From assembly GCA_902786855.1 (NCBI GenBank), contig CADAEH010000003.1:113915-177914 (forward strand): 64,000 nt of DNA, written 5' to 3'. This DNA comes from an uncultured Eubacteriales bacterium. Lineage in GTDB: Bacteria; Bacillota; Clostridia; Peptostreptococcales; Anaerovoracaceae. Below, in pieces: positions 1 to 64,000 of the stretch (position 1 is its first letter; each line of letters starts with the position of its first letter). The notes below the pieces were generated by a model, which saw only the letters and a list, made by a program, of their open reading frames with translations, had not been told where the DNA came from and searched no databases. Position numbers and translations under genes: made by a program.

Positions 1-3000
1 GATGCTGATCTCCTTGCCGTTTACAGTTGCTTTGAGCTTAATGGTAATTGAGCCAGGTACTTTCGCGCGGTCGCTGTTTTCCCATTCCTTGCTCACCTCG
101 AGCGCACCCTTTACGAGCTTGTTCTCGATGTAGCTTGTGAAGCCGTCATCTGCAGTTCCCTTGACCTGTGCAGTGTACTCGTATGCGCCTACGGTTCCTG
201 CTGTCTTATCAGTGCCGGTATAGCTTACGTTAACTACAACACCTGTCTTGGTTGTGTAGCTGACCTCGATTGCACGGTAGTCATATGCATTTCCTACCAT
301 GTCGTACTTAGGAAGTCCCTTCCAGGTATGCTTCCAGTTATCGGACTGTGTCAGATCATAGTCCTCTACATCAGTCCAGTCTCCGCCGCCGCTCTTTCTC
401 TGCAGCTTGACCTTGATCGACTTGATGTCTTTGTTGATGTTGAATGTATCATCAACGAAGGTCTTCTCGACGGTGAATTCTGTCGGGACCATAGTGTTCT
501 TGATCTCGGACAGATCTGTCATCTTTGCACTGTCTACTGAGTTGTCCTCAACGAATGTATACGTTGAAGTTACCTCGTAGCAGCCTACTTTGCCGTCCTT
601 GACCTCAAGAGTCTGTCCGTCCACTGTGATCGAGATCTCAACTGCACGGTACTTCAGAGGATTGTTGTCCTCGTCGTAAGCTGGCAGTCCGTCGATCTCT
701 GTGGTGCTCATCTTTTCACCAGCTGTTCTGCCGATCGTGAGGATGATCTCCTGACCGTTGAGCTTAGCCGGTGTCCATGTCTCGCCGTCCGGTGACTGTT
801 CAACACGGAACGTGACTGCAGTGACCCTGGCGGCAACATCATCAGTGTCTTCCCACTCTTTCTTGACCTCCAGGCCGGTTGTGATCGGCGTATTGGTGAT
901 GGTCCAGCTCGTGTTGCCTGTAACCTCGTCTTTGCTCTTGACGAATACTGCGTCGTATCCCTGAAGCTCATGACCTTGAGCGTCGGTCTCCTTGACGTAG
1001 TAGGTGATCTCTGTTTCAGTCTCCTGACCTATGAGGTTCTTTTCTACCTTGTATCTCGGCAGCTTTTCCCATTTATCTTTCCAGTCAGGTTCTGTGAGAG
1101 TCTTCTCTTCGACCGTTTTACCGTCAGCGTATACCGCTTCCTTAGTGCATGCTTCATCAGTGTAGAGCATTACCTTGATGGACTTCGGTCTCTTTCCGTA
1201 AGCATCGTCATTGTCGTTCCACTTCTTCTCGACTGCTACCTCAACCATCTTAGGGTCAAGTACTTTCACTGTCTCCGTGTACTCGCAATCTTCAGGCGGT
1301 ACAGTGTCGTAAGCAGGAACGTTCAGGATCCACTTGCCCTCATCGAGCTTTGTGATGTTTCCTACTGCCTTAGCGCCTTCAATATTGTAGCCATCAGCAG
1401 GTTTGCTCTCTACGATCGCATATTTCTTGAAGAAGAACAGTCCAGACTTGGAGACCTTGCCATCAGTACCTGTCATCAGAGTATCAACGAGATTTTCTTC
1501 TGTCAGATCTGCCTCTGTTACGTTGTAGTCATGTTCGAACGGTCCGTAGAGCTTGAATTCCGCACCCTCAATCGGTTCCTCAGTCGCACGGTTGACCTTG
1601 GTCAGCTCGAGCGTCTTAAGCAGGTTGTATCCGTTGTCCTTGGTCATGTCGAATACATCCGCCGTCTGATGCAGGAAGAACTGTTCTGTCTGATAATCGC
1701 CTCTGCGATTCTCAAAGTTATCATCTGTCCTGTCTCCATCCGGAATCGAACCAGGGACATAAGAACCTCTCGGGCTTACCACGTTTTTGGTCTTAGTGAA
1801 CGTGCTGCCCTTGTAGTTCATATTCATATTGTAGGTGTACGGATTCTTGCCGATCAGGTTGCTTGCGCCTCCGTTCGCGTCGAGCCACTCCTTGTTGGTC
1901 GCTGTGCTTCCCTTCCTGATCTTAGCTGATGTGAGCTCATCGAACTCGAAGTGTGCGATACCGTACTTATCATCAGTATTAGTATCATTTCCGGTCTCAT
2001 CAATAGTTCCATCCCTGGTTTCTGTAACTGCGAGATTCCTCTGGTTGGAAATATTGAGCTTGACCCCAAGATCCTTGATCAGCTGCTTGACGATACCGTA
2101 ATTCAGGTACCAGCTCTGCTTTCCGTCATCCTGTACGCCGTTGCTGTCGGCATCGATCCAGACATCACCGCCCACCTTGACCATAGGAGGAGCAATGGTA
2201 ACTTCTACTACATTACTGCCAAGCGGGTCATTCGGAGTAGCCATGTTCGCTTTTGTCGGAGGAGCGAATGTGCTGTAGCCAAAGTTGAAGTCATTGGCCG
2301 CATTGGTGAATACGATCTCTGCCAGAGGTTCTGCCTCGCGATAGTCGGTCTTAGCCGTGTACTCGATCTGGAGATTCTTTTCTCCCTCAAGTACCACGGT
2401 ATTGGCATCCGATACTTCGGTCTCATTTTCCGGGTCATAATCGAATGCCACGATGAACGCTGTCGGTTTATCAGGCTTGTCAGTACTCCACCCTGTCGGG
2501 CATCCTGACTTGGAAGCATTGACTATATTAGTAATATCATCCGCACCGAATGCTGTAGCGTCACCGCTGTAATAGTACACAGTGTAATCACTGCATGGCT
2601 GATCATTTACTCTTACAGCTTCTATCGCATCGAAGTACAGATCCCAGTTGGATCCTCTCGGCGTATTGTTGATACGGTTGTCTCCTACGGCAGGCATGAT
2701 ATCCATGACTGCCAGGTTGGTACGCTTATTCGGTGAAAGATTGTTGATGGTGAGCTGATAATGCATGGTCCTCTGAGTGACATCCGTTTCATCATTGACC
2801 AGAACAGCTACCTTGTCTGTACGGTAGACACCTCCGTCAGAAGGACCATACTCTGCCTTGACGCAGACGAGCTGGTTGTCAGTGACCCACTGATTCTCAT
2901 GCCAGTCACCGAGATAACCGTATGTGCCCTGTGTTCCAAGAGCATCCTTGAGTGCCTTTGCACGGTCTTCGTCGCAGGTAAGTTCTGTTGCGATACTGAC

Positions 3001-6000
3001 AAGTTCACTCGCCCACATGCCTTCATCATCCTTGATAACAGCTCCGGTGGTGTTGTCACTGGTAGCGACGCCAACCTCTTTACTGGTCGTGAATGCGAAG
3101 TTCCTCATCTGGTGACCGTAATTAGTAACTGCAGTTGATACTACTGCACTCAGCTCAACTTCAAGGCTCTCGCCATCTCCTATGGTACCGGTGAAGGCGA
3201 TATTCACATACTCGCTGTCTCCGGCAAAGCCTGTGGTCACAGTAGGTTTCTCTGCGATCGTACCCGGTCTGTCCGTGACTCTGACAAAATCTGATGCCTG
3301 ATCTATCACCATGCCTTGCGGCAGGAGATCGACGATGATCGGATCTGTAAAGTCTATAGGTTCACCGGTCACGTTCTCTATTTTGAGCTTGTAGGTTATA
3401 GTAGAGCCAATGTCAACAGATACATCTGTAGGCGGACCGTCTTTGGAGAACTTGACCTTAGGTGCCTTTGCGGCATCAACTATGGTCACTGCATCATCCT
3501 TATCTTTCCGCTCATCCTGATCAAGCTTCTCTCCGGTGGAGGACCACGGTGTGAATGTCAGTCTCACATCCGCATTGTTCGTGATCTTCTTGACAGCGTT
3601 AACAACGCCCGTTTCAGGCTTCTCCTGTTTGAATACAGTTGCCATCACCTTGGTCTCTCCGGCAACGAAGTTCTGGCCAAGAGCATAGCCTGTATCTGTC
3701 TTAAGTTCAGGTGAATTGTAGTCAATGTAGAAGGACTTGATCTTCTTGCCCTGTGCCTTGGTAGGCTTCACGGATATGTTGCCCTGAGATACATTGATCG
3801 GAACTGTGTCCTCTTTGTACTCGGTACCGTCAAATCCTACGAAGGTAACGGTCGCGTAGATTATGTAATCCTTATCAGGATCTGCTCCGACGAGGAACTT
3901 GTCCATGCTGCCCTGTCCGACAATGACCTCTGTGATGTCATACCATTCATCAGCCAGTGTAGCATCAGCAGGTTCCGGTGTAAGTCCGGAATCGTTGAGC
4001 CTGTAGCTGTCCAGTGCATAACCGTTGGTCGTAGTCGGCTTTACAGTGTAGGTCAGCTCAGCCTGCTTTACAGTCAGACTGTCTACATGATCCTTGTCCA
4101 CCGTCTTCTCGAGCTCGACTTCCGCGTCGCCCATGTTGTTCTTGAATGTTACAGTGTACTCTTTCTCGTAACCCTCTTCAGGTACTGCGAATACTTTGTA
4201 GTACACTACGCGCGAGTCGTCTTTGATGATACTGTAATTAACAGCATTATCGGCACTGTCGAAAGCACGGTCTTCCACGGCGAGATATTTCTTGCCCGGA
4301 TATATGTACTCTTCATTAGTGTACTTCGAGTTCACAGTCTCGCCGCTGATGCTATTGTCAGTTGTTGCAGCATCTGCAATAGCTTTGATCTGCGCATCCG
4401 TCAGCGTCTCAGGTGTGTCCGCAGGAACTTCATAAATATGGAAGCTTGCATTAGGATTCGTCACCTTTCCGCTGATATCCTCTTTCACTACGTTGAGCTT
4501 GAGGTACGGAATATTATATCCGGTGAAGCTGTACTCAGTACCGTTATTAAAGTCGTGACCGAGGATGTACAGGGTCCTGCCGTCATCAGATGTCGTGGTC
4601 GGCAGCTTGGTATCGCCGTTATAGACACCATAGAGTCCCACGTATCCGAGAACATCGTTGGTCTCAGCGATAGCGTAGTCATATCCTTTCAGGATCATGA
4701 ACTCAGCTGTTCCCTGTGAGTCTGTTGTCTCAACAGGATGCCATGTGTTCCACTTAGTCCCTCCATCAGTACTGAAGTACATCTGGAACTTAGCTCCCGC
4801 AAGTGGAACTGTTTCATTTCCAGGGATCCCACCGTACTTGAGGATCTTTACAGTGATACCCTCAAAGTTCGGGAGTGCGTACTGGTTGGTCGTAGCATCA
4901 GTACCATCGAACCTGTACTGTCTGTTTTCACCCGGTCTCAGGCTCGGCACTTCGATATAAGCATTGCCGTCATCGATGGTGTACTGCTTGCCCGCGATCT
5001 CAGGTGCCTTGGTCTCATGGATATAGAATGTCTCGGCTGTTGTATCCTCAAACGGGATTATCGCTGTGTAGCTGCCGGCAACTCCGCCGGTCTTGCTGTT
5101 GTCCTGTACTGTCGCACCTGCTACCGGTGTTTTCTTATCTTCTCTCAGGACCTCAAATGAAGCATCTGTCAGGCCGGTGCCTGTCAGGCCGTCATACTTG
5201 AAGATGGTGACCCTTGCCTCCAGATATGTATTCGTCACGGATACCGTCACACCTGTCGAAGGGTACTTGATCTTGATCGGATATCTTCCCTTCTCATCAG
5301 CAGTAACCGGTGATCCTCCGACACTTACCTCTTTGAGCTTATAGCCGGTCTGGGCAGTTTCTGTCAGATAGTAGATCTTATCCTCGTCTATACCCTGACT
5401 GAGGTCTTCGAAGAGCGCCGTAGTCTTACTTGTAATAGTACCGCCGGTAGCCGTACCGGTAGCTGTAGCAGGATTGCCGGTAATGGTCTTGCCCTCGGAA
5501 TCTGTCAGATTGAATGTGAAGCTGTAATTCTTGGCAGGAACATCTCCGAACTCAACTGTTTTTTCAACAGTCAGAGGAACCTTCGGCGTATCCTTGAATT
5601 CCAGGTCACCTGTTCCGCCGGAAGCCTTGTTGACCTTATACTTGTCTGAATCAGCTATCGTGAGATCCAGCCCGCCGGTCATGACGATCATCTGTCCCTT
5701 GGTATCAAGGTCATAGTGATCAGGAGCCTTGGTCTCAACTGCGTAGTAAACACCCGGCTTGAGACCTTCCTTGGTGACTGTGCCGTCTTCTCTGATAGTC
5801 ACTGTCCCGACGTTGACCCACTTAGGATCACTTTCTGAAAACTCAGGAACTGTGTATGTTCCGCTTACCCTGTCAAATGCGTGATAGTAGAGCTTGAACT
5901 GAGCTCCTGCGAGCTTCTTAGGATCAGTCTGCTCATTCTGTCGGTCTTTCTTGATCAGCTTCACCTGGACATTATGGACGTTCGGAGCCTTGAAGGAGAA

Positions 6001-9000
6001 CGCTTTATTGTATTCTTTTTTAACGATCACCTTTTCATGCAGCTTGGAGCCGTCCTGGCTGCTTTCGCCGCTAGGCTTTGTTGTTGTTTCGTAGCTGACA
6101 GGATATCCAGTGCCGTTAACGAGAGCTGCGTAGTCCGGATTCTGTGCTGCGAAGAGCAGTGCAAAGTATTCATTGGTAAATCCTGACGGTGCAACCGACT
6201 CAGTCAATGTGAATGTAGTATCAGCCGGCAGTTTCGTAAATACAGCTTTTCCGCTGCTGGTGGATTCTTCCCCGCTGTAAAATGTTCCCGTTTTGCTTTG
6301 CAGAATGAAAGTAGCTGCCTGAGCGATCGTATTGCCGCTCATGTCAGTCTTTTCGATGGACATTCTCGCCATGGACGGGCTGTATGTCGTAAACGTCTGA
6401 GTCCTGTCGGAAACAACTACCGTGAAGTGGAATGCTGTATTAGTGTTAGGATAGAAATTCTCATATCCGGCTGCAGGTGTCTTCATGACGACCCTGTATT
6501 CTCCAGGATCCAGCCCCTTAGCAAAGTGATAGCCGTTTCCATCTGTCGTGAAGGCAGATCCCGCCTGATTGGCAGATTTATTCTCTGCAGGGTTCCAGTA
6601 TTCCCACTTATTCGTTGCAGGATTAAATTTCTCCAGTTCGAATACGACCTGCTTGGAGATGAACAGTGATGGATTGTCATCATGTAAAGTCTCCAGATCT
6701 GAATGGAGAAGCTCATATCCGGCCAGTTCAGGATCATATCCGAAATGACGCAGTGTCACAGAATTGTCGGTCGTCAGATAGTCTACGATCGCCATGGACT
6801 TAGGTGTATTCTCAGTGTATGAGCTCCTTCTCTCTTCATTCTGATCGCAGAAATCCGCACTGGTATCTGTAATAACAGTCACTGCATACTTGCTGTTACC
6901 GAGATACAGATCGCTCGGTATGAATTCGATCTGCAGATTGTGATTATGGAGGTCCAGTGAGTACTTGGATGAACCGGACTCCTCGACCAGGACTGCATTG
7001 AGGTGGAAAGTACCCTTGATCCTGGTACGGTTGCCCTGTGCATCAGTGACCGGCTTTCCGTCAGGTCCCACAACATATGGATAGTCCACATCATATCCCG
7101 AATCAGGTGCACTGTGATAAGTGATTATGTCCTTAAGCTGATCAGGGAATCTTCTCTCGATCTCGTCAAAGATCGCCCATGCATCCATGCTGCGCGACAC
7201 ACCGTATCCGGTAGTCGGACTTCCGTCCACCTGGTTCTCATCTCCTGTGGTGATGGTGTCGAGCAGGAGGACCTTGTTATGGTCTGATGCATTGACTGCA
7301 TACAGCTTGAATGTAGCATTAGGCATCAGTACGAAGTCCGTTCTTTCCAGTGGATCCTTGCCGGCTGTACTCTCTTTCTGCATCCACTTTGTGAACTCGA
7401 TGTAAGCCCAGTTTTCTGTGCCGTCACCAGGACCGGAAAGCGGACGGTCAAGCACAGTGTGTTGATTGATCTTATTCTTTTTAAGTCCTCCCGGATAGAC
7501 CTTGGTGGACTGTCCGTTATTGGAATTGTTGGTGTAAGTAGTGCCTTCTTTCGGGAACAGGACGTAGTTCTCCGATGGGATGATCGCGTATCCGCTCGGT
7601 GCCTTGGTCTCTACCAGCCAGTACACGATGTTGTCTGCGATCTCCAGTACGTCGGTCTGGAACTCACCTGTCTGAGGCTGGTCATTAAAGATCCAGGTAC
7701 CGGAAGTGTATTCACCCACTACTGTGCAGTTCGAAGCATCGAAAGTAAGTGTGCCACCCGACGTGCCTTCTGCAAGGACCTGCTTGTACAGTGTAAAGTT
7801 AGCACCATCCAGCAGTTTTTCAGGATTATCCCTGTCCTTCTTGAAAACGTGTATCTGTGTCCAAGGTGTCTCGTTGTCGATCTCACCTGTATAGTTTGTT
7901 GCTGATGTGAGTTCTGCCCTGCTCAGCTGCTGGACATCTGCCTCAGTCAGTTCTGCAGGAGTAGTGCCGCCGGCATAGTCCTTGAGATATTTACCTTGTA
8001 CAGGCACCATGTATTTATAATCTGCTGGGACACTGTACTCGATGGCTACATAGCCGGCTTCTGAGAACTTCAGCGTTCCGAACTGGACGTAGCCCTTGCT
8101 GTCGGTAGTACCTGATTTTACGTAGGTATAAGTACCGTCGCCATTGTTCTTGTAGAGGGCGATGACTGCTCCCTGCAGCTCATACTTGAGACCTGTCAGT
8201 TCATACTCACGGGCGTCATAATACTTCTTGACCACATCAACTGACATGTATGTATGGTTCGTGACAACACCAGCCTCGGCTGTACCTCCCAGGATCATGT
8301 CTGCAGGAGAGCCGTCGGATGTAAAGTTGTCAGTATAGTAAAGATCTGGCTGATCATCTATGTATTTCTCAACTACAACATAACGGATCGGAGCGCCACT
8401 ATCATCATAAACCGGCAGGTTAGTGAATGTCGCCAGACCGTCAGTTCCTGTAGCGCCGGTGACTGCATCCTTGCCCTCGAGCGGATCACCTGTAGGGTTT
8501 CCCTGTGCATCAGCCACAAAGACCTGCATCTTAAATCCGTTGAGAGCAGGGGTTTTATCTGTAGGGCTTTCCTCTGTGATCAGGTTATTATTCTTGTCAT
8601 ACAGATGCTTTTTAACAGTGAGATTTCCGGTATTGTAAATGTTGATAATACCTATATCCCACATAACATCTCCGCTTGCAGCCGGTCTGGTCACTGTATA
8701 AGGACCGAAATAGAATTGATTATCCTTATACACACCTTTCCCGCTGTACACACCCGGATTCGTATCAGGATATACTACATTATTGACCTTGGTATCTTCA
8801 TGCAGATAGTAAGTTCCATCCGGGAGAGAGACCGGAGTATTTCCGTCGCCCTTGATGGTGATAGGAGTGCCGCCTACCGGATAAGACACAAAGTTATCAC
8901 CGTCTTTGACATAGACTGTGAATGTGACATTGGCAAGCGGACTTGCATCTTTGTCCGGGGTATTCTCATTTTTGACCTTCTTGGTCAGACGGATCTTCTT

Positions 9001-12000
9001 ATATGGAGTATCTGCAAATGTGAATTTGAGATCATCCGGAGATACTTCTGTATCGTCTGCCTTGAAGACCGCAAAGGTTCCATCGCTCTTGACGCCGACC
9101 TTCCATCCTGTTGTGTCGATCGACTGAGGCGCTGCATCACGGTAATATCCTGTCGGAACAGATGTCTCTGAAATGGTATATTCTTTGCCGAGCTCGACCT
9201 CAAGATTAGCGTATTTGCTTCCGTCCGATGTGACAGTCGTGGTCTTGGTTCCGTCGGATACTTCAAACTTAGCCCCGGCAAGCTGTGTGTCGGTGTTGTA
9301 CCTATCGATTTTCCTGATGCCGATCACGATTTTCTGCTGGATATTGTAGGATGTCGGTGTCAGAAGATCGCCGGTATCCGTTGTGAATGAGCCGACTTTC
9401 AGTGCAGGGGTATTCTGTCCATCAATGCGGATCGAAGAATCGGTTATCCATGTAAAGCCGGTTTCAGTTCCCTGCTCTACTACATAATATGTATATGTCT
9501 TTCCGCTGCCGTTAACAGAGATCAGATCACTGTACCTGAGCTTTCCGTTTGATCCGGTAGTTGCTTCAGCAACGTACTCAGCAGCAGTCTGTCCATCTGC
9601 CACACGGTAGAGTTTGAAGGTCTTACCGCTCTGATTCGCAGCAGTATATGCTCCTGGAGAGTCATTGACTGTTACCTTCTTCTTGGTCAGTTCAATAAAT
9701 CCGCCCCTGAGGTTCTTCATTATGATCTTATCCTGAGGGTCAGTGGCTGTGGCATTAGCCGGTGTGATCGAATAGGAAGTTGCAGTCCTCGAAGCAGTAC
9801 CGTCTATGTTGTAGTAGCCTTCCGGAATATTCTCAACAAAACGATATTCATACTTGTTCCCGTTTGCATCGAGTCTGTCTACTTCGATCGTGGATGCACC
9901 CTTGTTATCGATACTGACATCGGTTTTGAAAGTTTCCCAGGCAGATCCACTTGTTCTGCGCTCAAGCGTAAATGCTTTATTGAACTTGGCGTAATCGCCT
10001 GTTACATCTTTAAAAGTAGTAGGATCCGCTACAGTGCTGTACTGTTTCTGCAGATGGATCTCGATCTTATTCTTATAGTTCTCGATACTGACAGCATCTG
10101 CAGTAGTATTGCCGGCAGTCACATCGACCTCTACAGCCCGGTCGTATTTGATATAACCTGTCGGAGCAGATATCTCCCATACATAGTATTTGCCAGGTAC
10201 CAGACGTGTGAATACAGCATTGTAATCGGTATTGCTGTTGGTCGTTACTTTGTAATCGTTCCCGTTTTCATCCTTTACAGGGATCGTGTGCTCTCTGTCC
10301 TTATAGAGACCGAAAACAACATTGGCAACCGGACGATGGTTGTTGGTATCATCGGTCTTTTTGATCTTGATCTGTCCCAGCTGCTCTTTGTTTTCGAATG
10401 ACGCAGTGATCTTTCCGTCTTCATTGACCGTTTTGGTCTGTGAATCGCTGCCTACGACATCTGTATTCTGAGGTTTTCCTGCCTCCTTGATCACATAGGT
10501 CCCTGCATCGAGGTAGAAACCGATCTTTCCGTTCTTTCCGTTGGTCTCGGATGCCTGAGCGTCAGGGTCAATGGTCACAGTGCTTCCGGTTATAGGCTGA
10601 TACTTGCCTGCACTGTCTTTGTAATAGATCCTTGCCAGTGTCGTTCCGTCGCTCTCATACACTTCATAAGTGGCCGGCCCGTTTATGAGGCTGGTCGTCT
10701 TGGTGTAGAGGTTCTTGGTTTTGTTGTCATAGCTGACGATGTACTTTTCGATCGTGATATAGCCCGGCTTGATGTATCCAGGGATCGTAGTCGAAGCGTC
10801 ATCCTCAGTGTCCTCAGGCTGATTCCGTCCAAGGATCTGATACTCTATGTTAGCTACGTTAGACGAATCAGCATCAGTCTTAGATGCGTTCTCATAGTAC
10901 CAGACCATGAACTTATCCAGCTGATAGACCATGTCTACTTTGTACTCAGAGAATGCAGGTGTATTCTCTGCAACGAACTTGGTATTGGTACCTACTACAG
11001 CATAAGGCAGGTCGACCGGCCGACCGCTCTGTACAGGTATGGCTTTAGGCTTGCCGCCCTCGTCTGCTGATGAACCATCTTTATATTGATATCCTGTATG
11101 CGCAGGTGTGACTGTCATGGACTGAGCAGGGAGCTTAGTCCCGTCATGCAGGGTCAGATCAGGAGTATCTGTCAGAGAGATGTCCTGCTTGAAAGGAGCT
11201 CGACCTGTTCTGGTGTATATGCTAGGGTCCTCGGTTATGACCATTTTACCTGATGAATCTTCGATACCGAGACCGTATTTAACGAGGTAATGGACGGTTA
11301 CTGTGTTGTGGTCCTTGTCTATCGTGTAATTGTTCGGTTCTGCAAATGAAGACTTGGTGAGGACCCACTCATCCGGTGACGAGAGAGGGATCTCCTCAGT
11401 TTTGTCAGTTACTGTCTTGGAGTACTTTCTTGTAGTACCGTCTTCATTGATGCGCACGTTAAAATCTGCACTGACTGTAATATCGGCCTCGCCGAGAACA
11501 GTGCCGTCAGGCAGCTCACCGTTACCGGTGATCCTTGTGTTTATATCAAAGTTGATAGAATTACTGTTGGTAGCATCCCGGTGATCCTTCACAAGATTGA
11601 TCGTCCATGTATTGGTGGCAGGATCAGTCTGCGTAAAGGATGCAACTGTGCCAGGTGTAGCGCTGGTGATGATAACGTGCTCAGGCATCTTAACAGTGAT
11701 CGTAATGTTCTCCCACTCTTCGAACATTACTTCCTGGTTCTGCCCGTCATACGGATATGTTGCAGCAGGCCACATATTGACATCCACATTGTATGTGATC
11801 TCATCTCCCGCACGGGCTTTATCCTTATTATCTTTAAGGGAAACCGTGAAGGTCCTGGCCTGTCCGTTCGGACCGTAGTTGATCTCCGCCTGCTCTTCAG
11901 GGGAAACTGCAGGTGCTTTGGTCCCGGCTTTCTTTGCGTCCTCCTTGACTTCATCAAGAGCTTTCGGCTCTGCTGTATCATTGCTCACAGCAGGAGGAGC

Positions 12001-12396
12001 GCCGGCATCCTTCTTAGCGTCTTCAGCTGCAGGCTTAGCGTCACCGGCATCTTCTTTCTGCTGGTCACCGTCTTCCTGCTTCTGATCGGCTGCAGGCGCA
12101 GCGGAATCTTCCTTGTCATCCTTGTTCTCCTGGGGCTCCGGCTGAACGGCCGGCTTCTCAGGCTCTTCTTTGTTTTCCTGAGCGTCCGGCTTAGCCTCAG
12201 AATCTCCCTGGTCTTTCTTATCCGCCTGATCTGCTGACTTATCGGCCTGTTCCTCTGCGACAGTACCGGTCTCGTCAGTTGCAGCATAATACGCAAAGGT
12301 ATAGCTTGGCATCATGCTGACGACCATCATAACGGTTAAGATCTGTACAAGAAAGCGATTCCATAGCTTGCTTTTGCTATTCTTCTTGTAATCCAT
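1..12396 (-). CDS. Giant secreted Cna-B/SpaA-type surface adhesin, C-terminus beyond the window
   Basis: An open frame of 4132 codons runs from the ATG at 12394-12396 to the window edge. I read the same frame at both ends and through the middle without a stop. Residues 1-35 look like a signal peptide (hydrophobic LVQILTVMMVVSMM). Residues about 40-165 are a charged Lys/Glu/Gln/Pro-rich linker. After that come many beta-sandwich modules: SpaA/prealbumin-like repeats with ETKAP-type motifs (for example 5717-5752), a DUF11-like stretch (about 3500-2700), an SdrD-like GDVWIDADSNGVQD element near 2190-2130, and four Cna-B modules (about 1250-1; openings such as VEKKWNDNDD and EVKKEWEDTDD). Such domains usually form Lys-Asn isopeptide bonds and build stalks. 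An LPXTG-type anchor would be expected off the left edge. It is most likely a cell-surface adhesin; the ligand is unknown. Confidence 0.9.
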   Translation of the reverse strand, partial: MDYKKNSKSKLWNRFLVQILTVMMVVSMMPSYTFAYYAATDETGTVAEEQADKSADQADKKDQGDSEAKPDAQENKEEPEKPAVQPEPQENKDDKEDSAAPAADQKQEDGDQQKEDAGDAKPAAEDAKKDAGAPPAVSNDTAEPKALDEVKEDAKKAGTKAPAVSPEEQAEINYGPNGQARTFTVSLKDNKDKARAGDEITYNVDVNMWPAATYPYDGQNQEVMFEEWENITITVKMPEHVIITSATPGTVASFTQTDPATNTWTINLVKDHRDATNSNSINFDINTRITGNGELPDGTVLGEADITVSADFNVRINEDGTTRKYSKTVTDKTEEIPLSSPDEWVLTKSSFAEPNNYTIDKDHNTVTVHYLVKYGLGIEDSSGKMVITEDPSIYTRTGRAPFKQDISLTDTPDLTLHDGTKLPAQSMTVTPAHTGYQYKDGSSADEGGKPKAIPVQSGRPVDLPYAVVGTNTKFVAENTPAFSEYKVDMVYQLDKFMVWYYENASKTDADSSNVANIEYQILGRNQPEDTEDDASTTIPGYIKPGYITIEKYIVSYDNKTKNLYTKTTSLINGPATYEVYESDGTTLARIYYKDSAGKYQPITGSTVTIDPDAQASETNGKNGKIGFYLDAGTYVIKEAGKPQNTDVVGSDSQTKTVNEDGKITASFENKEQLGQIKIKKTDDTNNHRPVANVVFGLYKDREHTIPVKDENGNDYKVTTNSNTDYNAVFTRLVPGKYYVWEISAPTGYIKYDRAVEVDVTAGNTTADAVSIENYKNKIEIHLQKQYSTVADPTTFKDVTGDYAKFNKAFTLERRTSGSAWETFKTDVSIDNKGASTIEVDRLDANGNKYEYRFVENIPEGYYNIDGTASRTATSYSITPANATATDPQDKIIMKNLRGGFIELTKKKVTVNDSPGAYTAANQSGKTFKLYRVADGQTAAEYVAEATTGSNGKLRYSDLISVNGSGKTYTYYVVEQGTETGFTWITDSSIRIDGQNTPALKVGSFTTDTGDLLTPTSYNIQQKIVIGIRKIDRYNTDTQLAGAKFEVSDGTKTTTVTSDGSKYANLEVELGKEYTISETSVPTGYYRDAAPQSIDTTGWKVGVKSDGTFAVFKADDTEVSPDDLKFTFADTPYKKIRLTKKVKNENTPDKDASPLANVTFTVYVKDGDNFVSYPVGGTPITIKGDGNTPVSLPDGTYYLHEDTKVNNVVYPDTNPGVYSGKGVYKDNQFYFGPYTVTRPAASGDVMWDIGIINIYNTGNLTVKKHLYDKNNNLITEESPTDKTPALNGFKMQVFVADAQGNPTGDPLEGKDAVTGATGTDGLATFTNLPVYDDSGAPIRYVVVEKYIDDQPDLYYTDNFTSDGSPADMILGGTAEAGVVTNHTYMSVDVVKKYYDAREYELTGLKYELQGAVIALYKNNGDGTYTYVKSGTTDSKGYVQFGTLKFSEAGYVAIEYSVPADYKYMVPVQGKYLKDYAGGTTPAELTEADVQQLSRAELTSATNYTGEIDNETPWTQIHVFKKDRDNPEKLLDGANFTLYKQVLAEGTSGGTLTFDASNCTVVGEYTSGTWIFNDQPQTGEFQTDVLEIADNIVYWLVETKAPSGYAIIPSENYVLFPKEGTTYTNNSNNGQSTKVYPGGLKKNKINQHTVLDRPLSGPGDGTENWAYIEFTKWMQKESTAGKDPLERTDFVLMPNATFKLYAVNASDHNKVLLLDTITTGDENQVDGSPTTGYGVSRSMDAWAIFDEIERRFPDQLKDIITYHSAPDSGYDVDYPYVVGPDGKPVTDAQGNRTRIKGTFHLNAVLVEESGSSKYSLDLHNHNLQIEFIPSDLYLGNSKYAVTVITDTSADFCDQNEERRSSYTENTPKSMAIVDYLTTDNSVTLRHFGYDPELAGYELLHSDLETLHDDNPSLFISKQVVFELEKFNPATNKWEYWNPAENKSANQAGSAFTTDGNGYHFAKGLDPGEYRVVMKTPAAGYENFYPNTNTAFHFTVVVSDRTQTFTTYSPSMARMSIEKTDMSGNTIAQAATFILQSKTGTFYSGEESTSSGKAVFTKLPADTTFTLTESVAPSGFTNEYFALLFAAQNPDYAALVNGTGYPVSYETTTKPSGESSQDGSKLHEKVIVKKEYNKAFSFKAPNVHNVQVKLIKKDRQNEQTDPKKLAGAQFKLYYHAFDRVSGTYTVPEFSESDPKWVNVGTVTIREDGTVTKEGLKPGVYYAVETKAPDHYDLDTKGQMIVMTGGLDLTIADSDKYKVNKASGGTGDLEFKDTPKVPLTVEKTVEFGDVPAKNYSFTFNLTDSEGKTITGNPATATGTATGGTITSKTTALFEDLSQGIDEDKIYYLTETAQTGYKLKEVSVGGSPVTADEKGRYPIKIKYPSTGVTVSVTNTYLEARVTIFKYDGLTGTGLTDASFEVLREDKKTPVAGATVQDNSKTGGVAGSYTAIIPFEDTTAETFYIHETKAPEIAGKQYTIDDGNAYIEVPSLRPGENRQYRFDGTDATTNQYALPNFEGITVKILKYGGIPGNETVPLAGAKFQMYFSTDGGTKWNTWHPVETTDSQGTAEFMILKGYDYAIAETNDVLGYVGLYGVYNGDTKLPTTTSDDGRTLYILGHDFNNGTEYSFTGYNIPYLKLNVVKEDISGKVTNPNASFHIYEVPADTPETLTDAQIKAIADAATTDNSISGETVNSKYTNEEYIYPGKKYLAVEDRAFDSADNAVNYSIIKDDSRVVYYKVFAVPEEGYEKEYTVTFKNNMGDAEVELEKTVDKDHVDSLTVKQAELTYTVKPTTTNGYALDSYRLNDSGLTPEPADATLADEWYDITEVIVGQGSMDKFLVGADPDKDYIIYATVTFVGFDGTEYKEDTVPINVSQGNISVKPTKAQGKKIKSFYIDYNSPELKTDTGYALGQNFVAGETKVMATVFKQEKPETGVVNAVKKITNNADVRLTFTPWSSTGEKLDQDERKDKDDAVTIVDAAKAPKVKFSKDGPPTDVSVDIGSTITYKLKIENVTGEPIDFTDPIIVDLLPQGMVIDQASDFVRVTDRPGTIAEKPTVTTGFAGDSEYVNIAFTGTIGDGESLEVELSAVVSTAVTNYGHQMRNFAFTTSKEVGVATSDNTTGAVIKDDEGMWASELVSIATELTCDEDRAKALKDALGTQGTYGYLGDWHENQWVTDNQLVCVKAEYGPSDGGVYRTDKVAVLVNDETDVTQRTMHYQLTINNLSPNKRTNLAVMDIMPAVGDNRINNTPRGSNWDLYFDAIEAVRVNDQPCSDYTVYYYSGDATAFGADDITNIVNASKSGCPTGWSTDKPDKPTAFIVAFDYDPENETEVSDANTVVLEGEKNLQIEYTAKTDYREAEPLAEIVFTNAANDFNFGYSTFAPPTKANMATPNDPLGSNVVEVTIAPPMVKVGGDVWIDADSNGVQDDGKQSWYLNYGIVKQLIKDLGVKLNISNQRNLAVTETRDGTIDETGNDTNTDDKYGIAHFEFDELTSAKIRKGSTATNKEWLDANGGASNLIGKNPYTYNMNMNYKGSTFTKTKNVVSPRGSYVPGSIPDGDRTDDNFENRRGDYQTEQFFLHQTADVFDMTKDNGYNLLKTLELTKVNRATEEPIEGAEFKLYGPFEHDYNVTEADLTEENLVDTLMTGTDGKVSKSGLFFFKKYAIVESKPADGYNIEGAKAVGNITKLDEGKWILNVPAYDTVPPEDCEYTETVKVLDPKMVEVAVEKKWNDNDDAYGKRPKSIKVMLYTDEACTKEAVYADGKTVEEKTLTEPDWKDKWEKLPRYKVEKNLIGQETETEITYYVKETDAQGHELQGYDAVFVKSKDEVTGNTSWTITNTPITTGLEVKKEWEDTDDVAARVTAVTFRVEQSPDGETWTPAKLNGQEIILTIGRTAGEKMSTTEIDGLPAYDEDNNPLKYRAVEISITVDGQTLEVKDGKVGCYEVTSTYTFVEDNSVDSAKMTDLSEIKNTMVPTEFTVEKTFVDDTFNINKDIKSIKVKLQRKSGGGDWTDVEDYDLTQSDNWKHTWKGLPKYDMVGNAYDYRAIEVSYTTKTGVVVNVSYTGTDKTAGTVGAYEYTAQVKGTADDGFTSYIENKLVKGALEVSKEWENSDRAKVPGSITIKLKATVNGKEISI

Positions 12397-12525
12397 CTCT
12401 TCACCCTTTTGGTGCCTGTAAAGCACCGTTATCCTTTCTCCAAACAGTTAGTCAAAACTGATATTTAGCAGCTAAAAATGTAATAGCTAAAAAACGCAAA
12501 AACCCACCATAATATAGGTTATGAA

Positions 12526-12534
12526 ATTATATCA
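12526..12534 (-). promoter_or_regulatory. Probable extended -10 promoter of the giant adhesin gene
   Basis: The minus strand reads TGATATAAT, a perfect TGnTATAAT extended -10 element, about 130 bases before the adhesin start codon. The -35 match (TTCCAT, 16 bases upstream) is poor, as is usual for extended -10 promoters. The long AT-rich leader and the repeated CCTATATT motifs around it suggest further regulation, but this is inference. Confidence 0.45.
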
Positions 12535-12650
12535 TAAACACTACTATGGAACTGTGATTACTAACAAATTTTTATGTTCTTTTTTGCCTTCACTTAATGA
12601 TTTTTAAGTCTCTCTATTTTTCAATTGTGAGGATTGTCAAAATTACCAGT

Positions 12651-12708
12651 CAATATAGGTTTTTTTCTATAATTCTTTGTCATCGAATAGATAACCGGCC
12701 TATATTGG
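12651..12708. promoter_or_regulatory. Inverted CAATATAGG / CCTATATTG pair upstream of the adhesin gene
   Basis: CAATATAGG at 12651-12659 faces CCTATATTGG at 12699-12708. A further partial copy, AATATAGG, lies at 12511-12518 next to the likely promoter. The same ten bases CCTATATTGG recur at 15150-15159 in front of another secreted-protein gene. The rest of the 12397-12876 gap is AT-rich and holds no gene I can see. The element may be an operator pair or a stem; no protein is assigned. Confidence 0.35.
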
Positions 12709-12819
12709 CGCGTTTATTGTACAATTAATTGTTCTCTTTGGCAACGAAAACGTTTACGAAACTTTTGTATTTCTTTTCGTGATAATTCTGCCCTTCTGTA
12801 TGGATCAGCTATTTTGCAC

Positions 12820-12846
12820 ACAAAAAGAGGGCCTCGCGGGCCCTCT
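12820..12846 (-). terminator. Rho-independent terminator
   Basis: On the minus strand a GC-rich stem AGAGGGCC / GGCCCTCT with a short loop is followed by TTTTTG. It lies about 30 bases after the stop codon of the 12877-13374 gene and separates that gene from the adhesin promoter region. Confidence 0.85.
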
Positions 12847-12876
12847 CTGACGTCATGATCTGATCATGTTTTCAGG

Positions 12877-13374
12877 TCATCTTCTGATGTATCTGAGCTG
12901 GCAGGTCGGGTCTCCTTTTGCTATCGTTCCGGGCAGGTCAAGCTCGACTCCGAAGCACTCTCCTATGCCTCTGTCTCCGCACATCGCATGGTCGCACATC
13001 ATAGCTATCTGCTCATCGCTGCAGCCCTGTTTCTGCCATGCTTTCACAAGCGGGCAATAATGAAAATCTATGTCCAGATGATCATCATCGCATCTCAGGA
13101 TATCCATCTCAAACACCTTCTGCGCGAAGAAACCGAACAGCGCTTTTTTCAGTCCCTTGAGTGACTTGCCCTTGCCGCCCTTCTTCACAAGGTTCTCCCC
13201 CTGATACAGCCCGCACCGCCTGATCGCATCCGGAGCAAAATCCTCCGCCTTGAGTCCGTGCTTCTCCGCTTCGTCGCAGAGCAGATACATCCACAGCGCG
13301 CGGTGCTCGAGCTGTTCACGTATGCCCACGATCAGCGGGTTCTTTACTTTTGCGTTGTTGACTATTTTGCTCAT
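12877..13374 (-). CDS. L-2-amino-thiazoline-4-carboxylate hydrolase-like protein
   Basis: The 165-residue product resembles the ATC hydrolase family (PF14196 type), whose founding members open the thiazoline ring of L-ATC on the way to cysteine. Visible family-like features are the DFHYCPLVKAW segment and the MCDHAMCGDRGIGECF segment with closely spaced Cys, His and Asp residues. I chose the ATG at 13374 because AGGAGG lies 8 bases upstream; a start 10 codons earlier has no comparable site. It follows the secreted protein gene at 13418-14962 after 43 bases and may be co-transcribed with it. Many family members in gut Clostridia have no proven substrate, so the reaction is inferred. Confidence 0.7.
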   Translation of the reverse strand: MSKIVNNAKVKNPLIVGIREQLEHRALWMYLLCDEAEKHGLKAEDFAPDAIRRCGLYQGENLVKKGGKGKSLKGLKKALFGFFAQKVFEMDILRCDDDHLDIDFHYCPLVKAWQKQGCSDEQIAMMCDHAMCGDRGIGECFGVELDLPGTIAKGDPTCQLRYIRR

Positions 13375-13417
13375 GATTATGCCTCCTGAAGGATCAGTCA
13401 TCATATTCTATCATTAT

Positions 13418-14962
13418 TTACTTGACGGTAACTTTGATTTTCTTGGAGACTCCGTTCTGGGCGTAAGCGTAGATGTAGCAGGTGCCTTTGCCGACTCCTT
13501 TTACTGTGCCCTTGCCGTTGACCTGAGCTACGGCTGGATTCGAGGTCTCATACTTGATAGCGCGATGCTTCTTGACCTTAAGTTTCCTGGCCTGTGGTAC
13601 GGCCTTGGCTTTCAGCTTGAGAGTCTTGCCCTTTTTGAGCTTCTTAGCCTTCTTGGTCACAGCTTTGCTGACTGTTACCTTCTTGTGGTTTCCGACTTTG
13701 CCGCCCTTGGTCGCTGCGTGGACGGTCTTGGAAGTTGATACCACTTTGCCGTTTGCATCGGCTGCGATCATCATGAATTTGTAATAAGTACCTTTCTGGA
13801 GAGCAGCTCCGGCTGCCTGTGTGACGTTCAATGAGGTCCCCGTGACTTCTATAAGTTTCTTGTACTTGTTGCCTTTGCCGCATTTGTTGGCGAAGAGGAT
13901 GTACTTGGCAGCGCCCGGCACTGCTTTCCAGTTCAGATTTATGCTGTTCTTGGTTGCCTTGGATGCTTTGAGCTGGAGCAGGCCGAAAGCTGTGCCGGCT
14001 GGGTCATTGTCATCAGGCAGTGCGAGTATAGCTGCTTCTGCTGCTGCGACTGAAGCTCCTTTGCCGAATGGGGTACCGTCAGCTCCATTAGCAGGTGCCA
14101 GCTTAGGGATAGCTTCTGTTTTGGTCGCTCCGCAGCCATTGCAGGTATACGTTTTTACGCCTTCTGCTGTCTCTGTAGGTTCTTTCGTCACCTTGCCTGC
14201 ATCCCAGTCGTGGGCAGCAATAACTGATACAAGAACAGTGACTTCATACAAGTCATACCACCGTGTCGTTTCAATAACTGTGGCATTATTGACCTTGGCT
14301 TTATAATCATACGGGAAACAATATCCGAAATCAGGTTCGAGATATACATTGCAATAGTATAGTTCTCCACCTGTAAATTTTCCTGTATAAGCTTCTGTGA
14401 TCGTAGGATCTTCATCCCAATATGATCCGATGTGGTCGCCATGATACTGAATTTGATACTTAACTCCGCTCGGGACAGAAAACTTTGGTGGGTTGGTTTC
14501 ATTTTCCCAATCTATGGTTCCGGTCGTCTCGGTTCCGCATAGAGGCGGTTCCAGTGTAAGTTCAACATCTGTCAGTGCTTTATTCATTAAGTAATAAATG
14601 TCAAGATCAGACAGAATCGGCTTTGATGAAGGGACACGAAAAGGATACATATTATCCCAGGTAGAATCTTCGGTCACAGGCTTCGAGTACCAATTGTTCG
14701 AGTTAATATAACCATCTTTCTCAAAAAGCTTATTTGGGTCAAGCCCCTTTGCGCTAATAGCATTGTACACGGTTTTGCCGGATGTTATATTATCGATCAC
14801 TATCGGATCCATAAGATCGACCCCGTCAACAGATGACCAATGGATGGTTATCGTATGGGTCTCACCATCGGCATATACCGCCATGCCCGCGATGAGTAAC
14901 AAAGTCATCGTCAGCGTGAAAGTCAATACCATTCTCAAAAGTAAAGATTTTTCTTTTCTCAT
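13418..14962 (-). CDS. Secreted protein with FN3-like and lysine-rich Big_2-like C-terminal cassette
   Basis: The 514-residue protein starts with a signal peptide (hydrophobic run about 10-30, likely cut after VYADG). Residues about 33-100 form a DUF4430-like beta domain (ITIHWSSVDGVDLMDP). Residues about 235-290 contain a small CxxC element (YTCNGCGATKTEAIPKL). Then come a GADGTPFGKGAS linker, an FN3-like domain (about 325-415), KGGKVGNHKKVTV, and a strongly basic Big_2-like domain to the end (KKAKKLKKGKTLKLKAKA; GKGTCYIYAYAQNG). From GADGTP onward it is clearly paralogous to the 60514-63279 protein, which suggests a common attachment or sorting module. Function unknown; probably cell-surface or wall-associated. 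Confidence 0.8.
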   Translation of the reverse strand: MRKEKSLLLRMVLTFTLTMTLLLIAGMAVYADGETHTITIHWSSVDGVDLMDPIVIDNITSGKTVYNAISAKGLDPNKLFEKDGYINSNNWYSKPVTEDSTWDNMYPFRVPSSKPILSDLDIYYLMNKALTDVELTLEPPLCGTETTGTIDWENETNPPKFSVPSGVKYQIQYHGDHIGSYWDEDPTITEAYTGKFTGGELYYCNVYLEPDFGYCFPYDYKAKVNNATVIETTRWYDLYEVTVLVSVIAAHDWDAGKVTKEPTETAEGVKTYTCNGCGATKTEAIPKLAPANGADGTPFGKGASVAAAEAAILALPDDNDPAGTAFGLLQLKASKATKNSINLNWKAVPGAAKYILFANKCGKGNKYKKLIEVTGTSLNVTQAAGAALQKGTYYKFMMIAADANGKVVSTSKTVHAATKGGKVGNHKKVTVSKAVTKKAKKLKKGKTLKLKAKAVPQARKLKVKKHRAIKYETSNPAVAQVNGKGTVKGVGKGTCYIYAYAQNGVSKKIKVTVK

Positions 14963-15149
14963 AAATACCCCCTTCCTTTGATTCTATTTCACATCGTTTT
15001 CAGATTATCATCGGATTGTAACCGTTTTTTCATGGCACGTACATAAGTGGGAATGAGGCCACGTCCATGTACCATCTTCAGATTCAAAATACACGTTGAC
15101 TGACGGTGTTTTCGGTGTAATTGGTGTAATACTTGCCTTTTTTATTCCA

Positions 15150-15190
15150 CCTATATTGGATATTTTACCATAGATACGGAAACGGGTAAA
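15150..15190 (-). promoter_or_regulatory. Probable promoter with downstream CCAATATAGG motif
   Basis: The minus strand carries TTTACC at 15190-15185, 17 bases, then TAAAAT at 15167-15162 preceded by TG (extended -10). CCAATATAGG at 15159-15150 sits at the expected transcription start. It is the same decamer seen upstream of the giant adhesin. The leader to the 14962 start codon is about 190 bases and contains no gene I recognise. Confidence 0.45.
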
Positions 15191-15249
15191 CGAATTGTAC
15201 GTTTACAGATACAATTTGTTAGGCGTTCATCCCATTATCAATTTATGAA

Positions 15250-15280
15250 TAAAAAATGTGCGAAGATCTGCATCGCACAT
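15250..15280 (-). terminator. Rho-independent terminator after the GNAT gene
   Basis: On the minus strand ATGTGCGA and TCGCACAT form an 8-bp stem with a 9-base loop, followed by TTTTTTATT. It lies 55 bases after the stop codon of the acetyltransferase gene. Confidence 0.8.
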
Positions 15281-15334
15281 TATGTCTATTTTATTATTCT
15301 TTGTCCTATTTCAGAGCTGCTAATGCATCATGTT

Positions 15335-15766
15335 TCACAGCATCAGATCGAACCCATAGCACCCTTTTTCGAATCCATATTTCTCATAGAAGCGGTGTGC
15401 TTCCTTGCGCGGGAGTCCGGAGTCGAGCACCAGCGCTTTGCAGCCTTTCGCTCTGGCAAGCTCAGCTGCATGGTCCATCAGCATGATACCATAGCCTTTG
15501 CCGCGATCTTCTTCGTTGGTATATATGCTCGACACATAGCAGGTCATTCCTGTCATCCAGAAAGTGTTGAAGTACACTCCGTGGCAGAACCCGTGATATC
15601 CGCCCTCCTCATCCATCAGGAAGAATGCAAAACTCGAAGGGTCGTTCAGGACTTCGTCATATACCTTGAGTGTTGGTTCTTTTTCGTATGTGTTGTATGT
15701 CCAGATCTTGCAGATATATTCAAAGGCCTGGTCCCTGTCAGTGCTTTCTGCCGGCTTGATGATCAT
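15335..15766 (-). CDS. GNAT-family N-acetyltransferase
   Basis: The 143-residue protein has the GNAT acetyl-CoA binding pattern: a central strand SSIYTNEEDRGKGYG (motif A, R/Q-x-x-G-x-G/A) followed by a helix (IMLMDHAAELARAKGCK) and the late FYEKYGF motif typical of this fold. I place the start at 15766 (MIIKP) because AAAGGAGA lies 8 bases upstream; the 26 codons before it in frame have no ribosome site. The acceptor substrate cannot be told from sequence. It is the first gene right of the terminator at 15250 and is read toward it. Confidence 0.8.
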   Translation of the reverse strand: MIIKPAESTDRDQAFEYICKIWTYNTYEKEPTLKVYDEVLNDPSSFAFFLMDEEGGYHGFCHGVYFNTFWMTGMTCYVSSIYTNEEDRGKGYGIMLMDHAAELARAKGCKALVLDSGLPRKEAHRFYEKYGFEKGCYGFDLML

Positions 15767-15865
15767 TAGCTGCTCTCCTTTATCCGATGTCTTAATGTGA
15801 TGTCCTGATATATTGTCTTGATTTGATGTCTTGCCCATACGCACCTGATATCTTGCACGTATGAT

Positions 15866-16213
15866 CTAACGCTTATTGTTCTCATAACTCCATTTCGCGA
15901 TCTCAGCGATCAGCTCCAGAGGCAGGTCCCTGTTATTAGGCAGCTGCACGGTACCTTTACTGGTCTTGTACTCTTTCAGCTTATCTGCAAACGCAACAAT
16001 AGCTTCAGAGCCGGGATACAGTCCTATGTGCTTCTTGGCCGGCGCAAAATGCATGATGTTTCTGCCCTTCCAGAAAGTCGGCATGCCCCAGGAGAGACGC
16101 TCCTCTGCATCCGGAATGGCTGAACTTATTGTCTCATAAACTTCAAGCAGGCGCGGCTGTATCGCTGCATCCTGCTCCTCAATGTATTTCTGTATTATAG
16201 TCTTGTCTGTCAT
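15866..16213 (-). CDS. DUF1801 (YdhG-like) domain protein
   Basis: The 115-residue protein fits the DUF1801/YdhG family of small alpha-beta proteins: an N-terminal helix with PRLLEVYETISSAIPDAEE, then LSWGMPTFWKGRNIMHFAPAKK and HIGLYPGSEAI, then a terminal IAKWSYENNK helix. The start overlaps the stop of the exonuclease gene by four bases (16210-16213), so the two are probably translationally coupled. The family has no firmly known biochemical role. Confidence 0.8.
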   Translation of the reverse strand: MTDKTIIQKYIEEQDAAIQPRLLEVYETISSAIPDAEERLSWGMPTFWKGRNIMHFAPAKKHIGLYPGSEAIVAFADKLKEYKTSKGTVQLPNNRDLPLELIAEIAKWSYENNKR

Positions 16214-16782
16214 ATCTCGTACCCCTCAAGTCCTTCTGTGAGATCGAGCCTCTTCATCACCTCGACCGTGTTGATCGCATCGTTCAGAGCGTCATGGCTT
16301 CTCTGCGGCTTGATCTCGAATTTCCACATGGCATAGCTCAGGGCAAAACTCCTGTCTTCCTGCGTGATCTGGTCATCGAATACGATCTGCGCATCATAGC
16401 ACTCAGGCAGTCCTTCGATATCCATTTCATGTATGAGCATGTTGTCCTCAAGCATGAATATGTCTGCACCGCCCCATGTTATGAATACAAAATCATCACC
16501 GCACCATTCGAGGAATTCACTGCACACGACTTCAAACGGCCTGCCCTGACTGATGATCTCGTCAGTCAGATCAGTTACCTCCGTTACATGCTTATTCATT
16601 TTAGTGTAGAAAACAGGCTTTACGATCTCAGAATACTTATCGACTATATTGAGATCCTGCAGGTCATCTATCCTGACCGCTCCGAACTGTATGATCTCTC
16701 CGCTGAGTTTCATCGGATCTCTCACCATGCGCTGCGGGGAAAGCGGCTGATTCCATTCAAGATCAAGGACTATGTAATTCAT
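16210..16782 (-). CDS. DEDDh 3'-5' exonuclease (KapD/ERI-1-like)
   Basis: The 190-residue protein opens with YIVLDLEWNQ, the ExoI motif carrying the first Asp and Glu metal ligands. It continues with FITWGGADIFMLEDN around residue 100 (ExoII-like) and SHDALNDAINTVEV near residue 165 (ExoIII: His and Asp). This arrangement and length match small DEDDh exonucleases related to KapD and ERI-1 that trim RNA or DNA 3' ends. It is followed with a 4-base overlap by the DUF1801 gene. The substrate is not deducible. Confidence 0.82.
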   Translation of the reverse strand: MNYIVLDLEWNQPLSPQRMVRDPMKLSGEIIQFGAVRIDDLQDLNIVDKYSEIVKPVFYTKMNKHVTEVTDLTDEIISQGRPFEVVCSEFLEWCGDDFVFITWGGADIFMLEDNMLIHEMDIEGLPECYDAQIVFDDQITQEDRSFALSYAMWKFEIKPQRSHDALNDAINTVEVMKRLDLTEGLEGYEI

Positions 16783-16802
16783 TTTCTCTCTGTTATGTGC
16801 CT

Positions 16803-16828
16803 CCCCCCCACTTATAGAAGTAGGGGGA
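16803..16828. other. GC-rich hairpin between the esterase and exonuclease genes
   Basis: CCCCCACTT pairs with AAGTAGGGGG around a 4-base loop, with one bulged base. It has no U-run on either strand, so a terminator is doubtful. On the minus strand it lies 21-46 bases before the exonuclease start codon and could fold in that mRNA leader. Confidence 0.4.
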
Positions 16829-16891
16829 ATTCTTGCTATGTTAAACTGTGTTTTATAGTTTCATCTCTCTTCGCTTTATTGCTTCAGCGAA

Positions 16892-17584
16892 TCAATGATT
16901 CAGAAGCCAGGCAAAACCCTTGGCTGTCCTTATATCCGGCTCTTTGAAGTGATTGCCCTGATTCATCTCCAGCTTGCACCCATTACAGCCGGGATCAGCC
17001 TGCAGTAATTCAAGCTGCCTGCGGATGCAGTCTCCAACGGTCCTCATCACAGGGTTCCGTGTCTTTTCTTCTTTATCGCCAAGGCTGAGATACACTTTGT
17101 CAGCCAGAACTGAGTGTTCCTCGGCGTAGCCTATCCAGCCCGGGAACCAGACGGAAGGTGATGCCGCAGCGACTCCGCTGAATATGTCTGTGCGGTACGC
17201 TGCCCACAGCGCAAAGAAACCCGCAAGCGAATAACCGCCGATCAAAAGCCTGGCAGCCTTGCCGGCCGTATCTCTGTCAGCTGCCAGTTCAGGGATCAGT
17301 TCATCCGTGACATATCTCAGAGTCTCCTCCGCTCCGCCGGCAAAACCTTCGCTGCCGAAGACCGGCGGCGCTTCCCATGGGGACAGGTCTCTGTTCCAGT
17401 CATGCACCTTGAAGGCAGCCAAAGTGAACCCGGTCCCTCCGGTAAGTCTTACGATCTCCTCTGCTTCGCTGTTCAGCACTTCGATATCGTGGTCATCGAC
17501 TGGCTGGATCAGCAGCGTGCCAGATGAGCCGTGATCATATATAAAGCATTCATGCCCGCCGATCGTTTTTATTTCCTTCTGCAT
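16892..17584 (-). CDS. Alpha/beta-hydrolase, putative esterase
   Basis: The 230-residue protein has the nucleophile elbow GGYSLAG (GxSxG, Ser near residue 117) after LLIG. The motif is followed by ALWAAYRTDIFSGVAAASPSVW and a late His region (MNQGNHFKEPDI). This fits the putative esterase / IroE-like branch of alpha/beta-hydrolases, which cleave carboxylic esters in the cytoplasm. No signal peptide is seen. The substrate is unknown. It precedes the exonuclease gene by about 110 bases and may have its own promoter. Confidence 0.75.
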   Translation of the reverse strand: MQKEIKTIGGHECFIYDHGSSGTLLIQPVDDHDIEVLNSEAEEIVRLTGGTGFTLAAFKVHDWNRDLSPWEAPPVFGSEGFAGGAEETLRYVTDELIPELAADRDTAGKAARLLIGGYSLAGFFALWAAYRTDIFSGVAAASPSVWFPGWIGYAEEHSVLADKVYLSLGDKEEKTRNPVMRTVGDCIRRQLELLQADPGCNGCKLEMNQGNHFKEPDIRTAKGFAWLLNH

Positions 17585-17648
17585 GTGTCTTGCTCCACCG
17601 CCCCGGCTTCGTATAAAAGCGCGTGGTATCCGGCATCTGTTATATCTG

Positions 17649-18170
17649 TTATATCCCGAGCTCTGTCATCGTGTTCCGGCCGAGTTCAAGTATTCCCCTG
17701 TCCAGAACGGCGAATATGATATCCATGTCGTAGTCTGGGTTGGAAGCCAGCCAGTCGCTGCATGACTTAAGAGCTACCTGCCATGCTTTGTCCTTAGGAT
17801 ATCCGAAGATGCCCGATGAGATAAGCGGGAAGCCTATCGAATGGCAGTCGTTCTCTTTAGCTCTGTTCAGGGACTCCTGGTAGCAGCTGTACAAGTGCTG
17901 CGGTTCATTGCGGTCTCCGCCGCTCCAGATCGGACCGACAGCGTGGATCACGTATTTTGCCTTGAGTGCAAAACCCGGAGTTATGACGGCTCCGCCTGTC
18001 GGGCAGTAGCCGATCTTATCGCAGGCTGCCTGGAGTTCCCTCGGCCCGGCGGCACGGAATATCGCTCCGCATACGCCGCTGCCCATTGCAAGACCGCTGT
18101 TTGCTGCGTTCACTATGCAGTCAGTGTCAAGATCAGTGATCCCGATCAGCTTTATATCTATACTACTCAT
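17649..18170 (-). CDS. Macro domain protein (ADP-ribose binding or hydrolysing)
   Basis: The 173-residue single-domain protein has the macro hallmarks: DCIVNAANSGLAMGSGV (ADP-ribose binding NAAN and Gly-rich loops, residues about 17-34), then YVIHAVGPIWSGGD, and SIGFPLISSGIFGYPKD (phosphate-binding loop). Macro proteins of this type remove or bind ADP-ribose, including O-acetyl-ADP-ribose and ADP-ribose phosphates. An AGGAG site supports the start at 18170. With the ADP-ribosylglycohydrolase and KptA genes about 8 kb away it adds to a local group of ADP-ribose enzymes; a shared pathway is inference. Confidence 0.88.
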   Translation of the reverse strand: MSSIDIKLIGITDLDTDCIVNAANSGLAMGSGVCGAIFRAAGPRELQAACDKIGYCPTGGAVITPGFALKAKYVIHAVGPIWSGGDRNEPQHLYSCYQESLNRAKENDCHSIGFPLISSGIFGYPKDKAWQVALKSCSDWLASNPDYDMDIIFAVLDRGILELGRNTMTELGI

Positions 18171-18224
18171 TTGATTCAGCTCCTGTTTTATCTATTCTAT
18201 ATATGCTCTGGCACGTTCTGCGCA

Positions 18225-18241
18225 TTTTGGCGATTTTTGGC
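18225..18241. repeat. 17-bp dispersed repeat GCCAAAAATCGCCAAAA, copy 1
   Basis: The minus strand reads GCCAAAAATCGCCAAAA directly after the nitroreductase stop codon. An exact copy in the opposite orientation lies at 19790-19806, so the two flank 18241-19701. The role is unknown. Confidence 0.6.
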
Positions 18242-19059
18242 TACTGTACTTCTACCGTTGCGATGTATTCCATGTTGGCATTCACTTCGATCGCCGGGTC
18301 GTTGATAGTGACTGTATACTCAAGGCCTTCATCCTCGAGTCCCATGGTGAAGTGGCACAGAGCGATCCCTATATCGATCTTCTGCATGTCGCCGACTTCA
18401 TCGCTTGTATATCCCACATCCTTCTTTTCATAGAAGTGGTACTTTTCTCCGTCGCGGATGATCCTCCATGGCTGCTTGTTCACAGCGGAAGGTGCCCATC
18501 TGACGAGCTCGAGCGCACGTCTGATGCTTCCCGATACGTCCTGCGGCTCCAATGGTTTTGTGAGGTCGCCCTCGAAGCAAAACTCCGTTACAGGTTTTCT
18601 GACGTCTGCCTTGACGCCCTTTCTCATCAGGACCTCTTTGACAGCGCGCTTTGCTGCCGGGTATCCGAGAGGGCTGATGCATGGCATCCTTTTGCCCTCA
18701 GTCAGACCGGAAGCTTTCTCGAAGTCTGACCTCTTCATGGTACCGCCGATCCAGACCGTGCCGATACCGAGCGACCATGCATAGAGCACCAGTTTCTCGA
18801 AAGAATAGCCAAAAGCGACATCGGAGTATGGCACTTTATCAACGATGCCGGTCACATACTCTTTTTCGCCCGAGAGAACAGGGCTCGAAAGCCCGTATTC
18901 TGCGGCGCCGAGGAATCTGAATTCTACGTCTATATCGAATGGATTGGTTATGGTGGCAGCGTACTCTGTGATCTTAGCTTTGTCTTCCGGTGTAAGATTC
19001 CTGCCGTCATATGTTCTGACGCTCTTACGCCCCATTACTACTTGCTGTAGATCTGCCAT
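18241..19059 (-). CDS. Nitroreductase-family protein (TM1586-like)
   Basis: The 272-residue protein is a two-domain nitroreductase of the TM1586 type. It has an N-terminal RKSVRTYDGRNLTPEDK motif, a central YAWSLGIGTVWIGGTM segment (flavin-site helix), and a second half with ALELVRWAPSAVNKQPWRI that repeats the flavin-binding RxAPSxxNxQPW pattern. Such FMN proteins use NAD(P)H and often act on quinones or nitro compounds. No partner gene is obvious. The start at 19059 follows a GGGGAACATC-type purine stretch. The substrate is unknown. Confidence 0.82.
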   Translation of the reverse strand: MADLQQVVMGRKSVRTYDGRNLTPEDKAKITEYAATITNPFDIDVEFRFLGAAEYGLSSPVLSGEKEYVTGIVDKVPYSDVAFGYSFEKLVLYAWSLGIGTVWIGGTMKRSDFEKASGLTEGKRMPCISPLGYPAAKRAVKEVLMRKGVKADVRKPVTEFCFEGDLTKPLEPQDVSGSIRRALELVRWAPSAVNKQPWRIIRDGEKYHFYEKKDVGYTSDEVGDMQKIDIGIALCHFTMGLEDEGLEYTVTINDPAIEVNANMEYIATVEVQ

Positions 19060-19146
19060 GATGTTCCCCTTTCTGTATCAATATACATGTCCCAACAGGA
19101 TGAGGCTCAGCCCATAGAGCAGAGCATGCCATCCTCCATCATTCTG

Positions 19147-19701
19147 CTATTCTGCAGATACGTTCATCGTAGCCAAAGCTCTTACGCAGGCATCGTAAGC
19201 GATCGCTTTTACCTTATCGATCGCCTGCTCTTCCTCTGTAGGCTGCGGTGTCTGCTGTCCGTCTGCTTCTGCCTGCACAAATGGTGCCGGCTTTACTTTG
19301 CCCATGACCTTTTTGATCTCTTCCACTACAGAAGCATCATCCAGCCTGCCGTCGCCGATGAACAGCATGAGGGCGTTCAGATCATTCTTCATCGCCTCGA
19401 GTTCCATGCTGTAGATGATGGAGCCTTCGAATTCCGGCAGACCTTCGAGCTCTATGATGCCCTGCTTGATCTCTTTGACCGCCTTAGCATCCTGGATGAC
19501 ACCCTGCACTTTCTCCTTGGCTCCGATGGCGAATGCAGCAGTCTGCGTCCTGGCACTCTGCGTGAGTTCCTTGACCTTGCTGCGCTCGTCACCGAGTTCC
19601 TTTGCTCTGCCCATGACTTCTCCTGCAGCATTCTTCGCTGCATCGCCGGCTTCCTCTGCCAGATTTTTAGCTCTGCTTATATACTCCTCTAACTTTCCCA
19701 T
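19147..19701 (-). CDS. Hypothetical helical protein with acidic/proline linker
   Basis: I do not recognise a family. The 184-residue protein begins with an amphipathic, Ala/Lys/Glu-rich helix (about 1-75, likely coiled coil). It then has a mixed segment (IIELEGLPEFEGSIIYSMELEAMKND) and a flexible stretch AEADGQQTPQPTEEEQ near residue 150 before a final helix. There is no signal peptide or membrane span, so it is probably cytosolic. I chose the ATG at 19701 because AAAGG lies 9 bases upstream; the in-frame GTG three codons earlier would overlap that site. The 10-bp repeat array lies in front of it. Confidence 0.65.
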   Translation of the reverse strand: MGKLEEYISRAKNLAEEAGDAAKNAAGEVMGRAKELGDERSKVKELTQSARTQTAAFAIGAKEKVQGVIQDAKAVKEIKQGIIELEGLPEFEGSIIYSMELEAMKNDLNALMLFIGDGRLDDASVVEEIKKVMGKVKPAPFVQAEADGQQTPQPTEEEQAIDKVKAIAYDACVRALATMNVSAE

Positions 19702-19789
19702 CGTGCTCACCTTTCGTATTTATTATCCAAGACCTATGTCAAAAATATATCATCCGGTATATCCGCTCATAGCCATGCCTGAACGAAAC

Positions 19790-19850
19790 GCCAAAAATCG
19801 CCAAAAGTCGATATAATTCGCCAAAAGTCGCTACCATTCGCTATAATTCG
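19790..19850. repeat. Tandem 10-bp-phased repeat array ending in TCG, with second copy of the 17-bp repeat
   Basis: From 19791 the plus strand falls into ten-base units: CCAAAAATCG, CCAAAAGTCG, ATATAATTCG, CCAAAAGTCG, CTACCATTCG, CTATAATTCG. Every unit ends in TCG, giving one A/T tract per helical turn. Bases 19790-19806 equal the 17-bp repeat found inverted at 18225-18241. The array overlaps the last codons and stop of the Smr gene and lies upstream of the 19147-19701 gene. Confidence 0.65.
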
Positions 19851-20086
19851 CGCAAAACAAGTATCGTCGTCCCGAGGTTATCGCCGGACTGTATCCGTCT
19901 TACCTTGGGATGATACTTGTACTCGTCCTGTATCATGTTCTTGAGGCTGGTCCCGCGGTTGTACCCGTGGATCAGCTTGATCTGATAGGTACTGTCGTCA
20001 GCTTTCTTAAGCGTGCGGTCGATGACCTTGATCGCTTCATCCTGGAACAGCCCGTGCAGATCGACTTCGATGATAGGCTTGCCCAT
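19841..20086 (-). CDS. Small Smr-domain protein
   Basis: The 81-residue protein is essentially a lone Smr domain. It has the EVDLHGL motif at the N-terminus (DLHG), the IKLIHGYNRGTSL motif in the middle (HGxxxGxL) and the GDNLGTTILVL end. The domain is known from the C-terminus of MutS2, where it has endonuclease activity on DNA or RNA; free-standing Smr proteins are common in Clostridia. A nearby AGAGGATAG supports the start. The target is unknown. Confidence 0.85.
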   Translation of the reverse strand: MGKPIIEVDLHGLFQDEAIKVIDRTLKKADDSTYQIKLIHGYNRGTSLKNMIQDEYKYHPKVRRIQSGDNLGTTILVLREL

Positions 20087-20185
20087 TGCTTCTATCCTCT
20101 CAATGCCCTCAGTCCTCTGGGGCTTGCATAAGTTTATGTGTTTTCGTCACGCAAGGTGACTGTGCTCTCCCACTGGTTCTGATGT

Positions 20186-21412
20186 CTATGTGTTGGGAAA
20201 ATGCTTGCGCATGTACTCGATCGTCCGGTGCAGGGTGTTGCCGTGATATATGTCTTCAAGATGCCCTGCAAAGTCAAGGCCGTATCTTGCCTCGAGCTCG
20301 CCCAGTCTCTTCACGATGATCTCCTGCTTTTGCTTATCTGCGGCAGGGTCCTTCAGATAGTCATCGAGTGTCATCTGCCTTCCTTCATCACCGGACAGAT
20401 TGTATATGCCTGTCCCGATCAGCCTCACCGGCCGCTTTTCGACCTTTTCAAGCAGCTTCGATGCCTCAGTGTATATGGCCTCAGCGTTGTCTGCAGTGAT
20501 GGCTTTGGACCTTGTGATGCTCTGCATGTCCGCATAGGTCAGCTTGAGCGTGACACCGTTCCCGTGCAGACCATGCCGCCTTGTCCTGTTCTCTACAGAG
20601 AGGGCCAGCAGCACCAGCACGTCATCCAGCAGCCGGTAATTACCGGTGTCTTCCTGGAAGGTGACCTCCCTGCTGAGTGACTTCGCATCTTCCGGCTTAT
20701 ATTCGACCACCTGCCGCTCATCGATCCCGAATGCGAGGTCGGTGATCAGCTGCCCGTGCTTGCCAAATCGCTCCAGCACCTCTTGCTTCCGCTCCTGTAT
20801 ATCGCGGATCGTATAGATGCCGAGGCGGTTCAGTTTCTCAGCAGTCTTCTCACCTACAGTATACAGTGCCCTCACTTTGCGATCGATCATGAGATCCACG
20901 AAGTCCTGCTGCGTCCTGATCTCGAAATAGCCGTCCGGCTTCTTTTCCTCGCTCGCTGTTTTGGCTGCTGTCTTGGAATAAGCGATGCCGACCGAGCATG
21001 TAAGGCCGACTTCGCTGAGCGTCCTGGCTTTGATCTCCCGCGCCATCTCTCCGGCGCGCTCAAAACTGCCGGCGCTGTATGTCACATCCAGATATGCCTC
21101 GTCCAGGGCTATGGTCTCCATTTTGACTGCATAGTCGTACCATATCCTGCGGATCTGCTCTGAGACCTGCCGGTATTTATCGAAATTGGGATGCATGTAG
21201 ATGCCATGCGGACAGCGCCTGTATGCTTCCTTGATATTCATGGCAGAATGGACCCCGTATTTTCTCGCTTCATAGCTGCAGGTCGCGACCACGCCGCGCT
21301 CGGTGGGCAGCGCGCCTATGATGAGCGGCTTTCCTGCAAGCGACGGGTCGTCTCTGACCTCGACCGATGCGTAGAAAGCATCCATATCCACATGAATTAT
21401 GATCTGTCTCAT
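20186..21412 (-). CDS. dinB: DNA polymerase IV (Y-family translesion polymerase)
   Basis: The 408-residue product carries the Y-family catalytic signatures: IIIHVDMDAFYASVEV at the start (first metal Asp), CSYEARKYGVHSAM, then ALDEAYLDVT near residue 105 (second acidic pair), CSVGIAYSKTAAKTASE, and the thumb/little-finger region after LYTVGEKTAEKLNRLGI. It copies damaged DNA without proofreading. The start at 21412 overlaps the Nudix stop as ATGA, which favours this codon over the one 14 residues upstream and suggests coupled translation. The Nudix-dinB pairing fits handling of oxidised nucleotides or lesions, as inference. Confidence 0.93.
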   Translation of the reverse strand: MRQIIIHVDMDAFYASVEVRDDPSLAGKPLIIGALPTERGVVATCSYEARKYGVHSAMNIKEAYRRCPHGIYMHPNFDKYRQVSEQIRRIWYDYAVKMETIALDEAYLDVTYSAGSFERAGEMAREIKARTLSEVGLTCSVGIAYSKTAAKTASEEKKPDGYFEIRTQQDFVDLMIDRKVRALYTVGEKTAEKLNRLGIYTIRDIQERKQEVLERFGKHGQLITDLAFGIDERQVVEYKPEDAKSLSREVTFQEDTGNYRLLDDVLVLLALSVENRTRRHGLHGNGVTLKLTYADMQSITRSKAITADNAEAIYTEASKLLEKVEKRPVRLIGTGIYNLSGDEGRQMTLDDYLKDPAADKQKQEIIVKRLGELEARYGLDFAGHLEDIYHGNTLHRTIEYMRKHFPNT

Positions 21413-21948
21413 TCTGTCACGTATCTCACTATTATCCTTGCTGTCAGGCCCCATATGCCGTGGCCTTCGTATTCCATATAGTCCGTCTGACCTGTCTTGC
21501 GATAGCTGCCGTAATGTGACAGGTATCCGAGCAGTTTCTCCGGGAGGTCCTCATCTGGCGTCACAGCAAGATCGAAATGCTGCATCTCATGCTCTGCAAG
21601 CCATGCAGCCGGCAAAAGGAATATCTCTGCGACTTCGTCTTTCGACAGGTCCAGGGATCCGATGTCTGAGATACGGAGTCTCGCACTGACCGGGTGCACT
21701 TCCCTGCCGTCGCCCATTATGAGCGGTTCGAGCTCTGTGATGACCTCTATATCTCCCGGCGTGAGTCCGAGTTCTTCACATGTTTCCCTGACTGCGGCTT
21801 CGGCAGTCGTCTCGCCGGGTTCTACCCTGCCACCGGGGAAACACACTTCACCCGGCTGCTTTACCTTTTCCGAGCGCACCTCAAGGAGCAAGGATTCTCC
21901 GTCTTCTGTTTTGACCCATGGGATCAGGACAGCATATCTATCAGCCAT
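21409..21948 (-). CDS. Nudix hydrolase
   Basis: The 179-residue protein has a complete Nudix box spanning about residues 40-62, GGRVEPGETTAEAAVRE followed by TCEELGL, with the REXXEE metal-binding core. CFPGG just before it resembles the CoA pyrophosphatase branch. Nudix enzymes cleave nucleoside diphosphates linked to another group. The start overlaps the HAD-hydrolase stop by eight bases and the end overlaps dinB by four, so HAD-Nudix-dinB form one translationally coupled operon. The substrate is unproven. Confidence 0.88.
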   Translation of the reverse strand: MADRYAVLIPWVKTEDGESLLLEVRSEKVKQPGEVCFPGGRVEPGETTAEAAVRETCEELGLTPGDIEVITELEPLIMGDGREVHPVSARLRISDIGSLDLSKDEVAEIFLLPAAWLAEHEMQHFDLAVTPDEDLPEKLLGYLSHYGSYRKTGQTDYMEYEGHGIWGLTARIIVRYVTE

Positions 21949-22792
21949 TAGTCCGGCTCTCCGCTGTTTTGTCCAGGATGTTTATCAGGAGCTTGTCCAT
22001 GCAGGATCCTTCCGTATAGTCTGCGACAGCATAATAGCCGATGCGCTTTTCTTCGAGCAGCTTGAGCACTCTGGTTTTGTCATTCTTTACCGGATCATAC
22101 ACGCCAATGGAGTATCCCCCGTAAGATCTGACCAGCTTCATGCATGGTATATCGGTCTCGCTGTCGCCGATGTACACCATATTGGAAAACGGCACACGGA
22201 TCTCTTCCGGGGCAAAGAAGTCATTCACTCTGTTATCGTTGATATCCAGTACGCCCTTGGAGATCCTGAACAGGAACTGTGTCTTGTTGGTATAGTTGAT
22301 GACCTGCGCCGGCCATATCGCTACGCCGTCTGCGTCATAGTAAAACGAGCTTGCATAGATCTTGGTGAACTTATCTGCTATGCTTGTGCCTTCTATCATT
22401 TCCTTGAGTCCGGAAGAAATGATGTAATGCTCTACGATGACTCCTCTTTCCTCACCGTAACGGCAGATGCGGTCGAACCAGTCTTCAACACCGTCATACA
22501 ATGCCACTTTCGCCCCATAGCCGGCGAGCATCTCACGGCGGAAGATCTCCTTGCCCCGCGCGCCTTTGAGCATCAGATACATCCAGGCCAGATTCACATC
22601 CATCTCCTGGGCGCATGCGAGCTCATTGGTCTCTTTCCAGAACTCATCCTGGTTCTCATAATTGATCGCCTGAAGATAGCCCTGCGCCTGCATGTTGTCA
22701 GGCGAAAGGGTCTTGTCAAAATCGTAGCAGATCGCTACGACAGGCCTGTCTTCTTTTGTTTTTCTGTTGCCACAATCCATCTGCGCACTCAT
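21941..22792 (-). CDS. HAD-superfamily hydrolase
   Basis: The 283-residue protein has HAD motif I as ICYDFDKTLSPDN (nucleophile Asp and the Asp two residues on), motif II near EHYIISSG (Ser), and motif IV as MVYIGDSETDIPCMK (acidic pair). The cap region lies between motifs I and II. It is probably a cytosolic phosphatase; the pattern resembles phosphoserine-phosphatase-like HAD proteins, but the substrate cannot be named. It heads an overlapping operon with the Nudix and dinB genes. Confidence 0.82.
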   Translation of the reverse strand: MSAQMDCGNRKTKEDRPVVAICYDFDKTLSPDNMQAQGYLQAINYENQDEFWKETNELACAQEMDVNLAWMYLMLKGARGKEIFRREMLAGYGAKVALYDGVEDWFDRICRYGEERGVIVEHYIISSGLKEMIEGTSIADKFTKIYASSFYYDADGVAIWPAQVINYTNKTQFLFRISKGVLDINDNRVNDFFAPEEIRVPFSNMVYIGDSETDIPCMKLVRSYGGYSIGVYDPVKNDKTRVLKLLEEKRIGYYAVADYTEGSCMDKLLINILDKTAESRTNG

Positions 22793-22807
22793 TATGATCT
22801 ATCTTCT

Positions 22808-23320
22808 CTACAGATACCTGACGGTTTCCGAAATATCCTTCCTGCTGTCATGCAGCGAAGCCGGTGCAGCGTCCTCGGCTGCGTATCCTATATCCATAAG
22901 CATGACAAGCTCTTCGTTCTCAGGCAGTCCAAGGATCTCTGCAGTCTTCTGCGGGTCAAAACGATTGAGCCAGCAGCTGCCGAGACCTTCGTCTGCTGCA
23001 GCAAGTATCATGTGAGTCGCTACGATCGTCGCGTCTTCATCGCCCGAAGATTTCATTTTGCCCGGATATGTATAGACATTGTTCTTATCGAACGCAACGG
23101 CTATGACGATCGGTGCTCCGAACCTGCAAGGTGTCATACTGTCGATCTTAGAAAGCGCCTCGTCTGACTGCAGCACATAGATGCGCTGCTCCTGCAGGTT
23201 TTTAGCAGTAGGCGCTAATCTGCCCGCTTCAAGGATCGCATTGAGCTTTTCAGCCTCTACTTTTCTGTCACTGTACTTTCTGCATGAATAACGTTTTTTT
23301 ATTACTTCTTTGAATTCCAT
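22808..23320 (-). CDS. Nitroreductase-family flavoprotein
   Basis: The 170-residue protein has the canonical N-terminal KKRYSCRKYSDRKVEAEKL motif, a RLAPTAKNLQEQRIYVL flavin segment, and HMILAAADEGLGSCWL followed by LGLPENEELVMLMDIGYA, all typical of compact one-domain nitroreductases. They bind FMN and reduce nitro compounds or other electrophiles using NAD(P)H. GGAGG six bases before the ATG supports the start. It lies 15 bases upstream of the HAD gene and may belong to the same transcript. Confidence 0.85.
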   Translation of the reverse strand: MEFKEVIKKRYSCRKYSDRKVEAEKLNAILEAGRLAPTAKNLQEQRIYVLQSDEALSKIDSMTPCRFGAPIVIAVAFDKNNVYTYPGKMKSSGDEDATIVATHMILAAADEGLGSCWLNRFDPQKTAEILGLPENEELVMLMDIGYAAEDAAPASLHDSRKDISETVRYL

Positions 23321-23372
23321 GTCATCCTCCCCGACATACCCGGCACGTCTTCCGATCTGTTCTGAATACTAT

Positions 23373-24305
23373 TTACCACCGGCAAAAATCCCATGCCTGC
23401 CTGCCGCTGCCTGTCATTTCCAGCAGTTCCTTTTCAGCTGCGATCCATTTGGCATGCATCTGCTCCAGATCGCTTTCAACAGCATCTAAAATAAGCCTTC
23501 GTACAGCCATGAAATTCAACGCATCGATTTCACCGTTACTCTTTTTTTCCTGCAACGCAGCTATCCATTTTTTTCTTATCGTGCACAGTTCGTCACAGTA
23601 TTTCTCCAGAAAATATGCATAGAAGTCGATCTTTTTATATGCTTCAGCTTCGCTGCCTGGCACTATACGATATATGAGTTTGCTTCTCGCACTGAAGCCC
23701 AGTATTTCGCGCCCTCTAACCGTATTACCCTGATGATCCTTATACTCCAGGTCCGGCTCAAATCTGCCTATCCACTGATTATCAGAACGAGGTTCCTGTC
23801 TCGGCCACCTTTCGCCAAAAACTTTTTCTGCAATGATCCAGAACCATAACGCGCTGTATGTGTCGCACATTCCCAGGATGAGTTCCCGGTAAGATCCATG
23901 AACCTTTTTATAGTCTTTGGTGATCTCATGCCATCCGTCACAGCTCATAGTAGTGAAAATACAGCACCTATTGACGGCTTTCACAAGGCGCGCCACGAAC
24001 GGCTCCAGGATCGCAGCACTGACCTGAAATTCTTCATCATCCTCGCGCCTGGAATACCACTCTATATCATTGTAGTGCGTGCTGCCTCCCCAGCGGTTAA
24101 ATATAGAATCCATCTGAAATAGTTTCGCTATATCATACAGATCACAGGTTTCTGCCAGTCTCTCCGGTGTTATTGTTTGAATGTCCCAGATGTCCCGTTT
24201 ATCCGACGACCCATCAATAAAACTCCTGAATCCGCTGTCGATCTCTTCCGCAGTAAACCCGCGCTGGATCAGCAGATTTCTTTTTTCTTCAGCTGATATT
24301 CTCAA
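23373..24305 (-). CDS. Hypothetical protein, TTG start
   Basis: I do not recognise a family. The 310-residue product starts at a TTG (24305), supported by AGGAGGTG seven bases upstream. It begins with a helical segment (ISAEEKRNLLIQRGFTAEEI) and has conserved-looking aromatic and acidic stretches (WGGSTHYNDIEWYSRRED, CCIFTTMSCDGWHEIT) and a long C-terminal helix rich in Glu and Lys. There is no signal peptide or membrane span. It lies between the exonuclease gene and the nitroreductase gene on the same strand. Confidence 0.7.
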   Translation of the reverse strand: MRISAEEKRNLLIQRGFTAEEIDSGFRSFIDGSSDKRDIWDIQTITPERLAETCDLYDIAKLFQMDSIFNRWGGSTHYNDIEWYSRREDDEEFQVSAAILEPFVARLVKAVNRCCIFTTMSCDGWHEITKDYKKVHGSYRELILGMCDTYSALWFWIIAEKVFGERWPRQEPRSDNQWIGRFEPDLEYKDHQGNTVRGREILGFSARSKLIYRIVPGSEAEAYKKIDFYAYFLEKYCDELCTIRKKWIAALQEKKSNGEIDALNFMAVRRLILDAVESDLEQMHAKWIAAEKELLEMTGSGRQAWDFCRW

Positions 24306-24358
24306 TTGACACCTCCTGACAGATCTTCATACGGCAGAAAAATCCCCTCGATTCACGG

Positions 24359-25204
24359 TCAGATCAGTTCCTTGAGCTTCTCGATCTCTTCGGCTGAAAG
24401 AGTGATGCCTTTACCCATCTTGCTGTGGTCAGGTGACCAGTCCCTTATATCTATCTTAGGGTCAGCACCGCCCCAGGAGATGAGGTTGATCTCTCTCTTC
24501 CATCCTCTGGTCTTCTCTGCCAGAACGCCAATATGTTCAACTATCTCAAATTCAAAATCCTTAGCCATCTTTGAGTTCCTCTTTGCTTTTCTTATACGCT
24601 CTTTATCGCCGATAAGCGCCATCAGCAGCTTGCCGGTGACGAGTGCATCCTCGTCTGCCCTGTGCAGCTCGCCATGATCAATACCATAGAACTCGCACAT
24701 GAGCCCGAGGTTGTGCCCTTTCACCTCATACTGCGAGTTGTAGTCATTCACCCATCTGCCTGAAGCTTCGTCATATACTTTGTCAGGCCCCTTGACCATC
24801 TGCCGTGACAGCTCTGCTGTATCTATATACAGGCGACCCTTGTCAGGCAAAACGCTCCCGCTGCTCTGTATGAATCTGAGGTCGAAGTCGATATTGTGCC
24901 CGACAAGTGCATCACTTCCGACGAATTCATCGAATGCAGGCAAAACTTCGGATATGTCCGGCGCGCCGGCTACCATTTCATCGGTGATGTGGTTGATCTG
25001 CGTGACCATCTCAGGGATATGGATGCCTGGGTTCACCATGGAGTGGAATGTCTCGACCGGCACCCCATCGCAGAATCTGACAGCACCGATCTCTATTATT
25101 TTGTCGCTCCAAGGATACAGGCCGGTCGTCTCCGTGTCGAAGACGACGAAAGACCTGCAATTTTCTGAGTCTCTGATACTTGCTGTGTTTACTATCTTAT
25201 CCAT
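24359..25204 (-). CDS. DEDDh exonuclease (DNA polymerase III epsilon-like)
   Basis: The 281-residue protein has all three exonuclease motifs: FVVFDTETTGL (ExoI, Asp and Glu, residues about 19-29), GHNIDFDLRFIQ (ExoII, near 105), and the HRADEDALVTGKLL region (ExoIII, near 180). The INHIT segment and domain size match the epsilon-type proofreading family as stand-alone exonucleases. About 100 extra residues follow the domain and end in a helix. It probably degrades DNA or RNA from 3' ends; whether it works with a polymerase is unknown. Confidence 0.85.
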   Translation of the reverse strand: MDKIVNTASIRDSENCRSFVVFDTETTGLYPWSDKIIEIGAVRFCDGVPVETFHSMVNPGIHIPEMVTQINHITDEMVAGAPDISEVLPAFDEFVGSDALVGHNIDFDLRFIQSSGSVLPDKGRLYIDTAELSRQMVKGPDKVYDEASGRWVNDYNSQYEVKGHNLGLMCEFYGIDHGELHRADEDALVTGKLLMALIGDKERIRKAKRNSKMAKDFEFEIVEHIGVLAEKTRGWKREINLISWGGADPKIDIRDWSPDHSKMGKGITLSAEEIEKLKELI

Positions 25205-25285
25205 TTCTATATCTCTGTTACTATTTGATCAAAATTTTTGATATGCGGTCGGCTCGCGCCACATGGGCTCCCATGCTGGCCAGCT

Positions 25286-25579
25286 TCAGATAAAGATCTT
25301 CCTCTTGTCAGGGTCGGCTGCCTGTCTGTAGAGCACAAACTTCCTGCCTATCGCCTGCACGAAATCCGCTCCGAGCTCTGCTGCGATCTCGTTGGCTGTC
25401 TCTTTAGGGTCGAGTATAGCTCCGTCCTGTATCTGGACCTTGACCAGTTCATGCGCCGCAAGATAATCCTCGATCGCGTCCATTACAGCCGGCGTCAACT
25501 CTTCCTTGCCAATCATGACAGTCGGTCTGATATCCTGCGCTATCCTTTTGAGTTCGCTTCTCTGCTTGCCTGTAATCAT
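25286..25579 (-). CDS. yhbY: CRM-domain RNA-binding protein YhbY
   Basis: The 97-residue protein is a single CRM (CRS1/YhbY) domain. It opens with ITGKQRSELKRIAQDI, has the RPTVMIGKEELTPAV segment, and ends with the conserved IGRKFVLYRQA. YhbY proteins bind pre-50S ribosomal particles and help assembly. GGGAGGG six bases upstream supports the start. The short stem GCCGCA/TGCGGC in its leader (25621-25634 region) may be part of its 5' untranslated region. Confidence 0.9.
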   Translation of the reverse strand: MITGKQRSELKRIAQDIRPTVMIGKEELTPAVMDAIEDYLAAHELVKVQIQDGAILDPKETANEIAAELGADFVQAIGRKFVLYRQAADPDKRKIFI

Positions 25580-25746
25580 ATATTCCCTCCCGGAATCCTT
25601 CTTCCTGTAACTATTCTTCCTGCCGCACTTCTGCGGCTCTTACTATAATATGTTTATGATTGGGTCAGCCATTTTTTCTCGCCAGATTGATACAGCAGAC
25701 CACTTTGCTTTTGGTAATCTCATTATCTTTTTAAGACATAAAGTAA

Positions 25747-25890
25747 TCATCTATGTTTCACTGCAGAGAAAAGGTCTTTGCGAGCTTTTCTTGCAGCCTT
25801 TGCTGCTTCATAGCCGGCATTAGAACGAGAGTCTTCTATCTCTCGTGATCATCAAAAGAGCTGAAATCCGGCACCATTACATCTCTGTCC
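25747..25890 (-). pseudogene. Possible small degraded reading frame after the ADP-ribosylglycohydrolase gene
   Basis: Between 25580 and 25894 I see no intact gene. On the minus strand a frame reading VDRDVMVPDFSSFDDHE stops at a TAG. A frame two bases away continues coding-like as EDSRSNAGYEAAKAARKAR to a TGA at 25747. Removing two bases of a GAGAGA run would join them into about 47 residues. A short stem (ACGAGAG/CTCTCGT, about 25817-25838) overlaps the joint. This could be chance. Confidence 0.25.
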
Positions 25891-25894
25891 ACGC

Positions 25895-26755
25895 TTACTC
25901 TGACTGAGCCGTTTCATCCAGAACATCGAACATGCTGACCGACGCTTGTCCGCTTTCATCTGCCACTTTTGAAGGATACTTCTTCTCGAAAGAGTACAGG
26001 ATCTCCATCTGCCTGCTGTCGAGGAAGTCGATCGCACCATATACAATATCTTCCGGTACACCATAATATGCCTCTGCGACCGAACCGGCCATTGCAGCTA
26101 TGGTATCGCTGTCTCCGCCGACAGATATCGCCAGTCTGATGGCATCTTCAAAGTCAACAGATTCAAAAAACGCTTCGAGGGCAACGGGAACGGATCCCTG
26201 GCAGCTGACATCGAACCTGTATGTCTCTCTTATATCATCAATAGAGAAGTCAAGATCATAATAGTTCTCCTCTATATACTTTTTCAGGTCTTCTTTGCAG
26301 GTGCCGGTTTTAGCCAGATAGACTGCTACAGCAATTGCTTCCGCACCCTTCATACCTTCAGGATGATCATGGCTGACTTTCGTTACCATGGACGAGAGTT
26401 CTTTCGCCTCTTCTATGCTGTCAGCTGCAAAGCCGCAAGGACTGACTCTCATTGCAGCACCATTTCCATAACTGCAATATGGCTTCGGGTCATCTGTCAT
26501 TATCCAGGAAATGAAGGTCCGGCCATATCCCGCGTTTCTATAGATCCTGCCGAGTTTCTGCATCCAGAAAACTGCATTTTCAGACAGGGATCCTATGTCG
26601 TCACCGCTCTCGAGTATTGCCTTGGCCACTGCAAGCGACATAATACTGTCATCGGTAGGACGGCACCGTTTATCGAACAGCCTGAAGTCTTTTGATTTAT
26701 GATTATGCCTTTCAAATCTTGAACCTACGATATCTCCTATAATTGCTCCTATCAT
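25895..26755 (-). CDS. ADP-ribosylglycohydrolase family protein
   Basis: The 286-residue protein starts with IGAIIGDIVGSRFE, has CRPTDDSIMSLAVAKAI (metal-binding Thr-Asp-Asp, near residue 38), and ends its core with SVGGDSDTIAAMAGSVAEAYYG (second metal site). This is the full signature of the ARH/DraG family, which removes ADP-ribose from proteins or nucleic acids using two Mg ions. I chose the ATG at 26755 because GGAGGGAC lies just upstream; a longer frame overlaps the KptA stop. It is directly downstream of KptA, suggesting it processes a KptA product or reaction. Confidence 0.88.
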   Translation of the reverse strand: MIGAIIGDIVGSRFERHNHKSKDFRLFDKRCRPTDDSIMSLAVAKAILESGDDIGSLSENAVFWMQKLGRIYRNAGYGRTFISWIMTDDPKPYCSYGNGAAMRVSPCGFAADSIEEAKELSSMVTKVSHDHPEGMKGAEAIAVAVYLAKTGTCKEDLKKYIEENYYDLDFSIDDIRETYRFDVSCQGSVPVALEAFFESVDFEDAIRLAISVGGDSDTIAAMAGSVAEAYYGVPEDIVYGAIDFLDSRQMEILYSFEKKYPSKVADESGQASVSMFDVLDETAQSE

Positions 26756-26799
26756 TGTCCCTCCATAAAGGAAAGTTGCCTTTGCAGAACCGTTCCGCT

Positions 26800-27336
26800 T
26801 CACCTCATTACGGAAAGGTATTCCTTAGGTACTTCATTTGTGAGCCACACTCCGTTCACTGATCGAAAGAATCTGTATCCATCGGCATGCATCGCTGCTG
26901 CATCCACAGTGTAGATGACCGGCTTTCCATGCCTCTGACCGACCTTTCTTGCGGTCTCAGCATCTGCCGAAAGATGTACATAGAGCCTGGATTTTGGGAT
27001 AAGGCCTTGAGCGTCTATCGATCCCTTATACTTGATGCCGGTCCCATGAAAAAGCACATCAGGGGGCACTACTTCCGGCAGTTCAACGTCTACGGGGATC
27101 GAGTGTCCCTGATTAGCTCTGATCAGAGTTTTGTCCTCGTTGAATGAGTACCGCTGTTTCTCATCCTCTGCAACGATGCGCTCCAGAGCGGCCATGTCCA
27201 GAGGGTGCGTCTTATTTACGCCTTTTATCAGGTCATCGACCACAGCCCAGCCATGCTCATCAAGCGTTATCCCGATGACTTCCGGCTTGTGCCTGAGTAT
27301 GAGGCTTATATATTTACTTGTACTTCTGTCACTCAT
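26800..27336 (-). CDS. kptA: RNA 2'-phosphotransferase KptA/Tpt1
   Basis: The 178-residue protein has the Tpt1/KptA layout. [16 protein letters not shown] is at the N-terminus (first Arg-His), GWAVVDDLI follows, and [19 protein letters not shown] occupies the middle. The C-terminal lobe has [25 protein letters not shown] and PVIYTVDA. In yeast the enzyme moves a 2'-phosphate from tRNA splice junctions to NAD+, releasing ADP-ribose 1''-2''-cyclic phosphate. Bacteria lack that splicing step, so its natural role here is open; known possibilities include RNA repair and ADP-ribosylation of nucleic acid ends. The neighbouring ARH gene supports an ADP-ribose theme. Confidence 0.9.
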
Positions 27337-27352
27337 AGGATATCACCGCGAT

Positions 27353-28243
27353 TTAGAGCAAAATTGCGCCTTCGCCATATCTGACAGGCACATCGCCGAG
27401 CCTGTTTTGGAGGCGCTGTCTGGTATTCTTCACTTCCTCGAGCATAGCCTGCTTGTCTCTCGAAAGCCATCCCTGCATCCTGACCACATTGGATGGATGA
27501 AGTCCGAAGTACAGACAGTTTTCTACATCCAGCTCCCGGAGGAACAGCTCCTCTTCATCGATATGCTCGCCGAAAGTCGGTTCAGGAAACCTTCCTGTCT
27601 GCATATCATTGTAAAGCGGGCAGCCCGGATCTGCGTGGATCGTGCCTGTGAATATAAGGTATGGGCTGGTCTTGTTGATGAGCTCTGCAGTAGCTGAGGC
27701 ATTCTCTCTGGTCTTGCCGGCTCCGGCACCGCCGAATATGACATTCGCTCCGTAGTCCATGCCGGCAGCCCTGAGCCTGCCAAGCTCGTACAGGGCTTCC
27801 TTGCTGTCATAGCCCTTGTTCATCAGGACCAGAGCCTCATCGAGACCACTCTCAACACCTATATTCAGTTCATTGATGCCGAGACTCCTCAGGCGGACCA
27901 GTTCCTCGTCTGTTTTGCTCCTGATGTTATTGATGGACGCATACATAGCGATCGTCTCTACCGCAGGAAGGAACTCGTGCACAGCCTCTGCGATCTCCGC
28001 AAGCCTGTCCGCACTAAGAGCGAAAGGATCCCCGTTCTCGAGGAACACCCTTCTCGCACCCGGCACATAGGCTTTTGCCTCAGCCAGATCTGCCCTTATC
28101 TGTTCCATAGGCTCTACCGAAAAAGGTGTGTCTCTGTACATAGTGCAGAAAGAGCACTTATTGTGTGAGCAACCTATAGTCACCTGCAGCAACAGAGAAT
28201 TCGCCTCAAACGGAGGCCTGAAAGTCGTTCCGGTGTAGTTCAT
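27353..28243 (-). CDS. Radical SAM protein
   Basis: The 296-residue protein has a radical-SAM cluster motif, CSHNKCSFC (Cys spaced CxxxxCxxC), after LLLQVTIG. ENGDPFALSAD, the ELNIGVESGLDEAL strand and NVIFGGAGAGKTREN complete an Elp3-like core. It binds a 4Fe-4S cluster and SAM and starts radical chemistry. The substrate is not deducible; relatives are annotated only as radical SAM proteins. It lies 16 bases upstream of KptA on the same strand, so a KptA-ARH-radical SAM transcript is possible. Confidence 0.83.
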   Translation of the reverse strand: MNYTGTTFRPPFEANSLLLQVTIGCSHNKCSFCTMYRDTPFSVEPMEQIRADLAEAKAYVPGARRVFLENGDPFALSADRLAEIAEAVHEFLPAVETIAMYASINNIRSKTDEELVRLRSLGINELNIGVESGLDEALVLMNKGYDSKEALYELGRLRAAGMDYGANVIFGGAGAGKTRENASATAELINKTSPYLIFTGTIHADPGCPLYNDMQTGRFPEPTFGEHIDEEELFLRELDVENCLYFGLHPSNVVRMQGWLSRDKQAMLEEVKNTRQRLQNRLGDVPVRYGEGAILL

Positions 28244-28263
28244 ATTTTTTCTCTTTCATATAT

Positions 28264-28737
28264 TTAATCCCTTAGCATGTTTTGCTTTTCCATTGTGTTC
28301 GCTAGATCACCATATAATTCAGGATCAAGTTCATAATATATGACTTTTATTCGATATTGTCTGATTGCCTCAGCGATGTATGAATTTCCTTTTAATTGTT
28401 GTTCTTCCGCTTTACTGCAAACAATAATATACTTGCTGCAATCACCAACATTCTTTTCAAACAAATTCATTTTGAGTATATCAGCTGCTATTTTATGAAT
28501 CTGCGCGGACTTGAGTTTGCCCAAATGGCTATGGATCTCTCCTATAATTCTGGGATGTTCACAATAAATATCAGGCTTAATAGTGACATATGGATCATGT
28601 GATAATTCAATTATGTGATCCCTCACAATATCGGTAAGCCCATGCTCTTCCTTGAATCGATCGATAAGATAGGCCTCTATTGTTATTTGAGCATCTGATG
28701 TAGAATCTTTTTTTGTATATTTATTCATAACTGTCAT
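28264..28737 (-). CDS. PD-(D/E)xK-like small nuclease, partner of the HNH gene
   Basis: The 157-residue protein has a pattern that fits the PD-(D/E)xK fold: YVTIKPDIYCE, a hairpin, then IIGEIHSHLGKLKSAQIHKI (Asp, Glu, and a Lys-rich helix start), followed by KYIIVCSKAE as a core strand. The assignment is by eye. The start at 28737 forms an ATGA overlap with the stop of the HNH gene, so the two are translationally coupled and probably act together. This is the leftmost gene of the AT-rich island. Confidence 0.6.
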   Translation of the reverse strand: MTVMNKYTKKDSTSDAQITIEAYLIDRFKEEHGLTDIVRDHIIELSHDPYVTIKPDIYCEHPRIIGEIHSHLGKLKSAQIHKIAADILKMNLFEKNVGDCSKYIIVCSKAEEQQLKGNSYIAEAIRQYRIKVIYYELDPELYGDLANTMEKQNMLRD

Positions 28738-29834
28738 AGCTGATAAGTCCATCTTTTAAATCCCATATTACGTGCAGATTCATATATTGGAAGAAGCAGT
28801 TCTTCAAGCTGACTAGTAAAATGCTGTTCCGTCTGACCGTGTTTGTATAGGCGATATCTGACCTCTTCATTATTCAGATTCTCTCTTGCACATTTCTCAA
28901 ACAGAACTGAAGCTCTTTCATCCCTTCCTGTCAGAAGATATGCATCATACTCTGCATGTGCCAATCTACCGAAGTAGGTGTCCCAATCCGGAAGATTATT
29001 ACTCTTGCTGCTGTTTATGCTCTTCGATGTTGGGATCAGATTCCAAAGCTCATCGCTGGCAACATATGACCAAGGGACAAAATGATCAATCGACAGTCCA
29101 TGAGTTGTAAGTTCCACATCACTGTATATATCCCTAACATGTCCTTTATTGATCACATATTTCCAATAATTAGTTGCTGCAGTCAGCTTTCTCTCCTGCG
29201 GAGGATATATCTTATTCGATATCCCTGGCACTGACGGGTTCCTACGCTGCAGATAAGTTATCAGGTTAAAGTCAGTCCATCCAATAAGGATCCCCAGGTT
29301 GCTCTGCAGATATTCCATCCACGGCTCATTGATTATGATCCTGCTGTCTAGTGAACCATTATGTTCTATAAGGTACATGACTCCATCTTGTGAATTAATA
29401 TAGTCAGAAATGGCTCTTGTCCTGTACCAAAGCCTGGAGTCCGGTTTCGAAATCAGCGGAGCCTGGAGTCTGTATGGCACATTCTGTGACAGAACCTTCA
29501 TGAATTCTTTGAGTGACTTGTCATCACTTGTATGCAAATAAGAGAGAAGAACCTCCTCCTTTTCAGTCGGAAGGAAATTCTCTTTTTCCGCAATATACAA
29601 GACTGTCTTCTCAAGCGTATCTGCAGGGCCTAGGTTAAGCTTGTACTCGCTGACCATATACCAGGCGTCCACGATCATCCGCTCAATCAATTCGCGAAAA
29701 GAAATAGTGCTTCTTCCTTGCGCCACTTCGTACAGTATTGCTTTGAACCAGAAGAGCTTGTAGCTTTCACTCTTGTTGTCAAACAACCTTGCCAGACTAG
29801 CAGTATTCAGTTTTTCTGAATATGGGATCTGCAT
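28734..29834 (-). CDS. HNH endonuclease-domain protein
   Basis: The 366-residue protein has an HNH-type core at about residues 245-275: LSIDHFVPWSYVASDELWNL, then IPTSKSINSSKSNNLP (Asp-His pair, Asn, and downstream Asn/Lys). The long N-terminal part is helical with no domain I know. HNH proteins cut DNA with one metal ion. The gene overlaps the PD-(D/E)xK-like gene downstream, and GAAGGG upstream supports the start. With the UvrD-like helicase it gives a helicase-nuclease group typical of phage defence; the target is unknown. Confidence 0.72.
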   Translation of the reverse strand: MQIPYSEKLNTASLARLFDNKSESYKLFWFKAILYEVAQGRSTISFRELIERMIVDAWYMVSEYKLNLGPADTLEKTVLYIAEKENFLPTEKEEVLLSYLHTSDDKSLKEFMKVLSQNVPYRLQAPLISKPDSRLWYRTRAISDYINSQDGVMYLIEHNGSLDSRIIINEPWMEYLQSNLGILIGWTDFNLITYLQRRNPSVPGISNKIYPPQERKLTAATNYWKYVINKGHVRDIYSDVELTTHGLSIDHFVPWSYVASDELWNLIPTSKSINSSKSNNLPDWDTYFGRLAHAEYDAYLLTGRDERASVLFEKCARENLNNEEVRYRLYKHGQTEQHFTSQLEELLLPIYESARNMGFKRWTYQL

Positions 29835-29935
29835 TTATTCTTACCCTTCTACAATGAGATAAGCTAATGATTAGATTGTTGCTACAAGTTGATTTAATTC
29901 CATCTTTCTATCGCCATGGGTCTTATAAGCATCCT

Positions 29936-29961
29936 GCTTTATCCATGAACTTGCTCATATA
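29936..29961. repeat. 26-bp direct repeat, copy A
   Basis: This 26-base stretch matches 38847-38872 with one mismatch in the same orientation, 8911 bases apart. The copies bracket the genes at 29978-38817. On the minus strand each contains codons for YMSKF(M/I)DKA followed by a stop, so copy A is probably the tail of a second damaged gene copy. Confidence 0.7.
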
Positions 29962-29977
29962 GCACTACTTTATGAGC

Positions 29978-30571
29978 TTACTTAATCAATGGCTTCTCAG
30001 CATTCTTCGATTTAATCCAATCTTCAGTAATGCCTCTCAAATTCCTAGCTAAAAATTCCTGTGCATTTTTATTGTATTCTATCCTCACATATTCCCGACC
30101 TGGTTCACCACGAGTCTCAGTAATTAATCCCAGGGCAGTACCCTTTTCTGTCGGAATCCAGCTCTCTTTTCCTGAATCGTTAACTACTGCCTTGGTAATG
30201 TATCCATTAGCAGCTAACCACTTATTGACATTTGTAGCACTAATTATAGATGTATCTGGATCTCCAGTAAGCTCTGCAAACTGTTTCAAGACATACGAGA
30301 TTGGCTTATTACTTTGATAGATAAATTGCTCTAAGACTTCAAATGGGAATGATGCTGCGGCCCCGCTCTTTGATTGCTTGCCGCCAACTATACCACCATT
30401 TGCTCTAACAGCCTGAAGAACATCCTTAATGAAATACATAGATCTTATGACATTAGGATTATTCAGCACCTCGTTTTCTACCGGTTGATTTGAATAAGGT
30501 GCACGTCCATCGACCATTCTTTCAACATAAATGATCGCTTTTTCCAGTTTCTCTAAATCAAATTGTTTCAT
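29978..30571 (-). CDS. Hypothetical protein with winged-helix-like middle
   Basis: I do not recognise a family. The 197-residue protein (start at the ATG 30571, after a GGGGGG stretch) has a helical N-terminus (KLEKAIIYVERMVDGRAPYS). The central region has the look of a DNA-binding winged helix: ATNVNKWLAANGYITK followed by EKGTALGLI and a strand EYVRIEYNK. It sits 30 bases after the large UvrD-like helicase gene and before the HNH gene, all on the minus strand, so it is likely a third component or a regulator. Confidence 0.6.
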   Translation of the reverse strand: MKQFDLEKLEKAIIYVERMVDGRAPYSNQPVENEVLNNPNVIRSMYFIKDVLQAVRANGGIVGGKQSKSGAAASFPFEVLEQFIYQSNKPISYVLKQFAELTGDPDTSIISATNVNKWLAANGYITKAVVNDSGKESWIPTEKGTALGLITETRGEPGREYVRIEYNKNAQEFLARNLRGITEDWIKSKNAEKPLIK

Positions 30572-30601
30572 TGCTCTTTGCCCCCCGTTATCAATCAAAA
30601 T

Positions 30602-33600
30602 CTATCCAATCTTTTCAAGTTCTTTTCGTAATGCGTGAAGCTGCTGACTGGTCATTATTTCTCCATAATGCGTCCCATTATAAGTCGGATGAAGAACAGG
30701 GTACTGCCCTTTTGTTTGGAGAATGAAATTCTTTTTGATCAGCCATTCAATAATATACTTGATGTCTGCTCGATCTATATCTGATAGTTTTCCATAACCA
30801 TCGATTATATCCAAGTTTCCAGAGATGATCCTATTGTCCTTTGATTCTCGTAAAACATTGATCAGGACTGTTACTCCGTAATATTTCTTTTTACTAATAT
30901 CTGACAGAGTCTGAAGTATGGTCACGAGTATCTTATTGAGATCTTTTCCTCTATACAACACCGGCTTGATATCAGGTGCAGTTATGCGTACTCTCTGATA
31001 ATCATTGTTTGATGGTTCCTTTCTTTCATCGGATATTGTTCTCTCGCCAGTTTTCTGTGGTTCTTTAGGTTTATTATCTAATCCTTTAGGTATTATTATT
31101 GGTTCCGCAGGAGTATCGTCTTTAATATTCATATACTCATAGAAGTACTTTGGACCCATCATGCGCGAACAGCCGGTTCCATCTCTCTTGTAGTTGGTAC
31201 ATCCGAGCATAAATTGTGATTTTTCTTTTCCCGGCTTGACTATAAGGTATCCATCCCTGCACTGATCACATTTTATAATGGATAGCTTCCCTGCTTCATA
31301 CTTATTAGTCATAAAACCGCAGACTTCAGGTTCATTTGTACATATAAACAATTTTAACCCATATGCAGATTTATAGCGATACTGCAAAGGATATCCGCAC
31401 ATCGGGCAGGTCTTTTTATATGACGGGATGGCTGTAATGTCCTCGTTCCAGTCACCTTTTAAAACAACACTTTTGTAATCATGCTTGAGTTCGAGCAGGA
31501 ACTCGGAAGGATTCTGTTCTGGTGCAATGAAAAACACTCTGTTTTTAGTCCTTGTCATTGCTACATAGAACAGTCTTCTCTCTTCAGCATATTCGATCGA
31601 ACGGTCTTCTTTTATGACCAGGGACAGTACAGGATCATCCTCAATTTTTGCCGGAAAACCATATATTTCATTCCTTCCATTGACTATGATCACATTGTCA
31701 TAGCCAAGACCTTTTGAAGAGTGGGCTGTCAGGAATGTAATATTAAGCTGGGGGTATTTTACTGATCTCAGCCTTTTGCCCCTTGATGTATATTCGAACA
31801 AACCGCTTTTTTCCAGCCTGTCTCCATCAAACCCAAATCGCCCTATAAGAAGTATTGATGAATTAGCTGGTTTTTGCTCTGCTTTATTATATTCTATTAT
31901 CTGTTCTAATGCAGTTTCGACAGCATGTGCGATAGCATAGTTTGCTCCGCTGCGGTTGTCTCCATTCCGGTCTTTTCGTTTACTGTCGTATGTGTAAATG
32001 ATCACAGGATCTTCGATATGCTTACGAGCTATGAGGTCCTTTTGTATTTGTTCCTGATTCTTCTGTATAAATGCCCCTGCAATATCGATCACTTCTTGCG
32101 AATTGCGGTATGTCCTTACGATTTTGAGCAGCTTGGCATAGCCCATTTTCTCTGCGAATTTTGTAAAAAGTGTGATATCAGATCCGCTGAATGCATATAT
32201 GGACTGCCAGTCATCACCGACTGCTATTATCTTCGCGTCAGTTACCTTGTGAAGTGAAGTAACAAGATCGAATCTCTGCCTTGAAATGTCCTGATACTCA
32301 TCAACTATTACATATTTGAAATCGAGTTTCTGCTTCATGTCCTCGATCTCTCTGAGGATCCTATCAGACTCATTGATCATATCCTCGAAATCAACAGCAT
32401 TGTTTTCTTTCAGGAATCTCTCATACTCGAGATAGCAGTCCCGACATATATTCAGGAACAGCCTGGTACGCACGTTTTGTGTTGAATGATACATGCGATC
32501 AAAATCATCTGCTGTATATCCGTTGACTTTGAAGTTTGAAATAAATCTCATAACCAGAGACACCAGCTTCCGTATGTACCGGTTTTCTTCGGAAGTGATA
32601 AGTTTCTTCATTATCTCCTCCTTGGATCTCGGCCTGAGCTCAAATCCAGCCTTTATTAATTCTTCTTTCAGATGTTCCAGAAGCGGTCGACGGTCGTTAT
32701 ATGCAGAGTATGTATATATTAAATCGGTTCCATGTCTTCTATGCTGCCTGATCTTGTCATTGATAGCACGCTTATATGCGTTGAGTTCATCTTGAGAAAA
32801 GCGATCATTACGACCGTCCTCAGTAATACCAAAATGCTCCAGATATGATTCTTTGCCATCTTGTCTGATTAGAAAATCCGGAGTATATGGTTTGCGGGCA
32901 AATTGGATATCGTACCTATATAAAGGCTCGTAATCATAATCGATACCGTTAAGATACAGGAAATTGGCTATCTCTACTTCTTGAGCTGACCGCATTACCT
33001 CACTCTGAATGGTGACAGACTTGCGCGTCCTTATATCGATGACTTCCCTTTTGAAATCATCAAGCTCACTTCGTATGGTTGAGTAATTGGCCTTTGCCAG
33101 ATGATTAAAGAAATCATTGAGGTCCTTACCCTCAAACGGGGCATCAAAATACGAAGCAAAAAAGAGAATCAGATTATTAACAGTGCTTTCATTCTTTAGG
33201 ATGGTTTCACGAAAATAGTCCTGCAGAACTGTATAAAGCTTACCCTGATCGACTATGTTCAGTTTTTCAGGATTTTGCTTCCGTAGAATGGCATTGCCGG
33301 TAGAATGGAAGGTAGCAATAGGACAATCAATATGCAGATCGCCGGCAATACGCTGCTTTAGCTCATTGACTGCTTTGTTGGTATAGGATATGACCAAGAT
33401 CTGTCTGGGATCTATCCCTTGCTTGTCAACAAGATACTTGACCTTAGCTGCAACGGTAGTCGTTTTCCCTGCACCCGCACCTGCAATGACCAGACAATAG
33501 TCTTCATCAGTCAGAATAGCACGGCGCTGATCTTCATCAAGCTTGATTTCCGGATCACTCGCCTTCAGGATGTTATCGAGATAGTCTTTTTCCGATACCA

Positions 33601-33934
33601 TCTTGGATCTGATGAATTGCTCATTCTGCGAATCGATCAATGTCTGAAATGATTCACGTCTATTGAGAATAGCAGATATCCTATCCGCTGATGCCCCATT
33701 GCTGCGGCAGAACACATCAAAAGTACCGCTGTCCTTAAGCACCTTGAACCAAGCCAAAAGATCATCATACTTTGACAGAGCCTCACTATATTCACTTCTG
33801 GCAACATAATGATCAGCAGAAAGCAAGCTGCTCATCAGTGCATCAAGCTCAAATATTCTTTCCAGCTCAATAGAAACAGGCCTACTCGCCTGCTTCTTTT
33901 GTTTATTCCCAAATAATCGCTGCAAGAAACCCAT
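30602..33934 (-). CDS. UvrD-like helicase with PD-(D/E)xK insertion, zinc ribbons and RQC-like C-terminus
   Basis: This is an 1110-residue SF1A helicase. Motifs in order: IAGAGAGKTTTVAAK (Walker A, near residue 150), VISYTNKAVNELKQR, VDEYQDISRQRF (DEYQD, near 550), VGDDWQSIYAFSGSD, FLTAHSSKGLGYDNVI and RLFYVAMTRTKNRVF (motif VI). An insertion near 320-400 reads YTPDFLIRQDGKESYLEHFG, a nuclease-like PD...E pattern. After the motor lie two Cys4-type ribbons (CPMCGYPL and CDQCRDGY with partner Cys), then a winged-helix/RQC-like end. It likely unwinds and perhaps cuts foreign DNA. It leads the group ending in the HNH and PD-(D/E)xK genes. Confidence 0.85.
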   Translation of the reverse strand: MGFLQRLFGNKQKKQASRPVSIELERIFELDALMSSLLSADHYVARSEYSEALSKYDDLLAWFKVLKDSGTFDVFCRSNGASADRISAILNRRESFQTLIDSQNEQFIRSKMVSEKDYLDNILKASDPEIKLDEDQRRAILTDEDYCLVIAGAGAGKTTTVAAKVKYLVDKQGIDPRQILVISYTNKAVNELKQRIAGDLHIDCPIATFHSTGNAILRKQNPEKLNIVDQGKLYTVLQDYFRETILKNESTVNNLILFFASYFDAPFEGKDLNDFFNHLAKANYSTIRSELDDFKREVIDIRTRKSVTIQSEVMRSAQEVEIANFLYLNGIDYDYEPLYRYDIQFARKPYTPDFLIRQDGKESYLEHFGITEDGRNDRFSQDELNAYKRAINDKIRQHRRHGTDLIYTYSAYNDRRPLLEHLKEELIKAGFELRPRSKEEIMKKLITSEENRYIRKLVSLVMRFISNFKVNGYTADDFDRMYHSTQNVRTRLFLNICRDCYLEYERFLKENNAVDFEDMINESDRILREIEDMKQKLDFKYVIVDEYQDISRQRFDLVTSLHKVTDAKIIAVGDDWQSIYAFSGSDITLFTKFAEKMGYAKLLKIVRTYRNSQEVIDIAGAFIQKNQEQIQKDLIARKHIEDPVIIYTYDSKRKDRNGDNRSGANYAIAHAVETALEQIIEYNKAEQKPANSSILLIGRFGFDGDRLEKSGLFEYTSRGKRLRSVKYPQLNITFLTAHSSKGLGYDNVIIVNGRNEIYGFPAKIEDDPVLSLVIKEDRSIEYAEERRLFYVAMTRTKNRVFFIAPEQNPSEFLLELKHDYKSVVLKGDWNEDITAIPSYKKTCPMCGYPLQYRYKSAYGLKLFICTNEPEVCGFMTNKYEAGKLSIIKCDQCRDGYLIVKPGKEKSQFMLGCTNYKRDGTGCSRMMGPKYFYEYMNIKDDTPAEPIIIPKGLDNKPKEPQKTGERTISDERKEPSNNDYQRVRITAPDIKPVLYRGKDLNKILVTILQTLSDISKKKYYGVTVLINVLRESKDNRIISGNLDIIDGYGKLSDIDRADIKYIIEWLIKKNFILQTKGQYPVLHPTYNGTHYGEIMTSQQLHALRKELEKIG

Positions 33935-34006
33935 TTATAATTATGCCTACCCCTTTTTCACTAACAGTAGGTTTTCTAACTGTTGCCCTCTTAATATTCT
34001 TATTTA

Positions 34007-37000
34007 TTAAACTGCCATTGTTTTATTTGCACTTGGGAACATTCCTGATGGTATTGGGGAATGTAGCCTCCAATCAAAGCTTACAGGCATTTCTCCTTCG
34101 TGTCTCACATAGTCTGCGTTTCCTAAGAACACATATGGAGAAGTATAGGCCCCATTTTTCTTATATTCCCTAACAAATAATGAAACTAAATTGCCAGTTT
34201 CCTGTTGTTTGATATATCTCTGTATTTTAGGACTGCCTTGCTTGTCGCCGCTCTGGCTCTGCCAGTGGAACAATGTAGGCGTTACTGCATAATCATCATA
34301 CATTGTGGACGGAGAAAAATCTTTTTCTGATTTATTCAAATTAATCAGAAATATGTCAGTTTTTCTATCCTCAAAGTACTTAACACCCTCGCGGAACTCA
34401 GGTGAGGCAGTCTCATTGAAATATCCAAATGCCGCCATTATTTGGTTTGTGTTATAACTGCAATGTAGCTCCAGAGGGCATGAATAATCATATTCATTCT
34501 TCACAGAAATGAAATCAACTCTACTCCTGTTATATCTAAGAACCTCGAGCATTTCTTCTCTTACGAATTCTTCTTCCAAAACAGACTTTATACCATCGTC
34601 TATATTGCTGAACCCCATCCGCTCAGGATGCTTTTTGAAAAAAGTATAATACAGCATATTCCTCATGAGACGATCTGTGTCTGTAGTAACATTGCGCTTC
34701 TCTTCTATATAGTCAATCCAGAAATCAAGGAGCTTCAATGAGTTGATGTGGAACAGCCCGTTGAATTTTTTGTATACATCATCACTAACATCATACTCGG
34801 TATCAATTAGATTTGCCCATTTCTTTAACCGATATAATGATCTTTCACCATTGTACTTATAGAATTCATATAGGTTTAGATTGTATTCATCGAGGAAATT
34901 TGCTAATGTCAGCATTTTACCTGTATCTTCCTCGAACGTCCTGATATTAGCGGTCAGAGTCTTCTTATCATTATTTGTTTGTTTTAGATTCTCAAGGATG
35001 TATTCTTTTGCAACTCTCTCAAACTCGATATAGCATCCTCTTGGAAGGTTTGAAAATCCGTCTTCAACCTGTTTTCGTAATGACTTTCTACCTTTACCCA
35101 CAATCGCTTCATATTTAAGATCGAACTTATACTTCTTATTGGAACGACCGACAAAGTCAAGGACGGTTAGGCATTCTTTCCCTTCTGAGAGACGCAGGCC
35201 ACGACCTAATTGCTGTAGGAAAACTGTTGCACTTTCCGTAGGTCTAAGAAAGAGCACGGTATTCACCTCCGGTATGTCAACTCCCTCATTATACAGATCG
35301 ACTACAAAGATGAATTTGATTTCTCCCTTCACAAGCTGCCTTTTAGCATCATCGCGAATTGCGTCAACACTTTTTGCAGATAATGCGAGTGATGGGATCC
35401 CATGTCTATTAAAATAGTCAGCCATGTAGTTAGCATGCTTTACACTGATGCAAAACCCCAAACCTTTAACAGCATCGATGTCTGTTACATATTCTCTAAC
35501 CTTGCTGAGGATGAGATTACATCGTATATCATCGGATGTATATACATTCTCAAGCTGGTTAACATCATATCGTCCATTTATCCAATTGATCTTTTGATAG
35601 TCGACTTCATCTGTTATTCCAAAATATTGGAATGGGCTAAGTAAGTTTCTATTAATCGCATCCCCCAATAACATTTGAGATGCGATATGGCCATCAAAAT
35701 ACTTGAGTATATCCTTTCCATCCATTCGGTCTGGTGTTGCAGTAAGGCCCAAAAGTATTTTCGGCTTATAATACTCTAAAAGCTTCTGATAAGATTTTGC
35801 TGCAGCATGGTGAAACTCATCTACAACAATATAATCATAATAATCATAGGTTGTTCTGTTTTTCTCTAAAAGCCCAGATGAGTTGAGTGACTGAATACTT
35901 ATAAAAAGATGTTGGATATCATTAGGACGTCTGCCATCAACATAAAGCTCACCAAAATTAAAATCATTGAGTACTTCTCTGAATTTCTCAATGCTCTGTT
36001 CAAGTATTTCTTTTCGATGTGCTACAAAAAGCAGCCTCGCGCTTTCATTATCTTTTTTGAATCTCTTATAGTCGAACGCAGCTATAATTGTCTTCCCGAC
36101 ACCAGTCGCGCCGACGACCAGATTTTTATATCTGCCAAATAGTTCTCTCTCAGCAGCAAGATGGTCAAGTATCTCCTGCTGGTATACATACGGTCTGAAA
36201 GATAGATGCAAGTTCCTATTATTGCTCTTACTTTCTTTTGGATATGACAGCTCATACTGAAGCTTCTGTCTGCATTCTTCATCGGTCGGATCGAATGTTT
36301 CAAAGGTATCATCATTCCAGTATGTCTCAAAAGAGACTTGAAATTTCTTTACAATATCAAACGATTCTTTTTCAGTAACTTTAATATTCCATTCAAGACC
36401 ACCAGTTAGTGCAGGGTTGGAAAGATTGGAAGAGCCTATGTATGCCGTTGAGAAGCCTGTCTTTCGATTAAACAAATACGACTTTGCATGCATGCGCGCA
36501 TGATTTGTCTCATAGTTTACTTTTATTTCAGTGTTTGGAAGTTGTGACAACTCAAGAACAGCTTTATAGTCTGTTGCTTTTGTATATGTGGTGGTGATAA
36601 TCCTAAGTCTGCTGCCAGGTCTTGAAGTAAATTCCTGAAGTTCCTTAAACATTGGACGAATTGCGCTCCACTTTATGAATGCCACCAGCAGATCAACAGA
36701 ATCAGATGTCAGTATTTCCTTTTTCAATTCAGACATCATGCTGGGCTCATTAGGCGATCCGGTAAAAAGTGCATTTTCTGTAATAGAAGTCTCAGGACGT
36801 AAGTTTCCTTGGTGCTTGATGCTTCTTGCCGAATTAAGCTTATTGTATAGAGCAGTAAGGATTTCTCCTTTTTCAAGGATTTTATTATCTACAAAGTCTG
36901 TTTCTTCAGTGTGTATAGCAATTTCCTCAATAATGTCATTGCATAGCTTGATCTGAGCAACTAGTGCTTCTTGATCATGATTACTGCTAAAACTTTCTCG

Positions 37001-37174
37001 TATATAGCGCAATCCCTGCTGGATAACAGAAGATATATAAATAGAAAGAGCACGCCTCGCATCATCAGCTTTGAGTGACTCTTTGAAAATATCATAGTCT
37101 TCCTGGTCAAGCTCAGAAAGAGCTGCATCCACCTTATTATTTATAATCTGTTCATAAATACCATCATTTAGCAT
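34007..37174 (-). CDS. PLD-nuclease/DEAD-box helicase fusion with DUF3427 C-terminus
   Basis: This 1055-residue protein has four parts. Residues 1-150 are helical. Residues 150-330 are a PLD-type domain (MHAKSYLF as HxK, then IGSSNLSNPAL). Residues 360-760 are an SF2 helicase: VVGATGVGKTIIA, VVDEFHHAA (DEFH), LGLTATPDR, and VFLQQLGRGLRL as motif VI. The rest matches DUF3427 (ELHCSYNTNQIMAAFGYF; TPTLFHWQSQS). The domain order is known in a widespread family often found in defence islands. I prefer the start at 37174, seven bases after the GTPase stop; a longer frame would overlap that gene by 50 bases. Probably DNA translocation coupled to PLD cleavage. Confidence 0.88.
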   Translation of the reverse strand: MLNDGIYEQIINNKVDAALSELDQEDYDIFKESLKADDARRALSIYISSVIQQGLRYIRESFSSNHDQEALVAQIKLCNDIIEEIAIHTEETDFVDNKILEKGEILTALYNKLNSARSIKHQGNLRPETSITENALFTGSPNEPSMMSELKKEILTSDSVDLLVAFIKWSAIRPMFKELQEFTSRPGSRLRIITTTYTKATDYKAVLELSQLPNTEIKVNYETNHARMHAKSYLFNRKTGFSTAYIGSSNLSNPALTGGLEWNIKVTEKESFDIVKKFQVSFETYWNDDTFETFDPTDEECRQKLQYELSYPKESKSNNRNLHLSFRPYVYQQEILDHLAAERELFGRYKNLVVGATGVGKTIIAAFDYKRFKKDNESARLLFVAHRKEILEQSIEKFREVLNDFNFGELYVDGRRPNDIQHLFISIQSLNSSGLLEKNRTTYDYYDYIVVDEFHHAAAKSYQKLLEYYKPKILLGLTATPDRMDGKDILKYFDGHIASQMLLGDAINRNLLSPFQYFGITDEVDYQKINWINGRYDVNQLENVYTSDDIRCNLILSKVREYVTDIDAVKGLGFCISVKHANYMADYFNRHGIPSLALSAKSVDAIRDDAKRQLVKGEIKFIFVVDLYNEGVDIPEVNTVLFLRPTESATVFLQQLGRGLRLSEGKECLTVLDFVGRSNKKYKFDLKYEAIVGKGRKSLRKQVEDGFSNLPRGCYIEFERVAKEYILENLKQTNNDKKTLTANIRTFEEDTGKMLTLANFLDEYNLNLYEFYKYNGERSLYRLKKWANLIDTEYDVSDDVYKKFNGLFHINSLKLLDFWIDYIEEKRNVTTDTDRLMRNMLYYTFFKKHPERMGFSNIDDGIKSVLEEEFVREEMLEVLRYNRSRVDFISVKNEYDYSCPLELHCSYNTNQIMAAFGYFNETASPEFREGVKYFEDRKTDIFLINLNKSEKDFSPSTMYDDYAVTPTLFHWQSQSGDKQGSPKIQRYIKQQETGNLVSLFVREYKKNGAYTSPYVFLGNADYVRHEGEMPVSFDWRLHSPIPSGMFPSANKTMAV

Positions 37175-37181
37175 AGTAACT

Positions 37182-38438
37182 CTATTTTTTCTTCTGCTTA
37201 TTTTTATTGTCTTTGGTGAAAGATTTAGCAAGGGCTGCCAGTACCTTACCTATCGATTCCAGCTCTACTTTTCCATTACTGTCAATAGATAATTTTTTCA
37301 ATGCATCTACAATGCCTGGCAGGTAATCCTCAAACAAGTTCGTTATTTCTGCGTCCCAATCTACCGTTGTCAGTTCAATCTCTTTGTTGTAGACCTTCTG
37401 GAACAAAACATTACTGACTTCGCCCGCACCGAGTGTGATCGCACCTGCTACTGCAGCATTTAATACTGTGGCTGCCACATTTATCCCGGGGATCGCTTTA
37501 ATTGCATTTAACAGATTCCGACCTGCCATAGTTGTAGTCCCGACTTTGAGGATCGTATTAATGATCTCATTCGATGCATCATCCTGTATGCCATATATTT
37601 TTGCAACGCCAGTAAGCATGCTTGTCTGGATAGGAACAAGTATAGTTGCATCCGGAATCGGTAATGGAATAGCGCCAACAACTGTTGCACCTGTTGCAGC
37701 ACTGGCAATCAATGTATTTGCCATTGAATTCTTTATTTTGAGATCAATTTCTTTGATTGCTGTTTTACTTATTGCCCTTGCCTCAGGCACTAATTCTACA
37801 GTCCTGTTTATTAAAACATCCAGCCCCATCGGAGGAACAGTGACTGTATTATCTATTTTGTATTCCATTGCTACTACAGGAATGATATCTTTTACATTCA
37901 GCGGTCTCCTGTGATTTGTATTGTATTTATCGATCGCTGCCTTAGCCATGTTGATATTCTCAGAGATCTCCACCCGCGAATATGACTTCGTAAATACAAC
38001 AATGACCGGAACATTTTTCCAGCTGTTAGTTACACTTTTTATATATCCAAGAACTTCCTGATCGATCCTCTTAGTCGTCCCATCGATGCAGAACCAGATC
38101 ATATGAATGAGCTTCTCAACATTGCTGGTTCTGACACCTTCCATACTGAATTTTGCTATATCCCTCTTTATACGGTTTTGTTTGAAAATACCGTACTCAA
38201 ATCCAACGGTATCGATCATACGGAAAGGCAGCACCTGATTTTGATAAATAGCTATTTCTTTCGTTACTGCTTCCCCTATACCGGTCGGAGCCTTGTTTGC
38301 TTCTAAAATCGCATTGATAAGCGTGGATTTGCCGCACCCTGATGTACCAAGAATCAGCACATTTATCTTGTCGTCATTCATCGCTATTATCTGCTCATAT
38401 TGTGGAATCCATTTTTTCGGTTTTTTAATGACGGCCAT
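37182..38438 (-). CDS. DUF697-type GTPase
   Basis: The 418-residue protein has a G-domain: NVLILGTSGCGKSTLINAIL (P-loop, near residue 30), FRMIDTVGFE (G3 DxxG) and VIVVFTKSYSR (G4-like, with TKS in place of NKxD). The second half carries hydrophobic helices (ASAATGATVVGAIPLPIPDA, then IKAIPGINVAATVLNAAVAG), as in DUF697 proteins, and likely meets the membrane. A lysine-rich tail ends the protein. GGAGGTGC upstream supports the start. It is seven bases upstream of the PLD-helicase gene, so the two probably form one unit; GTPases of this shape occur in immunity and membrane remodelling. Confidence 0.8.
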   Translation of the reverse strand: MAVIKKPKKWIPQYEQIIAMNDDKINVLILGTSGCGKSTLINAILEANKAPTGIGEAVTKEIAIYQNQVLPFRMIDTVGFEYGIFKQNRIKRDIAKFSMEGVRTSNVEKLIHMIWFCIDGTTKRIDQEVLGYIKSVTNSWKNVPVIVVFTKSYSRVEISENINMAKAAIDKYNTNHRRPLNVKDIIPVVAMEYKIDNTVTVPPMGLDVLINRTVELVPEARAISKTAIKEIDLKIKNSMANTLIASAATGATVVGAIPLPIPDATILVPIQTSMLTGVAKIYGIQDDASNEIINTILKVGTTTMAGRNLLNAIKAIPGINVAATVLNAAVAGAITLGAGEVSNVLFQKVYNKEIELTTVDWDAEITNLFEDYLPGIVDALKKLSIDSNGKVELESIGKVLAALAKSFTKDNKNKQKKK

Positions 38439-38478
38439 TTTGCACCTCCAACCGATCTATGAAAGATTTCAACTTGCC

Positions 38479-38817
38479 TTATTCATTTTCTTCAAGGTAT
38501 CTGACACCTTTTCCGGTCTGTAAAGCATATTCAATTTCTGATTTCGTACTCTCACCAATATAGCCACCAACATTAATGACAAATATTTCGTCAGCCATAT
38601 CGATCTTGCGCTTGTGCATATCATCAAGCATTTCTTTCGTTTTGGTCAGCGTACCCTCGTCCATGTTCTCCCAGACTTCACTGTCACCCGAGTGACCGAA
38701 AAGGCCAACACTGATAACAATGTTACCCTCAAGAGTCAGACGCTTCTGAGCCTCCATGAATTCATCTTTGAAGCGGGTACTGCCGCAAAGTGTTATTACC
38801 TTGTATTTGTCTATCAT
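38479..38817 (-). CDS. Nucleoside 2-deoxyribosyltransferase-like protein
   Basis: The 112-residue protein begins with VITLCGSTRFKDEFMEAQ, the Rossmann-like opening of the deoxyribosyltransferase-like family (DUF4406-related), and has MHKRKIDMADEIFVINVGGYIGESTKSEIEYAL near the end, whose ADEIFV and GESTKSEIEYA segments match that family. Members bind nucleotides or nucleosides, and some act in phage or defence contexts. AAGGA nine bases upstream supports the start. It lies just before the GTPase gene, 40 bases apart, and after copy B of the 26-bp repeat. Confidence 0.75.
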   Translation of the reverse strand: MIDKYKVITLCGSTRFKDEFMEAQKRLTLEGNIVISVGLFGHSGDSEVWENMDEGTLTKTKEMLDDMHKRKIDMADEIFVINVGGYIGESTKSEIEYALQTGKGVRYLEENE

Positions 38818-38842
38818 ATTGCTTTTTCCTTATTCATTGTCT

Positions 38843-38950
38843 TTACGCTTTATCAATGAACTTGCTCATATACTCTCTGAGTGCCGGATCGCAGACATAA
38901 ACGAATGTGCCGCGAATACCTCGGGTCATGAGGGGCACTGCATATGTTTT
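38843..38950 (-). pseudogene. Remnant of a DUF2075-type helicase gene C-terminus
   Basis: The minus strand reads KTYAVPLMTRGIRGTFVYVC, then DPALREYMSKFIDKA and a TAA at 38843. The VLMTRG-x-x-G-x-(F/Y)VY pattern is the usual end of DUF2075 (schlafen/UvrD-like) proteins. No upstream part survives; the 261-residue gene ends right before it in another frame. It appears to be the leftover of a defence or mobile gene cut by later rearrangement. Confidence 0.55.
38847..38872. repeat. 26-bp direct repeat, copy B
   Basis: This matches copy A at 29936-29961 with a single difference and lies inside the DUF2075-like remnant. The pair brackets the block from the deoxyribosyltransferase-like gene to the 29978-30571 gene. 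Confidence 0.7.
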
Positions 38951-38951
38951 A

Positions 38952-39737
38952 CTAATTCTTTTTTGTTACTCCCCTCATCCTGCTTAATATCAACAGGAAC
39001 CATGTGCATATTTCTTCATTAAGTTCATATGGACCCGCCCAATGTGTAAGGTATCTCCAATATGAAAAAACTGCTGATCCAAGAAGATCCACATCATCTA
39101 TCTCATTGATTACTGATTGCAGTTTAGTGTTATGGACATCAAAGCAGCCGGGATATTGTCTTTCAAATTCAGCTCCACCATCCATCTGAAACCCTAACTC
39201 ATTACAGTCTTCGCCAAAGTAGAAGTCAAAATCCTTATCATTTCCGGTTGAGAAAAAATGGATCCATTTTTCTGTGAAAAGGAATATAGCCTTCTTTCCT
39301 TCGTAATCCGGAGCCATTTTGCTGTCGAAGCCCCAAAGACTATATACCGGAATGTATCTTCTTAGGAGTTTAGTCACCGGAACTGGTGTATTATCGTATA
39401 TAGTTCCGATCTCATTTCCTATCAACGGTCCTGAAAAATTACTTCTTTTGTCTCCTTCTCTAATAATTAAGTCCCAGAATCCGCAATCTGTTACATCATA
39501 GTCAGGATAAACGTTCCTCATGATGTTAATAAGAAACTGTGCTTTCCACTTGCCAATATTCATCTGCTTTTTCCTGCAGAATCCTTTTTCCGCAACATAT
39601 TGCTCATAATTTCTCGCAGAGAACCACACCCTTCCGGAAGAAGATACTGTCAGATGTTGTTCAACTTCATCAGACTTATCCGGCATAGGTCCATAGCAAA
39701 TATTGTTGCTGATCAATTTAAAGCTTGTTGTTCCCAT
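38952..39737 (-). CDS. Hypothetical third gene of the PLD operon
   Basis: I do not recognise a family. The 261-residue protein begins with GTTSFKLISNNICYGPMPDK, then has alternating strands and aromatic-rich turns (VWFSARNYEQYV; RYIPVYSLWGFDSKM; KWIHFFSTGNDKDFDFYFG). There is no signal peptide, membrane span or clear catalytic motif. Its ATG overlaps the TAA of the 931-residue PLD gene by one base (TAATG), so it is translationally coupled and probably part of the same machine. The 3' end abuts a DUF2075 remnant. Confidence 0.7.
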   Translation of the reverse strand: MGTTSFKLISNNICYGPMPDKSDEVEQHLTVSSSGRVWFSARNYEQYVAEKGFCRKKQMNIGKWKAQFLINIMRNVYPDYDVTDCGFWDLIIREGDKRSNFSGPLIGNEIGTIYDNTPVPVTKLLRRYIPVYSLWGFDSKMAPDYEGKKAIFLFTEKWIHFFSTGNDKDFDFYFGEDCNELGFQMDGGAEFERQYPGCFDVHNTKLQSVINEIDDVDLLGSAVFSYWRYLTHWAGPYELNEEICTWFLLILSRMRGVTKKN

Positions 39738-42532
39738 TATTTTTTAATAAATTTCCAAAGCAATCCTTTTCCGACTTTTTTTGTTGTGCCATCAGGTAGC
39801 GACAATTCAATTTTATCATCCGCAACTGACAATACTCTGCAAGTTCCCCACTTTACGTGGTTTATAGTATCACCTGCCTGTAAACCCAATTCTAATATTG
39901 GCGCTTCCTGAGTTTTCTTTTTGGGACTTCCATAGAATGATTTTATTCCAGTATCATATGGTTCCTTGTCCCCGGATTTTCTCGTAATAGTTCTCTGTAT
40001 ATATGAATTACCAATGTCTTTTTCAATCAAAATAGATTTGATGGGGTCGCCTTTTGTACCCATGCCTATATTGCTGACATCAACAATAATAGAATCAACT
40101 TCTGCATGATAATTAATACAGTAATTTTCAATTTCCCGGATCAGCCAGTCATTCTCACCCAACCATGATATAGCACTGTCGCTTTGCCCAATAACATAAT
40201 ACTTCTTTTTTGTAATTCCTATAAGTGCTGTCTTTCCAAGGTTTTTATGAATCAGAGTTTCCAATTGCCCTTTAGTCTTGTACCCGATTGAGTCCTCGAC
40301 ATATCTGATAACCTCTTTAACTGTAGGCCTTATTCCGGAAATACTATCACTTAAGTTTTTCTTTACTATAAATACTTCCAGAGCTTCACCAATAGAATCC
40401 ACTGTTTCATCAGTTATATAGCGATTCAAGGATTCTCTGATAGAGAATCTTTTGTTTAAAGCTTTTATTGAATCTGCTATATATGGCTCAAACTCATCTA
40501 AATTTTTACACAGTCTATATTCGAGATAATGATTTACTATATAGAATTCCAGCAGTGTTCTGGCCTGCTCCTCTGTTATTTCATCATTTTTATCAGCTAC
40601 TGCGAGCATAAGGAGATTCCTTGCAGTAATTGCATAATAAAGGTCAAACAGCCCGCTTGTTCTCCCCTCTGGGATGTAGCTAAATGCGTAGCATACAAAA
40701 GCAATGGCCTTTATGTATTCTTCTGTTGAAGCAATTTCAATATACTTCTCGTTCAAGACATCATTAACGGTCGATTTTATAAATCTAATGATCCTCTTCT
40801 CCCCTTCATTATCAAGGGGTTTCTTTTGACTATCATCCTGCCTGTTTTTGTTTCCTATCTCGGTCTCATCTTCAGTATTATTCTTTGGAGTACTATTTCT
40901 GCCTCCGGACGATAGCAGTCTTTTAAGGAAACTCAAGCTTAGCGATCCGGCTGTTTTATAGTTCTCGAATTCCTGTCTTTCCTCCGAGGTAGGTATTCTT
41001 GGCGGTATCACATATTCTATGATCCCCTCCGGTGCTTCTTCAGAGTCCTCCTTGTCGACTTCTGCTTTTTTGTTTTGTCCGAATAAGGCTGAGAGCTCCT
41101 CTCTTCTTTGGTGTTCACTTACACAAAGGGCAAGATATTTTCTGAGTGAGATCAAATTCTCATAGAATTCATTATATTGGGGATATTCATATACTTTGAG
41201 TGTTCGGCTGGGACTATCTGCGTTTCTGCTTAGCTCAATTTCTGTTTTATTCTGTATCCAGCATATGATTTCATATTTGCATTCACCATCTTCAAGGATA
41301 AGAGTCAATAAATCACTGACATGTGATAAATCTGCTGCTTTTAACATACAGACAATATGTCGTTCTCCCGGGTAGTACTTTAACGCTACTTCTGACTCTT
41401 CACACCTCACAATAAGGCCCTTGGGATCACTCAGGCAGCCTATTACAAGACTGATATTTCCATCCTCATCTATCTGTCCATACTTATAGTGATATTTCCC
41501 TTCACTTGTGAATCCAGTTATATCCAGCAGATCGCATTCAACATCGACCCCGTTCTCTACTATTATGTTGTCAAAAAAATAATCAAATTCTTTAGTTTTT
41601 CCTTTCTCCAGAATGTTGCATTCTACGTTCCCGCCTTCATTAGGGGTTTTCACCAAAGCAGCCAGAGTACAGTTTGCACTGCCATATAGAACCCAGGAAT
41701 CCTTTGATGATTTGAATCTGATTACTTTACCGTGATAAAAGTATCTGGATTTTGGATTTTTAAATCCATCAAACGCCTTCACAGCAAGTCTATTAATTTC
41801 AGCGGATTTTCTTGTGTTGAACCGGCTTTTATGGTTCTGTATATAAACATTTAATGAGGCTTTGGGGAAACGTTCTCGCATTATGCTCAAAGCACTAAGA
41901 TCATTGTCATAAAAAGGTACAGCGATATCCACAGACTTTACATCACTCATAAGCTGTGCCGCCTGCTCCAGGATACCAGTATCCATATTATGTATAAAAA
42001 CTGCTTCTGCCAAACCGGTCTGATTGGTCTGACTCAGATAAGGAATGCTTTGAACCTCGCGCATTAATTCGTTATCAAGTCCATATGACATTTCATATGA
42101 TTTCATAAGAAAACTTACTGCAGCCTGGATCAACGGAAGAAATTGAGAATCATCGCTGGTGACTTCAAAAGCATTAAAAATCTCATTATTCGTTATATAA
42201 CCACTATACGTGCAGTTAGCACTTGAAATAATCAGTTTGGCCCTATCCTGCGCCAGAAGAAGTATCATCTTGGGATGATACGCGCCTGCTATACTTACAG
42301 GATTGACTGAATATTTCTTTCCAAGCAGAACAGCAGGTTTTCTTATTTCTGCTATACCCTTATTCAGCTCCTTTGCATCAACGATAAGAGCGATTTTTCT
42401 TACTCCATTACTGTAAAGCCTGTTAATTATAAAGCGCTCGAAAAATTCCACATCGATATTAAATGTGGTAATAAGAGCTATTTCATACCCCGTACTCTTT
42501 TCTATTTCCTCAAGTGCTTTATAGTTATCCAT
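39737..42532 (-). CDS. Large PLD-superfamily protein with PcrA-like Tudor C-terminus
   Basis: The 931-residue protein has two PLD half-sites. One is AYHPKMILLL then ISSANCTYSGY (residues about 85-110). The other is FYHGKVIRFK then LYGSANCTLAAL (about 270-295). Both are HxK...SxN patterns, so a full active site can form. A mixed region follows, then a charged linker (about 540-580), then helices. The last 50 residues read LQAGDTINHVKWGTCRVLSV, then LPDGTTKKV, like the Tudor-type end of PcrA helicases that binds RNA polymerase. It starts one base after the 498-residue gene's stop and overlaps the next gene. Likely a nuclease that acts at transcribing or replicating DNA; this is inference. Confidence 0.78.
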   Translation of the reverse strand: MDNYKALEEIEKSTGYEIALITTFNIDVEFFERFIINRLYSNGVRKIALIVDAKELNKGIAEIRKPAVLLGKKYSVNPVSIAGAYHPKMILLLAQDRAKLIISSANCTYSGYITNNEIFNAFEVTSDDSQFLPLIQAAVSFLMKSYEMSYGLDNELMREVQSIPYLSQTNQTGLAEAVFIHNMDTGILEQAAQLMSDVKSVDIAVPFYDNDLSALSIMRERFPKASLNVYIQNHKSRFNTRKSAEINRLAVKAFDGFKNPKSRYFYHGKVIRFKSSKDSWVLYGSANCTLAALVKTPNEGGNVECNILEKGKTKEFDYFFDNIIVENGVDVECDLLDITGFTSEGKYHYKYGQIDEDGNISLVIGCLSDPKGLIVRCEESEVALKYYPGERHIVCMLKAADLSHVSDLLTLILEDGECKYEIICWIQNKTEIELSRNADSPSRTLKVYEYPQYNEFYENLISLRKYLALCVSEHQRREELSALFGQNKKAEVDKEDSEEAPEGIIEYVIPPRIPTSEERQEFENYKTAGSLSLSFLKRLLSSGGRNSTPKNNTEDETEIGNKNRQDDSQKKPLDNEGEKRIIRFIKSTVNDVLNEKYIEIASTEEYIKAIAFVCYAFSYIPEGRTSGLFDLYYAITARNLLMLAVADKNDEITEEQARTLLEFYIVNHYLEYRLCKNLDEFEPYIADSIKALNKRFSIRESLNRYITDETVDSIGEALEVFIVKKNLSDSISGIRPTVKEVIRYVEDSIGYKTKGQLETLIHKNLGKTALIGITKKKYYVIGQSDSAISWLGENDWLIREIENYCINYHAEVDSIIVDVSNIGMGTKGDPIKSILIEKDIGNSYIQRTITRKSGDKEPYDTGIKSFYGSPKKKTQEAPILELGLQAGDTINHVKWGTCRVLSVADDKIELSLPDGTTKKVGKGLLWKFIKK

Positions 42533-42533
42533 T

Positions 42534-44030
42534 TCAGTCGGCTATTACATCAATGTCCTTCATTATTTGAAATAAATTGATCAGTCTTATCCCTTGAAAA
42601 TCTGTTGTGGGATACTTCCCTGTTCTTGCATACTTTTCGTCCACCTTTTCAAATATATATCCATCAAGGCTTCTTGATCTCAAGACCTTTTCAAGTGCAG
42701 TCACTTCATTCTGATACACGATCCACTCTCTCATGATAAACTGCAGTAAATCTATTATGGGGCGTGCTTTCCACTCATCAACCAATTCAATCAGCTTATT
42801 TACTGATACTTCACCTCCGATGCTTAGATGTCTAGTTTCGATATCCTTCCGGTCCTTAAATCTATTGTATACAGAAAGAATAATCCTGATTCCCGTATCG
42901 CAGTTTCTGCTTGTATCCCTTACACCTCGGTATCCCTGTTCTATCAGGTTTTCTCTTTCATCAAAATCGAAATTGCACGATGGAAGGAGCGACTCTATTG
43001 TCTGATCAAGATCCACATTTTCCCAACTTGAATCGCTAATGAGATCACCGACCAATTGATCCATCGTTTTGGGAACAACAAGGGAATCGACCATCGCTTT
43101 ACATATCATTTCAATTGCCGTAGTGAAGTATTGACGCCCCACCACGACTTCCCAAGCCTTCACTACATATTCCAAGGTATCAGGATAGTCATATTTATAT
43201 TTTCCTCTTGGAGAAAAATAGTCATATAACACTTTCCGAATTTCCTTTGCCCCTGGATTTTTAATCTGATAATCATGGTACAGAAATATCAGATAATCCT
43301 TCGATTCAATCAAGTACTTGTTATCCAGAAGTTCATTGAATCGTTCTTCAAACAATTCTCTTCTGAGAATCGCCTTACATTCATCAAATCCATTTAGATC
43401 GAGCCTTACAACAGACCCCAGTTCTTCGAGTATAGGCCTTGGTATTCCGGTATCTTTGAATCTGTATTTTTTATAGTATTCAGTCTTCTTTATGACTCTT
43501 TCGAAGGCCTCTCCCATTTCAGTTCCGAGCCCTTTCGTAAGTCTGTTCATCCCGGATATAGGGTTCCCTTCACTGTCTGTATCAGTTGTAAATCCAAGTG
43601 TTCTGCAGCCAGCGTTGTAATACTGCATTCCGCCGAGATATGAAACAAAATAATCTCGATTATACTTAAATAGCTCGGATTTGTTTAGTTTTAGGTCATT
43701 AGAAGTCTTTTCGATTCCAACAAGGTTTTTCGTATCCGGGCTATTATTAATCAGATTGCCCAATACAAAGTAATAGTCATTCTTTTTAACATAATCCTCA
43801 TTAAATCGTCTGCCGGCATTTTTGCCGAAATCCGTTTCTCCTGAATTCTGATAAAAGTCATAATAATTCCATATCAAAAAAATCCAGTAGAAAGCACGAT
43901 AAGTAACCGTGTTCACTACCGGACATAATTCGGCCTGCAATGTAGTCTGCGCTCCTGTTATTCCGAGATTGTCTCTGTTTGTAGTATTCGGAGTGTGGTC
44001 ATTTAATTTTGGACCCTTTTTATACATCAT
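42534..44030 (-). CDS. Hypothetical first gene of the PLD operon (DUF6361-like by eye)
   Basis: The 498-residue protein starts with LNDHTPNTTNRDNLGITGAQ and then PVVNTVTYRAFYWIFLIWNY. The DxLGI...NTxTxRxxYxxFxxW pattern resembles the opening of DUF6361-type proteins, but I could not check this. The remainder is mainly helical with many Tyr/Phe residues and no catalytic motif that I see. No strong ribosome site precedes the ATG at 44030. It lies one base from the PLD gene and is therefore the upstream member of a three-gene operon; its role may be sensing or target recognition, which is inference. Confidence 0.68.
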   Translation of the reverse strand: MMYKKGPKLNDHTPNTTNRDNLGITGAQTTLQAELCPVVNTVTYRAFYWIFLIWNYYDFYQNSGETDFGKNAGRRFNEDYVKKNDYYFVLGNLINNSPDTKNLVGIEKTSNDLKLNKSELFKYNRDYFVSYLGGMQYYNAGCRTLGFTTDTDSEGNPISGMNRLTKGLGTEMGEAFERVIKKTEYYKKYRFKDTGIPRPILEELGSVVRLDLNGFDECKAILRRELFEERFNELLDNKYLIESKDYLIFLYHDYQIKNPGAKEIRKVLYDYFSPRGKYKYDYPDTLEYVVKAWEVVVGRQYFTTAIEMICKAMVDSLVVPKTMDQLVGDLISDSSWENVDLDQTIESLLPSCNFDFDERENLIEQGYRGVRDTSRNCDTGIRIILSVYNRFKDRKDIETRHLSIGGEVSVNKLIELVDEWKARPIIDLLQFIMREWIVYQNEVTALEKVLRSRSLDGYIFEKVDEKYARTGKYPTTDFQGIRLINLFQIMKDIDVIAD

Positions 44031-44214
44031 GTCACGTGTTGTTTAGCTTAAGTTTTATAATGTGCTACTATGCACCTATATATGTAAGCTATTTTTTTGC
44101 TTTATATTCTTTCATGTTTCCACTGGATATTATAATTTTCGTATGATTGTTGTTCTTATTACAGCTGCCTTGCCGCCAATGTTCACAGCGTATGTATCGA
44201 TTTACCGTAAAGCG

Positions 44215-45132
44215 CTATTTCGCTTTAACGGTCTTGGTCTTCCATGCTGAAACATGTTTACCATTTGTATCATATCTGTATGCACGGATACGAACCCAAT
44301 ACTTCTTTTTCGATTTGAGTCCCTTTATTTTTTTTGAAGTCTTCTTTTTACTCGCTGTAGCTTGCTTTACTATATTTTTGAAACTTGAGTCTGTACTGAC
44401 CTGAATTTCGATTCCTTGGATTTTCTTCTTCTTTGCTTTGCTTATTTTTTTCCATTTTACAATAGCGGTTTTTTTGGATGCTTTCGGTTTTTTTATAGCA
44501 ATAGCAGGCAAATCTTTTATCTCAGGTACTTGAGTCGGAGTAACACTTTTTTGCTGTGGTTCATTCTGTTTGTTTACGGGATCATACGTTGCATAGCATT
44601 CTATTGTGCCTCCACATCCCCGTCCTCCGTTTAATGATGTCCATAAAGAATAAGCTGTGAAATAATACTTCCCTGCAGGAAGTCGAACTGTTATTTTTTG
44701 CATTTCATCAGTTGTCTCGTGCAGTTCCTTTGACGCTATTGTTCTTTTCTCCTGTTCCGCAGTATATTCTGTTAAATCCGGGCTAGTCAAAATAGCAAAA
44801 TAGGTCGGATTGCTCAGATGAACATATGTGAATCTAAAGTAATAATTAATCGTTGATTCTTCTGAAAGTTCAAATTCTTCCATTAGTCCACCAAAATGAC
44901 AAGTATATGTTAATTTGTTTTCTACGTTTATTTTCCAAGTATGACTTAATATATCAGTGTCATTACTAAAAAAGGATGTTCTTGCCGGGATACTAGGAAG
45001 ATGATCTGATGAATAAAGCGGAGTAAAATCAGTAAACTGAGGCTGGAAATCACTTGCAGCGAAAGATGTCGATACACTCGCAAATAACAGGCAAGCGATA
45101 AGTGATAATACCATTAGTGATCGTTTTTTCAT
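44215..45132 (-). CDS. Secreted FN3-domain protein
   Basis: The 305-residue protein has a clear signal peptide (KKRSLMVLSLIACLLFASVS, likely cut after SFAAS). Residues 30-190 are a beta-rich domain (CHFGGLMEEFELSEES; RLPAGKYYFTAYSLW). The lysine-rich C-terminal third has the FN3 pattern VKWKKISKAKKKKIQGIEIQ and KYWVRIRAYRYDTNGKHVSA. A GGAGGAAG site seven bases upstream supports the start. A stem overlaps the stop (about 44206-44233, no U-run). It is out of place between defence and mobile genes and resembles other secreted proteins here in its basic C-terminal module. Confidence 0.78.
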   Translation of the reverse strand: MKKRSLMVLSLIACLLFASVSTSFAASDFQPQFTDFTPLYSSDHLPSIPARTSFFSNDTDILSHTWKINVENKLTYTCHFGGLMEEFELSEESTINYYFRFTYVHLSNPTYFAILTSPDLTEYTAEQEKRTIASKELHETTDEMQKITVRLPAGKYYFTAYSLWTSLNGGRGCGGTIECYATYDPVNKQNEPQQKSVTPTQVPEIKDLPAIAIKKPKASKKTAIVKWKKISKAKKKKIQGIEIQVSTDSSFKNIVKQATASKKKTSKKIKGLKSKKKYWVRIRAYRYDTNGKHVSAWKTKTVKAK

Positions 45133-45333
45133 TGTTCTTCCTCCTTATTACCCATTTATCCCTATGAACAATCATTAATTATCTGCTTTTGTAATTCTGA
45201 TATGCTATTATATCATTTCCAAGTGCGACAATTCTCAACAAAATCATTCAGTCTGTAAGATAAAGTCTAGAAACTACTGTTGCTTAATTATCTTTTCCAT
45301 AGTCATCACTTTATTTCTTTTTCTTGGATAGCC

Positions 45334-45619
45334 TGTCAACGTAAATGTCAACGAACGCAAAAACACTTTTTCATTTTTCAGGCAACCTTTTCCGTCCGAA
45401 ACACTTTTTTATCCTTTTTTATCCTTCGTTGACGTTTTTCGTTGACATCAGAATCAAAAACCCAGTAATTTCAATGCTTTCAGGCATTCCCAAATCTCAT
45501 TTTCATGTCAACGAAATTTCAACGAACCTTGTCAACGGAGCTGCAAAAATCAGAATGGGATGTCCTCGCCCATGGTCAGCTGCGAAAAATCACAGTTCGT
45601 TGACGCCCCTTCGTTGACA
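45334..45619. repeat. Iteron-like cluster of GTCAACGAA repeats
   Basis: Nine copies of GTCAACG or its complement lie in 286 bases: direct at 45334, 45346, 45506, 45518 (TTCAACGAA variant) and 45530; inverted at 45425, 45438, 45596 and 45610. Most come in pairs 12-14 bases apart, roughly one helical turn. The last two fall inside the end of the VapE gene. Apart from this cluster and the promoter side of the 45132 gene, the 45133-45549 gap shows no gene. A replication origin or operator of the mobile element is likely. Confidence 0.6.
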
Positions 45620-46890
45620 TCCCCGGTCCTTTCCCAGCCCTTCTGAGTACCATAATCAGAGCCGAACCTACGCGGCTTGTCGAAGTATCTCCAATCTTCC
45701 AGTGTCCCATCCCTGATGAGCTGGTTCATTATGTCATTTATCTCATTCGTCTGCCATCTCTGCGGCTGGGAGTATTCATTATGAAGTGCTTCCCGAAAGA
45801 GCATCTTTGAGCAGACCTTGTCTCCGGTGAAGTCCTGCATGAATGACAGGATCAGTCCTGCATCAACGTCTTCCTGTGTAAACATCCGCTGTCTCTGTCT
45901 CACCTCAGCCTCGATCTTAGGAGATAGCTTCAGGCTGATTTTGCCGCTGCGCCAGATCTCCATGACCTCAGCCCACATCTGACGGATATACTCTCTGGAA
46001 TATTCCTCATCGTCCAGTATGAAGACCTCTGCTTCGCTCTCCTGACAGGCGATCGGCAGGAACCGTCTGTTCCCTGTCCTGTCACTTGGAAGGAAACTGA
46101 TTTTGTTTGTAGTCCCTGCGAACACACACTGCCTCGGTCTGTCCTTCGGATAGCGCTCATAAGGCGTGCGATAGATCTCTTTCTGACGTGACAGGAAACT
46201 CTTTATGGCTTCGTTGCTTTTTGCATTGTTGGTGGCAAGCATCTCTGAAAGTTCGAAGATCCAGTGACCCTGGATCTTCTCATAGACCTTGCTGCTCTCC
46301 AGATCCTTGAGGTCGTCCGTGAACCATTCATCATCTACCGCAAGAAGCCTGAAGAAAGTAGATTTCCCTGCTCCCTGATCTCCGACCACGCATATGATAT
46401 AGTCGAACTTGATCCCCGGTCGGAAAACTCTGGAGATCGCTCCGAGCATGAAGAACTTCAGGATCTCATATGTGTAGTCACTGGCATCAGCTCCAAGGAA
46501 ATGCCTGAGAGCATAGCGCACACGCTCCTGCCCGTCCCACTGCAGACTGTTCAGGAAGTCCCTGATCGGATGATAACTGTCCCTGTTCGCTGTGATGTGG
46601 ATCGCTTCTTCGATTAGCTTAATGGAACTGATGCCGTAAGTCTTCTCACAGTACAGATGGATGTTATAAAGGTCATTGTCCGTGATAGCTTTTCCGAAGC
46701 TGCCGCGATCCCACCCGAGCGATCTCACTATATCTACTCTCTGTGTCAGTTCGTTGAAACGGATCGCTCCTCTCAGCAGCGGATCATTCGACAGGATCAG
46801 CTCTGCATTCGTGATGCTATTTTTCGCCTTGCCCTTCTCGGTCAGATCCAGAAGATGGAGCACCCTTTCCTGTTCCTGTACCGAATTCAT
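45550..46890 (-). CDS. VapE-type ATPase/helicase of a mobile element
   Basis: The 446-residue protein belongs to the virulence-associated E family, D5-like SF3-type ATPases of phages and satellites. It shows the conserved HPIRDFLNSLQWDGQERV before the motor, then CVVGDQGAGKSTFFRLL (Walker A, near residue 165), HWIFELSEM (Walker B), and RQCVFAGTTNKISFLPSDRTGNRRF (sensor/Arg-finger region). These proteins serve in replication of mobile elements. I chose the ATG at 46890 because GGAAGGTGAT lies six bases upstream. The gene directly follows MobL and its end overlaps two iteron-like repeats. Confidence 0.88.
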   Translation of the reverse strand: MNSVQEQERVLHLLDLTEKGKAKNSITNAELILSNDPLLRGAIRFNELTQRVDIVRSLGWDRGSFGKAITDNDLYNIHLYCEKTYGISSIKLIEEAIHITANRDSYHPIRDFLNSLQWDGQERVRYALRHFLGADASDYTYEILKFFMLGAISRVFRPGIKFDYIICVVGDQGAGKSTFFRLLAVDDEWFTDDLKDLESSKVYEKIQGHWIFELSEMLATNNAKSNEAIKSFLSRQKEIYRTPYERYPKDRPRQCVFAGTTNKISFLPSDRTGNRRFLPIACQESEAEVFILDDEEYSREYIRQMWAEVMEIWRSGKISLKLSPKIEAEVRQRQRMFTQEDVDAGLILSFMQDFTGDKVCSKMLFREALHNEYSQPQRWQTNEINDIMNQLIRDGTLEDWRYFDKPRRFGSDYGTQKGWERTGDVNEGASTNCDFSQLTMGEDIPF

Positions 46891-46895
46891 TCTGA

Positions 46896-48482
46896 TCACC
46901 TTCCTCTCTCATTTCTATCAGCGCTCTGTCTGCTCAGCTCGTAAGCAGCTGCACGCTTCTCTGCTTCTTCTTTTGCTTTCGCTAGTCTCTCCTGAACTGC
47001 TGTGATCTTTTCCTGTCTCCGTTCAGGAGTGAGTGCTTCACCGTCCGGCTCAAGCTCAGGGAGATACTTCCTGACAAAGGATCTGACTTCTTTCAGCATT
47101 TTAGCTTCCTCTTCCTGCGGTCTTATCTTCTCGGTCAGTCCATCCAGTTCTGTCTTCAATGAGGACAGCTCGGATCGCAGGACATCACCGTTGTAATCCT
47201 GATCCGGCAGATTCTTACGGATATATCTGTCAGACTTCTTCCATGCATCCAGATCATCCTTATGGTCTTTGGCGAACTTCTCTTTCCTGACTTTCCAATG
47301 GATGATCAGGTATTCATCGTGGACAACATCTAAAGAAGCACGGCGGTCACCGTGCTCTATCAGTTTCTCTATCGTCTCGATCCTGCTGCTGAGCTGCTTC
47401 ATCTGATCTCGTATCGGAAGTCCGTTCTCGTTCAGTTCGGTCAGTCTTGTGTCAAGATCCTCGACAGTCAGAACATCGTTGTCATGCATATAACTTGTGA
47501 CCTCTTTGAATTTGTCATACTCGCCTTGTGTAGTGACCTTTCTTCCTCTGCGGTCAGTGATGCTCTCCTCGAAGCTCTGAACCAGAAGTTCTACGAGAGG
47601 TACTTCCTTCGGCTTCATGTCGAGTTCCGTTATCGCCTGTCTGATCTCATCGATCCAGATCATCAGTCTCGCGATCGTTCGTCTGAGAACTTCCATCAGC
47701 TTGTTGGCAGCCTTGATGTCTCGGTTGAGATTGCCGATGTTGGTCATGATGCCTCTGAGTTCCATTGCAGTCACGGCAGGTCCCATGTGTACTGTCGGGA
47801 TCATGTCGATGCCCTGACGTTTGTAAGACATCATGTTCACTCTCTCGGATCGTCCCGCTGCTTCAAGGTATCTATTCTGTGTCACTTCCCATGCGTGTCT
47901 CCAGATCTCAGCGTTACCCCAATCGTTCCAGTCGACAGTCGGCACTTTGCGGAACTTCCACTTACCTTTCTCATCACGGATACGATCACCGTTATCATCG
48001 AGGAGATATTCTCTGTGAGCTTTCTCCATCCATCTTCCCTTATCGTCCATCGGTCGCATCGTCAGCATGACATGAGCATGAGGATTGTGTCCGGGTGGTT
48101 CAGGATCATGGATCGCTATATCTGCTATCATGCCTTTCGACACGAACTGCTCAAGGCAGTGTTCTCTGATCAGAGCGACATTCTGCTCCATCGACAGCTC
48201 TATCGGCAGAGCGATCTCGAACCTTCTCGCAAGCTGTGAGTTCCAGCTGTTCTCAATCGTTTCGACAGCATTCCACAAGGTGTTTCGGTCAGCGTACTCA
48301 GACGGTGCATTTGACGGAAGCAGGATCTCGGTGTAAACGATGCCCCTCTTGTCGCTGTAATGCTTTGTTCGGTTGGTCCGTTCATCGAAGAGACGTTCCC
48401 CCGATTGGTAGGCAGCTTGAGCGACAGCAGACTGCCCTTTCCGTCTCGTACTTATCTTTATCTTGTAATGTGGGCATGGCAT
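46896..48482 (-). CDS. MobA/MobL family relaxase
   Basis: The 528-residue protein begins with YKIKISTRRKGQSAVAQAAY, the MobA/MobL opening. It has AYQSGERLFDE and the metal-binding triad region HNPHAHVMLTMRPM near residue 135, and the usual GRWMEKAHREYLL segment. The second half is helical and probably a coiled coil (EIRQAITELDMKPKE; LTEKIRPQEEEAKMLKEV). The enzyme would nick one strand at oriT and stay bound by a Tyr for conjugative transfer. It has no adjacent coupling protein or secretion genes, so the element would need a helper. Confidence 0.9.
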   Translation of the reverse strand: MPCPHYKIKISTRRKGQSAVAQAAYQSGERLFDERTNRTKHYSDKRGIVYTEILLPSNAPSEYADRNTLWNAVETIENSWNSQLARRFEIALPIELSMEQNVALIREHCLEQFVSKGMIADIAIHDPEPPGHNPHAHVMLTMRPMDDKGRWMEKAHREYLLDDNGDRIRDEKGKWKFRKVPTVDWNDWGNAEIWRHAWEVTQNRYLEAAGRSERVNMMSYKRQGIDMIPTVHMGPAVTAMELRGIMTNIGNLNRDIKAANKLMEVLRRTIARLMIWIDEIRQAITELDMKPKEVPLVELLVQSFEESITDRRGRKVTTQGEYDKFKEVTSYMHDNDVLTVEDLDTRLTELNENGLPIRDQMKQLSSRIETIEKLIEHGDRRASLDVVHDEYLIIHWKVRKEKFAKDHKDDLDAWKKSDRYIRKNLPDQDYNGDVLRSELSSLKTELDGLTEKIRPQEEEAKMLKEVRSFVRKYLPELEPDGEALTPERRQEKITAVQERLAKAKEEAEKRAAAYELSRQSADRNERGR

Positions 48483-48714
48483 TGTTCATCAACTCCTTTC
48501 CTTACTGCCCAAAGAATAAAAAAAGACCGCATGCCCATCGCAGACGGTCAGTGCAGTGATATGCGGTCATGACTTGCGTTCCCGAGGCTACCGTAGCAGC
48601 CAAGGGATGCAAGTCACCCAAGGGGTAGCAGGCTATGCCTGCGCAGGGGAGCGGCAGCGTCCCCTGAGACGGAAGGCATAAAGAGTGCCTGGAGTCAGCC
48701 CCTCCGGCAAGGAG

Positions 48715-48770
48715 CCTTCGGAGAACGCAATCGCACATCCCGAAGGGGTGTGTATAATTGCGCCCCTTTT
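48715..48770. other. Candidate oriT with RSF1010-like nic region
   Basis: TATAATTGCGCCCCTT at 48753-48768 resembles the RSF1010-type nic core (TAAnTGCGCCCT). CCTTCGG near 48715 and CCGAAGG near 48741 form the inverted repeat that usually precedes nic. The site lies between the DUF3847 gene and MobL, the common place for oriT in MobL elements. The remaining 48483-48714 bases are GC-rich with short stems and no gene. Confidence 0.45.
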
Positions 48771-48780
48771 ACAAAGGGAC

Positions 48781-49080
48781 TTACTCCTTCTCTGCTGGCT
48801 CATCAGTCTGTTCCTTGATGCGGTTCAGGATCTGCATCACTTCCGGTATCCGGAACAATGTTCTGAAGAACTCATCGATTTGTTCGTTAGTATACTCTTC
48901 AGGTGGCAGATACTGTTCAAGCATCGCACCATGAGTACAGAGACGATGGGTGCGCTCCTTGCGTGCAAGTTCCTTTTCCTGCTGCCGAAGAGCTTTGAAT
49001 TTCTGATTCTTCATCTTCAGCTCATTCTCGATACGCTCACGCGCCGCCTGCACCTCCTGAACTGTCTTTTTCTTTGCCAC
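48781..49080 (-). CDS. DUF3847 family protein, GTG start
   Basis: The 99-residue protein is highly charged and helical: VQEVQAARERIENELKMKNQ, then LRQQEKELARKERTHRLCTH, and a C-terminal EEYTNEQIDEFFRTLFRIPEV motif typical of DUF3847. The family travels with MobA/MobL relaxases in Clostridia elements and may be a relaxosome accessory protein. The start is a GTG supported by AAAGGAGGTGAG. It is the first gene of the mobile core, upstream of oriT and mobL. Confidence 0.82.
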   Translation of the reverse strand: MAKKKTVQEVQAARERIENELKMKNQKFKALRQQEKELARKERTHRLCTHGAMLEQYLPPEEYTNEQIDEFFRTLFRIPEVMQILNRIKEQTDEPAEKE

Positions 49081-49107
49081 GATCTCACCTCCTTTCTGTA
49101 TTTACGC

Positions 49108-49149
49108 AAAAAACTAAAAGAGCCCTCAACTTAACCTCAAGTTGAAGGC
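49108..49149 (-). terminator. Terminator after the CRISPR array
   Basis: On the minus strand GCCTTCAACTT pairs with AAGTTGAGGGC (one mismatch) around a 6-base loop, followed by TCTTTTAGTTTTTT. It lies about 45 bases past the degenerate last repeat and would end the array transcript before the DUF3847 gene. Confidence 0.7.
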
Positions 49150-49191
49150 AGCATTTTTCATAATAATGAAACACAGCTACAGTCATTTATT

Positions 49192-50212
49192 GTGAACTAT
49201 AGCTATATTTCAACAAGACTCTCAAACAAGACCTCATGTCAGAGGCGAGAGCGATAGTTTGTTTAGTATCTGGTTTTACAAGGCTCTCAAACGATAGGGA
49301 GACTTCGCCTGTGTCACCTTTAGTTTGTTTAGTATCTGGTTTTACAAGGCTCTCAAACACTTCACATCCGAATCATATACTGTTGAAAGTTTGTTTAGTA
49401 TCTGGTTTTACAAGGCTCTCAAACTATTCTGCTCAAGCTGTGCGGATTCCCTTAGTTTGTTTAGTATCTGGTTTTACAAGGCTCTCAAACTAAGCGGACT
49501 AACAGCGCATGAGATGGTGGGTTTGTTTAGTATCTGGTTTTACAAGGCTCTCAAACATAAAACTCAGTAAGATCATTATTTCTTTGTTTGTTTAGTATCT
49601 GGTTTTACAAGGCTCTCAAACTGCAGACCTTTCGCCTTGCGAGAGTTTCCGGTTTGTTTAGTATCTGGTTTTACAAGGCTCTCAAACTACGTAGCCATGT
49701 TACTCCACTTCCTGCGGGTTTGTTTAGTATCTGGTTTTACAAGGCTCTCAAACCATTTACTATCACTTGAAAGTCTTTGCGTTGTTTGTTTAGTATCTGG
49801 TTTTACAAGGCTCTCAAACGGACAGCACCCCTTCATCGTTCAGCATTGGTTTGTTTAGTATCTGGTTTTACAAGGCTCTCAAACTGCCCGAAGAAGTAAC
49901 AAGCGAATCAACAAGTTTGTTTAGTATCTGGTTTTACAAGGCTCTCAAACCGGCTTGTTGTTTTGTTTAATGCTTGCTCGTTTGTTTAGTATCTGGTTTT
50001 ACAAGGCTCTCAAACCATCGTTGGAAGTTCCGCAGAATACGCATTGTTTGTTTAGTATCTGGTTTTACAAGGCTCTCAAACCGCTGTGTGAATCCTGCTT
50101 TCTTCCTGCAAGTTTGTTTAGTATCTGGTTTTACAAGGCTCTCAAACTGGTATCGGACAGTGATAACCCGCAGATTGTTTGTTTAGTATCTGGTTTTACA
50201 AGGCTCTCAAAC
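49192..50212 (-). CRISPR. Type II-A CRISPR array: 15 identical 36-bp repeats, one degenerate terminal repeat, 15 spacers
   Basis: The repeat in the transcribed (minus) direction starts GTTTGAGAGCCTTGTAAAAC and ends CAGATACTAAACAAAC. Intact copies start (plus coordinates) at 49257, 49323, 49389, 49455, 49521, 49586, 49652, 49718, 49784, 49849, 49915, 49980, 50046, 50112 and 50177. Spacers are 29 or 30 bases. The copy at 49192-49227 keeps only the GTTTGAGAG-side half and is the old, distal end, so the array is read right to left away from csn2. The GTTTGAGAG start is typical for type II-A, and the anti-repeat in the tracrRNA at 56256 matches it. All intact repeats look identical. Confidence 0.97.
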
Positions 50213-50267
50213 CTCAAATATTTATGAACAGTCATCACCAAGCCTTATCCATGGTGCGAACATGGTG
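50213..50267 (-). promoter_or_regulatory. CRISPR leader end with ATTTGAG leader-anchoring motif
   Basis: On the minus strand the last seven leader bases are ATTTGAG (50219-50213), directly joined to the first GTTTGAGAG repeat. This equals the leader-anchoring sequence reported for type II-A systems, where Cas1-Cas2 places new spacers. Only 55 bases separate it from the csn2 stop codon. A direct CATGGTG repeat (about 50250-50266) lies upstream of it. Confidence 0.7.
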
Positions 50268-50942
50268 TTATTCCAGATTTATTCGGCATTCATCTTTATC
50301 TATAATTATGCATTCTTCCCCCTTCAATTTGTAATTAAATAATCCTTCTATATCCAATATGTAAAGATGCTCATATGCAAGCTCTCCATAAAAACTACTT
50401 AACTCATCTGCTGCCATGAACTGTTTTAGATTTGCAAATATAAAGCACTCTATACCTATCACCCTATGAACTAGTTTGCAGTATGATAATAGTTTATCTA
50501 CAGCGCCTTCTCCATAATCATCAAATCTTACTTTATATGCTTTTGCCAGTGATGAAATATCCGGGTCCGTCTCATAATCAACTGGATAAGGTATTCTTTC
50601 AATTATTGCATCAATATAACTTATTATTCTGGAATTGATCTCAGAAGTAATCTCATAGAGCTCTTCTTCCGCTATCATTACCATTTCCTGATAGAGTTTT
50701 TTAAGAAGTCTCTTTTCATTAGGTGTGACTGCATAAGGATTGATTATCAATTCCGAGCATTTGCAAATCTGAAGCTCTTTCCCATTATCAGAGAGAATGA
50801 TATTTCCATTTTCTCCATTGATCTGGCTCCATAATCCCTGCATCACATTTCTGAGGACTGCGGGCGACTCTATACATAAACAGAGCGGCGTATCGGCTTT
50901 TATCTCTATCTCTATGTCATAATCATTCAGTAACAGTCTCAT
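50268..50942 (-). CDS. csn2: Type II-A adaptation protein Csn2
   Basis: The 224-residue protein fits Csn2. It has an N-terminal beta sheet (MRLLLNDYDIEIEIKADTPL), a helix opening EEELYEITSEINSRIISYID, FDDYGEGAVDKLLSYCKLVH in the helical lid, and a final VIGIECFIFANLKQFMA with LYILDIEG. Csn2 forms tetrameric rings around DNA ends and helps Cas1-Cas2 and Cas9 capture spacers. Its ATG overlaps the cas2 stop as ATGA. Its presence defines subtype II-A. It is the last gene before the leader. Confidence 0.9.
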   Translation of the reverse strand: MRLLLNDYDIEIEIKADTPLCLCIESPAVLRNVMQGLWSQINGENGNIILSDNGKELQICKCSELIINPYAVTPNEKRLLKKLYQEMVMIAEEELYEITSEINSRIISYIDAIIERIPYPVDYETDPDISSLAKAYKVRFDDYGEGAVDKLLSYCKLVHRVIGIECFIFANLKQFMAADELSSFYGELAYEHLYILDIEGLFNYKLKGEECIIIDKDECRINLE

Positions 50943-51259
50943 AGGATTATCAGCTTATCGTCATTATCAAGAAAACCGGTTCTCTTATCACCGACTATAA
51001 ATTCAATCCTCGCAAATTGTTTTTCAGTGACTCGGAGTGCCATTACTGCTCCTTTCGTAGGTCTGTTTCGCCTAATACTAGCTATTATACTATCTGCTGC
51101 TGTCGAATTCGGAACAATCTTATTGTAAACAGATTGCTGCATCATAACAAAGCCAGATTTTATCAGGAACCTTCTGAACGTTCTGTACTCTTTTTTATCA
51201 GTACTCGTAGCAATCGGCAAATCAAAGAAAACTATGACGCGCATATACCTATAACTCAT
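50939..51259 (-). CDS. cas2: CRISPR-associated endonuclease Cas2
   Basis: The 106-residue protein has the Cas2 opening MRVIVFFDLPIATSTDKKEY (ferredoxin-like strand with the conserved Asp after FF), then FRRFLIKSGFVMMQQSVYNK and the FARIEFIVGD strand. Cas2 dimers bridge two Cas1 dimers in spacer integration. The coordinate used starts at the ATG overlapping the cas1 end; the ATG at 51244 (MRVIV) with a nearby AGG is an equally good start. It is coupled to csn2 by an ATGA overlap. Confidence 0.92.
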   Translation of the reverse strand: MSYRYMRVIVFFDLPIATSTDKKEYRTFRRFLIKSGFVMMQQSVYNKIVPNSTAADSIIASIRRNRPTKGAVMALRVTEKQFARIEFIVGDKRTGFLDNDDKLIIL

Positions 51260-52120
51260 ACTCGAAGAACCGGATCCTGCATAAATCTTGCTGTTCTATT
51301 GCATCAAATATGCTTTTACAATATATCTTTATCGAGTTGATCAATGTTTCTCTCCTTCCATTGATCATCACTTCACGCTGTAATTGCATTTGCATCTGTC
51401 TTTTTTCATCGCTTTCAAATGACTGCGGTTTCATAATAGACACTTCAAAATCAATTATCGGTCTAAATGGTTCCATAAGATCTGAGGCAAGGTTGAAATG
51501 ATTGAACATATTGTCGTGGTACAGCCCAAGCTGAGTAATATAACCATTTGCAACTATCTCTCTATTGAAGGCTGACAGAATAAGACTGTATCCGTAATTC
51601 AATGCTGCATTGATACTGTTAGCTTCTGTCCGGGTAAAACTCATTCCGAACAATGCGTTGAAATACACCTTTGCGGCATGACCTTCCCTGTTGGTCCTAT
51701 CTGCAGGCTGGATCTCGCCAGCATAATGCCACAGGAGTTCCGCTTCACTTTTCCCCAATACTCAAGATGCCTTGCTTGATTGCGTATTTTTTCAGTCACG
51801 ATCTCAGTCCAGATCATGGTCTTTATCTGCTCTGACCAGGCTATCTGCTCTCTGATTTTAGCACTCGTATCATGTGAGCCGTAATACGGAATCAGTTCCG
51901 ATGAGGGATTCCTCTTTTCATCACAAAAGATTACTTTGATCTTCTTTTTCGTTAGTTCCGATATCAGCGCAGCAGTAATGGAAACTGATGTCGTTTCTAT
52001 TATCAATACGGATATCTCATCCAAATGAACCCTGACTGTTTCCGCTTGACGTACCACAATATGACCAAGCTGATAGTCCAGCTTTGCGCTATTGGAAATC
52101 ACTACAGTACGCCATCCCAT
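51249..52120 (-). pseudogene. cas1: cas1 split by a -1 frameshift at a G_GGA_AAA heptamer
   Basis: The first frame (from 52120) reads GWRTVVISNSAKLDYQLG to LEYWGK and then runs into unrelated sequence ending at 51641. The second frame continues from GKSEAELLWHYAGEIQPADR to the end with the catalytic NREGHAAKVYFNALFG (Glu) and LYHDNMFNHFNLASDLMEP (His, Asp). The joint is at 51749-51756, GGGGAAAA on the minus strand. A -1 shift there restores about 290 residues, the usual Cas1 length. Either a one-base indel has inactivated the integrase, or the site directs programmed -1 frameshifting, or the assembly is wrong. The ATG overlaps the cas9 stop (TGATG). I cannot decide between these from one sequence. 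Confidence 0.85.
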
Positions 52121-55100
52121 CAGACTGTCCTTAGATCAATAACCTGCTCTGTTATGCCAAGAACAGTCTTGTTGATAAGCAGACATTCAGTGCAATTAGA
52201 AATATTCTTTCCAGGTTTCATTGTTCCGGTGTGCTTCGACCCTCCTATTTTTTCTAAATTTGCCTGAGAATCTGCTCCAATCGAGCTAATCCTCAATATC
52301 TGCAGAAGAAGAGAACATTGATTATCTAAAGTCATGTCTCTAAACGTTTTTTCTCCCTTAATGAGCCTGTCTCCTATAGGGTTTGGTCTCCTTGAATATA
52401 TACCTTTGGTATGTTTTTCCTTCAATTGTTTATACAATTCGATATTATCCTCGGTATTGATTTCACTTGGCAAGCGACTGGTGTCTCGATATATCTCGAG
52501 TTTCCTGATATATTTGACCCACTTAAAGGTCATGCATAAATTCACAGCATTCCTGAAAACGAGTTGGTCACCTGTTTTCCCTGAAATGTGTACGTCGAAA
52601 CCATTCCACCGGATAAGTGACTGAAGAGGTATCCTTTCAACTCTTACAGAAAAGTCTACCAATCCCTGATTCGCCAGATAGTTTGTCAGATTTTCTGGAT
52701 CTTTCTTTATTCTTTCGGCAACATAGAGCGGAACAGCTTCAATGGTTCTTATACGTTTATTTCTGGAAGTATGCTCAACCAGACAGAAATAAGCAGTAGA
52801 AACATTGCTGAATCCACCATATTTTGTTGCTTCGGCTAATTTCGTATCAGTAGATGTCTTGAGAGGTATATATCCATATCCCGCTGCCTTTTTCTTACTG
52901 TAAAGAGTCTGATCCGCAAGACCTCCGTGTCCGGTAAACGACTGTCTTGTCATCAATGGAGTGTTTCTTGCCATTATCCTCCTGACAGTCTCTATCGTTC
53001 CGGGAGCACCACCCTTTCTCGATGCGATCCATGCGGTTTTCCCATTTCTTTTCACATCGAAGTCAAACATTCTGTTGAGATTGTATTCCCTGTTTTCATC
53101 ACTCTTACCATATTCATTCCTAATATAGTTCCTAGGATCTTGGGTGAACTTGGTATAGTAAACATTTCCAACCACTATATTGAGGTAGGCATCATTCGCA
53201 TGGTGAAAATCATTAGCGATCCTGGATTTTGGCAAGTCATACCTATGGCGAAACTCAGCAACATTCGAAGCCTTTGAGTACACGATTTCTGTATCAGGAA
53301 GCACCTGCTTTAAGAGGTCTGCAACACCCTTCGTTCCCTGTCCTGTTTCAACCAGTTGCCTTGCGATAAAATCTGCTTTCTGATCATCAGTGAGTTCCTT
53401 GTTTCCTGTCAACCTGCGGTATTTTTCCTCGGTGATAAGACCTTTTTCTTTCAGATATCTCCAAAGTGCTGTCACTTCCGGATCATTGCGGATAGACCTT
53501 TCGAGTGGATAGTTATCACTCTTTTCTGCATTATCCGGCTTGTTGATCAGCACAAGATTATTATGGATACTGTCATCCTTTACAAAATGCCTAGGATATA
53601 TGTGATCTATATCATACAGGTTGTCATCGAACAGGCTCTCAATATCGATAGGTTTGCCCGTATACATGTCACGCCCCATCTGGGTAATGTACAGATACAT
53701 CTTCTTACTGCGAAGCCTGCCACTCTGGTCTTCGTTTTCTATAAGGTCTTTCCAGTTTCTGGACTCATCTTTGATATTCTTGTACAACTTAAGAAGCTGC
53801 TTCTTTCGTGAGTCTTTTCTCCCTTTATTGCCTTTTTCCTCGTCGGTCCTTGTCATTTCAATGAACAGCCTCTTTGGCCCGCATCCCATGACTTTTTCTG
53901 CTTCATGGATGATCTTTACTGTCTGATTGATCATCTTTTTGACCGGCGCTGAGAAATAGAATTCATCCAGCGCTTCTGGTGTAATATCTGACAGAGCAGA
54001 TAATGCTTGTGATTGCTTCTCCGCAAGAGCATCTTTATATGTGAACAGATCGTTGCTGAGGAGCTCTATAAGATTGTAATTGGTCTCCCATAATGCTGTG
54101 ATCAGTGGCCTGATCTCGCCTGTTCCCTTTTCTATTCCAGGCAATTGGAGAAACTCTCTGGACAATCTTCCCCAATCCTTGAACCTAATCCTGACTATTC
54201 TGTTTAGCTGATCATCCGTCAGACAGTCATATTTCATCGAAAGCTGTTCTTTTACGAGCTTCTGTGAGTCACCGTAAATAGTGCATAGATAAATGATGTC
54301 TTCGACCATTGCTTCGCCGGCATCGGTATCTATGACATTTCCCAATATCGATTTGAGTTTCCCGTACGACGCAAGGCTGTTATTGATCTGTATATCTATT
54401 CCGGAGATCTGCTCTTTCTCATCAGCCAGGCCTCTCGTTCTCAGATATTCAAACAGAGCATTTCTGGTAACCTTCTTCCCTGTTCTGAAGAGTGTGTTGA
54501 AGATGTCCTGCTTCATCTCAAGAGATAGTCTTTCTCCATTCACTCGTATATTATTGATCTCATTAAGTACACAATAACGCTCATACAAAAGAGAAGACTT
54601 TGGCAGTACCTTTTCTCCACTTATATAAGTACAGTTGCGTACGAGTTCGGATATAAACCTGCTGCGCGTCTCGTTCATATCTATCTTCTCTTCTATGTTC
54701 CAAGGAAGTACCGGTCCTTCATCCTTCCTTACCACCCATCCGTTGCCTCCGTATTTCCTGCTGTTCTCCGTAACAGGTCCAACATAATAAGGAATCTGAA
54801 ATGAGAACAGCCTCATGATTCTTTCAGCAACGGTAAGTCCGCTTTCATCGACTCCGTTCAGGAACGGAAGATATCCTGAAGCATTCCCAAGTATTACTTT
54901 AAGTTCTCTTGCATGTACCTGATTCGGGATCACTCCATTCGATGACGTGAGCTGCTTCGGCATGAACGTTTCATTTTCGATTTCATAAAGGATGTACTTT
55001 TTGTCTTTGCATTCAGGATAATTACTAATCTGTTTTTTTACATAATCATAGAAGTCTGCTTTTTTACGGGATTTGAAATCTCTGCGGCGGACTTTACCTG

Positions 55101-56184
55101 AATTGTATGAATTGACATAAGCACTGTATGATCCAGGAACTTCACTTCGGAACATATTGTCATACTGATTATCGTCACCATATTTTTTTATAAGTTTCTT
55201 CAGTAAGCTCAGATCTTTTTTGTGTTTCTCATAGGCTCCTACTCTTGCGAAAGAAAGATAATCATATCCTCCCAGAATCCCTGAAAGAATACCAGCGTCA
55301 TACATGTCTTTCATCGCTGAAATAAGCTGATATCTATCATCTCCGACAGCTTTGATGACTTTCTCCTCTTTATCATCTTCATAGTCCGCAAAGCTGAATG
55401 TGACTTTCTCTATAAGTTCGATGTCTGTGAATATCTTAGATACATCAGCGGTACGACCACTTATAGCTTTGCAACATTCAGCCTTTACCTTTTCACTTTT
55501 TTCTATTCCAAGAAGTCTCTCTAATTCCTCGCATTTTTTCGTCTTCGAAAGGCTTCTGTTGCTAAAAACTCCGCTAAGAGATTCCTGATCCTCATCAGGG
55601 AAATGGACTCCGATTAGTTCTTCCGCAAGCGAGATGAAATTCTGATAAGCATCCGTAAACCGGATCGTTCCCCCTTCATCACTGAGACTGGAATTAAGAA
55701 AATGACCGCGATGCTTGAACATATTGGATACTGCAAGATATACCAATCTGACGTCATATGGCACATGGGCATTCTCTATCAACTCTTTGCGCAAATGAAA
55801 CACTGTAGGGTATTGCTGATAATATTCCTTATCGGTATATCCTTCATCATTGAAAACACCATTTGGAGTGCTCACATCCGGATCCTTATCTTCAAGATAA
55901 TACTTGCTGTTATCAAGACGCTGGAAGAAATACGGATCGACCGTTTCTACAGCTTCAGCAAAATAACTCCTCACCAAGTTCTGTCTTACTTGCTCACGCT
56001 GTCTCCGTCTTCGACTGACTCTGAACGACCTCCGTTGTTCAGCTGTATCAGCTTCATCAAATTCACGAACTCCCCACAGATCCTTTCCTTTCTTCCGTAT
56101 GAGATTGTATTCCGTATCTGTAATAGCCCATCCTATTGAGCTAGTTCCCATATCCAATCCGAGATAGTATTCTTCATTACTCAT
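52120..56184 (-). CDS. cas9: CRISPR RNA-guided endonuclease Cas9 (type II-A)
   Basis: The 1354-residue protein has the RuvC-I motif YYLGLDMGTSSIGWAITD (Asp11) and the arginine-rich bridge helix QRRSFRVSRRRRQREQVRQ. RuvC-II is the LFIEMTRTDEEK region. The HNH domain has DIDHIYPRHFVKDDSIHNN (Asp-His, later Asn) near 875, and RuvC-III is FHHANDAYLNIVVGNVYY near 1020. A C-terminal PAM-interacting region follows. The length fits type II-A. It cuts DNA complementary to crRNA paired with tracrRNA. AGGAG supports the start. Downstream are cas1, cas2 and csn2 with short overlaps; the tracrRNA is divergent and starts about 70 bases upstream. Confidence 0.97.
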   Translation of the reverse strand: MSNEEYYLGLDMGTSSIGWAITDTEYNLIRKKGKDLWGVREFDEADTAEQRRSFRVSRRRRQREQVRQNLVRSYFAEAVETVDPYFFQRLDNSKYYLEDKDPDVSTPNGVFNDEGYTDKEYYQQYPTVFHLRKELIENAHVPYDVRLVYLAVSNMFKHRGHFLNSSLSDEGGTIRFTDAYQNFISLAEELIGVHFPDEDQESLSGVFSNRSLSKTKKCEELERLLGIEKSEKVKAECCKAISGRTADVSKIFTDIELIEKVTFSFADYEDDKEEKVIKAVGDDRYQLISAMKDMYDAGILSGILGGYDYLSFARVGAYEKHKKDLSLLKKLIKKYGDDNQYDNMFRSEVPGSYSAYVNSYNSGKVRRRDFKSRKKADFYDYVKKQISNYPECKDKKYILYEIENETFMPKQLTSSNGVIPNQVHARELKVILGNASGYLPFLNGVDESGLTVAERIMRLFSFQIPYYVGPVTENSRKYGGNGWVVRKDEGPVLPWNIEEKIDMNETRSRFISELVRNCTYISGEKVLPKSSLLYERYCVLNEINNIRVNGERLSLEMKQDIFNTLFRTGKKVTRNALFEYLRTRGLADEKEQISGIDIQINNSLASYGKLKSILGNVIDTDAGEAMVEDIIYLCTIYGDSQKLVKEQLSMKYDCLTDDQLNRIVRIRFKDWGRLSREFLQLPGIEKGTGEIRPLITALWETNYNLIELLSNDLFTYKDALAEKQSQALSALSDITPEALDEFYFSAPVKKMINQTVKIIHEAEKVMGCGPKRLFIEMTRTDEEKGNKGRKDSRKKQLLKLYKNIKDESRNWKDLIENEDQSGRLRSKKMYLYITQMGRDMYTGKPIDIESLFDDNLYDIDHIYPRHFVKDDSIHNNLVLINKPDNAEKSDNYPLERSIRNDPEVTALWRYLKEKGLITEEKYRRLTGNKELTDDQKADFIARQLVETGQGTKGVADLLKQVLPDTEIVYSKASNVAEFRHRYDLPKSRIANDFHHANDAYLNIVVGNVYYTKFTQDPRNYIRNEYGKSDENREYNLNRMFDFDVKRNGKTAWIASRKGGAPGTIETVRRIMARNTPLMTRQSFTGHGGLADQTLYSKKKAAGYGYIPLKTSTDTKLAEATKYGGFSNVSTAYFCLVEHTSRNKRIRTIEAVPLYVAERIKKDPENLTNYLANQGLVDFSVRVERIPLQSLIRWNGFDVHISGKTGDQLVFRNAVNLCMTFKWVKYIRKLEIYRDTSRLPSEINTEDNIELYKQLKEKHTKGIYSRRPNPIGDRLIKGEKTFRDMTLDNQCSLLLQILRISSIGADSQANLEKIGGSKHTGTMKPGKNISNCTECLLINKTVLGITEQVIDLRTV

Positions 56185-56220
56185 ATAACCGTCTCCTGAA
56201 ACTGATCATCTTTTCCTCAC

Positions 56221-56248
56221 TTGACAATCCGACTCTCGATGATATTAT
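56221..56248 (+). promoter_or_regulatory. tracrRNA promoter
   Basis: TTGACA at 56221-56226 matches the -35 consensus exactly. TATTAT at 56243-56248 is the -10 with a 16-base spacer. The expected start is near 56255, just before the anti-repeat. Confidence 0.75.
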
Positions 56249-56254
56249 TAGAGT

Positions 56255-56352
56255 AGGTTTACAAGGCGAGTGCAAATAAGGTTTTAACCGACACCGTCTT
56301 CGGACGCCGCATGGTGCGGCACTTTAAGTCATGAGCAATCATGACTTTTTTC
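56255..56352 (+). ncRNA. tracrRNA of the type II-A system
   Basis: GGTTTACAAGGC (56256-56267) pairs with GCCTTGTAAAACC of the repeat with one bulged A. After a GAGTG/AGA bulge, CAAAT (56273-56277) pairs with GTTTG at the repeat start. This reproduces the upper-stem, bulge, lower-stem shape of Cas9 guides. It is followed by AAGGTTTTAACCGACACCG (nexus-like), a CCGCATGGTGCGG stem, and a terminator stem AAGTCATGA/TCATGACTT with T-run (56326-56352). It is transcribed away from cas9. The rest of 56185-56513 has no gene. Confidence 0.9.
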
Positions 56353-56513
56353 TTTATTATAACAGTTATTATTGAAATGCTATATATCAAATAAACTTAT
56401 TAATTACTTAACATAGCTTTTCGGTTTTTAATCGCAGTATGCTTCTTTGCATATTCACTTGCGGCCTTTCGTCTTTCCTCGCTATATGGAGAAACCAACC
56501 GGATAGAAACTCT

Positions 56514-56714
56514 CTACTTTTTGATTTCGTAGATCACGCTGCCAAACTCGGCATCGTCAACAATCAGCTTGCAAAGATCAGGGTGCTTCTCTGCAAATGA
56601 AGCCAGTCTTTTCTTCAGTTCATTATTGAACGTGTAGATCACAGCTATATCTTCTGCTTCATTGATATTCAGTATCGTCTCACGCTCTTCATTTGTTACA
56701 TTTCTCCTTGCCAT
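56514..56714 (-). CDS. Small hypothetical protein of mobile-element type
   Basis: The 66-residue protein has RNVTNEERETILNINEAEDI followed by AVIYTFNNELKKRLASFAEK. Small proteins with this TxEERETI...YT...LKKRL pattern are common in Clostridia phages and conjugative elements, but have no known function. I chose the ATG at 56714 because AAGGAG lies ten bases upstream. It sits between the tracrRNA terminator and the hairpin at 56744. Being next to cas9 it could be tested as a Cas9 regulator, but nothing in the sequence shows that. Confidence 0.6.
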   Translation of the reverse strand: MARRNVTNEERETILNINEAEDIAVIYTFNNELKKRLASFAEKHPDLCKLIVDDAEFGSVIYEIKK

Positions 56715-56741
56715 TTTTATACTCTCCTTTTTTCTCAAGTC

Positions 56742-56776
56742 AAAAGCCGCTTTTTGAAAGACTCAAACAGCGGCTT
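56742..56776 (-). terminator. Stable hairpin between two small genes
   Basis: On the minus strand AAGCCGCT pairs with AGCGGCTT, and inside it TTTGA pairs with TCAAA around a GTCTT loop. Only TTTTG follows, so it may be a weak terminator of the 56893-57024 gene or a leader structure of the 56514-56714 gene. Confidence 0.45.
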
Positions 56777-56892
56777 GGATACATATATCCTGTTATTTAT
56801 TTTGAATGTTAAATTACAGCTCAACAGCACTATAAAGGTGCTAAATTGTATATATTTTTGACGATTTTTGAAAACCACTAACTAAGTCAGTC

Positions 56893-57024
56893 TTAAAACT
56901 TGATCAACAAATCATCTACAGCATCAGTATATCTACCCTCTGCAATCAGTTGATTCTTTAACTCGACCAGAGCCATAACGATTATTCTCACTTCATCGTA
57001 ATCTAATTTATATTTTTTCTTCAT
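56893..57024 (-). CDS. 43-residue hypothetical protein of mobile-element type
   Basis: A short frame starting at ATG 57024 with GAGGT upstream encodes KKKYKLDYDEVRIIVMALVE, then LKNQLIAEGRYTDAVDDLLI. The LKNxLIxxGRYTDxVDxLL end is a recurrent small protein in Clostridia mobile elements. The function is unknown. It begins 25 bases after the truncated serpin frame ends, so it marks the left side of an insertion or deletion joint. Confidence 0.6.
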   Translation of the reverse strand: MKKKYKLDYDEVRIIVMALVELKNQLIAEGRYTDAVDDLLIKF

Positions 57025-57048
57025 GACACAACCTCTTTCTAATTGTCA

Positions 57049-57612
57049 TCAGCACGATAATGTAGCATTTGTGAACTCATCTGTCCGGATGTCATCTTCA
57101 TCATACTGCTCTTCCCAGTCAGCTTCGAAAGCTACAGCGTTCAGGATGCATGCGATCAGGTCATCCACAGATCCGCTGAGCAGCTTGTCTATCATCCCGT
57201 TGGTGTGCTCTTTGACCCAGTTGTTGACATCCTTTTCCATATCAGCTGAAGCAAAGAGTTCTCCGTCAAAATCCTCTTTCAGGCTTCTTACAAAATCCTC
57301 ATTGATGCTGTCTTTTATCCTCTCAGCGACTCCGACCGCATTCGCATTCTTCAGTTCGCCGGTCTTCTGTGTCCTCTCTGTGATATCACTGATCACGCTT
57401 ATCATTTCATCCAGAGAGCAGCCGTCTGATATATATGACAGGATCTCTTCTCTTGTCTTCCCTCCCGCTGCTCTGGCCGCCATGCAAAGAGCTGCTATAA
57501 CTGACAGTGGTGACACTACTACATTTCCCTTTTTCTCCTTTTCCGCTACTGCTCTCAGCAAGGTTCTGGAGAAGTCATTGTACTTGTCTGTGTATGTAAT
57601 ATAGTTCTTCAT
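57049..57612 (-). pseudogene. Truncated serpin gene (N-terminal half only)
   Basis: The 187-residue frame has the serpin start (FSRTLLRAVAEKEKKGNVVV, then SPLSVIAALCMAARAAGGKT) and helix F to sheet A elements (VNNWVKEHTNGMIDKLL; NAVAFEADWEEQYDEDDIR). After DEFTNA it ends abruptly in TLSC and a stop. Full serpins have about 370-400 residues and carry the reactive-centre loop in the missing half, so this product cannot inhibit proteases by the usual mechanism. AAAGGAGGAC supports the start at 57612. No C-terminal half is visible nearby. Confidence 0.75.
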
Positions 57613-58091
57613 ATCTATGTCCTCCTTTACTGCCACCAGAATACTATAAAAGCAGCGGTGCACGGTCGCGTATAAAGCGACATTATTCCTGTAAATATAC
57701 CCTTCTCATTATTTCACTTTTGATAAAGTGTGATTCCTGCTGTCTACAGTATAGGGGTCCTCGTGTCCTGAAAAGAGGACTTGCACTATATTACGCATGG
57801 TCGTAGTTAGTGCGCAACAAGTTATGCACGTGCTGTTCGTACTGATAATTGTGCATTTCATCGCATTATCCATTTCATAGTCGCAAGCCGGACTATTATT
57901 TGATTATCAAATGTGTACTACTGAATCCACGCAAATGGAAATCCTCAGATGATAATGCTATACTTATGCCGCAACAGGCTGTGCTTATAGTTAAAAGTCA
58001 GGAGATTACACGCTAACGTTAATTCATTTCGGAATTACAATAGTATTTCCGGGCCCTATAGTTTTACAGTCACATAAATAAGGATAATGAC
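57613..58091. other. Intergenic region between the truncated serpin and the type VII-like module
   Basis: I see no gene. It contains a GTCCTC/GAGGAC stem (about 57750-57772), AT-rich stretches that can serve as divergent promoters, and AAGGATAATGAC before the 58092 start codon. No riboswitch or tRNA is recognisable. Confidence 0.5.
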
Positions 58092-58955
58092 ATGAGTGAA
58101 ATTAATATTAAACTATCCAGCCTAAAAACAGTGGCCAATGACTTGGAGCAATTGCAGAAAGCATTGAGTCAACCTCAGAATGAGGTCAGGCAATGTGCAT
58201 TGAAAGATTATATTTCGGTCAGTTCTCTTAATATAAATGCAGTGCTCAAAGGTCTTTCTGAAGATATTAGTATAGAAAAAGAGCAGATGGCGAAGCTGTC
58301 ATCAGCATTGAAAGAGGTGGTGCGGCTCTATGAAAACACCGAAAAGCAAATACTGGATCAAGGTGGCAAAGGCAAAGTAACAGCAACAGAGTCCGGATCG
58401 GCAACAGAGGCCGAAAAGAAAGGCGCTATAGAAAACACTTTGGAAATACTGGAAGAAATCCTGGGGCATGATGCCGTGTCTTTCATCAGCGCTTTTGTTG
58501 AGGAACTTGCAAAATTAAACGGCCTTGGTACTGGCCTTGACATTACTGCAGGAATCTTAGATGCTTTGAACTATATGATCGATGACCTTCAGGATGGAGC
58601 GACGCTCAATAGTCTTTATGCGAATTTAATCGTATCCGCTGCATCTACACTCCTGGCCATGGGTGCAGGAATAGCTGTAGAGGCTGCTGTCACTAGCGCT
58701 ATAACCGCTGCCTGTGCCGGAGCAACAGGAGGCGTTGGTGCTGCTATTGCACCTTTTGCTGCTATCATTGGCAAAGCAGCAGGGGCCGGTGCAAGCATCG
58801 TTACCGGACATGCAGTGGATGCATTCAATGAAGCTGATTGGGATAGAGATGGAGAGTCCAATCGTGATGAAGTAAAGAACGTTGTAGAAACTATACTTGA
58901 CTGGAGATATCCACTAGGAGATAACCATACATTCTACTTACCAGAAGGCATCTGA
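58092..58955 (+). CDS. Type VII-secretion-like effector protein
   Basis: The 287-residue protein has an N-terminal 100-residue helical hairpin region (EINIKLSSLKTVANDLEQLQ; ILKGLSEDI-like helices) resembling TIGR04197/WXG100-type type VII substrates. Then comes a helical region and a Gly/Ala-rich hydrophobic stretch (about 190-255, ACAGATGGVGAAIAPFAAII) that could enter membranes. It ends with an EF-hand-like loop DWDRDGESNRDEV (Asp and Glu at calcium-ligand spacing). DUF4176 genes follow, as in type VII (LXG) clusters. No EssC-type ATPase is in the window. Secretion and toxicity are inferred. Confidence 0.65.
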   Translation: MSEINIKLSSLKTVANDLEQLQKALSQPQNEVRQCALKDYISVSSLNINAVLKGLSEDISIEKEQMAKLSSALKEVVRLYENTEKQILDQGGKGKVTATESGSATEAEKKGAIENTLEILEEILGHDAVSFISAFVEELAKLNGLGTGLDITAGILDALNYMIDDLQDGATLNSLYANLIVSAASTLLAMGAGIAVEAAVTSAITAACAGATGGVGAAIAPFAAIIGKAAGAGASIVTGHAVDAFNEADWDRDGESNRDEVKNVVETILDWRYPLGDNHTFYLPEGI

Positions 58956-59005
58956 TTTCAATCATTTCAAATAAGTGCTAAATTAATAAATCGGAGGTTG
59001 TTCAT

Positions 59006-59275
59006 ATGAAATATCTTCCACTCGGAAGTGTTGTGCTGACTAGTAGAAGCCCTCATCCTTATATGATTATTGCCAGACAATTTAAAAAGCCCGGAAAGCA
59101 GGAATATTTTGACTATCGGGGTGTTCCATACCCGGAAGGTAATACTGTACCAGAGAACATCCATTGTTTTGATCGCGAAGACATAATAGAAATCTTATTC
59201 ACGGGATATGAATGCGAGATCGAAGATCGCTTCCAGGAATTTCTTTTATCAAGGAGTAATCTGACATGCCAATAA
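59006..59275 (+). CDS. DUF4176 protein, copy 1
   Basis: The 89-residue protein has the family start KYLPLGSVVLTSRSPHPYMI, a FDYRGVPYPEG core and the FDREDIIEILFTGYECE end. DUF4176 proteins are small cytosolic partners encoded beside type VII effectors and immunity proteins; they may act as chaperones or adaptors. GGAGGT upstream supports the start, and its end overlaps the membrane-protein gene by ten bases. A second, diverged copy lies at 59906. Confidence 0.82.
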   Translation: MKYLPLGSVVLTSRSPHPYMIIARQFKKPGKQEYFDYRGVPYPEGNTVPENIHCFDREDIIEILFTGYECEIEDRFQEFLLSRSNLTCQ

Positions 59276-59778
59276 TAGTTATCATAATTGTTGCTCTATT
59301 TATATTTTCCTTAATTATCCATGTGCTCCTGATACGTTTTGGCACACATATTGGAGAAAAAGGCCATAGAAATGTACTCCTGCAAAATCTGTTCAGCATC
59401 ATTGAAGCCTTTCTTGTCTTGATTATCAGTTGGTTATGGATCATGAATTACGGGTCGTCAGGCAACAGAATTTATGCCATTTTCACCATAATTATAGGTC
59501 TTATCCTTTTGGTCAGTGGCATTATAGGAATAAAAGGAATACTAAGAGAATCACCGGAAGACCTTGTCACAGAGTCCCTATCGGATATCCGCATAACTCC
59601 TGCCGGGTACCATAATCAGGACAGAAAACTTGAAGGAATGGCTAATGGAACTCACAGTTGGTTTATGCTCCGCGGTGCAGATAAAGCGCTGGCTAAAAGC
59701 ATCAAGGAGAGCGGCCAGGATCACGTGACAGTAGTTTACCATTCCTCCAATCGCAGAATCGAATCTATCTACCTGTAG
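59266..59778 (+). CDS. Small membrane protein of the type VII-like module
   Basis: The 170-residue protein has three predicted membrane helices: IIVIIIVALFIFSLIIHVLL (about 3-23), FSIIEAFLVLIISWLWIMNY (about 43-63) and IYAIFTIIIGLILLVSGIIG (about 70-90). A soluble C-terminal domain follows (THSWFMLRGADKALAKSIKE; VTVVYHSSNRRIESIYL). Its start overlaps the first DUF4176 gene. In effector clusters such membrane proteins can be immunity proteins or export helpers. I do not recognise a family. Confidence 0.7.
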   Translation: MPIIVIIIVALFIFSLIIHVLLIRFGTHIGEKGHRNVLLQNLFSIIEAFLVLIISWLWIMNYGSSGNRIYAIFTIIIGLILLVSGIIGIKGILRESPEDLVTESLSDIRITPAGYHNQDRKLEGMANGTHSWFMLRGADKALAKSIKESGQDHVTVVYHSSNRRIESIYL

Positions 59779-59905
59779 ACTTACAGTAATTGTTTACATG
59801 GACCATTGCGTAGAATAGCCATTCTACCGTTAACAGAAATGATCCCGATGAATACAGAATCAAAAAGGATCAGGAATTGCATATCCGGCATATGAGGAGG
59901 CTTTT

Positions 59906-60187
59906 ATGAAGAATGATGATTTTCTGCCAATCGGCAGTGTGGTAAAGATAAAAGATGCACCTGACCAGCTTTTCATGATTTTTGGCTGGCTGCAGAAAAG
60001 TACAGTAAAGGATGAAGTTTATGATTATATTGCAGTGATGTATCCTGAAGGTCTGGCAAATATGCTATTATGTTTTTATTTCAACGACGAGGATATAGAA
60101 GAGGTCCTGTTCAGAGGATTCCAGAACGAGGTTGAGCAGGAATACAGGGACTATGTACACCAGCAGATCTACAATTTAGATATATAA
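59906..60187 (+). CDS. DUF4176 protein, copy 2
   Basis: The 93-residue protein repeats the family plan: DDFLPIGSVVKIKDAPDQLF, then DYIAVMYPEGLAN and FNDEDIEEVLFRGFQNEVEQ. Identity to copy 1 is only partial, so the two are diverged. AGGAGG upstream supports the start. A strong terminator at 60253-60290 ends this transcript, which makes the four genes 58092-60187 one unit. Confidence 0.82.
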   Translation: MKNDDFLPIGSVVKIKDAPDQLFMIFGWLQKSTVKDEVYDYIAVMYPEGLANMLLCFYFNDEDIEEVLFRGFQNEVEQEYRDYVHQQIYNLDI

Positions 60188-60252
60188 ACTGCTGTCTGAA
60201 ATAACGCATGTTATTCATACAGCAGAGTGTATACATGCAGAAATAATTTCCG

Positions 60253-60290
60253 CCTGTCTCTAAAGGTGAACTAAAGAGACAGGTTTTTTT
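60253..60290 (+). terminator. Rho-independent terminator
   Basis: CCTGTCTCT (60253-60261) pairs with AGAGACAGG (60275-60283) and is followed by seven T. It closes the type VII-like module. The rest of 60188-60513 holds no gene; an AAGGAGACATTT site precedes the next start codon. Confidence 0.88.
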
Positions 60291-60513
60291 GTTATCAGAA
60301 AAATGTCCTTCAAGGACGTTTTCAGTTGGAACGAATCCGATAGGATCACTCGTAGCGACAATACTATAGTTTTCCTCTCATGCTTGTTCTGCCTATTTTT
60401 TTCCCTTTTCTTTTATGGCTTTTTTACAGTAAAATTGTTTTATTAACGAAGCATCGAACGGGTCATCAGATAATCCCAAAATGATGTATTAAAAGGGTTA
60501 TAAGGAGACATTT

Positions 60514-63279
60514 ATGAAACGGAAGATATTAATAGGAATCATCCCCGCGTTATTGCTGGCATGCATGGTTTTCACTATGACACATGCACCGTACGCTTAC
60601 GCGGCAGACGGAGATGTTGCGATCATCGTAAGCACAGGAAAAGGATATCAGACCCTTCCGGAAGCCTTTGCGGCTGCAAAGACCGGAGATACGATCAAGC
60701 TTATAGATGATTACGAGTTTACCACGGATAAAATAGATGACACTCACATCACTCTCTCAGATAAAAGACTCACGCTCGATCTGAACGGACATGATTATCG
60801 TTATGAAGATTTTTCGCGACTTGCTAACATGCGTGTAACGCTGCTCAGAATCAGCGGTGACAAAACAGAGTTGCTGATCAAGGACTCCTCCGACAATCAG
60901 GACGGTGAGATCTTTTCTTCAGCAAGAGAGAGACCTATGATCACTGTTTCTAAAATGGCAAAGCTCACTATTATCAGCGGCACACTCCACGGCAATAATG
61001 ATGCTTATACCGGCGCGGTTGCTGTCTTTGGTGAGGGCTATTCAACACCTAAAAACGCATCTTTTGTTGTTAATGGCGGAACTGTTGCCTCAGGAAGAGT
61101 AGCCATCTATGCCACCGATAAAGGTACCGTGACGATCAATAAAGGGATCGTCAGAGCTGAAACAGATGGAGGGGTTTCTTCCCCTGCCATCAGGATCGGG
61201 AAGGGCATCGTAAATATCAGTGGCGGAGAAGTCATTGGTTCTGAACACGGAGTCTCTATTGAAGGCGCTGGTACGCTGACAGCCAAAAACTGCACTATCA
61301 CGGGCAGTGTCGGAGAAGTTAATGAATATTTTACTTATTACCCTGCCGCAGGCATCTCTGCTGAAGCCGGTACTGCAACCATCGGACCGAATTGTGTGAT
61401 TTCCGGTAAAGAAGGCGTATACGCCACCGGCGGTACTGTGACCATCGGAGAAAACACCGAGATCCACGGTAAGACCAATGCCATAGATATCCGCGGCACA
61501 GGCAATGTCACTCTCAACTCCAAGGTGTATGCTGAAGGTGACAGCATAGGCGTCTACATGAAGGGCGGCAGCGCATCCCCTACTGCCACGCTGACGATCA
61601 ATGGAAATGCGGATCCTGTATCATCTGCAGATGATGTGACGATCGTCGGTCATGACAAAGTGTTTGATCTGGCAGGCGGCTATAATGTCACCCTCAATCA
61701 CGGCCGCTATGTGGGTGATTCAACCGTCTTCTCTACTGCCGGCACCGGCACAATGAACATTCCGACAGCATTGGTCAACCGTGATGTCACTTCAGAAATA
61801 CAGGAGAATACGCACATAGCTGATTCAGATAACATGGAAATGTTGCTGCTGGATGACGACAGCTATGGTGCGGCAAAAGACTGGTATCTCATCGGTCAGA
61901 AGAACATCACTCACCATCCTGAAGTCCCGGCGACCTGCCAGGAAGAAGGACGTCTTGAGCACTATTACTGCGAGACCTGCAAACGCTATTTCAATGCAGA
62001 CGGCCATCTGGATGAAAACATAATCTCAGAGGACAGTCTGATCATCCCGAAAGTATCACATAATATAGTAAAGGTTCCAGTCAAGGAATCGACCTGCACT
62101 GAGGCCGGTATCGCAGAGCATTATGAATGCAGTTTCTGCCACGCATGCTTCAGGGATGAAGCCGGCAAGCAACCGGTCACAGCTCAGGAACTGAGTCTGC
62201 CGCTGGCTGACCACCAGCTGACAGAGACACCGGCTGCAGCATCGACCTGCATTGAGCCTGGTAATTCTGCTTACTGGACCTGCAGCGTCTGTAAAAACTA
62301 TTTTGACAAAAACGGTCAGCAGATACAGGAATACTCATGGATCCTGCCGCTGGCTCCGCATCAGCTGATACACCATCCACGGGTCGAGCCTACGACGGAA
62401 GCCACAGGAATAGGAGAATACTGGGAATGCACTGTCTGCGGCAAACTGTTCTCTGACGCATATGGAAATAACTGGATTCCTGCACCGGTCATGATCCCTA
62501 AACTCAAGCCTGCAGATCCCGAGCAGCCTTCGGATCCCGGACAGCCTGCGGATTCCGGACAGTCTTCTCAGCCGAATCCTCCTGCACCCGGCAGCGATCC
62601 CGGCCAGAATGGAGCGGATGGAACACCTGTAGGACCTGGAGCAAGCGCAGCTGCAGCTGAAAGAGCGATCACCGGTATGGTGTCCGATGATGACCCTCAG
62701 GGTACAGTATTCGGAAAAGTCGCGCTCAAGTCACCTAAGCAGACTAAATCATCCATCGACTTGAGTTGGAATCCTGTCCCGAACGCAGCTTCATATGTCA
62801 TTTTCGGTAACAAGTGCGGCAAAGGCATCAAGCCTGTGAAACTTGGCGTCGTCAATGGTACAAGACAGACCGTCAGCACAGTCGTCAATCAGAAAGTTGC
62901 TAAGGGTACATACTACAAATTCCTGGTAGTTGCCCTCGACAGGAACAATACAGTAGTATCGACTTCCAAGGTGATCCACGTTGCGACCAAGGGCGGCAAA
63001 GTCGGAAACCACAAGAAGGTAACTGTAAAGAAGTCAGTTATCAAGAAGGCTAAGAAGCTGAAAGTCGGCAAGAGCCTAAAGCTGAAAGCCAAGGCAGTAC
63101 CGCAGGCTAAAAAACTCAAGGTCAGAAAGCACAGACCTGTTCTGTATGAATCAAGCGACATAAACATCGCTACAGTATCAAAGAAAGGCGTAGTCAAAGC
63201 TAAGAATAAAGGCACATGCTATGTATATGCATACGCACAGAACGGCGTCTTCAAAGCCGTCAAAGTAGTCGTCAAGTAA
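60514..63279 (+). CDS. Secreted beta-helix protein with zinc-ribbon-like repeats and Big_2-like C-terminal cassette
   Basis: This 921-residue protein has several parts. A signal peptide is cut near YAYAADG. Residues 40-430 form a right-handed beta-helix-like region of Gly/Asn/Thr-rich turns (GGTVASGRVAIYATDKGTVT and similar). Four ~55-residue repeats with CxxC pairs lie at about 465-690 (YYCETCKRYF, YECSFCHACF, WTCSVCKNYF, WECTVCGKLF). A Pro/Gln/Asp-rich linker follows. The GADGTPVGPGAS-FN3-KGGKVGNHKK-Big_2 cassette ends the protein and is shared with the 13418-14962 protein. The fourth repeat has lost the upstream Cys. Probably wall-associated; a polysaccharide-binding or lyase role is possible from the beta-helix only. 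Confidence 0.82.
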   Translation: MKRKILIGIIPALLLACMVFTMTHAPYAYAADGDVAIIVSTGKGYQTLPEAFAAAKTGDTIKLIDDYEFTTDKIDDTHITLSDKRLTLDLNGHDYRYEDFSRLANMRVTLLRISGDKTELLIKDSSDNQDGEIFSSARERPMITVSKMAKLTIISGTLHGNNDAYTGAVAVFGEGYSTPKNASFVVNGGTVASGRVAIYATDKGTVTINKGIVRAETDGGVSSPAIRIGKGIVNISGGEVIGSEHGVSIEGAGTLTAKNCTITGSVGEVNEYFTYYPAAGISAEAGTATIGPNCVISGKEGVYATGGTVTIGENTEIHGKTNAIDIRGTGNVTLNSKVYAEGDSIGVYMKGGSASPTATLTINGNADPVSSADDVTIVGHDKVFDLAGGYNVTLNHGRYVGDSTVFSTAGTGTMNIPTALVNRDVTSEIQENTHIADSDNMEMLLLDDDSYGAAKDWYLIGQKNITHHPEVPATCQEEGRLEHYYCETCKRYFNADGHLDENIISEDSLIIPKVSHNIVKVPVKESTCTEAGIAEHYECSFCHACFRDEAGKQPVTAQELSLPLADHQLTETPAAASTCIEPGNSAYWTCSVCKNYFDKNGQQIQEYSWILPLAPHQLIHHPRVEPTTEATGIGEYWECTVCGKLFSDAYGNNWIPAPVMIPKLKPADPEQPSDPGQPADSGQSSQPNPPAPGSDPGQNGADGTPVGPGASAAAAERAITGMVSDDDPQGTVFGKVALKSPKQTKSSIDLSWNPVPNAASYVIFGNKCGKGIKPVKLGVVNGTRQTVSTVVNQKVAKGTYYKFLVVALDRNNTVVSTSKVIHVATKGGKVGNHKKVTVKKSVIKKAKKLKVGKSLKLKAKAVPQAKKLKVRKHRPVLYESSDINIATVSKKGVVKAKNKGTCYVYAYAQNGVFKAVKVVVK

Positions 63280-63300
63280 CCGAAAACTCTGATTATTAAA

Positions 63301-63348
63301 CTGACCCCTTTAGTTAGATCTGAAATCTCTAACTGGGGTCAGTTTTTT
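63301..63348 (+). terminator. Rho-independent terminator
   Basis: CTGACCCC (63301-63308) pairs with GGGGTCAG (63335-63342), with an inner AGTTAGA/TCTAACT stem, followed by six T. It lies 22 bases after the beta-helix protein stop. Confidence 0.92.
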
Positions 63349-63420
63349 GTGAACGGGGTCCATGTACTCTTTGTCGTAGGGGCACACCTACTACTTACTT
63401 GTTACTGATCGGAATCATTT

Positions 63421-63858
63421 TCATGATATCTCCGACAGCTTCTTGTAAATTCTGGCACTGACCTCGGTATAGTATGCCAGATCTGCTGCTGACAAACTGT
63501 CCTCGTCGATCTCGTCCAGCTTTTCCATGACCTCTGTATACTTGTTCATGTAATCCGTGAAGTCGGATAGCATGCTCACAGGATCGTCGGTCTCCTGATA
63601 TTTCTTCATGAACTCAACGTATTCATCGAAGAATTCTTCATAGCTGTCCATGCATTCCTTGAACTCCGGTGTCACCAGAGAGAGATCTGCATCTTCAGCA
63701 GGCTCCTCTGATTCCTCAGGCTCCGCCTGCTCCACTGCTTCAGTCTCCGGCTCATCGGCTGCCTCGGTCTGGGAACCGGCATCATTGCCGTTTCCGCATG
63801 CCGCGCAAACGAGTACCAGCAAGCAAGCCAACATGGCCAGTATCAGCTTTTTACTCAT
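63421..63858 (-). CDS. Lipoprotein (DUF6591-like)
   Basis: The 145-residue product has a lipoprotein signal, SKKLILAMLACLLVLVCAAC, with the lipobox Cys at about residue 21. A Glu/Ala/Pro-rich linker (about 25-60, EAVEQAEPEESEEPAEDADL) and a helical domain follow (MDSYEEFFDEYVEFMKKYQE; DYMNKYTEVMEKLDEIDED). The layout resembles DUF6591 lipoproteins of Clostridia. I chose the ATG at 63858 because AAAGGAG lies seven bases upstream. It would sit on the outer face of the membrane. Function unknown. Confidence 0.75.
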   Translation of the reverse strand: MSKKLILAMLACLLVLVCAACGNGNDAGSQTEAADEPETEAVEQAEPEESEEPAEDADLSLVTPEFKECMDSYEEFFDEYVEFMKKYQETDDPVSMLSDFTDYMNKYTEVMEKLDEIDEDSLSAADLAYYTEVSARIYKKLSEIS

Positions 63859-64000
63859 AATCTTGCTCCTTTCATTGCACAAGAAAAACGTCCTCCGTCG
63901 AGGCAATGTCATTAAGTTAAGGTGACTTAGAGAAATACTCTCTCGCCAGAAATGGTGAGGGGGTATTTTTTCATACGGCTTTTCAAATATCGCTTGACAA

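Follow-up and report, generated by a model that had tools for sequence, protein, structure and literature searches.

A probable two-gene, helicase-less PLD nuclease defence module distantly related to ZacABC in an uncultured Eubacteriales bacterium

The closest described relative of the genes analysed in this work is ZacABC (PADLOC-DB 2.0.0), which combines a DUF6361 protein, a protein of the PLD superfamily and a helicase. This DUF6361-PLD-helicase arrangement was present in all six DUF6361 loci that were opened (L027 and five of 45 plasmid records, L112-L116). In L027, from a member of the Bacillota, the three proteins matched the PADLOC models ZacA (2e-131), ZacB (5e-171) and ZacC (0), and the first of them corresponded to Pfam DUF6361. 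PLD proteins are also components of the PADLOC candidate PDC-M27 (M27B, together with the helicase M27C), of DISARM (DrmC) and of restriction enzymes of the SauUSI/NgoAVII type. Nucleases of the PLD superfamily cut without a metal, and lipases are found among its members as well.

Three genes follow one another on the minus strand of the window, that is, of the whole stretch of 64,000 nucleotides that was analysed. According to the list of open reading frames they are gene A (42534..44030, 498 aa), gene B (39737..42532, 931 aa), which codes for a predicted PLD-superfamily nuclease (Pfam PLDc_2, 1.1e-7), and gene C (38952..39737, 261 aa). A single base (42533) lies between the end of A and the start codon of B, and one base is common to the stop codon of B and the start codon of C (TAATG). 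The preliminary description had reported three minus-strand reading frames of these sizes with a one-base gap and a one-base overlap, together with two PLD half-sites in B; the layout was confirmed at 38952-44030 and both half-sites were present (H86-P-K88...S104-A-N106 and H267-G-K269...G284-S-A-N287).

The pair formed by A and B shares with ZacABC the order of the genes, A being followed by the PLD gene. Direct searches with the ZacA and DUF6361 models gave no match to the window A at E 0.1, and the ZacB model matched the window B at 4.1e-8, with a best stretch restricted to residues 267-323. By profile comparison, the N-terminal part of A (residues ~16-115) was distantly homologous to DUF6361 (hhalign probability 94.9%, E 4e-8, 89 columns) and the PLD domain of B was homologous to ZacB (99.3%, E 4e-20, 297 columns). 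Among five plasmid relatives, A matched ZacA in four (2.5e-5 to 0.012) and B matched ZacB in all five (4.4e-11 or better). In contrast with ZacABC, the pair has no helicase gene after B; C gave no match above noise in Pfam, NCBIfam or PADLOC, to a helicase or to any other family, and A gave none at E 0.1. In addition, A is longer than ZacA (~500 vs. ~400 aa) and the window B is ~300 aa longer than its counterpart. The profile comparisons of A with DUF6361 and of B with ZacB, together with the weak matches of the plasmid relatives, indicated on sequence grounds that the window pair is a distant helicase-less variant of ZacABC.

Other described systems were less similar. B matched the M27B component of PDC-M27 (3.9e-10), but this match was partial and the operon lacks an M27C helicase, neither A nor C giving a match. 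DrmC of DISARM is also a PLD nuclease, and DrmMI- and DrmD-like genes occurred among the flanks of A-B loci; however, B is far larger than DrmC, contains two half-sites and is paired with A, its match to DrmC was weak (9.9e-7), and no PADLOC match of DrmA or DrmB to A, B or C was obtained at E 0.1. In two loci (L067 and L080), genes for DrmD-like SNF2 proteins and DrmMI-like large methylases preceded A-B, from which they were separated by one or two small genes, these labels being taken from blastp seeds, motifs and pooled PADLOC counts. Judged from this gene content, such loci are perhaps a DISARM variant with A-B in place of DrmA/B/C. The PLD catalytic core of B resembles that of the SauUSI/NgoAVII-type restriction enzymes, whereas neither B nor the rest of the A-B-C operon gave an ATPase or translocase match in the family scans. 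Literature searches, mainly outside subscription papers, returned no paper on the A-B pair. The earlier suggestion that the system is undescribed held in so far as the gene set had no clear name in PADLOC 2.0.0, NCBIfam or Pfam, and has to be qualified by the remote relationship of A and B to ZacA and ZacB.

The PLD catalytic domain of B comprises residues 1-330 (41543..42532, minus strand), and the 10-residue blocks from 11 to 330 were modelled mostly at pLDDT 80-97. The first half-site (H86-x-K88...N106...E117; 42182..42277, minus strand) and the second one (H267-x-K269...G284-S-x-N287...N302-x-E304; 41621..41734, minus strand) were invariant in 54 aligned B proteins, corresponding to the window and to 53 of the 65 loci described below (alignment A9; B of at least 700 aa, shorter or duplicate B proteins dropped). 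Eleven residues were thereby invariant (H86, K88, N106, E117, H267, K269, G284, S285, N287, N302, and E304), with an H-x-K motif, an N 18 residues further, an E after 11 more, and then the second H-x-K, GSxN and NxE. We take this pattern to be closer to that of nucleases of the superfamily, for instance BfiI and Tdp1, than to the HKD of lipases. Two HxK half-sites, conserved N and E residues and a PLD fold place B within the PLD superfamily. In the predicted structure (mean pLDDT 65.0), both half-sites lie in one chain, followed by a beta-rich middle domain (345-430), a low-confidence helical region within a poorly modelled stretch (446-880), and a small barrel at the C-terminus. Tdp1 was the best Foldseek match of this model (2e-11), with PLD3, F13, polyphosphate kinase, SauUSI, the NgoAVII R protein, NucT and Nuc ranked lower. 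Sequence comparison of B with the PDB gave weak matches to Tdp1 and SauUSI, the rest being coiled-coil designs and one transcription factor.

A was predicted to be all-helical (AlphaFold mean pLDDT 86.7, pTM 0.87). Foldseek gave no match for this fold at E <= 0.001, and searches of the PDB by sequence yielded nothing useful for A or C. Rows for Nt.BspD6I and MukF obtained with VIA-align are a hint rather than a result, because this tool merely re-ranks the Foldseek list. A common N-terminal pattern, NVT-x-R-x-RYY with variations, was shared by the A proteins of the window and of 11 of the 12 plasmid loci opened (L032 was left out of the alignment).

A scan with the B alignment collected 65 loci (56 from genome contigs and 9 from viral contigs), B being called in 63 of them. 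In 64 of the 65, B was immediately preceded by a homologue of A, which was recognised as a neighbouring open reading frame matching the A profile in 60 and by tblastn, whole or partial, in the other four (L076, L087, L088, and L092). In the sole exception, L045, no A was found and B was short at its start. B was the sole criterion for including a locus, so that the A-B linkage was not built into the collection. A 4-base overlap of the two genes occurred in 42 of the 60 pairs of reading frames. The A alignment (A8) contained 51 loci (A of 440-650 aa; L056 and L068 left out); as near copies of L089, L090 and L091 were excluded from several counts, and L046 also from the flank scans. Among plasmids, tblastn with B gave 27 records, and an A-like gene or reading frame of ~490-600 aa directly preceded the PLD gene in all 12 that were opened; A alone gave no tblastn match against plasmids.

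Hosts included Pseudomonadota, Bacteroidota, Balneolota, Acidobacteriota, Myxococcales, Planctomycetaceae, Parcubacteria and Clostridia and, for plasmids, Streptomyces and Halobaculum. Among close relatives the pair was rare: of 394 genomes in the same order, 2 were matched by the A profile. The B profile matched 8 of 398 genomes of the phylum, its own genome included, and the other seven had no A-B pair; they corresponded to a ZacABC locus (G774), to an M27-like PLD and helicase locus (G786) and, in the remaining five, to other PLD-containing or unrelated genes with no A match. A sister genome (G036; locus L046 from MAG RUG13158, of which L021 is a copy) carried A and B at 88 and 84% identity, directly behind a type I hsdR and with an ACT-domain gene after B. 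In the next closest relative, the Clostridia locus L047 (45% identity for A and 35% for B), B was followed by a protein with GmrSD/DUF262-type regions recognised by eye. A phage origin was considered and rejected: a search of 50,697 phage records with B was negative, although B gave the 9 viral-contig loci when used as a profile; as single-protein queries against viral contigs, A had no match and C had one, and PHROGs gave nothing convincing.

Genes next to A-B frequently belonged to defence families. The flank scan covered 74 of 137 upstream and 60 of 144 downstream proteins (same strand, 250-1500 aa). Among the matches listed for PADLOC, the upstream ones comprised type I methylases (5), DrmMI (4), specificity subunits (3) and SoFic (3), in agreement with the upstream Pfam matches listed; the downstream ones comprised REase_I (3) and single cases of QatA/B/C, GajA, AbiEii, Cas10_Id, DrmD and DpdF. 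Type I restriction-modification, DISARM DrmMI, SoFic, Qat, Gabija and AbiE were thus represented, as raw counts with no matched control. L029 was flanked by genes for an EH-signature protein and an SNF2 protein, which we take to be Zorya-like. Many A-B loci were without a recognised defence neighbour. In the window itself, A-B shares the region with cas9 (52120..56184, minus strand) and csn2 (50268-50942), of the same CRISPR-Cas9 locus, and with a gene for a PLD-helicase-DUF3427 type IV-like restriction enzyme (34007..37231, minus strand; PADLOC mREase_IV, 2.8e-223).

The tight linkage of A and B, the invariant motif residues, the Tdp1-like fold, the defence-gene flanks (among them HsdR in 10 of 56 genome loci), and the presence of Cas9, Csn2 and the type IV-like enzyme in the window suggest that A-B probably represents an undescribed two-part defence system, conserved and unnamed. 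The explanation that we favour, with some confidence, is that of a helicase-less nuclease defence module made of two proteins. A and B would form a complex in which A either recognises target DNA or keeps B inactive until infection, and B would cut the invading DNA without a metal; C and the C-terminal tail of B would be local additions to A-B. In several lineages the pair lies inside type I restriction operons, in which it may be an extra cutter. A bolder version of this proposal is tentative: A-B would be a widespread sister of ZacABC devoid of a helicase, with a helical A that reads DNA and licenses a single-chain Tdp1-like nuclease, and it would have been inserted repeatedly into type I operons, either borrowing the translocation of HsdR or replacing an HsdR that has been blocked. 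If true, A-B would constitute a compact two-gene PLD defence module, with hosts in several phyla of bacteria and at least one among archaea, that gives no more than weak matches to the PADLOC 2.0.0 models used. Its placement in type I operons of different classes would offer a direct test of translocase sharing between defence modules, and the comparison with ZacABC would show what the helicase adds.

The neighbourhood of type I genes also bears on a different reading, according to which A-B serves restriction systems as an accessory and needs the HsdR or helicase of its neighbour, either as a second nuclease or as a reserve for when the main enzyme is blocked by phages. HsdR was found in 10 of the 56 genome loci, nine by blastp and L088 by a profile model, against an expectation of ~0.2 in 0.95 Mb; this expectation derives from 97 HSDR_N matches in 149 Bacillota genomes of ~2.7 Mb each (estimated), so that defence genes were enriched beside A-B with respect to an imperfect control, from another phylum and with another model. 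The seeds of the HsdR model included four of the ten loci, L046 (via L021), L065, L081, and L093; HsdR had been found earlier with other seeds in all of these except L046, which is the L021 contig itself. The gene for HsdR abutted A-B on the same strand in six genome loci (L046, L065, L075, L081, L093, and L096) and in L006 from Myroides, and HsdM-HsdS-like genes preceded A-B in L083. These eight operon-embedded cases belong to different classes and required seven changes on a quick tree, whose branches were partly weak, whereas its starred branches force only one. The accessory reading also agrees with the helicase that DUF6361 relatives carry of their own in the six loci opened. Against it, HsdR was missing from 46 of the 56 genome loci at a limit of E 1e-38, a count in which some stretches were only 3-5 kb and which leaves out weaker matches in L083 and L086. 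Moreover, the genome of the window (87% complete) had no HSDR_N match, and so the pair would act there independently of such a type I enzyme, unless this lies in the missing 13%. Dependence on a restriction neighbour appears rather unlikely.

The fold of B leads to a further alternative, in which B acts like Tdp1 on covalent protein-DNA intermediates (those of relaxases, terminal proteins or topoisomerases) and blocks the initiation of plasmid or phage replication with no cutting of DNA. Tdp1 was the closest fold, and B matched Pfam Tyr-DNA_phospho at 9e-5, slightly below the cut-off of the family. However, the fold match spans the shared PLD core, with TMt ~0.5 and 13-15% identity, and NucT, Nuc and SauUSI match too, which makes such an activity improbable as compared with that of a DNA-cutting module.

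The preliminary description had considered A, B and C as a three-part complex, in which a Tudor domain at the end of B would recruit the nuclease to RNA polymerase or to the replication fork. The one-base overlap of C with B in the window and the resemblance of the tail of B to the end of PcrA are in line with this. The tail (residues 884-931; 39740..39883, minus strand) was delimited by this likeness and by a barrel-like model, with strands at 889-892, 896-904, 907-911 and 917-921 and blocks 881-920 at pLDDT 75-88. The last 48 residues of B aligned with the end of the PcrA of the same host with a score of 49 (mean 22.1 and standard deviation 4.1 for shuffled sequences), and one of 5000 shuffles scored as high. 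In a search of the own genome with PF21196, pcrA was the best match (21.3 bits) and the tail of B the second one (15.9 bits, E 0.04), and neither reached the cut-off of 23.9 bits; the best PDB match of the tail was the PcrA domain 5dma (E 0.1). Given the strong direct comparison with the host PcrA, the likeness is probably real. The tail was present in two B proteins only, those of the window and of the sister-genome locus (L046/L021); it was absent from L047 and, by eye, from the other B C-termini compared. Four B tails (L006, L075, L080, and L093) looked barrel-like by eye, but were not accepted as homologous, since against the window tail or PcrA 32 to 1513 of 2000 shuffles scored as high. 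The likeness to PcrA is plausible for the window protein, and recruitment to RNA polymerase was not sustained as a general feature, because the tail is missing from L047 and other B ends.

C was not conserved with the pair either. The C seed (blastp, 1e-6) matched no reading frame in the 63 A-B loci with called B, seven of which have no reading frame after B (L088 and L092 were outside this list). C was absent from L021 and L047, and tblastn with C over all plasmids gave one record, which was none of the 12 A-B loci. Homologues of C were found in 4 of 197 relatives, its own genome included; of the other three, one was solitary (67%), one was located two genes behind HsdR and one had its halves in swapped order. 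Taken together, the homologues (G015 at 66-67%, solitary, G049, G413, L011, and a Butyrivibrio plasmid) did not adjoin A-B in any case according to reading-frame lists or annotation, and in the Butyrivibrio plasmid one half of C stood in front of a restriction endonuclease in a type I cluster. Proteins with swapped halves were encoded on the viral contig L011 (7989-9533, beside a GmrSD protein) and L108 (3917-5455), from which the C family can be described as two movable domains. A 176-aa reading frame in L107 that matched the helical part of B (3e-4) was treated as chance. What persisted of the earlier proposal was a predicted PLD nuclease in an operon and in a defence setting; the three-gene unit was rejected, because A and B alone were found together and C occurred elsewhere without them. 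As its homologues are solitary, rearranged or near restriction genes, C seems from these contexts to be an add-on sometimes near restriction genes, and a three-protein complex directed by the tail is very improbable.

Equally improbable is that B is a lipid-acting phospholipase or a toxin restrained by A and leading to abortive infection, since, although the superfamily includes lipases, the A-before-B order fits a restrainer-effector pair and F13 and PLD3 were among the fold matches, the best of these were to Tdp1.

Other genes of the window deserve a brief description. The gene for the type IV-like restriction enzyme is immediately preceded, with a 50-base overlap as called, by that for a GTPase with a DUF697-like end (37182-38438), which is a possible partner of this enzyme. 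Upstream of A, on the far side of a gene for a 305-aa fn3-like protein, genes for a VapE-like protein and a MobQ relaxase (45550-48482) suggest a mobile element in the island. Between csn2 and cas9, a Cas2-like reading frame (50939-51259) and an apparent cas1 split over overlapping frames (51249-51758 and 51641-52120) were named by eye, the latter being either broken or an assembly error. A UvrD-type helicase with an RQC domain (30602..33934, minus strand) was identified by family scan. Its homologue in L109 (9564-13121) was 57.6% identical and lay on a contig that also contained hsdR and a C-like gene, so that similar neighbours occur in another genome of the family.
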